From Theocolax elegans (taxonomy: Eukaryota; Arthropoda; Insecta; Hymenoptera; Cerocephalidae): DNA of 64,000 nt. This document shows, one piece after another, positions 1 to 64,000 of the stretch. The position numbers and the translations under genes were made by a program. Numbering within the stretch: the first letter of the stretch is position 1; each line of letters begins with the position of its first letter. The notes beneath the pieces are model-generated. The model was not told where the DNA came from. It saw nothing but the letters and a program-made list of their open reading frames with translations, and did no database searches. Where the stretch lies: positions 47,141,973 through 47,205,972 of the forward strand of contig CM047426.1 of NCBI GenBank assembly GCA_026168455.1, given 5' to 3'.

Positions 1-334
1 CTATTCCTCACGACTCAGTAAGGCGGACTGTATTTATACCAGCCACTTTAAATACCTCACAGGATGAGTGCTTGAAAGAAGACCAAGACAAGTTAAGTCA
101 ATATAAAAATTTTAATTGTTTGTAGTATAAAATTAAAAGAAATAAAAGAAAAGAAAATTTATTGTATTTCGCCCTGAGTATGCCTGGTGGGCTCATCAGT
201 AGAGTCCAGGCATCTCGTCTCTAGATACAGATGAATGATAGAATATAAAAATTTTTGAAAAACAGCTCTATTCCGACGAGGAAGACATGGGGTATATATG
301 CCCTACCGATAGCAAACATTAGTAAGTGCCACAT
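1..334. other. anonymous AT-rich flank
   Basis: No coding region is supported. The first about 60 bases match the tail of the 268-bp tandem unit found further right (starting ctattcctcacgactcag), so this stretch probably begins inside an older copy of that repeat. The rest is unassigned. Confidence 0.5.
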
Positions 335-871
335 ATTAAACAGGTAGCCCCCTAACGCACTTACATAGAACTAATGTCTTAAACGTCAGAATATTGCTAT
401 ATAAAGTATTTTGTAATCCAATGCCATATAATTTTAAAATATAAATTTTTCCTACTATTGGAAAAATTTATGACTCTATTGCTTGTTTACACTTCAGTTA
501 TAGGATAAATGAATTTATTGATCTCTACAAGCCAAAGACTATTCCTCACGACTCAGTAAGACAAACTGTATTTATACCAGCCACTTTAAATACCTCACAG
601 ACATTAAACAGGTAGCCCCCTAACGCACTTACATAGAACTAATGTCTTAAACGTCAGAATATTGCTATATAAAGTATTTTGTAATCCAATGCCATATAAT
701 TTTAAAATATAAATTTTTCCTACTATTGGAAAAATTTATGACTCTATTGCTTGTTTACACTTCAAGTTATAGGATAAATGAATTTATTGATCTCTACAAG
801 CCAAAGACTATTCCTCACGACTCAGTAAGACAAACTGTATTTATACCAGCCACTTTAAATACCTCACAGGA
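335..871. repeat. 268-bp tandem duplication
   Basis: Two nearly identical units of 268-269 bases lie head to tail (about 335-602 and 603-871). The start word attaaacaggtagccccc recurs at 335 and 603, and the end word ctattcctcacgactcag at 539 and 808. A one-base indel (cttcagttat versus cttcaagttat) separates the copies. The tail also occurs at position 1. The sequence is non-coding and I do not recognise the family. It lies just outside the LTR retroelement. Confidence 0.9.
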
Positions 872-1216
872 TGAGTGTATTTTGTACTTTTAGAGTAATA
901 AAACTTTCTTCTTAAATAAATAAATTTTTGTATTAATTTTAAAGAACTATTTATATCATTTTAGTGGCATATAAATAAAAACCTGATTCATCCATTTCTC
1001 CCGTAATTCGTAATTTGCACCCTCTTTCAAAATTTGCGTTTTAATCCATAATTATATCCAATTTATTTTTCCCTTTACTTACAGAGCCCATATATTTATT
1101 TTGATTATTATAAACAAATTCATTCCTTAAATAACCTTCTGTTTCTAATAAATGCATACTTGTTTATTTAAAATATTGTTATATATAAATTTACATAATC
1201 TACTAACTTATATATC
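872..1216. other. AT-rich spacer, no gene seen
   Basis: The second tandem unit is followed by AT-rich sequence with an aataaa motif near 897. No ORF or RNA gene is recognisable. The stretch ends in TATC (1213-1216), the left target duplication of the LTR retroelement. Confidence 0.5.
1213..1216. repeat. target-site duplication, left copy (TATC)
   Basis: TATC directly precedes the TG of the 5' LTR and is repeated directly after the CA of the 3' LTR at 17533-17536. Four bases is the usual duplication length for Gypsy/errantivirus integrases. Confidence 0.8.
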
Positions 1217-1778
1217 TGACGCGTCCAGACGAAAATTATATTATTATTTTTCGTAAAAAAGCACTGCGTAGTTTAGAATAAAATTGTGGCGTAGAAGAAA
1301 AACGAAATAAGGTTGATACAGAATAATTCTAAGTAAATGCAGTAATATACAATATAATTTATAGAACTAAGGGACAGATTAATTTACGAGTGTTTTAAAC
1401 GAAAAAGAGGTTGATAAGTAGAGTTGAAGAGATTATTCTTCGAAACGAAGGGTTGCGCAAGAGTTTTTTTGTACTGCACTATAAAATCAATGCTCGGAGA
1501 AGAACAGGCGATGGGAAACATGGACTAGAAAATTGGAGCATTAGAAGGAACTAATAAATTAAGCCGTTCTTTGGATAATGTCGCAGTAATAAAAGGGGGA
1601 CAGCAAATTCTCCGAATTAACTACGAAGCGATACAGAAGATGCATTGGATTCGATAATTTTTAATCACGCGCATCTAACGGTCCAATTGGGTGCAAGCAC
1701 AGAAAAATCGAGAACTATATATGCAATTTCCATCTAAAGCAAAGCGTAAGACAAGGACAGATGCATAGATTTTTAGGG

Positions 1779-1786
1779 TATATAAA
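1779..1786 (+). promoter_or_regulatory. LTR TATA box (5' copy)
   Basis: TATATAAA followed by gaggacccagaacagacac. The same box is conserved at 15377-15384 in the other LTR, which marks the probable U3/R start. The transcription start itself is inferred. Confidence 0.55.
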
Positions 1787-2133
1787 GAGGACCCAGAACA
1801 GACACAGCCACTCCTAATTTTTCGTCTAAAGCTTTCGTAAGGCGAAGCTCCGCCAGTCAACTCTTTGATTTTTATCCGACGGCGTGGCTCTGCTACTTGG
1901 ACTTTAAAGAAATACGCATTCAAAATCAAGAGAGATCTTGTATTCGGGGATCGAGTCGCATCGTTGACATCTACGAGTTATAGTCAAGGAACTCCGACTT
2001 CGACATCTGGCAATCATCGAACTCCGAAAGCACACGTATCCAACGTCGACGCCCGCAGGATTAGCAGGACATTATCAAGCCATTTGACACCGCAATCCAC
2101 GTTCGAGGCGGACCTTCGTTCCTCACCGCATAT

Positions 2134-2171
<38 letters not shown>

Positions 2172-3828
2172 GGGTGGTTCTCTGTGACATCGAAGATGAA
2201 AAAAATAAATATTGCTATAACTGTGGGAATATGTTTTAGAGGTATCCAGTAGTTCTCCTGAATTTTTTCAGATTTTTTCTGGGACATTATTTTAAGTTAC
2301 AGAGAGTCAAAGTTGACATTTTAGCACTTTTTTGCATTATATGCCCATTTTCATGAATTTTGAGCTCCCAGGGGATGCATTTTTCACTAAAAACATAAGT
2401 ATGACTTTTTTTGTAAAATTTTCCGAACTTTTCATTAAAAATACTTTTAAAGACATAAATGTATGCTGTCACACTCTTGTAAGCCATTTAAACATTAAAT
2501 AGTGAAAATCAGCAATTCTGCTCCGGACCCTGGTAACCTAATACTGTCTAAAAGATGTCTTTTTATAGTCAGAAACTGCCTAAAAATTTCCAGAGTGGGT
2601 CTAAATCATGAAGATCACTTATGGTCAAAATATCCGGGAAAAGTGCCCGAAATATTAATAGAAATGTATATTTGTTGCCTTATAACGATGAATCTAGTAG
2701 CATGATCATTGCAAAAAAATTTGTGCACTTACCTTGGAGTGGTAGAAAAGTATCTTCACTTGTTTCAGTATCCATCTAATCCCCTGTAAGCTGCTAAAAA
2801 TACAAATATTATTATACAAATGTAAAAAATTAATTTTTAAACATTTATAATGCTGAATTTTTAGTTTTACATCCCTTACAAGAATTATAATACTAATCTG
2901 AAGGATTACTATAAATATATAAACATCATTATTACAATAACTGAATATACGTATTTAATACAAAAGATATATAAATAAATCGGATATATAATTATAATGA
3001 ATAATATGATAACGTGACAGTGACAAGTTTGTGAAATCTAAACAATGTATTGCTGAATATTAATAATAATAATAATGTTGATACTTTTATAGTAATCCTT
3101 CAGATTAGTATTATAATTCTTGTAAGGAATGTAAAACTAAAAATCCAGCATTATAAATGTTTAAAAAATAATTTTTTATAATTTTATAATAATATTTGTA
3201 TTTTTAGCAGCTTACAGGGGATTAGATGGATACTGAAACAAGTGAAGATACTTTTCTACCACTCCAAGGTAAGTGCACAAATTTTTTTGCAATGATCATG
3301 CTACTAGATTCATCGTTATAAGGCAACAAATATACATTTCTATTAATATTTCGGGCACTTTTCCCGGATATTTTGACCATAAGTCATCTTAATGATTTAG
3401 ACCCACTCTGGAAATTTTTAGGCAGTTTCTGACTATAAAAAGACATCTTTTAGACAGTATTAGGTTACCAGAGTCCGGAGCAGAATTGCTGATTTTCACT
3501 ATTTAATGTTTAAATGGCTTACAAGAGTGTGACAGCATACATTTATGTCTTTAAAAGTATTTTTAATGAAAAGTTCGGAAAATTTTACAAAAAAAGTCAT
3601 ACTTATGATTTTAGTGAAAAATGCATCCCCTGGGAGCTAAAAATTCATGAAAATGGGCATATAATGCAAAAAGTGCTAAAATGTCAACTTTGACTCTCTG
3701 TAACTTAAAATAATGGCCCAGAAAAAATCTGAAAAAATTCAGGAGAACTACTGGATACCTCTAAAACATATTCCCATAGTTATAGCAATATTTATTTTTT
3801 TCATCTTCGATGTCACAGAGAACCACCC
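2172..3828. mobile_element. foldback (long inverted repeat) element in the 5' LTR
   Basis: The segment starts gggtggttctctgtgacatc and ends with its reverse complement. Arms of about 744 bases (2172-2915 and 3086-3828) are nearly perfect inverted copies around a loop of about 170 bases. It sits inside a TA microsatellite, so the duplicated target is probably TA, but the exact ends cannot be fixed. The 3' LTR has the empty site. No transposase is encoded, and ORFs in the arms are mirror images of each other. It is best called a non-autonomous TIR/MITE-like element. Confidence 0.9.
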
Positions 3829-4646
3829 ATATATATATATATATATACACACTTATATATTTATATATATCTATATATTTGGGTACTTAAGATATATTCT
3901 TTTCGGCTATCTATACGCTTGCATTATTCGTAAAGGCAAACCTGATATTTTATGTTATTTCAATTACTGAACCAACTGTTTTCTCTTACAACAATTATTA
4001 TTTGATACTGCAATTTATTTATAATAATTATTCTTTGCATTGCATTTTATTTGCAATATTTACGGTTTAAATTGCAATTTATTAACAATAATTCATGTTT
4101 TCAACAACAGTTTTTAATTTAATCTGCATTTATTTATAATAATTCTTATTTTGATTATTAATTATTAATGTTTATAAAAAAATAACCTTGTGTATATTTC
4201 ATTCTATAATTTGTTGACGTGTTCGCAGTACAATTGTTTATTTAATCAAATTTAAAATTGTTATTTGACTTAAATAATTTTATGCAATTGTTAATAAAAT
4301 AGTGTAATTTTATGTGTTTTTGTCCATTAAAAAGCTGTAAGAATTTAGTTACACGTGTTCAATTAAAGGAAAGCAGCATATTATGATGTTAACAAATTTA
4401 AATAAATAATGCACGATTAATACGAAATAAAACATATATAATTTTATTTATCCCACATTATATCCTACATCTCTACTCTCAAAATAACTTCGCTCGCTAC
4501 TCCCGGAGACGTAAGGCTACTCCTACTCAAACAAGAGCGAAAGGAACGCGAATGGTTTATTAACCAGTTGCGTTCTTGTAACATTTTTTATGGTAATTGG
4601 TACAAGTCTGGACGTGACAGATTGTATTAATAATTATAATAAAATT

Positions 4647-4664
4647 TGGTGCATCGGCCGGGAA
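4647..4664 (+). promoter_or_regulatory. primer-binding site, tRNA-Gly
   Basis: TGGTGCATCGGCCGGGAA is the exact complement of an 18-nt tRNA 3' end including CCA. The acceptor and T-stem bases match the conserved animal tRNA-Gly (GCC) 3' end. It lies 27 bases after the LTR end, further than in many Gypsy elements. Confidence 0.8.
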
Positions 4665-4707
4665 ACTCACATTTTTGAGAGAAAAAAAAAGGGATTAAAG
4701 GAATAAT

Positions 4708-6886
4708 GTGTTTAGAAATAAAATGTCAGGTTCGCCTAAAAATACTGATTTTTATGTAAATAAACAAAGAAACACGAGTTTAGAATTTTTTATGAATGAT
4801 ACGTTATTAAATTTATACAAAGAAAAAGTTCAGACTCTCGATACTCTCGATTTAACTAAGACTCCTAGGGAAACAGTGCAAAATTTGACAAAAGAAATAA
4901 ATTATTTAAAGGATAGACTAGAAAAAAGTACATCAAATATTTCATTATCTATAAAAATACCTCGCGATTTTGAATATAGAGACCCTTTTTTCCAACCGAT
5001 CTTTTATTTCCGAAGTTAGTGAAGACGAGCAAGAAGACACAATAATTACTCCCACGCGCGTAAAACATTTTAGTTTACAATCCGCTGTTTTGAAATACGA
5101 GGAACAAAAAGAACCTATCGCGAATAATCCTATGAATGTTAGTACGCCAGCCTCAATTGATCGTCCATATGAACCATTATTTTAACACCGGATAACGTTA
5201 TAAGTTCGGTAAGAAAACGGCTCGCGACAGAAGTGAAAAAAGAGTTGTTAGATTCTTATCTCGAGGAACCTACAATCATAGAAAGTTTACAAGAAAGTGT
5301 AAAAAAAGGGACAACTTTTCAAGGTATCATAAATAAGATTAAAGGCGCGTTAAATATTTGTTCCGCACCGATCGAAAAAGAGACTGAGGAAGCAAAGGCA
5401 TTAGTGACAGACACGGCGAAAGTACTCGACGAAAAACTAATTCAAGGCGCGACAGATTTTACAATTCCCTTCGATAATCGATTAATTAAAAGATCACCCG
5501 AACAAGCAAACTCTTCTAAGATTAAAGACGAATTATTTAATAAAATTAATTTAGACGAATTAATAACAAACATCGGAACAAAACCAAAAAAATTAGATAG
5601 GAGTGAAGTTAAAAAACAGAGAAATAATAAAACCATGACGTCTCAAATTCGAGGTTTATCGCTAAAGAACGCTTTAGATTTAATACCGCGGTTTAACGGT
5701 CATAATATAAATTTATCGCAATTTTTGGACGGATGTAATGAAGCAAAAAAAATTTTACCGTCGGAGTATGAGAAAGAATTAACGAAACTTATTCGAATGC
5801 GTTTATATGGGGAAGCTTTAACTTGTGCGAGCGGAGAAAATTTTAATTCTATCAAAGAGATATCCGATTTTTTCGAAAACACCTTCGGATCAATAAAAAC
5901 ATTACGAGTGGACGGGAGACCTTGCTAAATTAAAACAGAAAAACAATGAGACAGTCGTTGCTTATTTCAATCGGTTACAAGAAATAAAAAATGAAATAGT
6001 CAAAGCGGCCGACAGAGAGGGTCGAGTTGCGTTAGCAGATCATTTCATGCTTGAACTAAGGTGAGATTGTTTAAAATTCTTTTTAAAAGGGCTTCGTTGG
6101 GAAATTCGTGCGCGTTTAGGGACTTTAATTTCTATAAAACAAGCTCGTGAACAAGCGCTCGAGGTGGAGCGCGAGTTCGCTTGTAGCGTCTTGGACGAGG
6201 AGACGCCGAGCCGAGAAGAGGCTCGTTCTCGTTCAACTCGAGAAACGCGTAAAGTAAACTATATTTCGAATAACTCTCCGATCGTATGTCAATATTGTTC
6301 TAAAACTGGTTATGGAGCCATAAATTGTTTCAAATTAGCACGAAGTTTTGCGGAAAGATTTGCCGATAATAACAACCGACGCAATCCCATAAACAGTTCT
6401 TATAGCCCACAAAGTCACTCGGATAACGGTCGTAATTATAATAGGCCAAATTTATAATTTGGTGGTTGGAGCGAGTATCAAAATCAGACGAAATTTTTAC
6501 CAAATAGAGATAGAGATAAAAATGATTCCTTTGTTCGTTATAATAATAATAAATATTCATCGCAGCAATTTAACAAAGAAGATCGGGGAAATAATTCCGA
6601 GACTCGCGGTGTGCGCGAGCCGGTTAATCCAACTTCCCAAGAATCGCGATATATTAATAACGAATCGAATAACAATATAAGATCACCAGTTACTTGTTTC
6701 CATTGCGGAAAACCCGGCCACATAAAGCGCGAGTGTTATAAGTTACAAAGAGAAATAAGAGAAGGAAATCAAAATCAGGGAAACACCGATACTCTCTCTC
6801 TGAGGAGGGTCGAGAAAGAGGCTACGAATCAAATTCCCTCTACATCGAGTGCGGAAACCCGCTCAAACGTCCCCTCCGCACCATGA
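4708..6886 (+). pseudogene. gag: gag pseudogene
   Basis: This is the structural capsid/nucleocapsid polyprotein of the retroelement. Open segments in different frames cover 4708-5019, 4970-5185, 5233-5928, about 5930-6457 and about 6455-6886, so at least four frameshifts plus an in-frame TGA at 6062 break it. The middle part (RFNGHNINLSQFLDGC, then a helical region) resembles Gypsy capsid. The C-terminal part carries two zinc knuckles. The first, CQYC...NC near 6285-6330, has Tyr where the CCHC His should be. The second, CFHCGKPGHIKREC near 6694-6738, is a perfect CX2CX4HX4C. The stop at 6884-6886 overlaps the protease ATG as ATGA, which implies expression of pol by -1 frameshift or reinitiation. 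It cannot make a full protein. Confidence 0.85.
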
Positions 6887-7179
6887 AAATAAATTTAAGC
6901 CAACAAAGTTCAGCCCCGGTCGTAATCTTCGATACCGGTCAGTTAAGACGTCCGTTAAAATTCTTGCTAGATACAGGAGCATCGGTAAGTCTAATTAAAG
7001 AGTCAGAGGTAGACTCTCGCGTGAAAATTGACGAAAATGATATTATATGGTTAAAAGGCATAACCGACCACTCATTAACTACTCGTGGTAAAATTAGAAT
7101 AGATTTCGAAGGATCTCCCGTGGAACTCAATTTAGTACATGATTCGTTCCCTAGACAACGGATTAATCCTCCCTTTTGA
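6883..7179 (+). pseudogene. pro: retroelement aspartic protease, 3' broken
   Basis: The open frame starts at the ATG overlapping the gag stop. It holds the retropepsin active-site block FLLDTGASVSLIKE (residues about 27-40), followed by a flap-like region and the strand VELNLVHDSFP. The active-site Asp-Thr-Gly is intact. After residue about 90 the frame shifts; reading continues in the frame opening at 7139. The usual GILG-type block that ends such proteases is not seen, so a small deletion may accompany the frameshift. It would process Gag-Pol in an intact element. Confidence 0.8.
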
Positions 7180-7852
7180 AAATGCAAATAATATGCAAAC
7201 GGATGAATCGATTTATATAATGGAGGATATCGAAAATAATGACCGAAAATCAATACGATATATGCCAAAACCAAGGGAAAACAATGATATTACGAACATA
7301 AAAAATTCAAGATTTCATAATTATACCGATAGTGACTGAGAAACGTCAAATGATTTTCAATTACACGAAAATGATGAAACGTTTATAATATTTGACACAA
7401 ACGAATCGTATGAAATCTACGAGCAAGAACAAAGAAATGAAAGAAATCAAAATGGCACCGACAAAAACCTATACCATCACTGTGAAAAAGAACAAGAGTT
7501 ATATGACGATTATAAAAATGACTAAATACAAGTACATCAGATCGACGAGGAGTCAGATCTAAAGAATAATACATGTAAAGCAAGTGAAAATTGTTATGGA
7601 TTAATGAAGGCAGAACGATTACAAATATATAATGAAAAAGCGCAGCCACGGGTATGTGATGTGACTGAGCCACGTATTAAAGAAAAATTTGATGAAATTA
7701 CTGAAAATTATGGTATTATTGAAGCACCATTGTTCAATAGGATGGCTGAGAGTCTATCCTGTACTAATTATGAAAACGAAGTTGACCTGAAGTATGATAT
7801 TGAAAATGAAATAAAAAATGAAGAAAATTTATTGGATAAGACAAAAAAAATG
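7139..7852 (+). pseudogene. pol linker between protease and lost RT
   Basis: One frame continues through 7139-7918 with in-frame stops at 7337 (TGA) and 7523 (TAA). The translation is acidic, rich in Asn/Glu, with no recognised fold. Gypsy elements often have such a spacer between protease and reverse transcriptase. Homology stops around 7850, where unrelated sequence begins; no RT motif (such as YxDD) occurs anywhere before the integrase remnant. I infer it is the pre-RT linker. Confidence 0.55.
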
Positions 7853-8106
7853 CGCTACCTGAACACTGGTGCACAGGACTCCCTTCGGGGAGGTCCTCGT
7901 TTCTCTTCGATATGTTAAGTGGAGGGTTGTGCGATGTTACGTGCGATATTGATGGAGAGTTGTGATTCACCCAATATGTTAAATTAATATCTCTGCGCCA
8001 TTTTTTATTGCCTTGAAAAGAGACGGCTTAAAAAACGTCCGAAACGTCGGCAGTTAATAAAAATTGAGTTCGTGGAGATCAATTTGAGTCTTATTTTTTA
8101 TTAATA
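7853..8106. other. foreign segment at the pol deletion junction
   Basis: About 250 bases separate the pre-RT linker from the middle of integrase and resemble neither. The segment contains cgtccgaaacgtcggc at about 8036-8051, which shares the GAAACGTCG word with the Penelope-type motifs at 50709 and 58192. RT, RNase H and the N-terminal integrase domain, about 2 kb or more, should lie here and are absent. Either a deletion was filled by, or an insertion was followed by, this piece. Confidence 0.45.
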
Positions 8107-8852
8107 TAATAACCATTCAATGCAACCTTTCAAAATACTGTATGGCGATACCCATACCAGACGTGACCGCGGCAACGATCGCCGAAGCGTTAGTTCGTCG
8201 ACACTTTTCAATTTTTAGCGCCCCATTGTTAATTATCTCCGAATAAGGTACCTCATTTCCTGATGTAGTCTGATGAGAGAAGTAGCGAAAATTTTTAAGA
8301 TTAAACAAGTTAAAACCACGGCTTATCACCCTCAGTCCAACTCCGTTGAGCGTTTTCATAGCAGCTTAGCAGATTATTTAAAAACAATGATAGAAAGAAA
8401 TGACGCATGGGATGAGTTATGCGAATTAGCCGCGTTTTCGTATAATAAGGTCGGTACATGAGGGTTATCTCTACACACCTTTTGAAATTGTTTTTGCACG
8501 AAAAGCGCGACTACCATCAAACGAACCTTTAGACCCACGAGAACGAGTTCCAACGTATGATGATTACGTTATAAATTTACGACAACGTTTAAACGAAATA
8601 CAGGGAATCGCGCGAGAAAAATTAATAGCCTCTAAACATAGGTCGAAATTCTATTACGACAGGAAAGCCAATCATCAAGAATTTCAGGCAGGGGATAATG
8701 TCTGGTTATTAAAAGGCGATCAATATACTGGACCACATCGGATTTTAGAAATAGTTAATAACAAGGGAAATGTAAAAATAGAGCTAGCTCATAATAAAAC
8801 GAAAATAGCACATGTTAATAGGTTAAGATATTCATATATGGAGCCTTTGTAG
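8107..8852 (+). pseudogene. int: integrase 3' half, broken
   Basis: The segment begins inside the catalytic core. The HHCC zinc domain and first catalytic Asp are missing. The second catalytic region reads SE-stop-GTSF, so the usual Asp is Glu and is followed by a stop. The third block (AYHPQSN-VERFHSSL, near 8318-8365) keeps the catalytic Glu. Frameshifts occur near 8265 and 8456. The C-terminal part (YTPFEIVFARK, then FYYDRKA, GDNVWLLKGDQYTGP and HVNRLR) is typical of Gypsy integrases and ends at the TAG at 8850-8852. No active integrase can be made. Confidence 0.88.
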
Positions 8853-8904
8853 TGCCTAAACATATGTATATAATAGCCCCAATGCGCTTATGAATATGTA
8901 TACG

Positions 8905-8949
<45 letters not shown>

Positions 8950-9375
8950 TACAGTTCTAAGAGGATGTCAATAAAATAATATTTATTATCTTTTAATCAC
9001 AATTGGAATACATTCTACTGAAAACAAAATTATTTCAATTTATCTGACTTTATACTAAATTAACGACGAAAATAAAACTATAAGGCAATAATATTTTTAA
9101 TTATACAGAAAAATCATTACAAAAAAAGCATATAGTCATTTAAATTAAATAAATACGCGATTATTAAATTGGACACGAATAAGGCAAATTCTCTTTACTC
9201 TTCTCGCCTAAGATAACAATGATGTTAATGTACAAAGGAAAGTAAGGAAAAGGTTTAAATTTTTCAATGTCAGTTGAGCTTAGTCAAATTTAAATTTATC
9301 TGCTATAAAAAAATGATTTACAATAATATAGAATCATTTGAGTCGAATACATCACTAAACCTAAAAGCTATATAC
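8853..9375. other. non-coding spacer after pol
   Basis: AT-rich sequence with a (TA)n run at about 8908-8943. No ORF or RNA gene is recognisable. It lies inside the retroelement between pol and the accessory region and could hold the intron of a spliced accessory mRNA. Confidence 0.4.
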
Positions 9376-9532
9376 TATCCTTCCTAAGGAGTGCTTAATT
9401 GCACCCTTTCCTCCTCGATGCGGTAAAAGCTCCAGCAACACCGTCACTTATCCTTCCTAAGGAGTGCATAATTGCACCCTTTCCTCCTCGTTGCGGTAAA
9501 AGCTCCAGCAACACCGTCACTTATCCTTCCTA
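9376..9532 (+). repeat. 73-bp tandem repeat inside the retroelement
   Basis: The word tatccttcctaaggagtgc starts at 9376 and 9449, and a partial third unit starts at 9522, giving a period of exactly 73. The units are GC-richer than their surroundings (gcaccctttcctcctcg). Short tandem repeats between pol and env in some errantiviruses bind host factors; such a role here is only a guess. Confidence 0.9.
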
Positions 9533-9610
9533 CATACCACTCAAAATGTAAACCTATATAAATAATTACAACTGAACTCACCTTGACTCTAGTAATTCTG
9601 TTAATTAGTC

Positions 9611-9624
9611 ATACTTTCTTACAG
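9611..9624 (+). promoter_or_regulatory. candidate splice acceptor before the accessory ORFs
   Basis: atactttcttacag is a pyrimidine tract ending in AG, 70 bases upstream of the small ORF at 9694. Envelope genes of errantiviruses are expressed from spliced RNA, so an acceptor is expected in this region. A donor-like cag/gtataa follows at about 9631-9639. Confidence 0.35.
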
Positions 9625-9693
9625 GACTCGCAGGTATAAATAAATAAGGAGAGTTTGGCATACTAGAAACAAAAAAATCTAAGACTGGACTCA

Positions 9694-9990
9694 ATGGACA
9701 TGGGAGATTCTGTACAACATAATAACGATTGCAAAGAAACGAGAAGAGGCGGAAAGAAAAAGATTTGATCAAAACTAATTATTGAAAAGAGAACTTTATT
9801 AAAAAAATTAAGTAAAGTAAACTCGCAGATAGCTTCCATACACATGTCGGTTAAAGACATGGACTCGAATTTAAAGTATAAAGAAATTTCCGATATTGAT
9901 TTTAACGAACAAATGTAGCAGAAATTTGATAAATTAATTAATTTCGCGGAAAAAGTTCAAAATTTATCTATTAATAAAAACTACAATTAA
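9694..9990 (+). pseudogene. small coiled-coil accessory ORF, two stops
   Basis: A 99-codon frame runs from ATG 9694 to TAA 9988-9990, interrupted only by TGA at 9766 and TAG at 9916. The translation is charged and helical, with a basic stretch (KETRRGGKKK) near residue 20 and a leucine/isoleucine-spaced part (KRTLLKKLSKVNSQIASI) that could form a coiled coil. I recognise no family. Its place between pol and the envelope genes suggests an accessory gene of the element. An uninterrupted reading has not been observed, so this is an inference from one decayed copy. Confidence 0.4.
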
Positions 9991-10383
9991 AACCTTTTTG
10001 AGATAATAAGGGAGATTTTAAATAAATAATATTCGCAAGTTTGTATAGTATTGATAGAAAATACAGCAAACAAAAAGATGTATAAATAACATAAATCTAC
10101 AATTGATACTTTAAGCCTTGTACAATTGTTTAATCACTAGTTGGAACAAATTAAAATAAAATAAAAAAAATAAGAGAGAAAAATGAATGTGTGCCCATTG
10201 GTTCGAGTATGGTATAAAGTTTAATTTGTACATGATATATGTATGAGTATTGTGCGTATACACATAGCTCAAAAAACTATAGTAAGAGAAAATAAACGAT
10301 GAAAACTGTTCAATTCATAGACTCAATCCTTTAATTAATATCAACCACGGATAAGCAAAGAAATTTCTGTAGGCTGCCTAAAG

Positions 10384-11094
10384 ATGAAAGTTGCACTTAC
10401 CAAACGACAGCAACGCAAGAAAAGACAGGAGGAGAGAAAGAAGAAAGAAGGGGAAAAGGACCCATTAAAAAATATTATTAAATACGGAGTGAAATGTTTC
10501 CAAGATGAGGCCAAGGGAACAACTCCCGCTTATTCCCGAAGGCTAGCAAATGAAACAGAGTTTCTAACATTTGTTATATACAATCACAGTTTAAACTTTA
10601 GGTTGGCTATTAAAGAAGCCTACCTTAGCGCTGTAGGTTTCAACGATTGCATGCCTCAAAGGTTAAGACGATTTATAAACTTTAGAGCGCAACTGGAAAT
10701 GCAACATCCGGATTACCCAGAAAAAAGTGACGATGAACTCGTAAATGAAGTAGAAAATAGGTATAGAGAAAGCTCCGCATTCATGGAACTAGGGAAAACG
10801 AATGCAAAGTACTTAGAAATAAAAGAATATGGTGGTCAAGGATTTGGTGACCAAACGTACCACGGAAGGTGTAAATATTGTAAACAGAAAATTCCGGTGT
10901 GGCGAGAGTGCGCAAAATGCGCCAATTACTATCTACAACTTCAAGGGGAAGGAATATATATAGAATCCATGGAGTGTACGGACGATGAACACCTACGACA
11001 TCTAGAAGTAACATCCCATTCTCCGACTGGTTGTTTTGCGGGAGGTTCCTTAACCGTATTACGGGATGAAAGATGGTCAACGGGAGATTGGTAA
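10384..11094 (+). CDS. intact accessory ORF with zinc-ribbon-like motif
   Basis: The 236-codon frame is fully open, which is striking because every neighbouring gene is broken. Residues 6-25 are very basic (KRQQRKKRQEERKKK), suited to RNA binding or nuclear import. The middle is a mixed helical domain. C163-X2-C166-X9-C176-X2-C179 would fit a small zinc ribbon. The C-terminus has further Cys/His residues, no signal peptide and no membrane segment. I do not recognise the family; it is not gag, protease, RT, integrase or envelope. By position it is an accessory gene of the LTR element, about 1.5 kb after integrase and 0.5 kb before the first envelope. A captured host or viral gene is the alternative. 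Confidence 0.6.
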   Translation: MKVALTKRQQRKKRQEERKKKEGEKDPLKNIIKYGVKCFQDEAKGTTPAYSRRLANETEFLTFVIYNHSLNFRLAIKEAYLSAVGFNDCMPQRLRRFINFRAQLEMQHPDYPEKSDDELVNEVENRYRESSAFMELGKTNAKYLEIKEYGGQGFGDQTYHGRCKYCKQKIPVWRECAKCANYYLQLQGEGIYIESMECTDDEHLRHLEVTSHSPTGCFAGGSLTVLRDERWSTGDW

Positions 11095-11580
11095 TGAAAA
11101 AAGGAAAGAGACAAAGGAAGATCGGAAAAACTATAACGATAAGATAAATACAAGAATGCTAAATAAAATTTTTTTTTCTCCTGCCTATGTACCAAATCAT
11201 AAAGAAATAAAATAAATACAAAATCAATATAAGAAGGGGATTCTGAGTTCGTAAGCCTATACTTTAAGAGAAGGACGACACTTTCTGACTAACCTTTGTA
11301 CTAACCACACTGCCCCAGGCAATTGTACAACAATAAAAGAAATACATACATAGTTGACTCCTATCTTTTAGTTTAATTTATAGTGCACCCCATGTAACTA
11401 CGAATCATTGTTTTTGGTTTAAATTACAAAATAAACACACCCAGAATCACATATAAAAAAATAAGTACGCAAACAAAAAATTAAAAGCAGGGCGTTCCAT
11501 GAACCAGAAGGATCCATATAGAAAAAAAAGAAACAAAAAAAAAGAGACAGGGAAAGGGGCGGAAAGATTTATCGATATCT
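11095..11580. other. AT-rich spacer before env
   Basis: No convincing ORF. The end of the stretch is purine-rich (gaaaaaaaagaaacaaaaaaaaagag) and leads into the pyrimidine tract of the candidate env splice acceptor. Confidence 0.4.
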
Positions 11581-11595
11581 CTTTTACTTTTTCAG
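11581..11595 (+). promoter_or_regulatory. candidate env splice acceptor
   Basis: cttttactttttcag, a good pyrimidine tract with AG, ends nine bases before the envelope ATG at 11605. This is the arrangement expected for a spliced subgenomic env mRNA. Confidence 0.5.
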
Positions 11596-11604
11596 AACAA
11601 AAAA

Positions 11605-13295
11605 ATGAGAAACTTCAACATAATGTTTTTATCCCTCTTAACATTTTGTACGGGAAACGAAGTAGAGCCAAAAGGAATCGAACCTCAACAAATACCTCGA
11701 TCGGGTATATTCTTCGAACGACAGGAAGATGTACAACTAACTCCAGTCGCGTGGAAAATTATTATTAGCATGACTTGCATACACGAAGATATGAATCTAA
11801 CGGATATTTGGACTACGTTTAGCGAATTGAAAAACGATTGCCCGTTAGGTCACGAAAAATTTGAAGAACTGTTTGGAAATTTTAAGAATTTACAAGAAAA
11901 ATATGCTAGAACTTTACACATCTTAAACTCTACAGAAAGTACTGGCAATGACGTAAAATCAGATTTGCATGAAAACAAGTTAGTACGTTAAGACTTAGAG
12001 AGTAAATTAATTAACAATTACATAGATAGGATACTACTAGGGGTTAGGACTAAAATAGTATTTATAGAAAGTAATACGATGGGATTTAATATATACATAG
12101 ACAAAGTAAGATTGTATGATGAATTCAACATTATGCAAAAAATGAAGCAAATGAAAGAGGAAATTTATCTTGAACGATACTCGCTAATAATGAACAATAT
12201 AAAAACTACGTTAGGAAGAATGTTGGACAACCAGATAAGCTACAGTGTAGGTACACTTGTTAATTTAGAAGGAATAAAAGAGCATCAAATGTATACTACT
12301 TTATTATCATCTAATAAACTCAAACAAGCTGTTAATTATATCGAAAAATATGAGAAAACCAATGAATTCCCGTTGAAAAGGGGAGAGGGAAATTTAAAAA
12401 GACTAGCTAACATAATAAGCCTACATACTGGATACATCAATCATAAACTATTTATTCAAATAGAGGTTCCCTTGGTTGACAAATCTACTTGCTCATTGTA
12501 TAGGGTATCTCCTCTTCCAATTCCTCAAAACGTCTATACCAATGAATCAAACATCGCCTATGTTAAACCCGAAAATAACTATATTCTGCAACAAGAGGCA
12601 AATTATTGCGGTTTCTCAAGCACCGACCTTAAGAATTGTAAAAAGTTTCAAGGAAAATTAATTTGCAAAAAAGAAAGACTGCATTTAAAGTAATAGATAG
12701 TTGCGAAACGGAATTGATGTCTCAACCGGCTAAATGTAATTACCGTAACTGCAATATCAAATATAAAACCAATGCCAAACCAAAGATAATAAAACTTGAA
12801 AAATTAAATAAAATATTATACTCAGCGCCCATGACTACGAGAGTGTCGATTGGCTGTGACGGTTTAACAGGGACGATCATACCGTTACGTGGAGTCGGAA
12901 TAATACACACAAAAATGAATTGTACGTTTAAAATAAATGGGGAAGTTATAAAAATACATGAGGTACCAACGGAATATTCAAATCACTTGTTATTTCCTCA
13001 GACGTCGTTAAATATTAGCAAACTATCAAATATCTTTAACAATACAAATACTAAAGATTTATTCCATAAATTAGTTAAGCAAAAACACTCGGGGAATTTT
13101 TGGGATATGGAAAATTACTGTAGGGATAAATTGATCAATACGGAAAAAACCGTTGTATTCACTACATTGTTTCTCATCTGTATAATCACAGGAGTAGTTA
13201 TATTTTTATTCATCGCGGGGATCTTCATACTTTTGTGTTACTTTAAAGAAATATTAGACACCATTCCGGAAGAAATAGAAATCCGTTTCGAATAA
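11605..13295 (+). pseudogene. env: envelope 1: gypsy/baculovirus F-type glycoprotein, broken
   Basis: This is the membrane fusion glycoprotein of the retroelement. A hydrophobic leader (MRNFNIMFLSLLTFCTG) starts at 11605. The N-terminal block GIFFERQEDVQLTPVAWKII and the later block LFIQIEVPL...LYRVSPLPIP are characteristic of gypsy Env and baculovirus F relatives. The stalk ends in a transmembrane segment at about 13155-13244, followed by a short tail. One in-frame stop (TAA 11989) and one frameshift in an A-run near 12665 break it; the second part reads in the frame opening at 12663. Length, about 560 codons, is normal for the family. The ATG choice rests on the leader and the acceptor just upstream. 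Confidence 0.82.
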
Positions 13296-13326
13296 ACAAA
13301 TAGGAAATAACTTCATAACTTCATAC

Positions 13327-14771
13327 ATGGACAATGAAAAGCATAGAAAATTATTTTATTTACAAATGGCAAAGAGATCATTCCTCCTGCTTTCACTCGT
13401 AAGTGTAATTAATTACTCGTCGGGACTTTACGGATATGGCTGCGGGGAACAACTTTCAAATCTAACAACAATATCGTTAGTGGATGTTAAAGAATGTGAT
13501 ATACATGAACCATATATTAATGTAACAAAAATTTACGCGTAATTACTACAATTGAACGATTACAGTACCACGCATGTATACAAATGCATAATAAAAATCA
13601 CACGTACAGTTACACATTGCGGTATGCACGGACATGCATCTCGCGTCCTAAACGGAGAAATTAGTTATTATAAAGAAATAAGTAGGGAGGAATGTTATGG
13701 AATCCATGGTTCGGGTTATATTTCTATAAGCGACACTCAAATTATAAATCTACCCAGAAACAGTACCACTAATAAACGAATCGTGTTCGCGGGGGGGAAC
13801 GATAATAGCGGAAATTGTATTGGAGGTTTATTTTCGGATTCATACGGTACCTATAAAGACGCCTATGTCGCAGGTCATGTTGAAATAACAATATACGATT
13901 ACTATGCGGCTGTATATCTGGAATATAGTAAAGTAAGATTAGGCTCCGGGGTTACATGCACACTCGCGGATTTAGAATGAACAGATATCGATGCCTCACA
14001 AGTTTTCTGGGAAGCGCTTCCGGAGGATTCATGCGGAGTTAACAAATATTCTGTGTTGTATGAAGGAAATTTGGATAAAATATATGAAGCGCAAGAAAAC
14101 CGTATAATATACTCGCTTGAAACTAATGATATTACACTCGCACTATGGAAAAAAGGAGAGCAGACTGTATGCGGTTTTAGGTTCGCGCGCACCGAACATC
14201 CCAAGCTTTTCATAATTGAGGACGCCAAGGCTAACAGTTTTATAAGCAAAAAAACAATTGAGGGAAACAATCTTGATATATTTGCATACATAAAATCAAA
14301 ATTCTTGTACGTTGAAAAATATGTACGCCGACAGTTAAATAGAATGTACTACGATATATTAAAACAAAGGTAACAGCGGGAGAAATTATTCAACTATTAA
14401 AATGCTTAAAAGTAGAAGTAGTGGGGAGAGAAACGACAGGGTGTTACGAACAGCTACCCGTGTTTCAGGACAATGAACCATACTTTCTCACACCTAGAAC
14501 GTGTATATTAGTAAGAACTGGGAAACCCCTAATGTGTGATAATCGTTTACCGGTTATGTTCAAAATGCATCAAATTTGGTTTAAAATGCTACCAAATCCA
14601 GTCGAAGTAAAAGATCCCGAGATATTGACGCCTCAAACAAAACTAACATGGAGATATGTTTCACCCGAGACACTTGCTACTAGTGGAATATACGGACAAA
14701 AAGATACCAGTAAACTTTGCGATATGATATTATTCCCATTAGAAAAATCGTCGTTTTTAAAAAGGGGGGCA
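13327..14771 (+). pseudogene. envelope 2: chuvirus-type glycoprotein, broken and 3'-truncated
   Basis: A second, unrelated glycoprotein gene begins 31 bases after envelope 1. A signal-like leader starts at Met 13366 (MAKRSFLLLSLVSVINY). The cysteine-rich ectodomain has blocks CGMHGHASRVLNG, EISREEC and SGVTC, and later YSVLYEGN. These are the kind of blocks I know from glycoproteins of chuviruses (class III fusion family), some of which have been captured by insect LTR elements. In-frame stops lie at 13540 (TAA) and 13978 (TGA), and a frameshift near 14370 moves reading to the frame through 14421-14834. The frame runs into the polypurine tract and LTR, with no proper transmembrane anchor, so the C-terminus appears lost. 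The chuvirus link rests on remembered motifs. Confidence 0.65.
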
Positions 14772-14774
14772 AGT
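14759..14774 (+). promoter_or_regulatory. polypurine tract
   Basis: aaaaaggggggcaag directly precedes the TGTCGCG start of the 3' LTR. This is the position and composition of a plus-strand primer. Confidence 0.85.
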
Positions 14775-15376
14775 TGTCGCGTCCCGACGAAAATTATATT
14801 ATTATTTTTCGTAAAAAAGTACTGCGTAGTTTAGAATAAAATTATGGCGTAGAAGAAAAACGAAATAAGGTTGATAAAGAATAACTCTAAGTAAATGCAG
14901 TAATATAAAATATAATTTATAGAGTTAAGGGTCAGATTAATTTACGAGTTTTTCAAACGAAAAAGAGACTGGTAAGTAGAGTTGAAGATATTATTCGGAG
15001 CCAATACGCATAAAAGCGGAATCGCCGATAGTGAGATCTAAACAAAGGGTTGCGTAAGAGTTTTTTTTGTACTGCACTATAAAATCAATGCTCGGAGAAG
15101 AACCGGCGATGGGAATCATGGACTAGAAAATTCGAGCATTAGGAGGAAGTAATAAATTAAGCCGTTCTTTGGATAATGTCGCAGTAATAAAAGGGGGACA
15201 GCAAATTCTCCGAATTAACTACGAAGCGATACAGAAAATGCATGGGATTCGATCATTTTTAATCACGCACATCTAACGGCCCAATCGGGTGCAAGCACAG
15301 AAAAATCGAGAACTACTTACGCAATTTCCATATAAGGCAAAGCGTAAGACAAGAACAGATGCATAGATTTTTAGGG

Positions 15377-15384
15377 TATATAAA
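15377..15384 (+). promoter_or_regulatory. LTR TATA box (3' copy)
   Basis: TATATAAA in the same context as 1779-1786. Conservation between the LTRs supports it as the LTR promoter. Confidence 0.5.
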
Positions 15385-16267
15385 GAGGACCCAGAACAGA
15401 CACAGCCACTTCTAATTTTCCATCTAAACTGTCGTAAGGCGAAGTTCTGCTAGTCAACTCTTTCATTTTTATCCGAGCGTGTGGCACTGCTACTCGGACT
15501 TTAAATAGAAATACGCATTCAAAATCAAGAGAGATCTTGTATTCGGGGATCGAGACGCATCGTTAACATCTACGAGCCATAGTCAAGGAACTAAGACTTC
15601 GACATCTGGCAATCATCGGACTCCAGCAGCATACACATCTAACGTCGACGCCCGCAGGTCTAGCAGGACATTATCCAGCAATTTGACACCGCTATCCACA
15701 TTCGAGGCGGACCTTCGTTCCTCACCGCATATACACACACATATATATATACACTTATATATGTATATCTATATATTTGGGTACTTAAGGTATATTCTTT
15801 TCGGCTATCTATACGCTTGTATTATTCGTAAAGGCAAACCTGATATTTTATGTTATTTCAATTACTGAACCAACCGTTTTCTCTTACAACAATTATTATT
15901 TGATACTGCAATTTATTTATAATAATTATTCTTTGCATTGCATTTTATTTGCAATATTTACGGTTTCAATTGCAATTTATTAATAATAATTCATGTTTTC
16001 AACCACAACAATTTTTAATTTAATCTGCATTTATTTATAATAATTCTTATTTTGATTATTAATTATTAATGTTAATAAAAAAATAACCTTGTGTATATTT
16101 CATTCTATAATTTGTTAACGTGTTCGCAGTACAATTGTTTATTTAATCAAATTTAAAATTGTTATTTGATTTAAATAATTTTCTGCAATTGTTAATAAAA
16201 TAGTGTAATTTTATGTGTTTTTGCCCATTAAAAAGCTGTAAGAATTTAGTTACACGTGTTCATTTAA

Positions 16268-17275
16268 GGAGGGTCAATTTGAGAAGTCCCTTTAGGGCAC
16301 TAATATTTTTACAAATTTCTATTAGTAAATGTTATATATAGTTTTCGGTGTTAATAATTATTATCCTAAATATGCAAATCATTGCGTAAATCAATGGTGA
16401 AAGAAAAATATTTACTTTCACCGAGCGCCCATTATGATCACCTAAATGTATATAAGACTGAGTCACAAGATTTGGCAACGTTGCGTACGGAGTATATCTA
16501 TATATTATATCGGCGCTTCGACTTCCAAAACAGCGTCGGCTCGTATAAATATGGAATGTAATGGTTATTCTTGATAAAAATGAAATACAATGAGCATGCA
16601 ACGAGAGGCAAAAAAAAGGAAAGATTATAGAGTCAATTTTTAACTCCATTAAGTAAATAAATTAAATATTGTTATAAATATTTTAAATACAATTTTATTA
16701 TTCTAGAATAAAAGAGTTTAAAATGAGAAGTTTAAATATATGTTACTTGTAAAAATGTAGTACAATAAAAGTTTAATATTTATCGAATAAAATAATAAAT
16801 GTTTTCAAATTTATTTAACCTACGTATATTGCAATTTCAAATTGCCGCGTAAATTAAAATGCGGCGTTGCGATATCTACCACGCATGCGCAGTAACTGTC
16901 AGCTGATTCAGTGGTTATTACTTTGATCAAATATTTTTATACTTCTGTATCTATTTTCTTCTAATTTACATCGTTTACCCCCCTTTTTCTCATGACTATT
17001 TTAATCTTCATTAAAAAACTATCGTCCACTAGTTTTTTATTATTATCTCTTTGATATTAACGAAGTTATAAGAAACTTAATGAGATAATTATGACTCCTG
17101 CCATTTAAGCCTGTGTAAAAGCATGAATTTTCTGTGAATGATTTCTCGAGAATTAAATCGTTTACCCTACTATTTTTTTTACCAATCGAATAATCGATGT
17201 TCAAACTATCTTCTGTTAAAGTTTTATCAAAAACTGTTGGTTTTCAAAAATATCATGGGAGACGATTGACCCTCC
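16268..17275. mobile_element. TTAA-flanked non-autonomous DNA transposon
   Basis: The 1,008-bp insertion has TTAA on both sides (16264-16267 and 17276-17279) and an 11-bp perfect terminal inverted repeat, ggagggtcaat...attgaccctcc. The 5' LTR shows the empty site at about 4351-4358. A TTAA target with short inverted repeats is the hallmark of piggyBac-type transposition. No transposase is encoded and the interior is unassigned. The family label is inferred from target and termini only. Confidence 0.82.
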
Positions 17276-17536
17276 TTAAAGGAAAACAGCATATTATGGT
17301 GTTAACATATTTAAATAAATAATGCATGATTAATACGAAATAAAACATATATTATTTTATTTATCCCACATTATATCCTACATCTCTACTCTCAAAATAA
17401 CTTCGCTCGCTACTCCCGGAGACGTAAGGCTAGTCCTAGACAAACAAGAGCGAAAGGAACGCGAATGGTTTATTAACCATTTGCCTTCTTGTAACATTTT
17501 TTATGGTAATTGGTACAAGTCTGGACGGGACATATC

Positions 17537-17660
17537 CATACAATTTTGAAATTTTAATTTAAAAAATATATAAATTAAATTAATAATTTTTGAAAATCTT
17601 TTCAAATGTAACTCGTATTTTATATTACCACTGTTAAAATTTGAATTTTCTTTTGCATCA
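17537..17660. other. short AT-rich spacer
   Basis: Unassigned sequence between the right target duplication of the LTR element and the first TC array. No gene seen. Confidence 0.4.
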
Positions 17661-18228
17661 TCTTTCTCTCTCTCTTTCTCTTTATCATTCATTCTCTCTC
17701 CCTTATTCTCTCTCTCTCTCTTTATCTCTCATACTCTCACTTTACCTATCTCATTCTCTCTCTCTATCTCTTTATCTCTAATTCTCTCTCTTTACCTATC
17801 TCATTCTCTCTCTCTATCTCTTTATCTCTAATTCTCTCTCTTTATCTATCTCATTCTCTCTCTCTCTCTCTATCTCTTTATCTCTCATTCTCTCTCTTTA
17901 TCTTACTCGCTCCCACTTTCGCACTCTATCACTCTATCTCTCATTCTCGCTCTCGCTCTCTATCTTCCATTCACTCTTTCTTAATCTCTCTCTCTCTTTC
18001 TCTCTATCTTTCATGCACACTCTCTTATTCTCTCTCTTTCTCTCTATCATTCATTCTCTCTCTCTTATTCTCTCTCTTTCTCTCTATCTTTCACTCTCTC
18101 TTATTCTCTCTCTCTCTTTCTCTCTATCTTTCTTTCTCTCTCTCTTATTCTCACTCTCTCTATCTATCTTTCATTCTCTCTCTCTCTCTATCTCTCTCCC
18201 TCTTTCTCTCCCTCTCTCTAGCTCTCTT
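17661..18228 (+). repeat. TC-rich microsatellite array A
   Basis: Long imperfect (TC)n with interspersed tatctctttatctctcattc-like units. It ends exactly where LINE 1 begins. Long Leu/Ser-rich open frames across it are artefacts of the repeat. Confidence 0.92.
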
Positions 18229-19358
18229 GGTAAGCATCGACATCGCCTCTAAGTAGCTCTTCAAACTTTTCATTTTTCTAATAGTTCTGTGTACTCCTTG
18301 GAGGCAAATTTTTCAGGAAGGAGTCCTCGGAGTGGCCTTTGTATTTGATGCAATAATGCACGTGTTAATGTGCATTATATTGGCCTAGAGTGACTTCTAC
18401 TGAGATGCGCTAGTAGGCAGCAGGCTTAATCAAGTTACTCTCAGACTATATTTTGTACGAGTCCATTCGTCATTCGAGGGAGGAGCAGTTGTGCTAGTGT
18501 TGTGATATGCATTCTGTTTTTTAGTTTTGTGTCGTTTTATATGCGCTTGAAAGGTGTATGTACATGCGAATTATTAATTGAAGCCGCACGTGGCGTACGT
18601 TACCATCAGTCGGTAATACAGATTTTTCTTTACGTGACATGTTACCTGATGGAAACTTCTTTCGTGATATGTTACCTTATGGAAATCTCTTTCTTCCTTG
18701 TATGTATATTTATGATTTACCGTACAACACGCAAATACTTTTAATAGAATAAACTCTTATCTCAAAATATTTTACTATATATTGTAAAGAGATTTCTTTA
18801 TAATATTTTGATTGGTTTTGCTATTAATTGTATATAATTTATTTAAATTCCGTGTGAAACATGTGCGATTCTGTATTAAATTGTATTAGAATTGTATTAT
18901 ATGCGCCGAGTGAGGAATGTTTGTATGTGTGTTATTTATATGTTGGCGTACAGTATAAACGGCTTAGCAAATTGATGTTTTTATACATTAAGTCGAAGTT
19001 AATATAATAAGTCGAAACTATTGAGAATTTGCTTTTAAAATTTATGTAAAATTTCATTGAGTATTTTTATTTGAGCCTTTATATTTTGAATACTGTTAAT
19101 ACCGAGTGATAATTAGGTTAATCTTATTGATTTTGCGACTTTGTGATTTTTATTGATTATACGTTGAGTATTTTTAATGCGATGCTGAGTGATGAGTGTG
19201 CAATTTATGCAGTTTTGAGATAATTATTGTTTGGTTTATATTTGTATTTAGACGGTGTTGGACAAAGTTGTACAAAATTGTAGAAGCGGTGTGTTGCGTG
19301 TGTGTGTGTGTGTTTTTTTTTTTTATATATTTTTAATTGTGTATGTTGTACAGTATAA

Positions 19359-20459
19359 ATGAGCGGGAAACGCAATTCGAAGACTGTAAATTGCTCTCGT
19401 TGTAGGAAGGCTATTTCAAACTTGCTTAAGGTTTGTAGTCAGTGCGGCAACCTCTTTCACCCGGGTTGTGCCACTCGTTATCTAGATAGCAAGCCGTCTG
19501 ACGTATGTTGCGCTTTAAATATTGGTGAATCCGTCGACAAGACGTCGTATTTAAATTTGCTTAGACTTAAGGATGCAAACTCGTGTTCGACTACTGGCAC
19601 GTCGTAGTTCTATTGATTCTTCCCGCGATTTAGATTTGAATTTAAATTTAAACTATGAATTTTCTTCTGAGATGGAATTAACTGCGCCCGTAAACCAAAA
19701 TTCTTCACTCGTAATGGCTTCTTTGCCGGAAAATTGGGAGCTGTTAACCTCTTCGCAACAGTCGGCATTTTTATTCAGCAGCAACAAGCTAAATTTAGAT
19801 AATGTGAATAATAATCTCAACAACAAACTAGATGGTATCATTAAATCTCTCGATACTCAGAATTCTCGGATAGCCACTTTAGAATCGGAAAACGCGGCCT
19901 TGCGTACTGAAGTGGCGCAATTTAAAGATTTGGTAACTAGAGGAGTGCCGAATACCCAAATAAAGGTAACGGGCATCCCTTCATCTTGCTCGATTCCTTT
20001 AAAGCAATTGGCTAAGAATATTTTACATGTTCTCGATCTTGACCATCTTAGTTCAGATATTTTAGACGTGCGTCCGTTTGTTGTTAAGAAAAGCTCATCG
20101 GTTTCTTCAATTCCGTCCTCTAGTCAGGCCTCTCAAAATGCCACTAAAACCTTTATAATTAGACTAAATCTTCAGAAACGCGAAATTTTATTTTAGAGGT
20201 TAAGCGTAAATTTGGTATCCTCAAATTTGGGTCGATATCAGAGGGCGCTGATAGTTCGTCATCAACTACCGTTAACTTGTTTGAGATGTTACCCCCAGCT
20301 ATCCATGAGTTGCGATTATTAGTTAAGAGTAAACTAGAGCCTTTGAATTATAAATTTATATGGACGCGTGATAGTGTTATTTATGTAAAGAAGGATGAGA
20401 AATCTGAGTGCTTCCAGATCTTAACCGAGGCTTATCTCAATGATGTTTTATTCTTATGA
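19359..20459 (+). pseudogene. LINE 1 ORF1 (PHD-like finger, coiled coil)
   Basis: The nucleic-acid-binding ORF1 protein starts at ATG 19359. The N-terminus has a treble-clef/PHD-like pattern, CSRC...CSQCGNLFHPGC (residues about 12-38). After a frameshift near 19600 the second frame (19573-20196) carries a coiled coil (residues about 80-115: SLDTQNSRIATLESENAALRTE) and a domain before the C-terminus. A further shift near 20190 leads to the segment ending at TGA 20457-20459. That stop is in the same frame as ORF2 directly downstream. PHD-like ORF1 proteins are known in CR1-group LINEs. Confidence 0.7.
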
Positions 20460-23104
20460 CTACCTAACACACAGTTAACGGTTGGTGATTCTTCAAAAAC
20501 CTCCGCTAAGGTATCTTATGTCATTTCTTATGTAAGAGTTGGCCATATTAATGTGAATTCGTTGCTGGATCATCGTGCTGAAGTTGAGACGTTATTAATG
20601 TCTGAGGACCTCGATATTCTTGCTTTGTCGGAGTCATGGTTAACCCCAAATAGGCCAAATTCTATTTATAATGTCAATAATTATACTCTTGTACGGAATG
20701 ATCGTGGTTTGGCTTCTACTACTGGCAAGCGAGAGTATATGCAAGGTGGTGGAGTGGCGTGTTATGTGAGAGATAGTATTGTTTTTCGTATAATAAAGGC
20801 CCCTTAGATTAAAGATGTTAATGAAACTGAGTGTTTATTTTTGGATTTATTAGTTGGTAGTTCTACGATTCTTTTGGCAGTTGCTTATCGAAGACCCAAG
20901 GGCCATGTTTTGTCGAAGTTCTTCTCTGTATTGCAGGAATATTCGCACCTATATAGTAACATCATTATTGCTGGGGACTTAAATTCAAATCTTTTATCTA
21001 GTGAGTACTATGGCACTCACTTAAGTGACTTAGTAAATGAACATTCTCTTTATCTTGTGCCTTTTAATGCTACACATCATCGTGAAAATTGTGATACTTG
21101 GTTGGATGTCTTTATTGTCGATTCAGAGGTGAAAGTTGGATCTTCGAAGCAATCAGTGAGCCCTTTTATAAATGGACACGATTTTATAATGATTGACTAT
21201 AAGCTTCCCTCTTTTAAAAAACATTCTAAACTTTATACTTATCGCGACTTTAGAAACTTTTCACCTGCAGTGTTTTCTGAAGATTTTACTAGAGAGTTTG
21301 CACGTTTGAAATCAAGATTGGTTGAAGGCTTCTCTGTTGATGCCTTTTTTGATTGTTTTCATAGCGCTCTTCTTGCAAGTCTTGATAAGCATGCGCCATT
21401 TATTTCACGCTTTGTCCGCCCACAACCAGCCCGATGGTTTACTCCTGAGTTGAAAGCCAAATGCAAGGCTCGTAACGTTCTTTATAAAAGAGCAAAACGT
21501 ACAGGTGATATTAGGATATTGGAGGAATATAAGAGAGTGCGCAAAGTATTAAAGTCAGAGATTGTTAAGGCTCGTGATTCGTACTGCTTGAGGAAGATAT
21601 CAGATACTTCTGACCAGTCATTCTGTTGGAGATTTGTGCGCAAGTTTGGCATTACTAGAGACACTTTTGACTCCCCGTTGAAATTTTTTTCAGCTCTTGA
21701 ATTAGCTCATCATTTTGCTACTGTGGCTAGTCGTCATCCTTGTTGCACTTACGTTGAGTTAAGTGAAATCTTAGCTTTGGATACTACGGACATCAATCCT
21801 TGTTTTGAATTGGAACCCGTTACTGTTGAGCAAGTCAGTAAAGCTCTTTCTTTATATCTACCTAAAGCCAAGAATCGTAGTTCTGATGGTCTTTCCCTGT
21901 TATACTTTAAGGACGTTTTTCCTTCTCTAATACATATAATTGTTGAGCTGTTTAATTTATCGATAAGTACTAGAGATTATCCAACTCTGTGGAAGCAAGC
22001 CTTAATTGTGCCTCTTAGTAAGGTGTCTAAGCCGGTTTCACCCTCTGATACTAGACCAATAGCCAATCTTGCTCATTTCGCGAAGGTCTTTGACCGTTTA
22101 GTAACTCAACAATTGACTGACCATTTGGAGCATAATGAGATGTTGTCACCCTTTCAGTCTCGTTTCCGTAAACACTTTAGTACTCAGGCGGCCCTCATAA
22201 AGATAACTGACGATATAAGATTGGCTAATGAGAGGGGTATGATTACATTTTTGCTATTGTTTGATTTCAAAAAGGCATTTGACACTATTAGTCATATAGA
22301 GCTCTTAAAAACTATGAAGCGTTTAAATTTTGCAAATTCTACTATAGAATGGTTCTTTTCCTATTTGTCAGGTCGTTCTCAAGCTATTGTAGGGTGCGAT
22401 GACCATCTATCTGATTTTGTGCCAACTTCTTCAGGTGTCCCCCAGGGTTCTACCCCTGGACCTATTATTTTTCTTATTTTTATAAACTCTATTATCGGTC
22501 AGTTATGTCATTCTAGGGGTATGTTGTTTGCCGATGATTTGCAAGTATATCTGCATTGTAGCCCCTATGAGTGTAATGTTGCGATTGACAAACTTTGTTT
22601 TGATGGTTCTAGAGTTCTTCAGTGGGCAACTGATCATAGGCTTGGATATTAAGTTTGGCAAGACTAAGGCCCTTCTTGTAGGTTCTGTGCAGCAATTAAG
22701 AGTCATTAACAAACAACTTCTGAGGCCTTTCATTGCTGGTGGTCAACAAATCGATTTGGTTAGTTCTGTAAGAAATTTGGGAATTGTTATTAATAAGAAT
22801 CTCCATTGGAATGCACACATCTCTAGTATAGTCTCAAGAGTCCATGGTACACTTCATACCTTGCGAAATCGTGGTAGTTTTCTTACATGCCTTGCTCCCT
22901 GCACCAAATAGTGAAGTGCGTCGCTCTGAACGCATCAAATATTCTTCGTTTGAGCGGCCAATTGTATGTACTACTACGTATAGCAAGTCTTTCACTATAC
23001 AGGCGATGAATTTCTGGGATTCTTTTCCTCCGGAACTGAGATTGGTTATCAATATTGAATTGTTCAAGACTGGCTTACATAATTTTCTTAAGGGTACTAC
23101 TTAA
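20460..23104 (+). pseudogene. LINE 1 ORF2 (endonuclease + reverse transcriptase)
   Basis: Apurinic-type endonuclease motifs: ALSESWL (about 20620), AGDLNSN (about 20977), TWLDVFIVD and GHDFIMIDY. Reverse transcriptase motifs: TRPIANL, LLLFDFKKAFDT, SSGVPQGSTPGP, then the catalytic FADD at about 22527-22538. Breaks are an in-frame TAG at 20805-20807, a frameshift near 22640 and another near 22880. The protein ends at about 23104. The frame is open from just after the ORF1 stop, and the first in-frame conserved block is HINVNSLLDHR near 20541. In a working copy this enzyme nicks the target and copies the RNA there. Confidence 0.82.
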
Positions 23105-23423
23105 TAAAATTGTTATACTTTTATTTGTGATATTGTTGAGACTGTCTGTTGTCTATGAGATTAATGCTTTTTGATGCGTTTTTAATGCTTTTATTTTATT
23201 TTTATTTTAATCTAAATTATTTATATTGCTGTTTTAACTGCTAATATTATACTTATTTTTAACTAAAACGTAAATTGTAATATAGAAGATTCTCGAGCGT
23301 ATATTTATATATATATATATGTATGTAAGTGTATTGTAAAATATTTTATTGTATATCATTGTCGTTTTTGCCTTATGGTTAAATTTGACCTAGGCATAAT
23401 AAATACTTTATCAATCAATCAAT

Positions 23424-24410
23424 AGCTCTCTATCTTATTCTCTCTCTCTCTCTCTCTTTATCTATCTCGTTCTCTCTCTCTCTCAATCTCTTACATATTC
23501 TCTATCTCTCTCCCTCAATCTCTCTCTGTCTCCCTAACTCTCCCTCTCTCTCCATCACTCTCCCTCTGTCTGCCTCACACTCCCTCATTGTTACTCACTC
23601 TCTCCCTCTCACAGTCCCTCATTATTACTCACTCTCACTCTCGCACTCCCTCGCTCTCCCTCAATCTTACTCGCTCCCACTCTCGCACTCTATCACTCTC
23701 TCTCTCATTCTCGCTCTCGCACTCTATCTCCCATTCACTCTTTCTTATTCCCTCTATCTTTGAATTCACTCTCTCTTATTCTCTCCCATTCTCTCTATCT
23801 TTCATTCACTCTCTCTTATTCTCTCTATCTTTGAATTCTCTCTCTCTTTCTCTCTATCTTTAATTCTCTCTCTCTCTCTTTCTCTCTATCTCTTATTCTC
23901 TCTCTCTTTCACTCTATCTTTCAATCTCTATCTTTCATTCTCACTCTATCTCTCCTTCCATCTATCATTCTCTCTCTCTATCTCTCTATCTCTCTAGCTT
24001 ATTCTCTCTGTCTCTCTAGCTTATTCTCTCTCTCTCTCTCTCTTTATCTCTCATTGTCTCTCTTTATCTCTCATTGTCTCTCTTTATCTCTCATTGTCTC
24101 TCTTTATCTCTCATTGTCTCTCTTTATCTCTCATTCTCTCTCTTTATCTATCCCATTCTCTCCCTCTCAATCTCTTACCCATTTTCTATCTCTCTCCCTC
24201 ACTCTCTCTCTGTCTCCCTAACTCTCCCTCTCTCTCTCTCACTCTCCCTCTCTCTCCCTCACACTCCCTCATTCTTACTGACTCTCTCCCTCTCACAGTC
24301 CCTCATTATTACTCGCTCCCACTCTCGCACTCTATCACTCCCTCTCTCATTCTCGCTCTCGCTCTCTCCCTCCCTTTCTCTATTTCTCACTCTCTCTCTC
24401 TCTCTCTCTC
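23424..24410 (+). repeat. TC-rich microsatellite array B
   Basis: About 1 kb of imperfect TC repeat between the 3' end of LINE 1 and the 5' end of LINE 2. It includes a 20-bp subrepeat ctctctttatctctcattgt at about 24050-24130 (at least four units). Confidence 0.92.
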
Positions 24411-24944
24411 GGTGAGTATGCAAAACGCTCTTGTGCTTGCTCCTACTTTGTCGAGATATTTCTGCGGCCGCCTTTTGCCTTCGGGCGTTTTTGTTCCAGG
24501 ATCTTGCAAGCAAACTTATGCAAGCCAACTTGGGACATAAATCTTCATGTTTCAAGAACCGGCTTGTATTTTATTCAAGTAAGTAGTTGTGCAGCCAAAA
24601 GTGAGGTTAGCTTCATATATCGGTCATTTGATTGGTGTGGCTGTGTGCCAGTAATCTTGCGTTGGCGACACTGTTTTCACTAGCCGTGGCCTTGTGATTG
24701 GTGACGCGTCGCTCTGGTGCGCAGGCTGTGGTGCTGCTGAGTCGCCTTAAACCTCGAAGCATTCTAGAAAAGCGCCTGACTGCGATCAATTGCCTGGGGG
24801 GTGACATCTGGTGGACGGCTTTGTTTGTGGAGAGTCATCGACTGCCTGACTGCGGTTGCGATCGTGGATACGTGCTTCGGGGCACCGCGCATGCGCTAGC
24901 GTGTATTGTTCTTTTTGTCAAACGGCTCGTTCGTGTTGCACTTT

Positions 24945-26219
24945 ATGTCAGCTGTGGCAACTAACCCGCTTTGCCCCATATGCAAGTGCAAATTTACGCG
25001 CTCATCGCAGGCAACGGCGTGTGCGAGGTGCCAAGCTAAAGTACACTCTAAGTGTATTGACGCGCGCGCGGGATCGAACGAGTTACCGTGTTGCGCCAAC
25101 GCGGAGAACAGCAAGGGGGCAGCACCTCCCGGGTCGCCAAGCGCTGGCGCTCCTACCACTCCGGCGTCTGAGGGGGGCGCCGACTCGACTGTGCAGGCCA
25201 CGCCCGCCGCTGCCGCTCGCCCACTGAAGCGGCCGGCCACGCCCACGTCGCCATCGCGCAGACTCGTTCCCAAGCAACCGCGCGCCGGTAGGTCAGACCT
25301 TTCGCCCCTCTCACACAGCGAACTACTTAACGCGATGGAGGGGGAGCCGCCCCAGTGGTTTCTTGAGTTTATGAATGGATTTGCCGTGCGTGTTGAAAAC
25401 AGCGTCGCAGATCGCGTGGATAAGAAGCTCGACGAACGGCTTAATGAGATCAACGAGCGCTTCAACATTATTCAAACGGAACTTCAGGCTACGCGGGCTG
25501 AAGTAGACTTACTTGCGCACACTACCGCCAAGGTCCAGGCCGATATGCAAATTGTTCGTGACGAGGCCAATGCGCTTTCGCGCTCCACTGATATGCGCTT
25601 TGAGCAGTTTGGTACTCGCCTGCAATCGTATGATGCGGCGCACGCGAGCCCGGGTTTGAATATGTCTATTGCGTCTGACCAGATTTCGGGCTTACAGTCA
25701 CAGCCAGATACCTGTGAAATTTTATTGCTTGGCGTCCTGGAATCGGTCACGCATGACGACGATGATATTGTCAGAATGTTGCTCACTACGCTTGGCCTGC
25801 GTCTTTTATTTAATCAGGTTACGGATACGCGTAGGTGGGAGCCGCGCCGTCGTTCTCAGTCCGTGCCAATTCGGCGCTCAGACGACGACATGGTCATTGA
25901 TGCGAGCACCGATACACCCACTATACCCTCGCAGCCGAGCGGTTCTGCTACTGCTACTCAGAATAGGACACGCGGACTAGTTTTTAAAGTAGTTTCAGCA
26001 AATATTCGCGACACAATTATGTCACGTAGCGGCAGGCTGAGTGGCCTAAATGCCCAGGATATTTTTGGGGCAGAGGCGACCGCGAGTATATATATAAGGC
26101 CTATTTGGCCGAAACCAGTACACGCGATATGGTCACGCGCTCTCCGCGAGTCCAATAGGCTACACTACGCCAGGCCTGTAGTGCGAAATTTGCGAGTGTT
26201 TATTAGAGAGTGCAAATAG
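24945..26219 (+). CDS. LINE 2 ORF1 protein
   Basis: The frame is open for about 424 codons from Met 24945 (an upstream in-frame Met at 24906 adds only a hydrophobic leader, so the later start is preferred). The N-terminus has a PHD/treble-clef pattern CPICKCKF...CARCQAKVHSKC (residues about 9-40) and a following CC pair. Next are a Pro/Ala-rich linker, a coiled-coil region (about residues 150-220) and a conserved C-terminal domain that includes IYIRPIWPKPVHAIW, shared with the ORF1 of LINEs 3, 4 and 6. It probably binds the LINE RNA. It is the only LINE ORF in the window without a visible break. Confidence 0.7.
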   Translation: MSAVATNPLCPICKCKFTRSSQATACARCQAKVHSKCIDARAGSNELPCCANAENSKGAAPPGSPSAGAPTTPASEGGADSTVQATPAAAARPLKRPATPTSPSRRLVPKQPRAGRSDLSPLSHSELLNAMEGEPPQWFLEFMNGFAVRVENSVADRVDKKLDERLNEINERFNIIQTELQATRAEVDLLAHTTAKVQADMQIVRDEANALSRSTDMRFEQFGTRLQSYDAAHASPGLNMSIASDQISGLQSQPDTCEILLLGVLESVTHDDDDIVRMLLTTLGLRLLFNQVTDTRRWEPRRRSQSVPIRRSDDDMVIDASTDTPTIPSQPSGSATATQNRTRGLVFKVVSANIRDTIMSRSGRLSGLNAQDIFGAEATASIYIRPIWPKPVHAIWSRALRESNRLHYARPVVRNLRVFIRECK

Positions 26220-26342
26220 AGCCATTTAATACCGGTAGACGCAGATACGAATTATAGTACTTTTAGACCTAAGTTAAATATAGGAAATAAACACGACGAT
26301 GGCCCCTCAGGCTTGTCTGCGTGACTACATACTAAGTCGAAT

Positions 26343-29255
26343 AGTTTTAATATATTTCACGTTAACGTTAATCGAAATATGCCTCATTTTACAGCCATCA
26401 AAACTCTGGTTTACCCGCGTGCTTATGACGTAATTGCGATTTCGGAAACGTTCCTCACTCCGCTCGATGCCTCTGATATAATAAGCCTGCAATACTACAA
26501 TTTTTATAGAGTTGATCGCATCGGGAAGGAGGGAGGGGGCGTAGGCGCATATGTCCGAAATATTTATAAGGTTAAGGCGATAGGTCAATCGGACCCAGTC
26601 TTTAATAATACACCAGAGTTTCTCGTTTTAGATGTCTCGTGTAATTTATTTAAAATTCTAGTTTGTATAGTTTATAGGCGCCCGGGCGCAGCATTACCTA
26701 CTGCATTCTTCGATTTAATTTCCGATTTAAGCCCACAATATCAGCATATAGTAATCACGGGTGATTTTAACATTAATTTTAATAGGCCGAGCGCTGCTGT
26801 TGATTTTATGTTCCATCAGAGCCCACGCATCACGCTCACTGTGCAGGTTATATGTCGCACACATGGTTGGATATTTTTATCTTGCGTGATGCTCCGTTGC
26901 AATTTAGTTACTCAAAATCTGAAGTACCGTTTTTGGCTGACTCCGGGCATGATGCGATCATGATTGATTTGAGCCTACAGAAACCGAAATGTCCGCCGAG
27001 CAGGTATGGGGCGCGCCGACTGAGGGGGCTTAATGGCGAGCGTTTCGCCTCTACTTTCAATTTTGTTCCTAACCCCGAAATAGAAGATCGTCCCACAGTC
27101 GTGCGTGATGAATTAGCTCGTGAATTTCGTGAGTCTGACATGACGCTGTTATCGACTCTGCTGTGCGAAATTTGAGCGAGGCTATTGTATATGCGTTCGA
27201 TCAGCTGGCACCTATTGAGATGCACGGTACAAATTCAAAGCTTAAGCCTTGGGTGACGTCCAAAGTCAGCCGCTTGATTAGGGAGAGAAAGCGAGCTTAC
27301 CGCACCGCTAGGCTTAGCAATGATGTGAGTGATTTTGAACGTTATCGACGCCTTTGGAGTGCGGCCTCGAGCGCCCTGGAATCGGCCAAATTTAAATTTA
27401 TCAAACGCGAACTGAGTAATGCTGCCGATGTCAAAACAAAATGGCGCATTTTAAAAAGCTACGGCACTTCAGGTCGCGCGAGGCCCTCTCCTTCCGCGTT
27501 ATTCTCTCTGAATGAACTGAATGCGCACTACGCGGGCATTTCGTGCCGTTCCGACCCGATCTCGCGCCATGTCTTGACGGACGTATTAATGTTCGCTCCA
27601 GTCGCGACCCCATGTCGCTTTGACTTTAATCGAGTTGGAGCTGCGGATGTTGGCGAGGATTTGGAAGGGGCGACCTCGCGGGCGATCGGTGTAGATGGCA
27701 TTTCTGTTCCTATGCTTAAGCTCGCGGGCTCGTCAATTCTGGGCCACCTGGCGAGCGTCTTTGATGCCTCGCTTCGGTCGGGCTGCTTTTCCTCACATAG
27801 GAAGAGGGCGCTGCTGTATCCGCTGGCAAAGTCCAGTGTATGTAGCAGCGTTACAGAAACTAGACCTATTGCGCGACTGAGCGAGGTGTCAAAGTTGCTC
27901 GAGAGAATTGTGCACGGACAGCTGTCGAGATACTTGGAGGAGAGTGATCTTCTCTCCTGCAGACAGGCTGGATTTCGGCGGGGCCATAGTACACAAACGG
28001 CATTGCTTGGGGTGCTGGAGGATGTGCGCAGGGGTATCGACCAGCGTAAGTTAACTCTGCTGGTCTTATTCGACTTCTCTAAGGCCTTTGATACGGTCCC
28101 TCATGGAGCACTCCTACGTAAGCTTCTAGCAATTGGCTGTTCAGAGATCGTTATTCAATGGTTTTACACGTATTTGCAGGGTCGCACACAGGCCGTTGAG
28201 GGTGATGGGGGCGACCGTTCTGGATGGTCCGCTGTCTTTACGGGCGTCCCACAGGGTAGTGTTCCTGGTCCCCTCCTCTTTTCAATTTTTATTAACGCCC
28301 TGCCTGCGGTCCTGGAACACTCGAGACCTATGATTTTTGCAGATGACACTCAACTTTATTATTCATTTCCCCCGGCGGAATTCGACCTGGCTGTGGAGAG
28401 GGTGACTCGGGATGCTAATGCTGTAGCTAATTGGGCGGTGATGAATGGATTGGCGTTGAATGTCTCCAAGACTAAGGTTATTTCACTAGGTAGTCAACTC
28501 TATATCTCTAGATTTGATCTTGGAGGCATTGAGCGAGTATGTGTGAACGGCACGCCGCTGCCATATGAGTGTGCTGTGAAGTCTCTAGGGGTGTGGATCA
28601 CTCCAACTGTTAAGTGGGTTAAACATGTGTCGCCGATATCACAGAGTGTCCATGGGGATCTGCTCACCCTCAGATTCTACAGACGAGTCTTGTCTAGGGA
28701 GTCGAGGAAATCGCTGGTTGAGAGCCTGATCTGGCCTCACCTGGATTATGCATGTGCGGTCTATAACGACGTTGACCGTGCAAGAAAACTCAAGTTACAA
28801 AGGCTGGTTAACGCGTGCGTTCGCTTTGTCTGGGGTAATTACCCAGACGGGCACACGTCACGCCTTACCGATTGGAGATGGGCTGGCTGTCGGACGGGCT
28901 CAGGAGACTTTATCTCACTGGCTCATTGTCATTTAAAATCATTTCTGCGGCATCGCTATCATATCTCAGCTCTCATTTTGTCCTCACTGATTCTCGTCCT
29001 GACGTCCGCACCTCCTCGCGCTTTCAGCGTGGACCTCTCACATACCATCCGCCTCGTACGGAGGCGCTGAACCAGTCTTTCACGATCACTGCCACTAAAC
29101 TCCTTAACAACTTTCCCGATCTGACCTTCGACCTTGATCACCTTCATTCATTTCAACATCAACTACGTAAGTACCTTGCTGAGCTCGACCGACAAACATG
29201 GGCTAGACGCGTGGAGGAAGAAGGGATTACCTTAACTGAGATTCCGTCGTGGTAG
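26343..29255 (+). pseudogene. LINE 2 ORF2 (endonuclease + reverse transcriptase)
   Basis: Conserved start block FHVNVNRN (about 26355). Endonuclease: ISETFLTPLDASD, GKEGGGVGAYVR, VYRRPGAA, ITGDFNINF, then a small deletion and frameshift near 26810, then HTWLDIFILRD and DSGHDAIMIDL. A frameshift near 27165 leads to the RT frame (27163-29070): TRPIARLSEVSKLLER, RQAGFRRGHSTQTALLG, LVLFDFSKAFDTVPHG, GVPQGSVPGPLLF and the catalytic FADD at about 28336-28347. A frameshift near 28860 moves the C-terminal part to the frame ending at 29255. All catalytic blocks are visible, so decay is modest. Confidence 0.82.
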
Positions 29256-29790
29256 GCCCCACATGCATTGTATACTTCAATATCGGCTCTGGCTTACCCT
29301 GCTATGCGTTCTCATTATGCTCACGTGATGCAATTATGCAATTATTCGACTAATAGTTTAGCTGCGCTTTATCTTTAATTTTATTTTATGTTATCTGTTG
29401 ACTTTTTATCTACTAATCTATTTATTTAACTATTAATCTTTTTATTTATTCGTCGATATATTTATATTTATATTTACTACTACTTATTTATTAATTATTT
29501 AACGTTCGACTTACCCGCGCTCTCAATACAATTGTACCTGTAACCATTATATTTGTAATTATATTTTAAGATCCTATTGTAACAACAAAAGTATTGTAAA
29601 TAGAACAAAAGTACTGTAAAACTATATTTTAGCGCCTGCTAGCGTCTATCCGATTGCGCCTTTGCGTTTTTGCGCTTTAGCAAATAATTAACTCTTAAGC
29701 CATTCAACGTACCTACTGTTATGTAATTTGTGCTACTCTGGGGGCTTGCCCCCGTAGCCTAATAAAGATTTATCAATCAATCAATCAATC

Positions 29791-30383
29791 TCTCTCTCTA
29801 TCTGTCTCTCTATCTCTTCCTCTCACTGTCTCTCTCGCTCTGTCTCATTCTCTCATTCTCCGTCCGTCCGTCCGTCCGACAAACATCATCTTGGCGTGAG
29901 AGAGAAAGAGTCAGAGCGAGAGAGACATTGAGAGGAAGAGATAGGGATACAGATAAAGAGAGAGAGAGAGAATGAGAGATAGAGAGAGGGAGAGAGAGAG
30001 AAAGAGAGAGAAAGAGAGAGAATAAGAGAGAGTGAATGAAAGATAGAGAGAACGAAAGAGAGAATAAGAAAGAGTGAATGGGGATAGAGAGCGAGAGCGA
30101 GAATGAGAGAGAGAGAGTGATAGAGTGCGAGAGTGGGAGTGAGTAAGATTGAGGGAGAGTGAGGGAGTGCGAGAGTAAGAGTGAGTAAGAATGAGGGACT
30201 GTGAGAGGGAGTGAGTGATATAGTGCGAGAGTGAGAGCGAGTAAGAATGAGGGAGAGTGAGGGAGTGCGAGAGTAAGAGTTAGTAAGAATAAGGGACTGT
30301 GAGAGGGAGAGAGCGAATATGAATGTGGGTTTGTGAAGGAGTGTGAGGGAGAGAGTGAGAGAGTGAGAGAATGAGAGAGAGAA
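29791..30383. repeat. microsatellite strand switch, TC to GA
   Basis: From 29791 the array is TC-rich. At 29861-29880 is (CGTC)n ending ccgac, then aaacatcatcttggcg, and from 29897 the array is GA-rich up to 30383. LINEs left of this point are on + and those right of it on -. Confidence 0.9.
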
Positions 30384-30801
30384 TTGATTGATTGATTGAT
30401 TGATAAAATTTATTTGGCCTTGGGGTTGAGACCCCGTAGGCACTAAAAATAAAATACAGTCTGATTTGATTTAAACCATATAAACAATATAAATAATATA
30501 GAAAATATAAAAAATATAAAAAATATAAAAAATATAAAAATATAAAAATATAAAAAACAATAAAACGTATAAAAATAAAACAATAATAACAATAATTGCA
30601 GATTATATACAAAATTTTACATTAAAGCTAAATATGGCATGTATTGCGCATTCGCTCTGTAGCAATATACAAAATAATAAATAAATAGTAGCAATATACA
30701 AAATAATAAATAAATAGTATATGTACATAAAAATTATTGCACATCATGCGTCGAAAATTAACCTATATATATATGTATACGCAGAATTACATTGACAAGT
30801 T

Positions 30802-33752
30802 TTAGTCTAAATCGAAATCGAGGTGAGGGATCTGAGGAGGTGTTAAGCCCTCATTTTGCACTCTATTTTCCCAGGCAGTTTTGTCAAGTCCAAACAGATG
30901 ATTAAATAGTGTATTTTTGAAATAGCTGATGGATGAAGTGTCGAATGAAAATGTAGGAAGTTCGTTAATGATTTTAGATGCAGTGATGACAAATGACTTA
31001 TTCAGAGCCTCAGTACGAGGGGGAAGATAATGTAGCGATTTTGGTGGATGACGAGAAGAGGTGCGAGGGTTATGATGAAGCGTATTTAATTTTATAAAAT
31101 GATTAGCCAGGTAAATAGGTTAATTATGAGCAACGATGCCGTATGCAAGTGAACCAATGAGGTATGAGCGTCTGGACTCAACTGATAACCACCTGAGACT
31201 TAACCTATAAGGAGTTACATGTTCTCTCCTTTCTATGTCCCCCACACGAATCGGACACAAGCATTCAGAAGCCTTTGAAGCTTCAGGTTTCTGGTCTGAT
31301 CAACATCATTAAACACCGCACACGCATAGTCAAGATGCGAAAAACTAGTGTTTCAACCAGCTTTTTCCTAAGGCCTCGAGATAACGACTTTTTATAATAT
31401 CGCAATGAATGCAAAACCCCATGTACTCGACTCGAGATACTTAACACCTGTTTTGACCAATCCAGAGAGGGAGAGATCATGACCCCAAGCGATTTAACTT
31501 CACATTCATAATTTAAGAGATCTGCTCCCAATCCTACCTTCGGGGCAGTGTTCAGGTCGATACGTGATAAAAAAGCCTGACTACCCAGAATCATAACCTT
31601 CGTCTTTTTTACATTTAACTTCAATCCGTTCGTGTGTGCCCATAGGGCTATCGCATTTGCATCTTGTGTGATGCTTTGTACCCCTGCTTCGAAATCTGAC
31701 GGAAAAAACGAATGGTAGAACTGGGCGTCATCGGCAAACAGCATACAATCGCTGTGTGAAAGAAATTTAGGCAAATCATTGATATAGATAGAAAAGAGTA
31801 TCGGGCCAAGAACACTGCCCTGAGGCAACCCCGCATTTATCTCAAGCCAGTCCGATAACACACCCGTCTCACTCTCCACTGCATGCATACGACCTACTAG
31901 ATATCGATAGAACCAATTTAATACATTGTCCGAGCAGCCAATCTCACACAATTTTTGCATGAGCCTGCCATGAGGCACAGTATCAAATGCCTTAGAGAAG
32001 TCAAACAGGATGAAAATCGTGATCTTCATACCATCAATGGCTCTCCTAACGTAATCTAGGACACCCAGGAGGGCTGTCTGAGTGCTGTGCCCTCTGCGAA
32101 AACCCGCCTGTCTGTCAACAAGAATATGATTTTTCTCAAGATATTCAGACAATTGATTATGTATAAGTCTCTCCAAGATTTTTGAGAGCTCGCAAAGCTT
32201 CGCAATTGGTCTTGTATCTGAGCACGATTCTACCCTGCCCGACTTCGCCAGCGGGAATAGTGATACCCTTTTCCAACTCTCCGGAAAATAACCAACTGAG
32301 AGCATGCTATTAAAGAGGTCAACAAGGTGCAGTGTTAATTGAGGCTCTAATAACTTAATCATTTCAACAGATATGCCATCAATCCCCACTGCCCTCGAGG
32401 ACACTCCCCGAATTGCACGCTGAACTTCTTTTGCGGTTATGGCAGAGAAATGAAAAGAGGGAGATGACGGTGATGTGGGACATGAATTGCATGTTATATT
32501 TGAGAATGAATGTATGGAAAGGGGTTGAATATGATTTGAAACTGCAGCGTAGTGATAATTTAGCTGTTGAAGTGTGAATAATTTAAGTGGTGATGGATTA
32601 GACTTAGAGCTGAGGCCCATGTTTTTTAGGCACTTCCACGACTTCTTCGGGTCTTTCGCGCTTCTAAGTTTCTTTGCCAGAAAGTGGAACTTACATGAGT
32701 TAACAGTATTCGAGACCTTATTTCTAAGACCCCTGTACACTGTATAATCGTCAACAGAACCTGTAGCACGAAATGTATTAAAAGCTGCATTTCTGACTTT
32801 AATGCTTCCTTTGATTTCCCGAGAAATCCAAGGTTTGTGGCTTGTTTTGATAGAGTGAAAAGTTATAGGTGCTAGAAAGTCAAAAGTGGATAAAATTGAT
32901 TTACATATAAATGATAATGAAGATGAAATAGTGCTATGAATATTATTAGACGAATGAACTTGACGTAAATGCGGACTAGGTTGATGATTATATGGAGACA
33001 TATCCACGAATACAGACTGGTCAGGCCAAGGATGAGTGAGTGATTGCGATAAGGAAGAGGAATAATACTAATGGCATCATGTCCAGCTGCGAAAGGAGCC
33101 GACGTCTTAATATATTCATGTTCAGGTACTGGTTCATGGATAAGGAAGAGATCTAACCACGTGTGTGATGGCCCACCCGACGTCATCGCGTGATGCGTTG
33201 GCTCTGACTGGATGAGTGAAAGTCCCAGAGCCGTTAGATTAGCTCTAAACCTATCTGACATGGTACTAGCAGAATTCATGTCAATGTTAAAATCCCCAGT
33301 CACCATGACATATTTGTATCGTGGTAGTATGTCCGACAGGACCTCAAAAAACTCCGTGGGGTAAGCGGCCGAAGGCCTACGGTAAACAATTACTAAAACC
33401 ATTAAAACTGATTTGCCCGTCAAACATAGTACCAGATATTCCGGAGCATTAGAAAAGATAGGTTCAGAGTGCGCGATAATCCTTACCCCAAAACCCTCAC
33501 GTACATAGGCCGCAACACCTCCCCCCTCCTTACCCTCACGATCCAACCGATATAATGTATAACCCGGTAGTTTAATAATCTCCGAGGAATCGTGACTTGT
33601 GAGGAAGGTTTCGGTAATCGCGATGACATCATGAGAGGCTGGATGAACTAATGCTTCGATAGATGCAAAATGTGTTTTTAGACGATTTATGTTGGAGTGA
33701 AAAATGGAGAGTGACTTCGATGATTTTGATGATTTTGATGATTTTGATAGTT
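30802..33752 (-). pseudogene. LINE 3 ORF2 (endonuclease + reverse transcriptase)
   Basis: The N-terminus encodes a Ser/Lys repeat (SKSSKSSKS) from a 9-bp DNA repeat at about 33719-33750, then FHSNINRLKTHF and the endonuclease (ITETFLT, GKEGGGVAAYVREG, VYRRPSAA, VTGDFNIDMN, HTWLDLFLI, AGHDAI). A frameshift near 32900-33000 leads to a 574-codon RT frame with TRPIAKLCELSKILER, RQAGFRRGHSTQTALLG, FILFDFSKAFDTVPHG, GLPQGSVLGP and catalytic FADD at about 31726-31737. A frameshift near 31340 and at least one later stop break the C-terminal part, which ends at about 30802. Confidence 0.82.
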
Positions 33753-33771
33753 TGGCCCGACCAGCCCCAGC

Positions 33772-34554
33772 TCACTTGTTATGAGTTGGAGAGAGAGGAG
33801 AAAAGTTTATAAACTCAGCTTCCGAACTTACACGCTTCAAAGGTCCATCCCTCACCTCTCGCATAAAAACTACTAAATCTAAAACTATGGGCCTCGCATA
33901 GCCCAGCTCTCTTGATTTACGTATGGCCGCCTGCCATAACTCAAAAAAGGGCTTCGGCTAAAGAGGCCTAACAAATAGTGTATTAACTCCACCTTCACCG
34001 AAAATAACCCGTGCCTTAAGTCCCTTCAGAAGTCGAGCCTTTTCTATAAGCGCATCTCGGGACGTTACAGATGACATTTTTACTACTATACCTCGAGTGA
34101 GTAACGGAGTCGCTGGAGAACCCGCCGAGTTAGATTTTAACCGCGGAGTCCAAGGGCGGAGGTCAATTACTTGACTGTTCAGCTTCGGCAGTTTCAGCAC
34201 ATCAAATACATTTATTAGCAGTTCACTTTCAGTCTTCTTAGAATCCTTGGGCAACCCGGTAATGAGCAGTTCGCATGTGTCCTTTGATGGAGGTTGTGAC
34301 ACTGTAATTGCGTCCTTACCTTCTTGCGTCCTTAATTCTTCCTCAATAACACTAACCTTCGCTTTCAGATCTTTGATTTCGGTTTTCACTTCATCAACCT
34401 TGCCCTCGACACGATTTACAACTTCCAAGACTGATTTCAAATCGCTTTGCAGGCTTTCTCGCAAACTCCGGGAAAATACTTCCAACCACGGCGGTAGATC
34501 GGCCGCCATTGGAACGGAGTCGCTTTTCGAGTCGTGTGCCGCCTGATTGGGCAC
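33772..34554 (-). pseudogene. LINE 3 ORF1, one stop
   Basis: A frame from Met at 34554 runs 198 codons to TAG at 33958-33960, then stays open in the same frame to TGA at 33772. In siblings the codon at this stop is Trp (IRPLWPK, IRPIWPK), so it is a single nonsense change. A coiled coil covers about residues 30-80 (KSVLEVVNRVEGKVDEVKTE). The C-terminal domain is the one shared by the group. The zinc finger normally N-terminal is not seen. Confidence 0.7.
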
Positions 34555-34786
34555 AGTGGGCGGAGCGCAGCGAGGTTGCTTCGCAACCTGCGATGTTGAT
34601 GGCGACGGAGGCGAGGCTACATGCTTAGCGCAAGAGGTGGTAAAAGTAGGCGTGGTCGCCGACGCGGCACTGTCGGTCGCGATAGTCTGGCGCGTTTACC
34701 CGGGCGGTGGCGCCCTCATGTCGTTCGAAGCTGCGACTAACGTTTTCGATCGCGTTTTCGCGAGAACACAGCAGAGTGTTGATGAG

Positions 34787-34827
<41 letters not shown>

Positions 34828-34828
34828 G
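34787..34828. repeat. GA microsatellite between LINE 3 and a LINE fragment
   Basis: (GA)n with two GATA steps. It separates the 5' end of LINE 3 from the 3' end of the next minus-strand LINE fragment. Confidence 0.9.
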
Positions 34829-35293
34829 ATTGATTGATTGATGTATTTATTGGCCAATTATGGGGTAGGAACCCCATAGGCACTAAAGCAAACTCATACA
34901 TAGAGTAAAACTTTTTTTAAACTAGGTAATAATATAAAATTCCATAACAAAAATATAAAATAAAAACCACGACAGAGTAAAGAATTAAAATAACAAAATA
35001 AAATATATTGATTATTATATAAAATATTAGATTAATTGATTAATAGATTAATAAATTAAAACTTAAAAATAAATAACAAAATAGTTAAATAACAAAATAG
35101 TTAGCGTTCGCATATCAACCGCAATATAAAATAAAAAAGAATATATATAATAAATACAATGAATAAATAAATAAATAGTAACAAAAATGACGTATAATGA
35201 CGCAATGAATCACAGAAGAAATGACAGATGAAATAACACAGCAATGCTGATTTAACTTAAACTTATATATCCAGGTGATACAGAGAATTAGAG

Positions 35294-35296
<3 letters not shown>
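34829..35296 (-). mobile_element. short LINE 3'-UTR fragment or non-autonomous derivative
   Basis: On the minus strand it ends in (ATCA)n next to (TC)n and carries the hairpin word ggggtaggaacccc near 34863. It has no coding region. Its 5' end (gatacagagaattagagg) is shared with the fragment at 43316-43617, but it has about 150 extra internal bases (within 34990-35210). A common truncation point could mean a defined short element or a duplication. Confidence 0.65.
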
Positions 35297-35333
<37 letters not shown>

Positions 35334-35717
35334 ATTGATTGATTGATATATATTTATTAGGCTACGGGGGCCAGCCCCTAAAGTAGCACACAATAACAGA
35401 ATACAAAATGCATAAATTAAAACATACATAATAGGCGCAAATAATTTCGGCATAACGCAGCGAGTGCGATAATAATAGTAATGTAGGCGAAAATATTTAC
35501 AAGGATATAGATGTATCACGTGGGTACAAGAACTTAAATAAGTTGGCATTAACGCAGAATAAAAACAAAAACAGTTACAGTTACACTTAGTACAATTAGT
35601 AGTGATAACGCAGCATATATTTAGTCCATCTCCGACCCATCATACCTTAACGCTTATTTACTTAGGTACTCATATAGTAAAGTACGCAGAATGCAGAAGC
35701 CTAATCGGAAGTAAGGA

Positions 35718-38702
35718 CTATGCGTGTGCGACCGAGCACGGCGAAATTTCAGACAAAATGATACCCTCTTCCTCCACGCGTCGGGCCCATGACTGTCGGT
35801 CGAGCACAGCGAGATGCTCTCGCAGGCGTCGCTGAAATGAGTGAATATGGACGGGATCAAAGGTCAGGTCAGAAAAGCTATTGAGAAGTTTGGAGGCAGT
35901 AATGGTGAATGACTGGTTTAGCGCTTCCGTCCGGAGCAGATGATAGGTGAGAGGTCTACGCTGAAGGCGGGAAGAGACTCGTGCACCCGGATGAGAGTCA
36001 GTTAACATGAAACTATTACATAGGTATGACGGAGCTGTTGTTGAGATGATTTTAAAGGCCAGTGAGCCAACGAGATACAGTCTCCTACACCCGGCCGACA
36101 GCCAACCCATTTCCAGGCGGTAAGGCGTGACATGCGCCCGTTTAGGAATATTTCCCCAGACAAAGCGCACAAACGCATTAATGAGCCTCTGCAATTTTAG
36201 TTCCCACGTACGATCAACATCGTTGTAGACCGCACACGCATAGTCCAAATGGGGCCAGATAAGACTCTCAACCAACGCCATTTTGGACTCTCTAGATAAG
36301 GCCCGCCTATAGAACCTAAGCGTGTGCAGCACGCTGTGCACATTCCGTGAAATCGATAAGACGTGCTTAGTCCAATCCATGGTCGGCGTGATCCACACAC
36401 CCAACGACTTAACGGCATTTTCGTACGGCAACGGCACGCCGCCCACACACACCCTCGCAATGTCCTCAAGATCGAATCTCGACGTGTAGATTTGACTGCC
36501 TAGCAGAATGACCTTCGTCTTGGAGACATTCAACACCAAACCATTCGCTGTTGCCCAGTTTGCAACCGCCTCCGTATCGCGAGTCACCCTTTCCACAGCC
36601 AGGTCAAGTTCCGTCGGGGGAAAAGAATAGTAGAGCTGCGTATCGTCCGCGAAAATCATGCATCTCGAGTACTCCAGAACAGCAGGCAGGTCATTGATAA
36701 AAATTGAAAATAGGAGGGGCCCTAAAACACTGCCCTGTGGGACACCTGCGTGAATAGTCGACCACCCAGATCACTCACCCCCATCACCCTCAACAGCCTG
36801 CGTGCGACCCTGTAGATACGTGTAGAACCAGTAAATAACCGTATCAGAGCAGCCAACTGCTCGAAGCTTACGAAGAAGCACGCCATGGGGGACCATGTCA
36901 AAAGCCTTGGAAAAATCAAATAGAACTAAAAGGATAACCTTACGTTGGTCTATACCCCTGCGCACATCCTCCAATACTCCGAGCAGAGCCGTCTGCGTGC
37001 TATGCCCCCGGCGAAAGCCAGCCTGCCTGCAAAAAAGGAGATCATTTTCCTTCAAATAACTCGACAACTGTCCATGCACAATTCGCTCGAGCAACTTTGA
37101 CACCTCGCTCAGTCGCGCGATAGGTCTAGTGTCAGTTATGCTGCCGCACACACTGGACTTTGCCAGAGGGTACAGCAGCGCTCTCTTCCATTGCGAGGGA
37201 AAGTAACCCAACCGTAGCGAAGCATCAAAGAGGCTCGTCAGATGTCTTAAGATGGACGAGCTCGCGAGCTTGAGCATTGGTACGGAAATACCGTCTTCGC
37301 CCATCGGCCGCGAGGTCGCCCGGCCCAGCGCCTCACTAACATGCGCAACATTCACACGCTCAAACTCAAAACAGCTCACGGTAGAAGACGTTGCGAACAC
37401 CATAATATCTGTCAATACGTGACTAGAAACTGAGTCGGATTGGTTCGAGGTAGCCGCATAATGCGCATTTAATTCGTCCAACGAAAACAGAACAGAGGGA
37501 GAAGGCCTCGAGCGTCCCGAAACGCCATAACCTTTTAGAATACGCCATTTTGATTTGGCGTCAACAGCTTCGCTAAGTTCCCGATTAATATAATCGAATT
37601 TTGCCGATTCCAAAGCATTCGAGGCAGCACTACGCAGGCGACGATACCTCTCAAAGTCACTGGCTAAATTGCTGCGTTTGGCAGTGCGAAACGCTCGCTT
37701 TCTCTCCCTAATCAAACCAGTAAAATTGGGTGTGACCCACGCCTTTCGCTTTGTCCCCGTGACATGCATTACAGGAGGTGCAATTTGATCGAATGCACTC
37801 ACCACCGCGTCGCTCAAATCCCTCGCAGCAGAATCAACAGCCAAAGCTTCGCTAGGCTCATGAGTGGAAGCCTGGCCCGAGGCATGCAGGTCCGATTCGC
37901 CACCAGGGCGATCAAGAAACAAATTAGAGTTAAAATCAAATTCAGAATCAAAATTGAAGACCTCCGCGAAGCTTCTATCGTCGAGCCCCCTCAGCCTGCG
38001 TGACCTAAGTCTTTTTATTGGGCATCTCGGTCTCTCCAAGTTTAAATCAATCATAATGGCGTCGTGCCCCGAATCAGCCAAAAACGGAACTTCAGATTTG
38101 GAGTAGCTAAATCGCGTCATAGTGTCACGCAGGATAAAAAGATCGAGCCATGTATGAGACATGTAGCCCGCACAATGAGCATGGTGCGTAGGCTCCGATC
38201 TAACCAATTCCAAGTTAAGTTCAATTAACCGCAGGCGCATAAATTCGACGGCGGCACAAGGCCGATTGAAATCAATATTGAAGTCGCCTGTGATCACAAC
38301 ATGCACATATCGCGGGCTCACTTCCGCGAATAGATCGAAAAACACGGAAGGCCAAGCGGCGCCCGGGCGCCTATACACTACACATACTAAAACTTTATAT
38401 TGATTACACGCTACATCTAACATTAAAAATTCTGGCGAATTATCAAAAATTTGGCCCGATTGGCCCACAATCCTAACCCTATATATGTCACGAACGTAAG
38501 CACCCACTCCCCCTCCCTCCTTCCCGATGTGGTCAAGTCGGTAAAAATTATAGTGCTGTAGTTTAATAATATCAGAAGCATCAAGTGGAGTTAGAAACGT
38601 TTCCGTGACTCCAATTACATCATGCGCATGCGGGTGCACCAGAGTTTCGATTGCCGCAAAGTGCGACTTAAGCCTATTAACATTAACGTGAAATACACTA
38701 AA
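35718..38702 (-). pseudogene. LINE 4 ORF2 (endonuclease + reverse transcriptase)
   Basis: From the FHVNVNRLKSHF block (about 38690) a 622-codon frame from Met 38639 holds the endonuclease (VTETFLTPLDASD, GKEGGGVGAYVRD, VYRRPGAAWP, ITGDFNIDFN, HTWLDLFILRD, DSGHDAIMIDL) and the first half of RT (TRPIARLSEVSKLLER, RQAGFRRGHSTQ, LVLFDFSKAFDMVPHG). One or two frameshifts between about 36660 and 36780 follow. The catalytic FADD is at about 36647-36658, and the C-terminal frame ends at 35718. Apart from that short disrupted patch it is the best preserved ORF2 in the window. Confidence 0.85.
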
Positions 38703-38727
38703 TTAATTTCTATTTCTATTTACATTT

Positions 38728-39345
38728 AGTCACGCCGAAGGGCCAGAAGGGCCTTCCCGATTTATACTCGTGCCTTTATTGGGACTAAACTTATTAAAAT
38801 CAGTATCAGCGTCCACCGGAATCAGCTGACTCTGTCTCGTTTTTCTAATAAAAACTTGCATGTTACGCACGATGGGTCTGGCATAATGCAGACGATTTGC
38901 TTCGCGAAGGGCTCGAGACCATATTGTGTGTACATGCTTCTGCCATATAGGTCTTACATATATGCTAGCAGCGCCCCCCGCACAAAAATGCTCTGCGCAT
39001 TGAGGCCACTTAATCTACCACTACGCGATATTACATTGTCCCGAATTTCTCTAGTTAGTACTTTAAAAGCTATTTCGCGGCTTTTGTTTGGAGGAGGGTT
39101 TCTCGGCTGCGCAGAAATACTAGCACCCTCATCCATACTCATATTCACTTCGGTTGACTGACCCGGCATCAGTTGTGAGCGACGGCGTGGTTCCCATCTA
39201 CGTATATCGGTAACTTGATTAAAAATCAGACGCAGGCCCAGTGCAGTAAGCAACAATTTAATGATGTCGTCGTCTTCGTTTGTGACCGACACCGGAATAC
39301 CAAGTAATAAAATTTCGCAGTTATCCGCCTGTGCGCGCGAGTCTG
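38728..39345 (-). pseudogene. LINE 4 ORF1, 5' truncated
   Basis: The conserved second half of ORF1 is present: ILLLGIPVSVTN, LLLTALGLRLIFNQVTD, RRWEPRRRSQ, as in LINE 2. A frameshift occurs in a C-rich run near 38965. The C-terminal block with VRPIW-KHVHTIWSRALRE follows. The finger and coiled coil are missing because the insertion is truncated. Confidence 0.65.
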
Positions 39346-39356
39346 AGCGAGAGAAT

Positions 39357-40021
39357 GAGAGATCGATTGATAACTATATTTATTTGAGCAAAGTTGATAA
39401 AACCGAATGGCTCTAATCATATAAAATAGAACATATAAAATAAATTAGACAAATAAAAAAGAATTAATATAACCGATAATACATATGTAAAATAATAATT
39501 CACGCTAAATTAAAATTAAAATAATCAACGTCGCAAGCATTGGACATAAAATCGAATAAGTCACTATCCATCCACATGGACAAATTTTTATAATACATTT
39601 TAAAAATATTTACATTAGATTAATAAACGAAGATTTACACGCAAGATTCTTAACATTAGGTAGGTTAAAAACAGTAATTACTAGTTTGGATCTACGCAAT
39701 TCAATGCCAACAAAAGCCACCTTATCGAATAAATATTGAGGTGTTTGGGTGGCCAACAATTTATACATATAAGACCAAGGAAATATTTCCGTCGAACATT
39801 TAATGGAAGCCAGTTTAGCTGATCATAGAAAGGCTGCAATGCTACCTCACGTTTTAGATGAAAAATAAATCTGACAACGGTATTACACATGCGTTGAACT
39901 TTAATATTAAGATAAGATACAAGATCTAAAAGTACGAGACAAGCATAGTCAAAGTGTGGAATAATTAAAGCATTAGTCAGTAAAAATCGAACACGCACAA
40001 GGAGACAACTGCCTTTGTAAC
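39357..40021 (-). mobile_element. LINE 5a: 3' fragment of a distinct LINE
   Basis: A 5'-truncated insertion. The minus strand ends in ...caaataaatatagttatcaatcg next to (TC)n. It encodes only the C-terminal part of an ORF2 (NALIIPHFDYAC, NWLPLNVRRKYF, LVNTVFDLPNVKNLACKSS) and the 3' UTR. About 50 bases present in the sibling copy at about 43913-43965 are deleted near 39614. Partial copies of this fragment recur at 40544, 41363, 42383 and 43657/45458. Confidence 0.8.
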
Positions 40022-40173
40022 GTAAAGAGAGAGAGAGAGTGTAGAGCGAGAATGAGAGAGAGTATGAGAGATAGAATCAGAGAACGAAAGGTGCAGAGCG
40101 AGTAAGAATGAGGAAGAGTGAGGGAGTGCGAGAGTAAGAGTGAGTAAGAATGAGGGACTGTGAGAGGGAGAGA
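40022..40173. repeat. GA-rich array
   Basis: Imperfect GA repeat upstream (on the minus strand) of LINE 5a. It contains the longer-period unit gagtaagaatgagggactgtgagaggga that recurs through the cluster. Confidence 0.85.
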
Positions 40174-40543
40174 GCATTAAAAATAAGAGTACAACGTTAA
40201 ATAATAGATAAATAAAAATAATCTTTTATAAAATTACCAAAAAACAATTGTCAATATTATTGTTAAGCTAAACCGGCAGTAGTACCAACTTAAAATCATA
40301 GACGAAAAATTCGTTCCTGAGTTATCACCTTTTATAACCAGACTCCGAGGTAGCACCTTTTATAACCGGACTCCGAGGTAGCACCTTTTATAACCGGGCT
40401 CCGAGGTAGCACCTTTTATAACCGGATTCCGAGGTAGCACCTTTTATTACCGGGCTCCGAGGTAGCACCTTTTATACCGGATTCCGAGGTAGCACCTTTT
40501 ATAATCGGATTCCGAGGTAGCACCCTCTTATCGGGGAACGACG
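40174..40543. mobile_element. right half of the 28-bp-array foldback (duplicate b)
   Basis: Same sequence as the right half of the complete element at 44077-45457. It has a subterminal unit (attaaaaataagagtacaacg), seven 28-bp repeats (period measured at 40347, 40375, 40403, 40431, 40459, about 40486, 40514; unit gaggtagcaccttttataac plus cggactcc) and the terminus cttatcggggaacgacg. The left half is missing and replaced by GA array. Confidence 0.85.
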
Positions 40544-40845
40544 AAATATTGAGGTGTTTGCGTGGCCGACAATTTATACATAAAAGACCAAGGAAATATT
40601 TCCGTCGAACATTTAATGGAAGCCAGTTTAGCTGATCATAGAAAGGCTGCAATGCTACCTCACGTTTTAGATGAAAAATAAATCTAACAACGGTATTACA
40701 CATGCGTTGAACTTTAATATTAAGATAAGATGGAAGATCTAAAAGTACGAGACAGGCATAGTCAAAGTGTGGAATAATTAAAGCATTAGTCAACAAAAAT
40801 CGAGCACGCACAAGGAGTCAACTGCCTTTGTAACGTAAAGAGAGT
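40544..40845 (-). pseudogene. LINE 5b ORF2 C-terminal fragment (duplicate)
   Basis: Fragment of the LINE 5 ORF2 C-terminus (ALIIPHFDYACLVLLDL...LPLNVRRKYFLGLLC), cut at the foldback insertion point (aaatattgagg). It joins the foldback terminus at exactly the base where copy e is interrupted, so this is a segmental duplicate, not an independent insertion. Confidence 0.8.
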
Positions 40846-41104
40846 GAGAGAGAGTGTAGAGCGAGAATGAGAGAGAGTATGAGAGATAGAATCAGAGTAC
40901 GAGAGGTGCAGAGCGAGAGAGAGTATGAGGAAGAGTGAGGGAGTGCGAGAGTGAGAATGAGTAAGAATGAGAGTCTGTGTGAGTGAGAGAGAAAGAGAAT
41001 GAGAGAGAGAATGAGAGAAAGAGAGAATGAGAGATGGAGAGGAAGAGAGATAGTGAGAATGAGAGATAGAGAGAGAGAGAATGAGAGATACAGAGAGAGC
41101 GAAT

Positions 41105-41147
<43 letters not shown>

Positions 41148-41362
41148 AGACAGAGAGAGAGCGAATGAGAGAGATAGAGAGAGAGAGAATGAGAGATAGA
41201 GAGAATGAGAGAGAGAGAGAGAGAGGAAGGGAGAGGCAGACAGAGAGAGTGAGAGAGGGAAGGAGGGAGAGAATGATGTAGGCGAGAGTGAGGAGCATGT
41301 AAGAATGAGAGCGAGTGAGGGAGTGCGAGAGTAAGAGTGAGTAAGAAGTAAGTAAGGAGTAA
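40838..41362. repeat. GA-rich array
   Basis: About 0.5 kb of GA repeat with GAAT/GATA steps. The same internal order of words recurs at about 42680-43060 and 45752-45990, consistent with segmental duplication. Open frames rich in Ser/Leu here are artefacts. Confidence 0.88.
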
Positions 41363-41733
41363 TTTAGGTAGGTCAAAAACAGTATTTACTAGTTTGGGTC
41401 TACGCAATTCAATGCCAACAAAAGCCATCTTATCGAATAAATATTGAGGTGTTTGGGTGGCCGACAATTTATACATAAAAGACCAAGGAAATATTTCCGT
41501 CGAACATTTAATGGAAGCCAGTTTAGCTGATCATAGAAAGGCTGCAATGCTACCTCACGTTTTAAATGAAAAATAAATCTAACAACGGTATTACACATGC
41601 GTTGAACTTTAATATTAAGATAAGATGGAAGATCTAAAAGTACGAGACAGGCATAGTCAAAGTGTGGAATAATTAAAGCATTAGTCAACAAAAATCGAGC
41701 ACGCACAAGGAGTCAACTGCCTTTGTAACGTAA
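41363..41733 (-). pseudogene. LINE 5c ORF2 C-terminal fragment (no foldback)
   Basis: The same LINE fragment without the foldback insertion: the empty site gaataaatattgagg is intact at about 41434. It is truncated at both ends by GA array. The frame from 41706 to 41389 is open for 105 codons, but it is only the C-terminus of a reverse transcriptase protein. Confidence 0.8.
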
Positions 41734-42059
41734 AGAGAGAGAGAGAGTGTAGAGCGAGAATGAGAGAGAGTATGAGAGATAGAATCAGAGTACGAGAGGT
41801 GCAGAGCGAGAGAGAGTATGAGGAAGAGTGAGGGAGTGCGAGAGTGAGAATGAGTAAGAATGAGGGACTGTGAGAGGGAGAGAGTGATATAGTGCGAGAA
41901 TGAAAGCGAGTAAGAATGAGGAAGAGTGAGGGAGTGCGAGAGTAAGAGTGAGTAAGAATGAGGGACTGTGAGAGGGAGAGAGTGAATATGAATGAGGGTT
42001 TGTGAGGGAGTGTGAGGGAGAGAGTGAGAGAGTGAGAGAATGAGAGAGAGAATGAGAGA
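41734..42059. repeat. GA-rich array
   Basis: Imperfect GA repeat with tandem longer units (gagggactgtgagagggagag at about 41863 and 41959). No gene. Confidence 0.88.
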
Positions 42060-42382
42060 TAATCTTTATAAAATCTACCAAAAAACAATTGTCAATCTTA
42101 TGTTAAGCTAAACCGGCAGTAGTACCAACTTAAATCATAGACGAAAAATTCGTTCCTGAGTTATCACTTTTATAACCAGACTCCGAGGTAGCACCTTTTA
42201 TAACCGGACTCCGAGGTAGCACCTTTTATAACCGGGCTCCGAGGTAGCACCTTTTATAACCGGATTCCGAGGTAGCACCTTTTATTACCGGGCTCCGAGG
42301 TAGCACCTTTTTATACCGGATTCCGAGGTAGCACCTTTTATAATCGGATTCCGAGGTAGCACCCTCTTATCGGGGAACGACG
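42060..42382. mobile_element. right half of the 28-bp-array foldback (duplicate d)
   Basis: Matches 40190-40543 almost base for base, with small deletions (for example cttaaatcatag versus cttaaaatcatag). Seven 28-bp units end in cttatcggggaacgacg. It is truncated further on the left than duplicate b. Confidence 0.85.
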
Positions 42383-42680
42383 AAATATTGAGGTGTTTGC
42401 GTGGCCGACAATTTATACATAAAAGACCAAGGAAATATTTCCGTCGAACATTTAATGGAAGCCAGTTTAGCTGATCATAGAAAGGCTGCAATGCTACCTC
42501 ACGTTTTAGATGAAAAATAAATCTAACAACGGTATTACACATGCGTTGAACTTTAATATTAAGATAAGATGGAAGATCTAAAAGTACGAGACAGGCATAG
42601 TCAAAGTGTGGAATAATTAAAGCATTAGTCAACAAAAATCGAGCACGCACAAGGAGTCAACTGCCTTTGTAACGTAAAGA
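42383..42680 (-). pseudogene. LINE 5d ORF2 C-terminal fragment (duplicate)
   Basis: Near-identical to 40544-40845, joined to the foldback terminus at the same base. Together with the flanking half element and GA array it forms the second copy of a segmental duplication. Confidence 0.8.
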
Positions 42681-43315
42681 GAGTGAGAGAGAGTGTAGAG
42701 CGAGAATGAGAGAGAGTATGAGAGATAGAATCAGAGTACGAGAGGTGCAGAGCGAGAGAGAGTATGAGGAAGAGTGAGGGAGTGCGAGAGTGAGAATGAG
42801 TAAGAATGAGAGTCTGTGTGAGTGAGAGAGAAAGAGAATGAGAGAGAGAATGAGAGAAAGAGAGAATGAGAGATGGAGAGGAAGAGAGATAGTGAGAATG
42901 AGAGATAGAGAGAATGAGAGATTGAGTGAATGAGAGATAGAGAGAATGAAAGATAGAGAGAATGAGAGAGAGAGAGAGAGGAAGGGAGAGGCAGACAGAG
43001 AGAGAGAGAGAGAGGGAAGGAGGGAGAGAATGATGTAGTGCGAGAGTGAGAGCATGTAAGAATGAGAGAGAGTGAGGGAGTGCGAGATTGACAGTAAGTA
43101 AAAATGAGGGACTGTAAGAGGGAGAGAGTGATATAGTGCGAGAATGAAAGCGAGTAAGAATGAGGAAGAGTGAGGGAGTGCGAGAGTAAGAGTGAGTAAG
43201 AATGAGGGACTGTGAGAGGGAGAGAGTGAATATGAATGAGGGTTTGTGAGGGAGTGTGAGGGAGAGAGTGAGAGAGTGAGAGAATGAGAGAGAGAATGGG
43301 AGATAGAGAGAGAGA
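42681..43315. repeat. GA-rich array
   Basis: Long imperfect GA repeat; its first about 250 bases parallel 40838-41090. It ends at the (ATCA)n tail of the next LINE fragment. Confidence 0.88.
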
Positions 43316-43617
43316 GATTGATTGATGTATTTATTGGGCCAATTATGGGGTAGAAACCCCATAGGCACTAAAGCGAACTGATACATAGAGTAAAACTTTT
43401 TTAGAACTAGGTAATAATATAAAATTCCATAACAAAAATATAAAATAAAAACCATGACAGAGTAAAGAATTAAAATAACAAAATAAAATATATGTACAAT
43501 TTATTAATATATTGATAATTTAAAACTTAACACAGAAGAAATGGTAGATGAAATAACATAGCAATACTGATTAAACTTAAACTTATATACCCAGGTGATA
43601 CAGAGAATTAGAGGTAG
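43316..43617 (-). mobile_element. short LINE 3'-UTR fragment, second copy
   Basis: Same family as 34829-35296: (ATCA)n tail next to TC, ggggtagaaacccc hairpin, and the same 5' boundary gatacagagaattagagg. It lacks about 150 internal bases of the first copy. Non-coding. Confidence 0.65.
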
Positions 43618-43656
43618 AGAGAGGGAGAGAGAGAGAGAGAGAGAGAATGAGAGATC

Positions 43657-44076
43657 GATTGATAACTATATTTATTTGAGCCAAAGTTGATACAACCGGA
43701 TGGCTCTAATCATATAAAATAGAACATATAAAATAAATTAGACAAATAAAAAAGAATTAATATAACCGATAATACATATGTAAAATAATAATTCACGCTA
43801 AATTAAAATTAAAATAATCTACGTCGCAAGCATTGGACATAAAATCGAATAAGTCACTATCCATCCACATGGACAAATTTTTATAATACATTTTAAAAAT
43901 ATTTACATTAGAGCACTCTCTTATTCTAGATATTATATTATCCCACGTTTCCATTGCTAAATAAATAAACGAAGATTTACACGCAAGATTCTTAACATTA
44001 GGTAGGTTAAAAACAGTATTTACTAGTTTGGGTCTACGCAATTCAATGCCAACAAAAGACATCTTATCGAATAAAT
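43657..44076 (-). pseudogene. LINE 5e, 3' part
   Basis: 3' UTR plus the last 90 or so codons of the LINE 5 ORF2 (LVNTVFNLPNVKNLACKSS, METWDNIISRIRECSN). The ORF is cut by the foldback at 44077 and resumes at 45458-45752. It carries the about 50 bases missing in copy a, so it is the most complete copy. Confidence 0.8.
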
Positions 44077-45457
44077 CGTCGTTCCCCGATAAGAAGGTGC
44101 TACCTCGGAATCCGGTTATAAAAGGTGCTCCCTCGGAGCCCGGTTGTAAAAGGTGCTACCTCGGAGTCCGGTTATAAAAGGTGCTACCTCGGAGTCCGGT
44201 TATAAAAGGTGCTACCTTGGAGTCCGGTTATAAAAGGTGCTAACTCGGAGTCCGGTTATAAAAGGTGATAAATTAGGAGCGAAATTTCAGTCTATGATTT
44301 TAAGTTGGTACTACTGCAAGTGTAAGCTCAGCAATAAGATTGGCAATTGTTTTTGGCAATTTTATAAAAGATTATTTTTATTTATCTATTAGTTATTTAT
44401 TATTATTTAGTAGTACCTATGCGTATATCGTCAAAAAATTTAAATAAACGTAATTCAGGTAAAGTTATTATTTAGTTTGAATATATTTTAAACTGTTTCT
44501 TTTTATATTTTAATCTCAAAAATAAGAAAATTACGTCGACATATATATGTACTAAACTTTGATAATTTCTTATATAGATTCAATAGATAATCATTGATAA
44601 ATTATAAAATTATAAATTATACTACTGCAAAAGTTAAAAAACTAATTATGATGAGTAGTAACTGCAGAAAATACATGGTAAATAATAATTAAGTATGTTT
44701 AAATGATAAAAATATAAGCTAAATGCGTAAATTTTAATAATTTCTCGCAAACTGTCATTTTTCGCAATTTTAATTTTAATTTGACAAATGTAATTTAACA
44801 CTGACACCTCTTAAACAATTTTAAAGCATGTCAACTATTCAATTTTGGCGGTTGTATTCGAATCATTTTGTACCTTATTCCCTTTCTCTCCCTTGTTTAA
44901 CTCTAGCGAAAAAATCTCACTCCGTAAAATAGAACCTTCGGCAGTTGTGTCGAAATGTATTATAAAAATTGAGTTATTTAAAACCAACAATTGTCTACAG
45001 TGTATATTTCATCTATTTTGTTTTATTTATAATTATTATAAACATTATGTTACGGTATTAAGTTTTACGATATATTGTTAAATTCCGCATTAAAAATAAG
45101 AGTACAACGTTAAATAATAGATAAATAAAAATAATCTTTTATAAAATTACCAAAAAACAATTGTCAATATTATTGTTAAGCTAAACCGGCAGTAGTACCA
45201 ACTTAAAATCATAGACGAAAAATTCGTTCCTGAGTTATCACCTTTTATAACCGGACTCCGAGGTAGCACCTTTTATAACCGGACTCCGAGGTAGCACCTT
45301 TTATAACCGGGCTCCGAGGTAGCACCTTTTATAACCGGATTCCGAGGTAGCACCTTTTATTACCGGGCTCCGAGGTAGCACCTTTTATAACCGGATTCCG
45401 AGGTAGCACCTTTTATAATCGGATTCCGAGGTAGCACCCTCTTATCGGGGAACGACG
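44077..45457. mobile_element. TIR foldback element with 28-bp minisatellites at both ends
   Basis: 1,381 bp with an 18-bp perfect terminal inverted repeat (CGTCGTTCCCCGATAAGA) and a 4-bp target duplication AAAT (44073-44076 and 45458-45461); the empty site is seen in LINE 5c. Next to each end is an array of about six or seven 28-bp units, in opposite orientation on the two sides, then an inverted block (left about 44280-44420, right about 45087-45240), then about 0.65 kb of AT-rich core (44430-45086) with no transposase. The family is unknown to me. Confidence 0.88.
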
Positions 45458-45752
45458 AAATATTGAGGTGTTTGGGTGGCCGACAATTTATACATAAAAG
45501 ACCAAGGAAATATTTCCGTCGAACATTTAATGGAAGCCAGTTTAGCTGATCATAGAAAGGCTGCAATGCTACCTCACGTTTTAGATGAAAAATAAATCTA
45601 ACAACGGTATTACACATGCGTTGAACTTTAATATTAAGATAAGATGGAAGATCTAAAAGTACGAGACAAGCATAGTCAAAGTGTGGAATAATTAAAGCAT
45701 TAGTCAGCAAAAATCGAGCACGCACAAGGAGACAACTGCCTTTGTAACGTAA
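45458..45752 (-). pseudogene. LINE 5e, 5' part
   Basis: Continuation of the interrupted LINE 5e ORF2 C-terminus (ALIIPHFDYAC...LPLNVRRKYF). The 5' truncation lies at GA array at about 45752. Confidence 0.8.
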
Positions 45753-46045
45753 AGAGAGAGAGAGAGAGAGAGTGTAGAGCGAGAATGAGAGAGAGTATGA
45801 GAGATAGAATCAAAGAACGAGAGGTGCAGAGCGAGAGAGAGTATGAGGAAGAGTGAGGGAGTGCGAGAGTGAGAATGAGTAAGAATGAGAGTCTGTGTGA
45901 GTGAGAGAAAAAGAGAATGAGAGAGAGTATGAGAGAAAGAGAGAATGAGAGATTGAGAGGATGAGAGATAGTGAGAATGAGAGATAGAGAGAATGAGAGA
46001 TAGAGAGAAAACGAAAGTTAGAGTAATAGAGTGCGAGAGTAAGAG
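45753..46045. repeat. GA-rich array
   Basis: Imperfect GA repeat, third parallel to the arrays after LINE 5b and 5d. It is the right edge of the microsatellite-LINE cluster. Confidence 0.85.
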
Positions 46046-46837
46046 CTAGGTCCCGGTTCAAATCTCGGCTGATGCTGTTTTCATTGAAATTTCGAAAATG
46101 TCTGAAGAGTTGTATTTTATTTTTCATACAAGAAATTATAAGAATATTGCATTGTTCAAGGATTTCTCGGTGACATAATGTTATAATAACTTGAAGCTTT
46201 GTAAAATGATAGATAATTACATAACAGAGGGCAACTAACTCCTGTTTTTGCGTAAATTTGTTTTTATTAATTGTTATAAGTAAATTAGTTGTTTTTTCGT
46301 CTGCTATTTTCTGGTGCGAAATTTGTATTTGTAATTGAGTATGATACCCACTTAAATAAGTTATCAATCGACATAAGAAGGTTTAAAACGTGTAATGAAC
46401 GAAAAATGGCTGAAATGAGTCTTTGACATGACATCTTACCTGGGATATGATCTGAGATCTCCAGTGAGATTTTTTAATATATATATATATATATAAGTAA
46501 ACAATATAACAAAAATAATATAACAAAACAATATATCAAAAATTGTAAAAGAAATCGTTATTTCTATTTGAACTTTTAATATTTGTCATCCTAGTACATG
46601 TGGTATTTTAAATTCTAATTGGAATGTTATATATAATAATTTATTAATATGAATCGATCTATTATGAATTATATAAAGTTTATCAGGTATTAATGTAAAT
46701 AATAATATTAGAATTAATTATTGGGAATAACAAAAATAATATTACGGATTTATCCCAACAAATTATATAATTGTAATATTTATTTAATTACTAGTACTAT
46801 AAATTATTTTACTAAATAGTTTTTAAAAAGTAATTAT
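46046..46837. other. AT-rich sequence, no gene seen
   Basis: Starts with gctaggtcccggttcaaatc, which contains a B-box-like word (GGTTCAAATC), but no A-box is present because GA array lies upstream. A (TA)n run is at about 46477-46495. No ORF is supported. Confidence 0.4.
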
Positions 46838-47287
46838 AACTTTTTACAGAATTGAAGGCCATAAAAATGCTACAGACCACTTGAAAGGTATTGCTCCAAG
46901 CTTTCTTTTAGACGTTTGGATAAAAAAATCAATTGTGGCGCACTTGCACTTTTTTTAAGTTGAATATTGACATGTAGTTTATATAACATTTACCTTGGAA
47001 TTAGAAATTCTAACCCAGATGAATAAATTCTAGACACAATTAGCAACGAAAGTTACATACAATGTTCTATAGTAAAAGTTGATAGATTTTGAGTTAAATA
47101 GCGGTGAATCCAGCTGGTGTTGAAAAAAACTTGGAAAAATTCACTTTTTGAGGTTAGAATAACTTATGAGCAAATAAATTCCGGTATCTAAAAATTTTTT
47201 TCTGTATTCTGTGAAATATTTGCTATGTGTACCCAAAATTTGGTGCATATTAAAATTTTGATCGGACCAGTTCACGTGGAATACCCC
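46838..47287. mobile_element. half copy of the 1-kb foldback element
   Basis: Corresponds to the right arm of the complete element at 49608-50602 (tttttacagaattgaaggcc ... cacgtggaatacccc), with scattered differences. The left arm is absent. Confidence 0.8.
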
Positions 47288-47309
47288 ATATATATTAAAT
47301 AAATATTCC

Positions 47310-47313
47310 GCCG

Positions 47314-47354
<41 letters not shown>
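47310..47354. repeat. (CG)n(CA)n microsatellite
   Basis: ccgccgcgcgcgcgc followed by (AC) repeats. It occupies the place where the left terminus of the palindromic element should be. Confidence 0.85.
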
Positions 47355-47357
<3 letters not shown>

Positions 47358-49597
47358 TACACAAGTAAAAATATATTTGAATAGAGTGTAGCTAAATTTT
47401 TAGACTTGAGTTTCAATTAGTACCAGAGTTGTAGCCGATCAAAAAATCGAATTTTTTGAAAAAAATGACTTTTTGGCCATTTTTAACACTTAATAACTCA
47501 AAATCTAACAATTTTTTTTATATACAGTAAATTTGTAAAAGTTTATAAATTTCAAGAAGAATCTGTTGAAATATTTAATTTGTATTAGTTTAAAACATTG
47601 AATATAGTTATAATTAATAAAAACCTTTATAGTAAAAAAAAGGGTTGTACGATCAAAAATATTTAATCCATCCAAAAATCTAATTCATCGATGATTAATT
47701 ACCTTCAAAATGATGCAAAGTTTGAGTGCGGCAGAGCTTTTTAGACAAAGTTATATGCTATTAATTAAAAATATGCTATTTATTGTTAGTCACTGATACT
47801 TTTCAATGTCTAAGCTGCTAAAAAACACAAATCAATAGGTATAAACATACTGCTTTGTGTTTGTAAGCAGCTTAGAGATTGAAAAGTATCAGTAACTAAC
47901 ATTAAATAGTATATTTTTGTATTATTGAAGAATAATAGTGCCATGTTGTTTGAATGCAAGTATACGGTTACTCTGTCTTTTTCATAAAATGCATTTGCTC
48001 TCTTTTTTTAAGAAATTTGCCTAAAACACCATAACTTTGTCTGAAATGCTCTGCCGCACTCAAACTTTGCACCATTTGAAGGTAATTAATTATCGATGAA
48101 TTAGATTCTTGGATGGATAAAATATTTTTGATCGTACAACCCTTTTTTTACTATAAAGGTTTTTATTGATTATAACTATATTCAAAGTTTAAAAATAATA
48201 TAAATGAAATATTTCAACTGATTCTTCTTGAAATTAATAAACTTTTCAAATTTAATGTATATAAGAAAAAATTGTTTGATTTTGAGTTATTAAGTGATAA
48301 AAATGTCCAAAAAGTCATTTTTTTCAAAAAATTCGCTTTTTTGATCGGCTACAGCTCTGGTACTAATTGAAACTCAAGTCTAAAACTTTAGCTACGCTCT
48401 ATTCAAGTATTTTTTTACTGATTCCATACATTAAAACAAAATTCTTTTTAACTGGAACACTTCACATGGAAATACACAAGTAAAAATATATTTGAATAGA
48501 GTGTAGCTAAATTTTTAGACTTGAGTTTCAATTAGTACCAGAGTTGTAGCGATCAAAAAATCGAATTTTTTGAAAAAAATGACTTTTTGGCCATTTTTAA
48601 CACTTAATAACTCAAAATCTAACAATTTTTTTTTATATACAGTAAATTTGTAAAAGTTTATAAATTTCAAGAAGAATCTGTTGAAATATTTAATTTGTAT
48701 TAGTTTAAACATTGAATATAGTTATAATTAATAAAAACCTTTATAGTAAAAAAAGGGTTGTACGATCAAAAATATTTAATCCATCCAAAAATCTAATTCA
48801 TCGATGATTAATTACCTTCAAAATGATGCAAAGTTTGAGTGCGGCAGAGCTTTTTAGACAAAGTTATATGCTATAATTAAAAATATGCTATTTATTGTTA
48901 GTCACTGATACTTTTCAATGTCTAAGCTGCTAAAAACACAAATCAATAGGTATAAACATACTGCTTTGTGTTTGTAAGCAGCTTAGAGATTGAAAAGTAT
49001 CAGTAACTAACATTAAATAGTATATTTTTGTATTATTGAAGAATAATAGTGCCATGTTGTTTGAATGCAAGTATACGGTTACTCTGTCTTTTTCATAAAA
49101 TGCATTTGCTCTCTTTTTTTAAGAAATTTGCCTAAAAACACCATAACTTTGTCTGAAATGCTCTGCCGCACTCAAACTTTGCACCATTTTGAAGGTAATT
49201 AATTATCGATGAATTAGATTCTTGGATGGATAAAATATTTTTGATCGTACAACCCTTTTTTTTACTATAAAGGTTTTTATTGATTATAACTATATTCAAA
49301 GTTTAAAAATAATATAAATGAAATATTTCAACTGATTCTTCTTGAAATTAATAAACTTTTCAAATTTAATGTATATAAGAAAAAATTGTTTGATTTTGAG
49401 TTATTAAGTGATAAAAATGTCCAAAAAGTCATTTTTTTCAAAAAATTCGCTTTTTTGATCGGCTACAGCTCTGGTACTAATTGAAACTCAAGTCTAAAAC
49501 TTTAGCTACGCTCTATTCAAGTATTTTTTTACTGATTCCATACATTAAAACAAAATTCTTTTTTTAACTGGAACACTTCACATGGAATCTCCCATAT
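47355..49597. mobile_element. two 1.1-kb palindromic elements in tandem
   Basis: Copy 1 (47355-48469) and copy 2 (48470 to about 49590) are near-identical with a period of 1,115. Each is itself a long inverted repeat: gtaaaaatatatttgaatag at the left is mirrored by ctattcaagta at the right, with the centre near 47840 and 48960. The right end, cacttcacatggaatctccc, resembles the terminus of the neighbouring 1-kb foldback (cacttcacgtggaatacccc). No coding capacity. Confidence 0.85.
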
Positions 49598-49607
49598 ATA
49601 TATATAT

Positions 49608-50602
49608 GGGGTATTCCACGTGAAGTGGTCCGATCAAAATTTTAAAATGCGCCAAATTTTGGGTACACATTGCAAATATTTTTAAGAATACAGAAAAAAA
49701 TTTTTAGATACTGGTATTTATTAGTTCAAAAGTTATTCTAACCTCAAAAAGTGAACTTTTTCCAGTTTTTTTCAACAACAGCTGGGTTCATCGCTATTTA
49801 ACTCAAAATCTATCAACTTTTACTATAGAACATTATATGTAACATTCGTTGCTAATTGTGTCTGGAATTTGTCCTTCTGGGTTAGAATTTCTAATTTCAA
49901 GGTAAATGTTAGATAAACTACATGTCAATATTCAACTTGAAAAAAATCTAACTTCGCCACAATTTATTTTTTTATCCAAAAGTCCAAAAGAAAGCTTGGA
50001 GCAATACCTTTCAAATGATCTGTAGCATTTTTATGGCCTTCAATTCTGTAAAAAGTTATGATAATTTAAAGAAAGACAAAAAATTCACAAAAATTAACTT
50101 GGTATTTCTCATTTAAATTTTTTAAAAAATTTCGTCTTTCTTTAAATTATCATACCTTTTTACAGAATTGAAGGCCATAAAAATGCTACAGATCATTTGA
50201 AAGGTATTGCTCCAAGCTTTCTTTTGGACTTTTGGATAAAAAAATCAATTGTGGCGAAGTTAGATTTTTTCAAGTTGAATATTGACATGTAGTTTATCTA
50301 ACATTTACCTTGAAATTAGAAATTCTAACCCAGAAGGATAAATTCCAGACACAATTAGCAACGAATGTTACATATACTGTTCTATAGTAAAAGTTGATAG
50401 ATTTTGAGTTAAATAGCGATGAACCCAGCTGGTGTTGAAAAAAACTGGAAAAAGTTCACTTTTTGAGGTTAGAATAACTTTTGAACTAATAAATACCAGT
50501 ATCAAAAAATTTTTTTCTGTATTCTTAAAAACATTTGCAATGTGTACCCAAAATTTGGCGCATTTTAAAATTTTGATCCGACCACTTCACGTGGAATACC
50601 CC
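49608..50602. mobile_element. 1-kb foldback (MITE-like) element
   Basis: Starts ggggtattccacgtgaagtg and ends with its reverse complement. Arms are about 470 bases (49608-50077 and 50134-50602) around a 56-base loop. TA-rich flanks suggest a TA target. Non-coding; any ORF in one arm has its mirror in the other. Confidence 0.9.
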
Positions 50603-50702
50603 ATATATATATAATTATTGAGTGATTTTTTGTCGTCCATGCAGTGTATTTAGGAGTAGTTTAGGTTTTCCTCGATATTGATGAACAAACCATATTTATT
50701 TA

Positions 50703-50745
50703 TTTGGCGACGTTTCGATGGATATCATCCATCCTCATCAGGCTA
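50703..50745 (-). ncRNA. candidate hammerhead ribozyme motif
   Basis: On the minus strand CTGATGA (50735-50741) is followed by a 7-bp stem GATGGAT/ATCCATC and GAAACGTC (50709-50716). These are the conserved catalytic core words, with one extra G after CTGATGA. Helix I pairing is weak (GC/GC only), so this copy may be inactive. Hammerheads in the terminal repeats of Penelope-like elements are known. Confidence 0.5.
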
Positions 50746-51667
50746 TATCTTTCTTTTATTAAAAAATTATTTCATTTTACAACATCTTTTTAACACCATT
50801 TTTACATATATAAATCTAAGTTGGTTATTATTTCGTCAATATATAGGTATACAGTATTAACATAATCTCTGATGCGTCGCTCTAAAATTGAAAACAATGA
50901 TTAAAATAACAAACGTTTAACAATTTTTGCACAGAGATTGAGGTTATATGTAACATACCTTTCACCTATTGTTGTGTCCATAATCAACACAAAAAATTGA
51001 AAATTAAATAAATACTTGAAGAACATTACAAAATAAATTAACACATAATCACACATATTAAGCAAAAGGCAGTCAAATATTAAAATAAAGCAAACAATGT
51101 ATATCACAGACGGTTAATACTGGAAAATTTGAAATCTCACGTCTCCCGTTTCCAGAGACACCTATGCGATCAATCTTAATCAGATCGACAACTCAGTCAT
51201 CCCCACCACAGGCGCGAAATTTCAAATTACGTACATTATGTGTACTGATAAGTAATAAAAATTAATAAATTATTTATGATTATATACAAGAGAACTCAAA
51301 AAAAATTTTATAAGACTAAAATAAAATTTACCATTTCAATAAAAAATTTTTTTCCGTTGAAACAAATAATAATTGATAATAAAAAATTTTAATAATTAAA
51401 TTTAAATAGTTAAATATTTTATTTACTTTTAAATATAGTAGATTAACTAAATAATTTTTATAATAAACAAGAATCTTTTAATTATGAACCTAAATGAGAA
51501 GAAATTAAAGAACCATAAATATATATTTGAATTTACCGCGCCGCGCATCATTCAAGAACAATACGCGCAGTAAGAATCGATCAAGACGCTAGTCAATCAC
51601 TCGCCTTACCCAAACATCTGATCGATATACATTGATTTCAGGTTATGTCATTGGGGAGAGATACACA

Positions 51668-52100
51668 TTATAATTTAGATTTTAATTTAATACTATTGAT
51701 AATGTCACTGTAATGTTGGCTAAGGTGTCTAGTATCGTCTTTGCAATTGATCGCATTATGTTGCAGATTTATGATGAACATTTCTGATAATACTCGTTTT
51801 TTCCAATTCTTTTCAGTATCAAGTATTTTGACGTTGTCAAAATCTAACGAATGATCATATGCGAGCATATGTACATTGATTACATAGTGCGACTCAGTTT
51901 TGTTTATATTAGCTTTGTGTTCTTTAATACGACATTTTACTTGTCTCTTTGTTTCACCTACATAACTAGCCTTACATTCCTTGCAATCTATTTTATACAG
52001 TACATTAGTTTTAGTTAATTAGTCTATTTTATCTTTGCCCCTCACAATAACATCATCAATTTTATTATAAATTTTATGTATAACTTTGATAGCTTTGTCT
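51668..52100 (-). pseudogene. Penelope GIY-YIG endonuclease domain, broken
   Basis: VLYKIDCKECKASYVGETKR near 51945-52010 matches the GIY-YIG variant with a CXXC pair found in Penelope-like elements, and RIKEHKANIN follows with the conserved Arg and His. The C-terminus ends at 51668. Upstream stops (for example at about 52020 and 52125) separate it from RT. The domain would nick target DNA in an intact protein. Confidence 0.72.
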
Positions 52101-52467
52101 TTCATAGAACCAGATACTTTTTCTTAAAATTTAGAAATAAAAGGAATATTTAAAGTTGCTTTATAATTAGTTACTGCTCTATTATTAACTTGAACATTGT
52201 TATGACTAGAACTATATTTTATTTTCTCTAATCTTTTTCTTACATTATGATTTATAAACTTTTTTGGGTAACAATTATTTTTTTAAAAATTCTTTGACTA
52301 GTTTAATATTGGTTCCATGAAATTTTTCATGTGCTAACAAAATTGCCTTGCCCACTAATGTATATACCATAGCCCGCTTCTGCTACATTGTATGACTAGA
52401 TTCAAAATGTAAAAATCGTCCTGAAAAGGTATCTTTCCTATACCAATTAGTAATAACTTTTCTATTT

Positions 52468-53310
52468 TCATCTCTTATTAGAGATACCTCTAAAAAACTC
52501 ATAACCATTATTCTCTTTTTCATGAGTGAACTGCAATTTCTCATGGTAGTTATTGAAAACTTCAATTACATTTGTTAATTTATTTTCGGGAATACACATA
52601 ATTGTATCATCCACATATCTGTAATAGAACGGTGGAATAAAATCTAATTTTTTGAGACAGTATTGCTCCAAATCTGTCATAACAATATCAGCAAAAATCG
52701 GGCTTATCGGGCTGCCCACAGGACTTCCATATAGTTGTTGATAATATTTATTATCCCATTGAAAGTAAGTGTTGCACATCAAAAATTTAACTGCTTCAAT
52801 TAATTCATGCAGAGAAACATTATGTATTTTTCTTATTAAATGGTATCTTTTTTCAATACCTTTAAGAACCAATTCTTCTGGGACATTAGTGAACAAGGAG
52901 ACTACGTCTAGTGAAATTATTATATAATTTGCAGGGGTGTCACAGTTGCTAAGTTTTTTAATTAATTCGACACTATTTTTTACATAAGATTTAGGTTTCT
53001 TAATACTATTTGTGATCATTTTTTCCACAATTTTGGATACTTTATATGTGGGGCTACGAATACAAGATACAATAGGCCTTAATGGTACATCCTTCTTGTG
53101 TATCTTTGGCAGCCAATAAATTCTTGGTAGCGTTGTATCAGTTTGTGTTATTTCATTCCTATGGTATTTTTTATCTAATAACTCTAACTCATTCCATTTT
53201 TTCATTATTGCGTGTGTATCTTTTTGGAGTTTGTTTAATGGATTTTTCATAATTTGACGATATGTGTTTTTATCAGATATTAATTTCTCCATTTTTTTCT
53301 TTATAAGTCT
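52468..53310 (-). pseudogene. Penelope-type reverse transcriptase
   Basis: The frame from Met 53292 shows YWLPKIHKKDVPLRPIVSC, YIIISLDVVSLFTNVP (catalytic Asp), YQQLYGSPVGSPISPIFADI and the catalytic YRYVDD near 52610-52630. These are the signature blocks of Penelope-like RT, which groups near telomerase. A preceding stretch in another frame reads ADKGNVTLAI, so a frameshift separates it from the N-terminus near 53310-53376. The frame breaks again near 52468-52500. Confidence 0.82.
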
Positions 53311-53375
53311 GAGTTTCTATAGCAAGTGTGACATTACCTTTGTCAGCAAATGTAAAAAATATATCTTTGTGATTT

Positions 53376-53912
53376 TTAAAAAATTTTTTTGTTTTGATTC
53401 AATCTCTGTGCAAACAATCTATCTTCATACTTAATGTGTTCAGTTTTTTTAAAGCTATTCGTCATGCAATTTGTAACATTTTTTCTAATAAAATTGACAG
53501 TTTCCTGGGAAAACTCATTATTCTCAAATAATTGTTCTACATTTTTTATGGTTTCAATTATTGTATGTTTGTCAAAACTGTTACTTGTACTATATTTTTG
53601 TCCTAAACTTACTATATCTTTAACCTCATCTGGAATATTTGTATTAGTCAAATTAACAAAACACTTATTATTTGTAGCGATTCTATTCTGTTGCAGAACA
53701 CAATTATTTGAGAAATTAGTCCGCTTATTACCATTGTTTTCAATTTTACAATTATATAACTTATCGAATTTTTTCTTATGTACTAAATCTAACTTTCTTT
53801 TTATTACATTGGTTCTAACTTCTTCGAGTTGTCTTTCATGAAAGCTTTGTGTAATGAAATTTGCAACATTTCTAGAAACGTTGCTGCAAGCTGTTAGCAA
53901 TGTTTCATGCAA
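53376..53912 (-). pseudogene. Penelope N-terminal region
   Basis: A 178-codon frame upstream of RT. It is Asn/Lys-rich and includes FVNLTNTNIPDEVKDIVSLG, a block that fits the conserved NLTN/IP...LSLG region before Penelope RT. The true start may lie further upstream. The order and spacing with RT support it as the same gene after a frameshift. Confidence 0.65.
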
Positions 53913-53935
53913 TATATCATTTTACCGTGATTTTT

Positions 53936-54671
53936 ATCTTTCTTGGAATGTTGCTACAATATTGTATAACGCTTTCAAGGAATCTTCCTTTGAAAGATTG
54001 CTGCAAGATTCAGTAAAGTTTTAGGAAGGTTGCAGAAAACTTGTAAAAGAATATTGTATGAATCTTTCATCGGGAAGCTTTCATGCTGTGTGGGAAACTA
54101 TTGCCACTGTATTGCAAAGTGATGGGCAACAATTATTGCAAACATATTGCCAATAGTTACTATCATACAATTTTTAAACTGTTGCCAATATGTTGGCCAT
54201 TGCTCATATATTAAAAGAAAAAATTAAAAAAAAATATTTGCTGTCTGTGGGACTCGAACCTTCAATCCTAAGATTCGAACGCTGACTCTTTACCACTATG
54301 AGCTATTTTGCTATTTTATTATTAAGAGTTATTACCAGGCTAAAAAGAACTGTTGAATTTATAAAATTTGGAATAAGTAATTTTTTAACCATATATTCGT
54401 AGATTTTTCTCTCGCGCGAAAGGAGCTACCCTTGGATACGATTGTCCGAATTTAGATACCCGTGCTCTATTTTTGAACTTTACTATTGTAAATAAAAATA
54501 TATTGTGCACAACTAAGTAATACTATTTCCGAAATAGTGTTTCAAACGAAATCTTTTTCTGCAGTTTGCTCTTTATACTTAAAAAAATGTATCCAACTAC
54601 GAATTATGTTATTTTGTCCCGCGAAAAGGTACTTATAACCTTATAGTAAATAATTATTTCTGAACAAGAAT
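53936..54671. other. AT-rich spacer with a tRNA-like sequence
   Basis: No ORF is supported. Repeated short words (ttgctgcaag, ttgcca) occur at 53960-54200. A tRNA-like stretch on minus at 54241-54309 is listed separately. Confidence 0.4.
54241..54309 (-). tRNA. tRNA-Arg(UCG)-like sequence, pseudogene or SINE head
   Basis: The minus strand has a D-arm/A-box-like AGCTCATAGTGGTAAAGAGT, a TTCGAAT anticodon-like loop and a perfect B box GGTTCGAGTCC, followed after the 3' side by a T-run usable as a pol III terminator. The T and acceptor stems do not pair well, so a functional tRNA is unlikely. It is most like tRNA-Arg; a tRNA-derived SINE is equally possible. Confidence 0.35.
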
Positions 54672-55227
54672 AAAAAATCACATTTTTTTTTTTTTTATTT
54701 AAGCAATTTCAATCTTTAATAAGAGATTATTTTGCACATATACATATAGTTGTTTACAATGGTAACATTAATTGTACATTAAAGAATTACAGTTTAAGGT
54801 TACAATTTGTTAGGAAATTATATATAATCTTACATATTGAATCTGTCGGATTCGTGAGAAGTTTACGATAGCATATTGGTGGAGTATAGTGAAATTTTTT
54901 CTGTTTATCGAGAAGAACTGTCCTCTGTACATCAAATAAAGAGCACTGCCGTAACTTTGATTTGTATTTATTTCAATATTTTCAGTAAATTATATATAAT
55001 GATTATTCTTTTTCTTTTTAAGAGTTTTACGTGCTTCTGTTCGATATTTAATGTATGTATGCCAGTCTTCAATTTTATTAGTAAATTTATATTTTTTTAA
55101 GGAAGCTTTTCTTAATCTTATAACCTTGTCGCACTCTGAATCCTACCAAGGCACAGGGTTTTTGTGTACGTCATCGCTTACTTTACGCTTGATGGGTGTG
55201 TTACTCTTTATTGCATTATTAATAATG

Positions 55228-56067
55228 TCAGTATAAATTAGATATTTTTTTGCTTGAATCGGAGTCATTATACTCACTTGAATATAGTTTGAATATATTA
55301 TTTTCTAAATATTTGTGAACGTTGTTCCAGTCGGTTCGTACCGATTTGATATTAAATGATAGTTTTCGGTAATTAGATTTTTCTACATTAATTTCTACGT
55401 TTACAAGATAATGGTCAGCACCCCAAGAGTCTTTTTCTACATTTATATTTATTTTATCCGCAAGATGGGTGTTTGAAAAAATTAAGTCTAGATTAGAATG
55501 TTTTTGCGTAGAAGTATCAAAATGTATCAACGAGTTTGGATTATGTAGAATTATATTTTTATTAATATAACTGTTAAGCAGATTTTCGCCATTTTTATCG
55601 TTTTTCGTACAATTCCAACTAACGTTATGGGAATCAAAATCACCCAAAAGTATTGAATTTTTATTATTATTTATGTTATCAAAGATAACATTCCATTGTA
55701 ATTCTAATAACGTGACACCTGAAGTTCTGTAAAAAACAATAAATTGTAATGGTAATTTTAAATTTGTTACGCATATGCCTGCTATTTCCACGGATAGGTC
55801 CGGACTTTTAATATTTTTAATTTCGTGAAAGGCAAGGTCATTTCGAATAAGTAATAAAATTCCTCCCCCTCTTGAGTGTTGGCGGTCTTGGCGATATGTT
55901 TTAAATCCAGCTACATGAAAGTTGTCTTCAGAGTCTTGCAGCCACGATTCAACACAAGCAAATATGTCTATGCCAATAAGGTTTTTTACAAGCTCTTCTT
56001 TTTTATTGAGAACACTTCGCGCATTCCAGAACAGAATTTTTAGATTTTTTGCTTCGTACTTTTCCAT
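55228..56067 (-). pseudogene. LINE ORF2: endonuclease only
   Basis: 280 codons open from Met 56067. APE-type endonuclease motifs: ILFWNARSV (Asn), FACVESWL (Glu), TYRQDRQHSRGGGILLLI, ILLGDFDSHNVSW (Asp/Asn), HSNLDLIFS and SWGADHYLV (the final Asp-His pair). After the frame ends at 55228 a further 100 or so codons of pre-RT linker can be read to about 55000 in another frame with stops, and then homology stops. No RT motif exists before the poly(A). It could still nick DNA if expressed but cannot copy RNA. Confidence 0.8.
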
Positions 56068-56114
56068 TATATGGTGCTTTTTATTTATATGTTTTTTTTT
56101 AATTTATTTAACGT

Positions 56115-57422
56115 TTAAAATTTGTCTTTATTTTCTTCTATTTCCGAGTTTTGGGAATATTCTGGATCACTTTCTTGCCAGTCGCTTGATAGTTGATGGC
56201 GGAGTTTATTTTTTAATCGGGTGCATCTTGATTTAATATGCCGATTATTAAGGTTTGGGTAAAGGTTTTCAATCATTTTTATTAAACTTTCAGTATCACT
56301 TGTATAATTTTTTGAAAGATCTAATATATTAGGACATCCATGAGCTTTTTCAAAAAATTCTGTAAACTTATCACTTTTTAATGGGATTGTTGTGTCAGTA
56401 TTTTGCAAAGAATCTATGGCTTGTGTTAATTCTTCATTTATGTTTGAAGTTATATTTGACGTATCACTGCACATTTTTTTTGGTAGGGGACTTTTGAATG
56501 CATTTTTCTTATCTACTGTATTAATAGTAGTGATTATATTTATTGTACTAAATGTGTTTTTAACTTTATTCTCAATATTATCCGAAGCGTTGCTTGAAGT
56601 AGAAGATGGTGGTGGGGGTCTTTTTAAAAATTTATTCAGAATTGTCGTTTGCTCCGATTTAGATTTGTTGATGTTTGCGAATTCTTGAGAGTTAACAAGA
56701 GACATACTATAATTATTTACTTCTTGAGTATCAATAAGAGTTTCTGATGTTGAAATACTTGGGCACAATTTCGCTATGTGGCCGCCTTGTTTACAGACAA
56801 AGCATCGTGTCGAATCAGTAGTAAAATATATCCAATATCTTGTTTCATCATAAATAATTTCCATTGATTCAGGCAATAATTGTGTTTCTTCATCTTTAAT
56901 ATATACTTGACGTCTAAATGATAAAGTATGCGATCTCCCTGGTTTTGTTTAACTTGCTTTTAAGTCGTAGATATTTGACACAGGATTGATACCTTTATTT
57001 TTAAGGGCATTGAGTACAATTTTATCCGGAATTATAGGGCTTACATTTGAGATAACTACCCGTTTGTTTTTTTCCAGGAATGGTCTGATGTTTAGAACTG
57101 ATTCTTTTATATGAACTTTTTTATTCGAAAGTTCCTCGACTAGTTTTTCACTTGTTAAGAAAACACAGACCCGTCCACCTGATATTGTAGATATGAAACG
57201 AATCTCTGTGGGTTTGATTAATTTTTCTAGTCCATTTATATAATCGTCATTGGTATAACCATCGATAGATTCAATAATTACAGCTTGTTGTTTAGTAGGA
57301 CGTACATTACGTGCTACTGTACTTGCGTAAGACATAACTGTGGTTTGAGTGGAACTATTATTTTGATTATCTGTAGAGTTCATGGTGCTAGTAGGGATAT
57401 TACTAACAAACTGCAAATGCAC
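56115..57422 (-). pseudogene. LINE ORF1, gag-like with a CCHC knuckle, one stop
   Basis: One frame runs from Met 57422 (possibly a later Met) to a stop at 56115, interrupted only by TAA at 56949. The N-terminal half has an RRM-like or Gag-like pattern (VIIESIDGY, VCVFLTSEKLVEEL, RVVISNVSPIIPD). The second half has a perfect zinc knuckle CFVCKQGGHIAKLC near 56760-56800 and then a Ser/Thr-rich tail. This layout is that of ORF1 in I/Jockey LINEs, which packages the LINE RNA. ORF2 starts about 50 bases downstream. Confidence 0.72.
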
Positions 57423-57601
57423 TTTGTAGTTATTGGTGGATTTTTACAATTTGTAAAAATTTATCACTTATTCACTTAACAGTAATGTAAATCTATTCAA
57501 CTTAAAGTTTACTCGTGTTCATGTAAATATTTACACGCGGGACGATTTGAAAACACGTCTACACAGCACGGGATCTCAAACCGGGCACAAAAAATCACAT
57601 T

Positions 57602-58735
57602 AAATGAAGAATTAAACACAATTTTTTAGGATAATTAAACCAATATCTAAATGTATAAGTATACAAATTTTTGAAATGTTGTAAAAAATTATTCTAATTA
57701 ATTATATAATATTGTTAGAAATACGCTTTGTCGATTTATATATATGTGTCGCCATCTCCTAATAAAGACGTTTAACACATTGAGTGCCAAAGGATGTTTA
57801 GGACCTCCTCGGAGGTCTTGGGCCTTTACTCACAGGTCAAGAGTTTTAGTGTATAGCTGCACTTCGTCCTGAACGCATGCATATAGAGTTAATTGTATAG
57901 AGTTCGTATTACACTTGTGTGTAATACAATAAAGAGTGTGTTTTGTTATTAAAGAGTTTTTATTTTACAAAACAAATAGCGTGTTATTATTTATTTATAA
58001 CCTTATTTCCAAAAAATATCAGAATTGAAAAGGATATCGCATATACAGTATGCAGTCCTTTATTTAGAAAAAAATCGTAATGTAATATTCTTCTATTTGG
58101 TTTAAATGCAAGCTCAAATTTTTTGCTATCCTCCTCAGGTTATACTAACCATTGACGAGTAGAATAACCAAAGATGAATGGGCAAGTCATCGAAACGTCG
58201 CCATTAATTAACATCTTGGTTTATTCATCGAAATCGATTGTTGCAGTGTAATATTTCGAGAAATATTGATAAAATATTTCAAATACCTACTTCAATAGGA
58301 CCAGAGAAATATTACATTAATATTACCGTAATGTTCCAGTGTAATATTTTGTGCAACATTATGGAAATATTTCATATTAAGATTCACAATTATTTAACAT
58401 CTTTTGGTTTAATCGCCAAAATCGAAAAATCGTCGTCTTATATCTTATTTTTATTTTGTACTGTAACGGATTTGCTATTTTTAATAATGATAAAACAATA
58501 ACAATTTTACTACCGTTAAAACAATAGTCTCTTTATGCGATCAGGCCTAACGATTAATAATACGAGTCTATAAGACACGCATAGGCGGAGACGGCAGTAT
58601 CCTTTACTTAGCGAACGCGAAAGAAAATAAAGGGCAAATAACAAGAGTGATAACACGATATTTACTTTAAAATAAAGGCAATAATCTATTATCAAAAAAA
58701 AAAGAGATAATACTATAATAAACTGGCACTACATG
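57602..58735. other. unassigned AT-rich sequence with a Penelope-like motif
   Basis: No gene is supported. cctcctcggaggtcttgg near 57803 is a short hairpin. At 58186-58200 on + is gtcatcgaaacgtcgcc, followed by a tail similar to the Penelope end at 50650-50716 (ttggtttattcatcgaaatcga), so a remnant of that terminus lies here in the opposite orientation. The remainder is unassigned. Confidence 0.4.
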
Positions 58736-59345
58736 TATTCTATGACTGTTCTAGAGTCTTTCCATAGGACAACATTGCACCGTCTAGCTGACAGTATTTG
58801 ATTGCCCTGGTTTCTCCTTCATTCGACCTTCGTAACCCCTTAGGATTAGATAGTTTTTGTTTTAAATGATCCCAAGCGCCTCGGATTCGATTCGGCATTC
58901 CGATGACTTTATAAGTCACGAAAGCCGTCAAGAGTCACCTATGGGATCGGTTGACCACGATCGGAGGCCACTTGAACAGTGTACCGAAACTCGTTACTGG
59001 GGCCCACCGCCTTGCGACGGCTAGCCTAGAGTCGTAATTCTCGGTTAGAATGCGGCGGTGTATAGCTCACCGCCGTCGTCCGCTTTCGAACATAAGCGGC
59101 ATCCGGGTCAATTTCGCTTCACTCGTCAAGCCTGCTTGCAACCACACACCCCGCAGAGTCCAATCCAATACTGGGGACACATTAACGTTTCACTTTCGAC
59201 TCAGAGGTACGCCAACGTGGGGCTCGGATCCCAGTCCCTGCGTACCAGAGTAAAGTCATCCTGGTCCAACTGTCGACATGCCGAAGCACGCCTCCCTATT
59301 ACTCCTCGGATCCCCGAGGAGTTTTTGCGGTAGGTAGCCTAACGT
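58736..59345. other. GC-rich island of unknown origin
   Basis: Clearly GC-richer than the flanks, with many CpG words (caccgccgtcgtccgc). No frame is open for long and I recognise no rRNA, tRNA or protein family in it. It could be a UTR or a fragment of a mobile element or a host transcript. Confidence 0.3.
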
Positions 59346-59600
59346 TCGACTGTTCGTGAAGGGTAAAGCATTTGTCACTCCCTTCACGAGCTCTCCAAGG
59401 GATACCGTTCAAAAATCCCCTGAAAGAGAAAAAAGCGTACAAACCAAAAGGTTTGTACGCTATTGCTTATGAAAGGTAAAACATTCGACAATCCTTCCAT
59501 AAGCCTTCCAAGGGATACCGTTCGAAAAATCCCTTGAAAGAGAAAAAAAAAAACAAAAAAAAAAAAAAAAAAAAGCGTACAAACCAGTTAAAGGTTTGCA
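59346..59600. repeat. tandem pair of three-hairpin units
   Basis: Two units (about 59346-59460 and 59464-59597) each contain, in order, a hairpin (tcgtgaaggg/cccttcacga in unit 1; ttatgaaagg/ccttccataa in unit 2), a hairpin built on caagggat/atcccttg, an A-run, and gcgtacaaacc with ggtttgtacgc (perfect in unit 1). Two positions of the first stem change together between units. Unit 2 has an A-run expanded to about 30. Confidence 0.7.
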
Positions 59601-59827
59601 CTACAGTGCGATGGTCGCAATAAGAAATCTGTAATTCCAGACGAAGTCCGCGTAGTCGCCCTTCCTTCAGGTGTGCGGGGTCGCCAATCAAAACAAATGA
59701 GAGAGGTGGAGGATAATTAATTGCACTAAGCAATTTAAACACCCACAAAGCACCCAGATGAACGTAACGTGAACTGTTGTCAATATAGACATGCGAAACG
59801 AATAACCGAAAAATAACTCTTTTGAAT

Positions 59828-59932
59828 GTTGAAATGAGTCTCTCGCCGGTTGAAATATGTCTCTCGCTGGTTGAAATATGTCTCTCGCTGGTTGAAATAA
59901 GTTTGACGCTGGTTGAAATAAGTCTAAGTGCT
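59828..59932. repeat. 21-bp minisatellite, five units
   Basis: gttgaaat recurs at 59828, 59849, 59870, 59891 and 59912, a period of exactly 21; unit gttgaaatatgtctctcgctg with variants. In one frame it reads as VEICLSL repeats, but there is no sign of a real gene. Confidence 0.92.
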
Positions 59933-60062
59933 CTCGCAGTTACAAACCGAAAATCTCTCTCTCTCTTTCCCTACTTTTACCTTTACGAAGGTCCGCGAGA
60001 ATCGCCGAAAATCATTGAACGTCGACCTGTAACAGTTGTAAATATTAATACAGGCTAGACAT

Positions 60063-60080
60063 AGAGAGAGAGAGAGAGAG
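60063..60080. repeat. short GA array at the LINE 6 3' end
   Basis: (GA)n of about 18 bases, followed by (GATA)n at 60081-60094. On the minus strand this is the LINE 6 tail running into TC repeat. Confidence 0.85.
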
Positions 60081-60574
60081 ATAGATAGATAGATAACTTT
60101 ATTAGGTTTTAGGGGTAGAAACCCCGTAAACACAAAAAATATATACATCGTTGAAGGTATAAAAATAAATAAATTAACAGAATAAAAAATTATAACAAAT
60201 AAAAATAACAAATGGTGAAATAACAATAAAAAGCAAAAAGTGTATAAATATATAAATAAAAATAAAAACGCAAGTAAATCGAAATAAGGAATACAAATAA
60301 GAAAAAAGTTATAATAAAAATAAAAATAAAAGTAAAAACAAAAATAAAACAAAAATAAAACGCAAACGAGTTGATGGTACAATGATATATACAATAAGCA
60401 TGAGCGACAACAGAATGAGCGCAAAAGTAAAAATAAAAATAAAAAGTAAAAATAAAAATGAGTAAAAGAAAAATACAAAAATAAAAGAATAAATTATGAT
60501 AAAAATAATACTGATAATGAATAAAGCATCACAAAAATTAAGAAATTAAAAATATCACAGCGCAAATTATCACA

Positions 60575-63500
60575 TTAATCATTAACAACATTATCCTCAT
60601 TCTGTATCGATAGGTCGCTTACATTACTAGTATCACGTATAACACTTATATCTAAATCACAAAGGTCGCTTAAGTGGGGACGGATGAGATTTTCTCGAGT
60701 CGCTCTTTCCTCCCAAGCTAAGGAGTTGAGACGAAGAAAATGGGCGAAGACAGTTTGTTTGAATGTGACGATGAGGGATGGATCGAATGACGTGATAAAG
60801 AGTGAGTTTAATTGCTTGGTGGCCGTAATGACAAATGATTTGTGAAGCGATTCGGTGCGAGGGGGAAAGTAGGTCAGCGGTTTAGGAGGATGACGAGATA
60901 AGATGCGTAAATTAGATGAGCTGCTGAGTTTGATGAAGTGATCTGCTAGGTAGTGGGGAGAATTATGTGATAAAATGATAAATGATAAAGAGGTAATGAA
61001 GAATAATCGTCTCGACTCAACAGATAGCCAGCCCAACTTCAACCTATAGGGCGTCACATGATCAAATCTACGCAAGTTTCCCCAAACAAATCTGACGCAA
61101 GCATTTAGGAGCCTCTGGAGCTTTAAGTTTCTGGTGTAGTCCAAGTCGTTACAGACCGCACAAGCGTAGTCGAAGTGAGGTAATATTAAGGCTTCAACAA
61201 GAAATTTTCGGGTGCTTCTGGAGAAAGCACGTTTATAAAAACGTAGCGAACGTAAGATTCCGTGCACCCTCTGAGAAATTGCCAAAACGTGTTTGGACCA
61301 GTCCAGAGTTGGCAGTAGCCAGACGCCAAGGGATTTTACTTGATTTTCGTAATGGAGCGATTTATTCAAAAGCATAACTCGCGGGGCAGTGGTTAGATCT
61401 ATACGCGAGGCATATGCCTTACTGCCCAGGATCATTACTTTAGTTTTGTTAATGTTTAAATCTAAACCATTGAGGGAAGCCCAGGACGCAACCGCATTTG
61501 CGTCATGTGTGATTCGCTGGACCCCCAATTCGAGTTCGTCCGGAGGAAAGGAGTAGTAAACCTGGGCTTCATCGGCATAAATCATATGATTACTGTATTG
61601 AAGAACATCCGGGACATCATTAATAAAAACTGAAAAAAGTAATGGACCCAGAACACTGCCCTGCGGTACGCCTGAATTGACCCCAAGCCAGTCAGAGCAG
61701 ACGCCTAACTCATCCACTACCGCTTGCGAGCGACCGACCAAGTAGTAACAAAACCATCTAAGAACCGTGTTTGAGCAACCCATATCACGTAGCTTGATCA
61801 ACAAAGGGCCGTGCGGTACCGAATCAAATGCTTTGGAGAAATCGAACAGGACCAAAATCGTGATCATACGTGAGTCAATGGCCCTTCTGATGTCGTCGAG
61901 AACACCCAAAAGGGCGGTCTGTGTGTTGTGGCCTCTGCGATACCCTGCCTGTCTGTCAATCAGTTTGAGATTTGATTCCAAATAATGAGATAACTGCGAG
62001 TGTACCAACTAATTTTAGCATCGCAACGGATAGCCCGTCCGTCCCCACTGCCCTTGACTTAGCATTAAAAAGAGCACGCCGAACTCCCGAGGAAGAGACT
62101 ACATTAAATTCAAAGGAAGGCGAACTAAGGGGATCGGAAACAGAGGAGCAAAGAGTGTTTAAAAAGGAAGGCGAAAGCGGAGGAATCCGATTGGAGATTG
62201 AGACGAAATGATTATTAAGTTGCTGGGTGGTGAATGTGTCTAACGGGGATATGTTGGTTTTGGCGCACAGACCAAGATTTTTTAGTTCCCTCCATTTGGC
62301 TTTCGGGTTTGCAGCATTTTTTAATTTGTTTGTAAGAAATTTATATTTATTACTATCGAGAAGGTTTGAAACTCTGTTTCTTAATGTTTTAAATTTCTCG
62401 TAGTCCTCAAAACGGTTAGATAGTTTAAAATTCTTAAAAGCCAAATTCCTAAATTTAATAAGCTTTTTAACCTCCGTTGTCACCCAGGGCTTAGATTTAT
62501 TGCTAACAGTTGTGAGTTTAGCTGGAGCAATAGAATCAAAAGCGGAGAGAGCTGAAACCATAAGATGTGAAACGGAAGCACGAAGGTGGGAGGTTGAATC
62601 GCCGTGAGAGAGATCATGAGATGAGAGTAATAAGTTAGATGAAGATGTGCTGAGTGAATGAGAGTTATGTGAAGTGAGTAATAAATTAGGTGAAGACATG
62701 CTGGATGAATGAGAGTGAGAAGTGGATAATAAGTTAGATGATGACATGTTAAGAGATGACGAGTGGCAAGTGGGGATAAGTGGATAAGATGTATGAGAGA
62801 GAGATGGATTATTAATGAGAGAACAAGACAGCGAAGACAAATTCCCATTCAGATTCGGGTTCAAATACAAATTCGAATTCAAGTGCGAAATCGAACTGAG
62901 ATTCCGGTCAGGCGACTCTACAGGAATTGGAATATGAGGTTCTGGTGAAAAATGAGATATGAGGTCTATATTAGAGTTATAAATAGTATTGAACGTCTTA
63001 GCTAGTACTTGGAGGTTGATCCCTTCCAAATCACGTGACCAGTACCTTTTTAGCTTAGGCGGGTCTTTGTTAATAAGTAGTTGTAGTGCTATGAAGTCAT
63101 GGCCCGCAGCGAAAGGAGTTGTTGACTTATAGTAACTAAAGTAAGGTGAAGGATCACTAATAAGGAACAGATCAAGCCATGTATGCGAAGAGCCTAAAGA
63201 TGTGATCGCATGGTGAGTTGGTTCAGAGATAACGAGCGATAAGTTGAGGGCTGTTATGTTAGCTCTCATCATGTCAGCCGCAGCACTTGAAGACTTCATA
63301 TCAATATTGAAGTCTCCAGTAACAACAGCAAGACTGTGGGAAGGAAGGAAATCAGATAGTAAATTAAAGAAATTGATGGAGTAAGATGCTGTTGGCCGTC
63401 TGTAGACAACACTGAGAAGGAGCGAAGACGATTTACCAATGACATGTAGAATGAAGAACTCAGGAGAGTTCGAGAACAGTTTGTCAGATTGAGCCAACAA

Positions 63501-63735
63501 GTTAACTTTGTACTCGTCCCTGACGTAAGCAGCAACTCCCCCTCCTTCCTTACCCACTCGGTCATGTCTGTATAGAGTGTACCCAGGCAATTTTACTATA
63601 TCAGAGGAATCCGATTCCGTAAGATAGGTCTCTGTAAGTGCAATCACATCGAAGGCTTGTGGATAAATTAGCGATTCAATTGATGAGAAATGAGTTTTAA
63701 GCCTATTGATGTTAATGTGAATGATGGAGAAAGAA
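60575..63735 (-). pseudogene. LINE 6 ORF2 (endonuclease + reverse transcriptase), internal deletion
   Basis: From the IIHININRLKTHFSS block (about 63720) the endonuclease follows: LTETYLTESDSSD, GKEGGGVAAYVRD, VYRRPTAS, VTGDFNIDMK, HTWLDLFLI, AGHDFIAL. A long Ser/Asn/Leu-rich linker with repeated SSSNLL units lies at about 62590-62830. The RT starts (RAVGTDGLSVAMLKL) but at about 62010 jumps to VHSQLSHYLE. Roughly 65 codons present in LINE 3 are missing and the frame changes. The rest (RQAGYRRGHNTQTALLG, LVLFDFSKAFDSVPHG, GVPQGSVLGP) is open to 60575. The catalytic motif at about 61580-61592 reads YADEAQ where siblings have FADDTQ or FADDAQ, so one catalytic Asp is replaced by Glu. Confidence 0.82.
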
Positions 63736-63782
63736 GGTTTGAGTGATTGTGAGTGAAAAAGAGGCGTCTGACCGGCTGCCTT

Positions 63783-64000
63783 TCATAAGGAAGGAGGAGT
63801 AGTATTGACCGGAAGGGAGTTCGGTGATAAGGAAAGGAGTTCGGCTTCGGAGAGAATGTGGAGTAAAGCGCCCTTATTTTCTTTTCGCATATATACCGTA
63901 CAATTCTTTACAATCGGTCGCATATAGCCTAGTTCTTTCGCTTTACATAGAGCTAACATCCAAAGGGCGTGGACAGTCTTCGGCCATAAAGGTCTAATAT
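63783..64000 (-). CDS. LINE 6 ORF1, C-terminal part
   Basis: Open from the window edge to TGA at 63783-63785. It begins with IRPLWPKTVHALWMLALCKAKELGYMRPIV, in blocks shared with LINEs 2, 3 and 4 (at LINE 3 the Trp codon is a stop). Only the last 72 or so codons are in view. The ORF is placed about 50 bases upstream of ORF2. Confidence 0.65.
   Translation of the reverse strand, partial: IRPLWPKTVHALWMLALCKAKELGYMRPIVKNCTVYMRKENKGALLHILSEAELLSLSPNSLPVNTTPPSL

What the first reader, a model, noticed from the sequence alone, without database searches (positions are those of the whole stretch)
11605..14771. One LTR retroelement carrying two unrelated envelope glycoprotein genes
Seen: two consecutive leader-bearing, cysteine-rich reading frames between integrase and the 3' LTR, 31 bases apart. 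The first has gypsy/baculovirus F blocks and a transmembrane segment. The second shares none of these and has motifs I associate with chuvirus-type class III glycoproteins. Known: insect LTR elements have acquired envelopes from different virus families, normally one per element. Inference: this lineage added a second fusion protein, which might widen cell entry or represent an envelope swap caught midway. This is the best candidate in the window for an undescribed system.
Basis: partly seen in the sequence, partly recalled or inferred. Interest (0 to 1): 0.9.

Follow-up and report, generated by a model that had tools for sequence, protein, structure and literature searches.

The report
Insect retrovirus-like element with two envelopes
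A virus-like jumping gene in an insect genome, probably a wasp's, carries two unrelated cell-entry protein genes and, in its sister copies, a cell-death blocker, a set known from baculoviruses but that we did not find described for a retroelement.

Summary
The window holds one Ty3/gypsy-type LTR element (TG..CA LTRs, target duplication TATC) with two unrelated envelope genes between integrase and 3' LTR: a baculovirus-F-type gene (Pfam Baculo_F) and a class III type glycoprotein, GP (Pfam Monjiviricetes_fusion). This copy is dead: both genes carry stops or frame breaks, and a deletion removed the end of GP. It belongs to a multi-copy family. Of 65 family-1 GP loci examined in the same genome, 62 have F upstream (39 at a 251-nt gap) and 53 have an inhibitor-of-apoptosis gene (BIR+RING) downstream. 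Frames are open in a minority of copies; GP, IAP and orfX show purifying selection, F only a trend. Family order: gag-pol, orfX (unknown), F, GP, IAP, LTR. A second, distant gypsy-type family carries both envelope classes in the opposite order; one copy has identical LTRs (its F is frame-shifted). A third has GP, with no F detected nearby. Both F types lack furin and fusion-peptide motifs, so I infer that GP fuses membranes and F keeps an accessory role, as in group I baculoviruses. Entry, particles and expression were not tested.

The parts
1213..1216 (.). target site duplication TATC, left
1217..2171 (+). 5' LTR, first part (starts TG)
   Evidence: blastn to 3' LTR
2172..3838 (.). foreign insert in the 5' LTR with long near-perfect inverted arms (foldback-like)
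3839..4619 (+). 5' LTR, second part (ends CA)
4699..6883 (+). gag remnants incl. CCHC zinc knuckle (PF00098 2.9e-6)
   Evidence: matched in sister copies
6742..7176 (+). aspartic protease (PF00077 9.8e-5)
7136..7915 (+). pol remnants; reverse transcriptase missing between 7915 and 8264 relative to sister copies
8264..8849 (+). integrase C-terminal remnants; these pieces gave no integrase hit in Pfam themselves, the matching sister frame does
10384..11094 (+). orfX, 236 aa, unknown, intact here; found in 6 of 8 sister copies with upstream stretches (the other two are deleted or truncated upstream of F)
11566..11595 (+). splice-acceptor-like tract (..TTTTTCAG) 9 nt before the F start codon; its sister-copy counterpart ranks 1 of 590 AGs by a simple score
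11605..13295 (+). env 1: baculovirus-F-type glycoprotein gene (stop at 11989, frame break near 12642-12690)
13173..13229 (+). single transmembrane segment of F (counterpart 556-574 in a 595-aa sister frame)
13366..14749 (+). env 2: Monjiviricetes_fusion class III type glycoprotein gene; stops at 13540 and 13978; C-terminal part incl. transmembrane segment deleted in this copy
14750..14774 (+). polypurine tract (AAAAAGGGGGG) and flank; a nearly identical tract precedes the 3' LTR in 7 of 7 sister stretches read. The IAP gene that lies before it in sisters is deleted here
14775..16270 (+). 3' LTR, first part (starts TG)
16271..17275 (.). foreign insert with short inverted termini in the 3' LTR
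17276..17532 (+). 3' LTR, second part (ends CA)
17533..17536 (.). target site duplication TATC, right

Best explanation
SHOWN: the window element is a decayed member of a multi-copy Ty3/gypsy-type family that carries two unrelated envelope glycoprotein genes (F-type, then class III type GP), an inhibitor-of-apoptosis gene (BIR+RING) after GP, and a novel ORF before F, inside one LTR pair. INFERRED: it is an endogenous retrovirus with a complex genome. F, GP and IAP are expressed from spliced subgenomic RNAs (splice-acceptor-like AGs sit 9, 0 and 12 nt before their start codons). GP, full length with leader, transmembrane anchor and tail, is the membrane fusogen on particles. F, which keeps leader and anchor but lacks the furin site and fusion-peptide motif, is a retained accessory envelope protein (attachment, budding or interference). 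The RING-type IAP delays death of the producing or newly infected cell. The window copy itself makes none of these: it is a fossil.
For: Two Pfam families. F upstream of GP in 62 of 65 family-1 GP rows, 39 at a 251-nt gap; IAP downstream in 53 of 65, and the IAP start seen after GP in 17 of 19 copies with stretches held (window deleted, one stretch too short). IAP: PF00653 2.4e-24, RING 1.1e-9, zinc ligands intact; 20 of the 76 IAP rows typed in (106 listed) are full length without stop. One family-1 copy: LTRs 98.2% identical over 1730 nt, TSD CCTT on both sides, with gag, PR-RT-RNase H, orfX, F, GP and IAP between (its F is broken and no match to the window's integrase pieces was found in it). 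Purifying selection, one record per copy: pN/pS GP 0.27 (8 copies, p 3e-5), IAP 0.31 (6, p 0.006), orfX 0.17 (4, p 1e-4), F 0.36 (4, p 0.08). Acceptor-like sites: F rank 1 of 590, IAP 5 of 277, GP 9 of 178 AGs in their loci. Motif absence in F. Second family with both classes, LTRs 773 of 773 identical in one copy, TSD CTAC.
Against: No expression, particle or infection data. Of the family-1 GP rows only 12 of 65 have a frame of 640 aa or more (one of them with a stop inside the match), and only 4 of these also have an F frame of 570 aa or more. 3 of 65 GP rows have no F within 3 kb and 12 of 65 no IAP within 6 kb; 22 of the 76 IAP rows typed in have none of the 65 GP rows upstream. The F selection test is not significant (p 0.08). 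The full-length F frame is not recognised by Pfam. In the family-2 copy with identical LTRs, F has a frame change, and 2 of 5 family-2 stretches show no F. orfX has no acceptor of note. The acceptor score is home-made. That F does not fuse rests on motif absence alone.
Confidence: 0.6

Rival explanations
1. Envelope swap caught midway: one envelope is already redundant and is being lost, the other has taken over; the pairing is short-lived.
For: F lacks furin and fusion-peptide motifs in both families; the F selection test is weak; group I baculoviruses use GP64 and keep an F homologue (passages of PMC6085415; passages of PMC12282062 on GP64).
Against: Both genes persist through amplification: F beside GP in 62 of 65 rows, and 22 of the 70 F rows (80% identity or more) typed in have frames of 570 aa or more, 3 of them also listing a stop inside the match; pN/pS of F is 0.36, not 1; a second distant family also has both.
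Confidence: 0.2
2. Both envelopes are full fusogens used in different tissues or hosts, widening cell entry.
For: Both have leader and transmembrane anchor in intact frames; pN/pS of both is below 1, significantly so for GP only.
Against: F lacks RxKR and the fusion-peptide consensus; no functional data.
Confidence: 0.15
3. The glycoprotein is an endogenous RNA-virus relic beside or inside the element by chance (nested insertion), not an element gene.
For: Such relics are common in insects, and gypsy fragments flank them in Hymenoptera (abstract and passages of PMC10084718).
Against: Repeated spacing over tens of copies, position between F and PPT/LTR, LTR pair and TSD around the whole in the copies read, and constraint on GP speak against chance.
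Confidence: 0.02
4. F and IAP are passengers amplified with one composite element rather than selected element genes.
For: Many copies are defective; the F test is not significant.
Against: pN/pS 0.17-0.36 on orfX, IAP, GP and F.
Confidence: 0.03

Closest known systems
Errantiviruses / insect ERVs (gypsy, ZAM, idefix, springer), env-F (PMC12992720, passages seen)
   Same: Ty3/gypsy-type pol; F-type env after pol; acceptor-like site before F
   Different: Those are described there with one env-F carrying furin site and fusion peptide; here F lacks these motifs, and a class III type GP, an IAP and orfX are added
Anakin, Pao elements of mosquitoes with a chuvirus glycoprotein (PMC7642597, passages seen)
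   Same: LTR element that captured a chuvirus-type glycoprotein as env
   Different: Pao-type, not gypsy-type; one env; no F or IAP mentioned in the passages seen
Jingchuvirales glycoprotein EVEs flanked by gypsy fragments in Hymenoptera (PMC10084718, abstract and passages seen)
   Same: Glycoprotein of this type, Hymenoptera, association with gypsy
   Different: That paper found no clear capture by gypsy; here it is inside gypsy-type elements with LTR pairs and TSD, and beside F
Envelope-carrying gypsy elements with 'type III fusion glycoproteins' (PMC13172572, passages and discussion seen; the eLife 2025 paper it cites is not held)
   Same: States that gypsy elements have type III fusion glycoproteins
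   Different: The text seen does not mention two envelopes in one element, nor IAP
Group I alphabaculoviruses (GP64 + F homologue; that they also carry IAP genes is recalled)
   Same: Same toolkit: a class III fusogen (that GP64 is class III is recalled) plus an F homologue, plus IAP
   Different: Large DNA viruses; GP64 is a different lineage, thought to come from thogotoviruses (PMC12282062)

Membership tests
Ty3/gypsy (Metaviridae-type LTR element) | PR-RT-RNase H-integrase order with gypsy-type domains | tested here: met
   Sister frames: RVP, RVT_1, RT_RNaseH and RT_RNaseH, Integrase_H2C2, rve (rve of family 1 is 31.2 bits, just under its cut-off of 32.6, over it in families 2 and 3). In the window RT is deleted and IN is reduced to remnants. 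No phylogeny with reference elements was built
Ty3/gypsy (Metaviridae-type LTR element) | LTR pair TG..CA with short target duplication | tested here: met
   TATC (window), CCTT (a family-1 copy), CTAC (a family-2 copy)
Errantivirus (insect ERV, env-F) | Baculo_F-type envelope gene after pol | tested here: met
   5 of 5 sister pieces (4 distinct copies); full-length frame not recognised
Errantivirus (insect ERV, env-F) | F with furin site and fusion-peptide consensus | tested here: not met
   no R.[KR]R and no GxxxxxGxxxKxxxGxxDxxD (with K/R and D/E allowed) in one F of each family; consensus taken from PMC6085415
Errantivirus (insect ERV, env-F) | RT phylogeny inside the errantivirus clade | not tested
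   no reference RT set was fetched; hence not filed as an errantivirus
Monjiviricetes / chuvirus-type fusion glycoprotein | full-length match to PF24664 | tested here: met
   sister GP 5-648 of 653, E 7e-219
Monjiviricetes / chuvirus-type fusion glycoprotein | placement with Chuviridae rather than other mononega-like viruses | not tested
   the tree holds no virus reference; its named rows are hymenopteran genome proteins
Anakin (Pao with chuvirus GP) | BEL/Pao pol | tested here: not met
   gypsy-type RT_RNaseH and Integrase_H2C2, no BEL-type family listed
IAP protein (BIR+RING) | BIR and C-terminal C3HC4 RING with zinc ligands | tested here: met
Functional retrovirus with two envelopes on one particle | both proteins on particles, infectivity | not testable with these tools
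   no expression or particle data

The most novel reading that the evidence does not exclude
A lineage of insect endogenous retroviruses has a two-component envelope (a class III type GP as fusogen plus a fusion-motif-less F as partner) together with its own RING-type anti-apoptotic IAP, converging on the entry and survival kit of group I baculoviruses; dual envelopes arose more than once, since two distant gypsy-type families in this genome carry both genes in opposite order.
Probability: 0.35. Interest if true: 0.92.

Novelty: new variant of a known kind. Interest (0 to 1): 0.85.

Why it matters
Envelope capture is how retrotransposons become retroviruses, and the papers seen here describe one envelope per element. 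A family that keeps two fusion-protein classes and an apoptosis inhibitor in tens of copies makes the 'replace or combine envelopes' question testable in a living insect. It also gives direct evidence for gypsy-type capture of this glycoprotein type, which a 2023 survey saw beside gypsy fragments in Hymenoptera but could not show as capture (PMC10084718), and offers a retroelement parallel to the GP64/F/IAP set of baculoviruses.

Tried and rejected
Rejected: nested insertion of one env (repeated spacing); both frames in one family; GP as an unrelated EVE. IAP as a fresh capture of a host gene: rejected, its BIR is only 38-48% identical to presumed host IAP genes over 65-68 residues (37-53% counting shorter alignments). 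Led nowhere: viral-contig scans (1 pattern match but no confirmed relative; no pattern match); orfX homologues (211 candidates, none significant); orfX fold (pLDDT 39; no fold search made); PDB sequence matches for GP (143-aa piece: two hits at E 0.35; full GP none) and F (none). A genome-wide count of family-2 F did not complete. In the GP tree the three families do not form one clade; family 2 is a long branch and the tree has no outgroup, so single versus repeated F gain is open. Against my first count: several genomic copies were counted twice under two locus names; one search repeats it with one record per copy. Rows dropped: searches use the first 65 GP rows (all 80% identity or more, down to E 3.6e-63; lower rows, some of them 80% or more but short, were left out), 77 of the roughly 150 F rows listed (the lower ones picked because they lie near a GP row, so 22 of 70 is no unbiased rate), and 76 of the 106 IAP rows. 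One of the three GP rows without F has F fragments about 3.9 kb upstream, outside my 3-kb limit. Counts from the genome search are lower bounds by the tool's own statement.
Full report
WHAT IS IN THE WINDOW. The element runs from 1217 to 17532. It has TG..CA LTR ends and a 4-nt target duplication TATC on both sides. Each LTR is split by a later insert: a foldback-like sequence at 2172-3838 and a second one with short inverted termini at 16271-17275. The remaining LTR pieces are 91.7, 97.0 and 95.7% identical, so this is an old copy. Between them lie gag remnants with a zinc knuckle, protease, short pol remnants with RT missing, integrase remnants, an intact 236-aa ORF (orfX), and the two genes of the finding.

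THE TWO GENES. Each stop-to-stop piece was scanned apart. Of the three F pieces, the middle one (11992-12690) hits Baculo_F (8.8e-9), as do 5 of 5 equivalent pieces from 4 distinct sister copies. Intact sister F was not recognised when scanned at full length (595 aa) or as a 416-aa stretch, which I report as a weakness; F of family 1 and family 2 nevertheless align over 292 residues at 26% (E 8e-19 for the single comparison). All four GP pieces hit Monjiviricetes_fusion, and a sister GP covers nearly the whole profile (7e-219). Intact F has a leader and one transmembrane segment; intact GP has a leader, a transmembrane segment at frame residues 577-595 and a tail. The window GP lacks its C-terminal part: the sequence near 14749 jumps to the polypurine tract that in sister copies lies after the IAP gene.

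THE FAMILY. The genome (658 Mb) holds many copies. Among the first 65 GP rows (all 80% identity or more, down to E 3.6e-63), 62 have an F match upstream on the same strand within 3 kb, 39 of them at a gap of exactly 251 nt; 3 have none. 53 of the 65 have an IAP match downstream within 6 kb, 21 of them at 1427-1431 nt (median 1429); 12 have none, the window copy among them. Seen from the other side, 54 of the 76 IAP rows typed in have one of these GP rows upstream and 22 do not. In 17 of 19 copies whose sequence was held, the IAP start lies after GP, at 1978-2041 nt from the GP start in the 14 where both starts are in the stretch; in the other two it is deleted (window) or beyond the stretch. 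orfX was found in 6 of 8 sister copies with upstream stretches (92-95% identity); the other two are deleted or truncated upstream of F. One family-1 copy has LTRs 98.2% identical over 1730 nt and TSD CCTT, with gag, PR-RT-RNase H, orfX, F, GP and IAP between them; its F is broken, and no match to the window's integrase pieces was found in it. Integrase was matched in 4 other copies (L032, L035, L036, L038).

THE IAP. The 449-aa frame after GP has a BIR domain (2.4e-24) and a C-terminal C3HC4 RING (1.1e-9) with intact zinc ligands. Its BIR is like those of NAIP, cIAP, DIAP1 and XIAP structures (82 matches, 60 shown), but only 38-48% identical to presumed host IAP genes over 65-68 residues. Its first ~284 residues have no recognised domain. 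Its source is unknown.

SELECTION AND EXPRESSION SIGNALS. Using unbroken frames, one record per genomic copy, pN/pS over all pairs was 0.27 for GP (8 copies), 0.31 for IAP (6), 0.36 for F (4) and 0.17 for orfX (4); one-sided tests on disjoint pairs gave 3e-5, 0.006, 0.08 and 1e-4. These values include decay after insertion, so true constraint during replication may be stronger. A simple score finds splice-acceptor-like sites 9 nt before F (rank 1 of 590 AGs in its locus), 0 nt before GP (9 of 178) and 12 nt before IAP (5 of 277); orfX has none of note. The CAG just before the GP start is kept in 25 of the 26 loci where the start motif was found (by my count 19 distinct copies) and is lost only in the window copy.

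SECOND AND THIRD FAMILIES. Family 2 (GP about 43% identical to family 1) has gag-pol, GP, a short ORF of unknown function and then F. In one copy these lie inside LTRs identical over 773 of 773 nt with TSD CTAC, although F has a frame change there; F is open (574 aa from its start) in another copy. F was found downstream of GP in 3 of 5 family-2 stretches fetched; of the other two, one keeps part of the short ORF followed by sequence of the family-2 LTR, and neither shows F in the 5 kb held. Family 3 (one copy read) has gypsy-type pol then GP, with no F or IAP detected in the ~3 kb after GP; its 3' LTR was not located, so a gene further on is not excluded. Pol of all three is gypsy-type. In a tree of 93 GPs the three families lie apart: family 1 groups with GPs of the chalcid wasps Trichomalopsis and Trichogramma, family 3 near Venturia, family 2 on a long branch (long branches among these rows make this tentative). 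Hence the dual envelope either is ancient and reshuffled or arose more than once.

HOW IT MAY WORK. One F of each family was checked; both lack an R.[KR]R site and the fusion-peptide consensus reported for F of group II baculoviruses and gypsy-type ERVs (consensus from PMC6085415, passages). GP is complete in sister copies. The simplest model is that GP is the fusogen, F a retained accessory envelope protein, and IAP a cell-survival factor, the set that group I alphabaculoviruses also carry (GP64 plus F homologue: passages of PMC6085415 and PMC12282062; IAP recalled). These functional steps are inference.

WHAT IS KNOWN. One-envelope relatives are known: errantiviruses with env-F (PMC12992720, passages), Pao elements with a chuvirus glycoprotein (PMC7642597, passages), and gypsy fragments beside such glycoproteins in Hymenoptera, where capture by gypsy was not shown (PMC10084718, abstract and passages). 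PMC13172572 (discussion and passages) says gypsy elements have type III fusion glycoproteins. Searches for two-envelope LTR elements (3 papers, none on this), for chuvirus, errantivirus and class III terms and for IAP in LTR elements (15 of 81 papers listed) showed no such description in the titles and abstract starts listed; several of these listings were capped. The eLife 2025 survey of metazoan envelope-carrying elements is not held and could contain such cases, so novelty is limited to what was searched.

VERDICT. Filed as a new variant of a known kind (envelope-bearing gypsy-type elements).

Noticed in passing
window 10384-11094: orfX: intact 236-aa ORF between integrase and F, constrained in sister copies (pN/pS 0.17, 4 copies), cysteine-rich C-terminal half, no homologue found and no confident fold.
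   Followed up: partly
L029 2515-3066: Family-2 elements carry a 184-aa ORF with 12 cysteines between GP and F, no Pfam match.
   Followed up: no
family-1 copies, between IAP and 3' LTR (L017/L039, L023/L043, L025/L045 and others): About 3.1 to 3.8 kb between the IAP gene and the 3' LTR; in the three copies scanned no long ORF stood out, apart from overlapping frames in one.
   Followed up: partly
window 2172-3838: Foldback-like insert in the 5' LTR: inverted arms of 606 nt (98%) and 168 nt (99%).
   Followed up: partly
window 21189-22652, 27220-29070, 31283-33001, 36771-38423, 60575-61867: Several RVT_1 reverse transcriptase frames, and an endonuclease-RT type frame at 55228-56067, probably LINE-type elements.
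   Followed up: no
window 17646-18245 and from 23392: Long CT-rich low-complexity arrays in two places.
   Followed up: no
P0115: A gene model of the bee Calliopsis joins this glycoprotein to a retroelement RNase H, another hint of gypsy-type GP carriers in bees.
   Followed up: no
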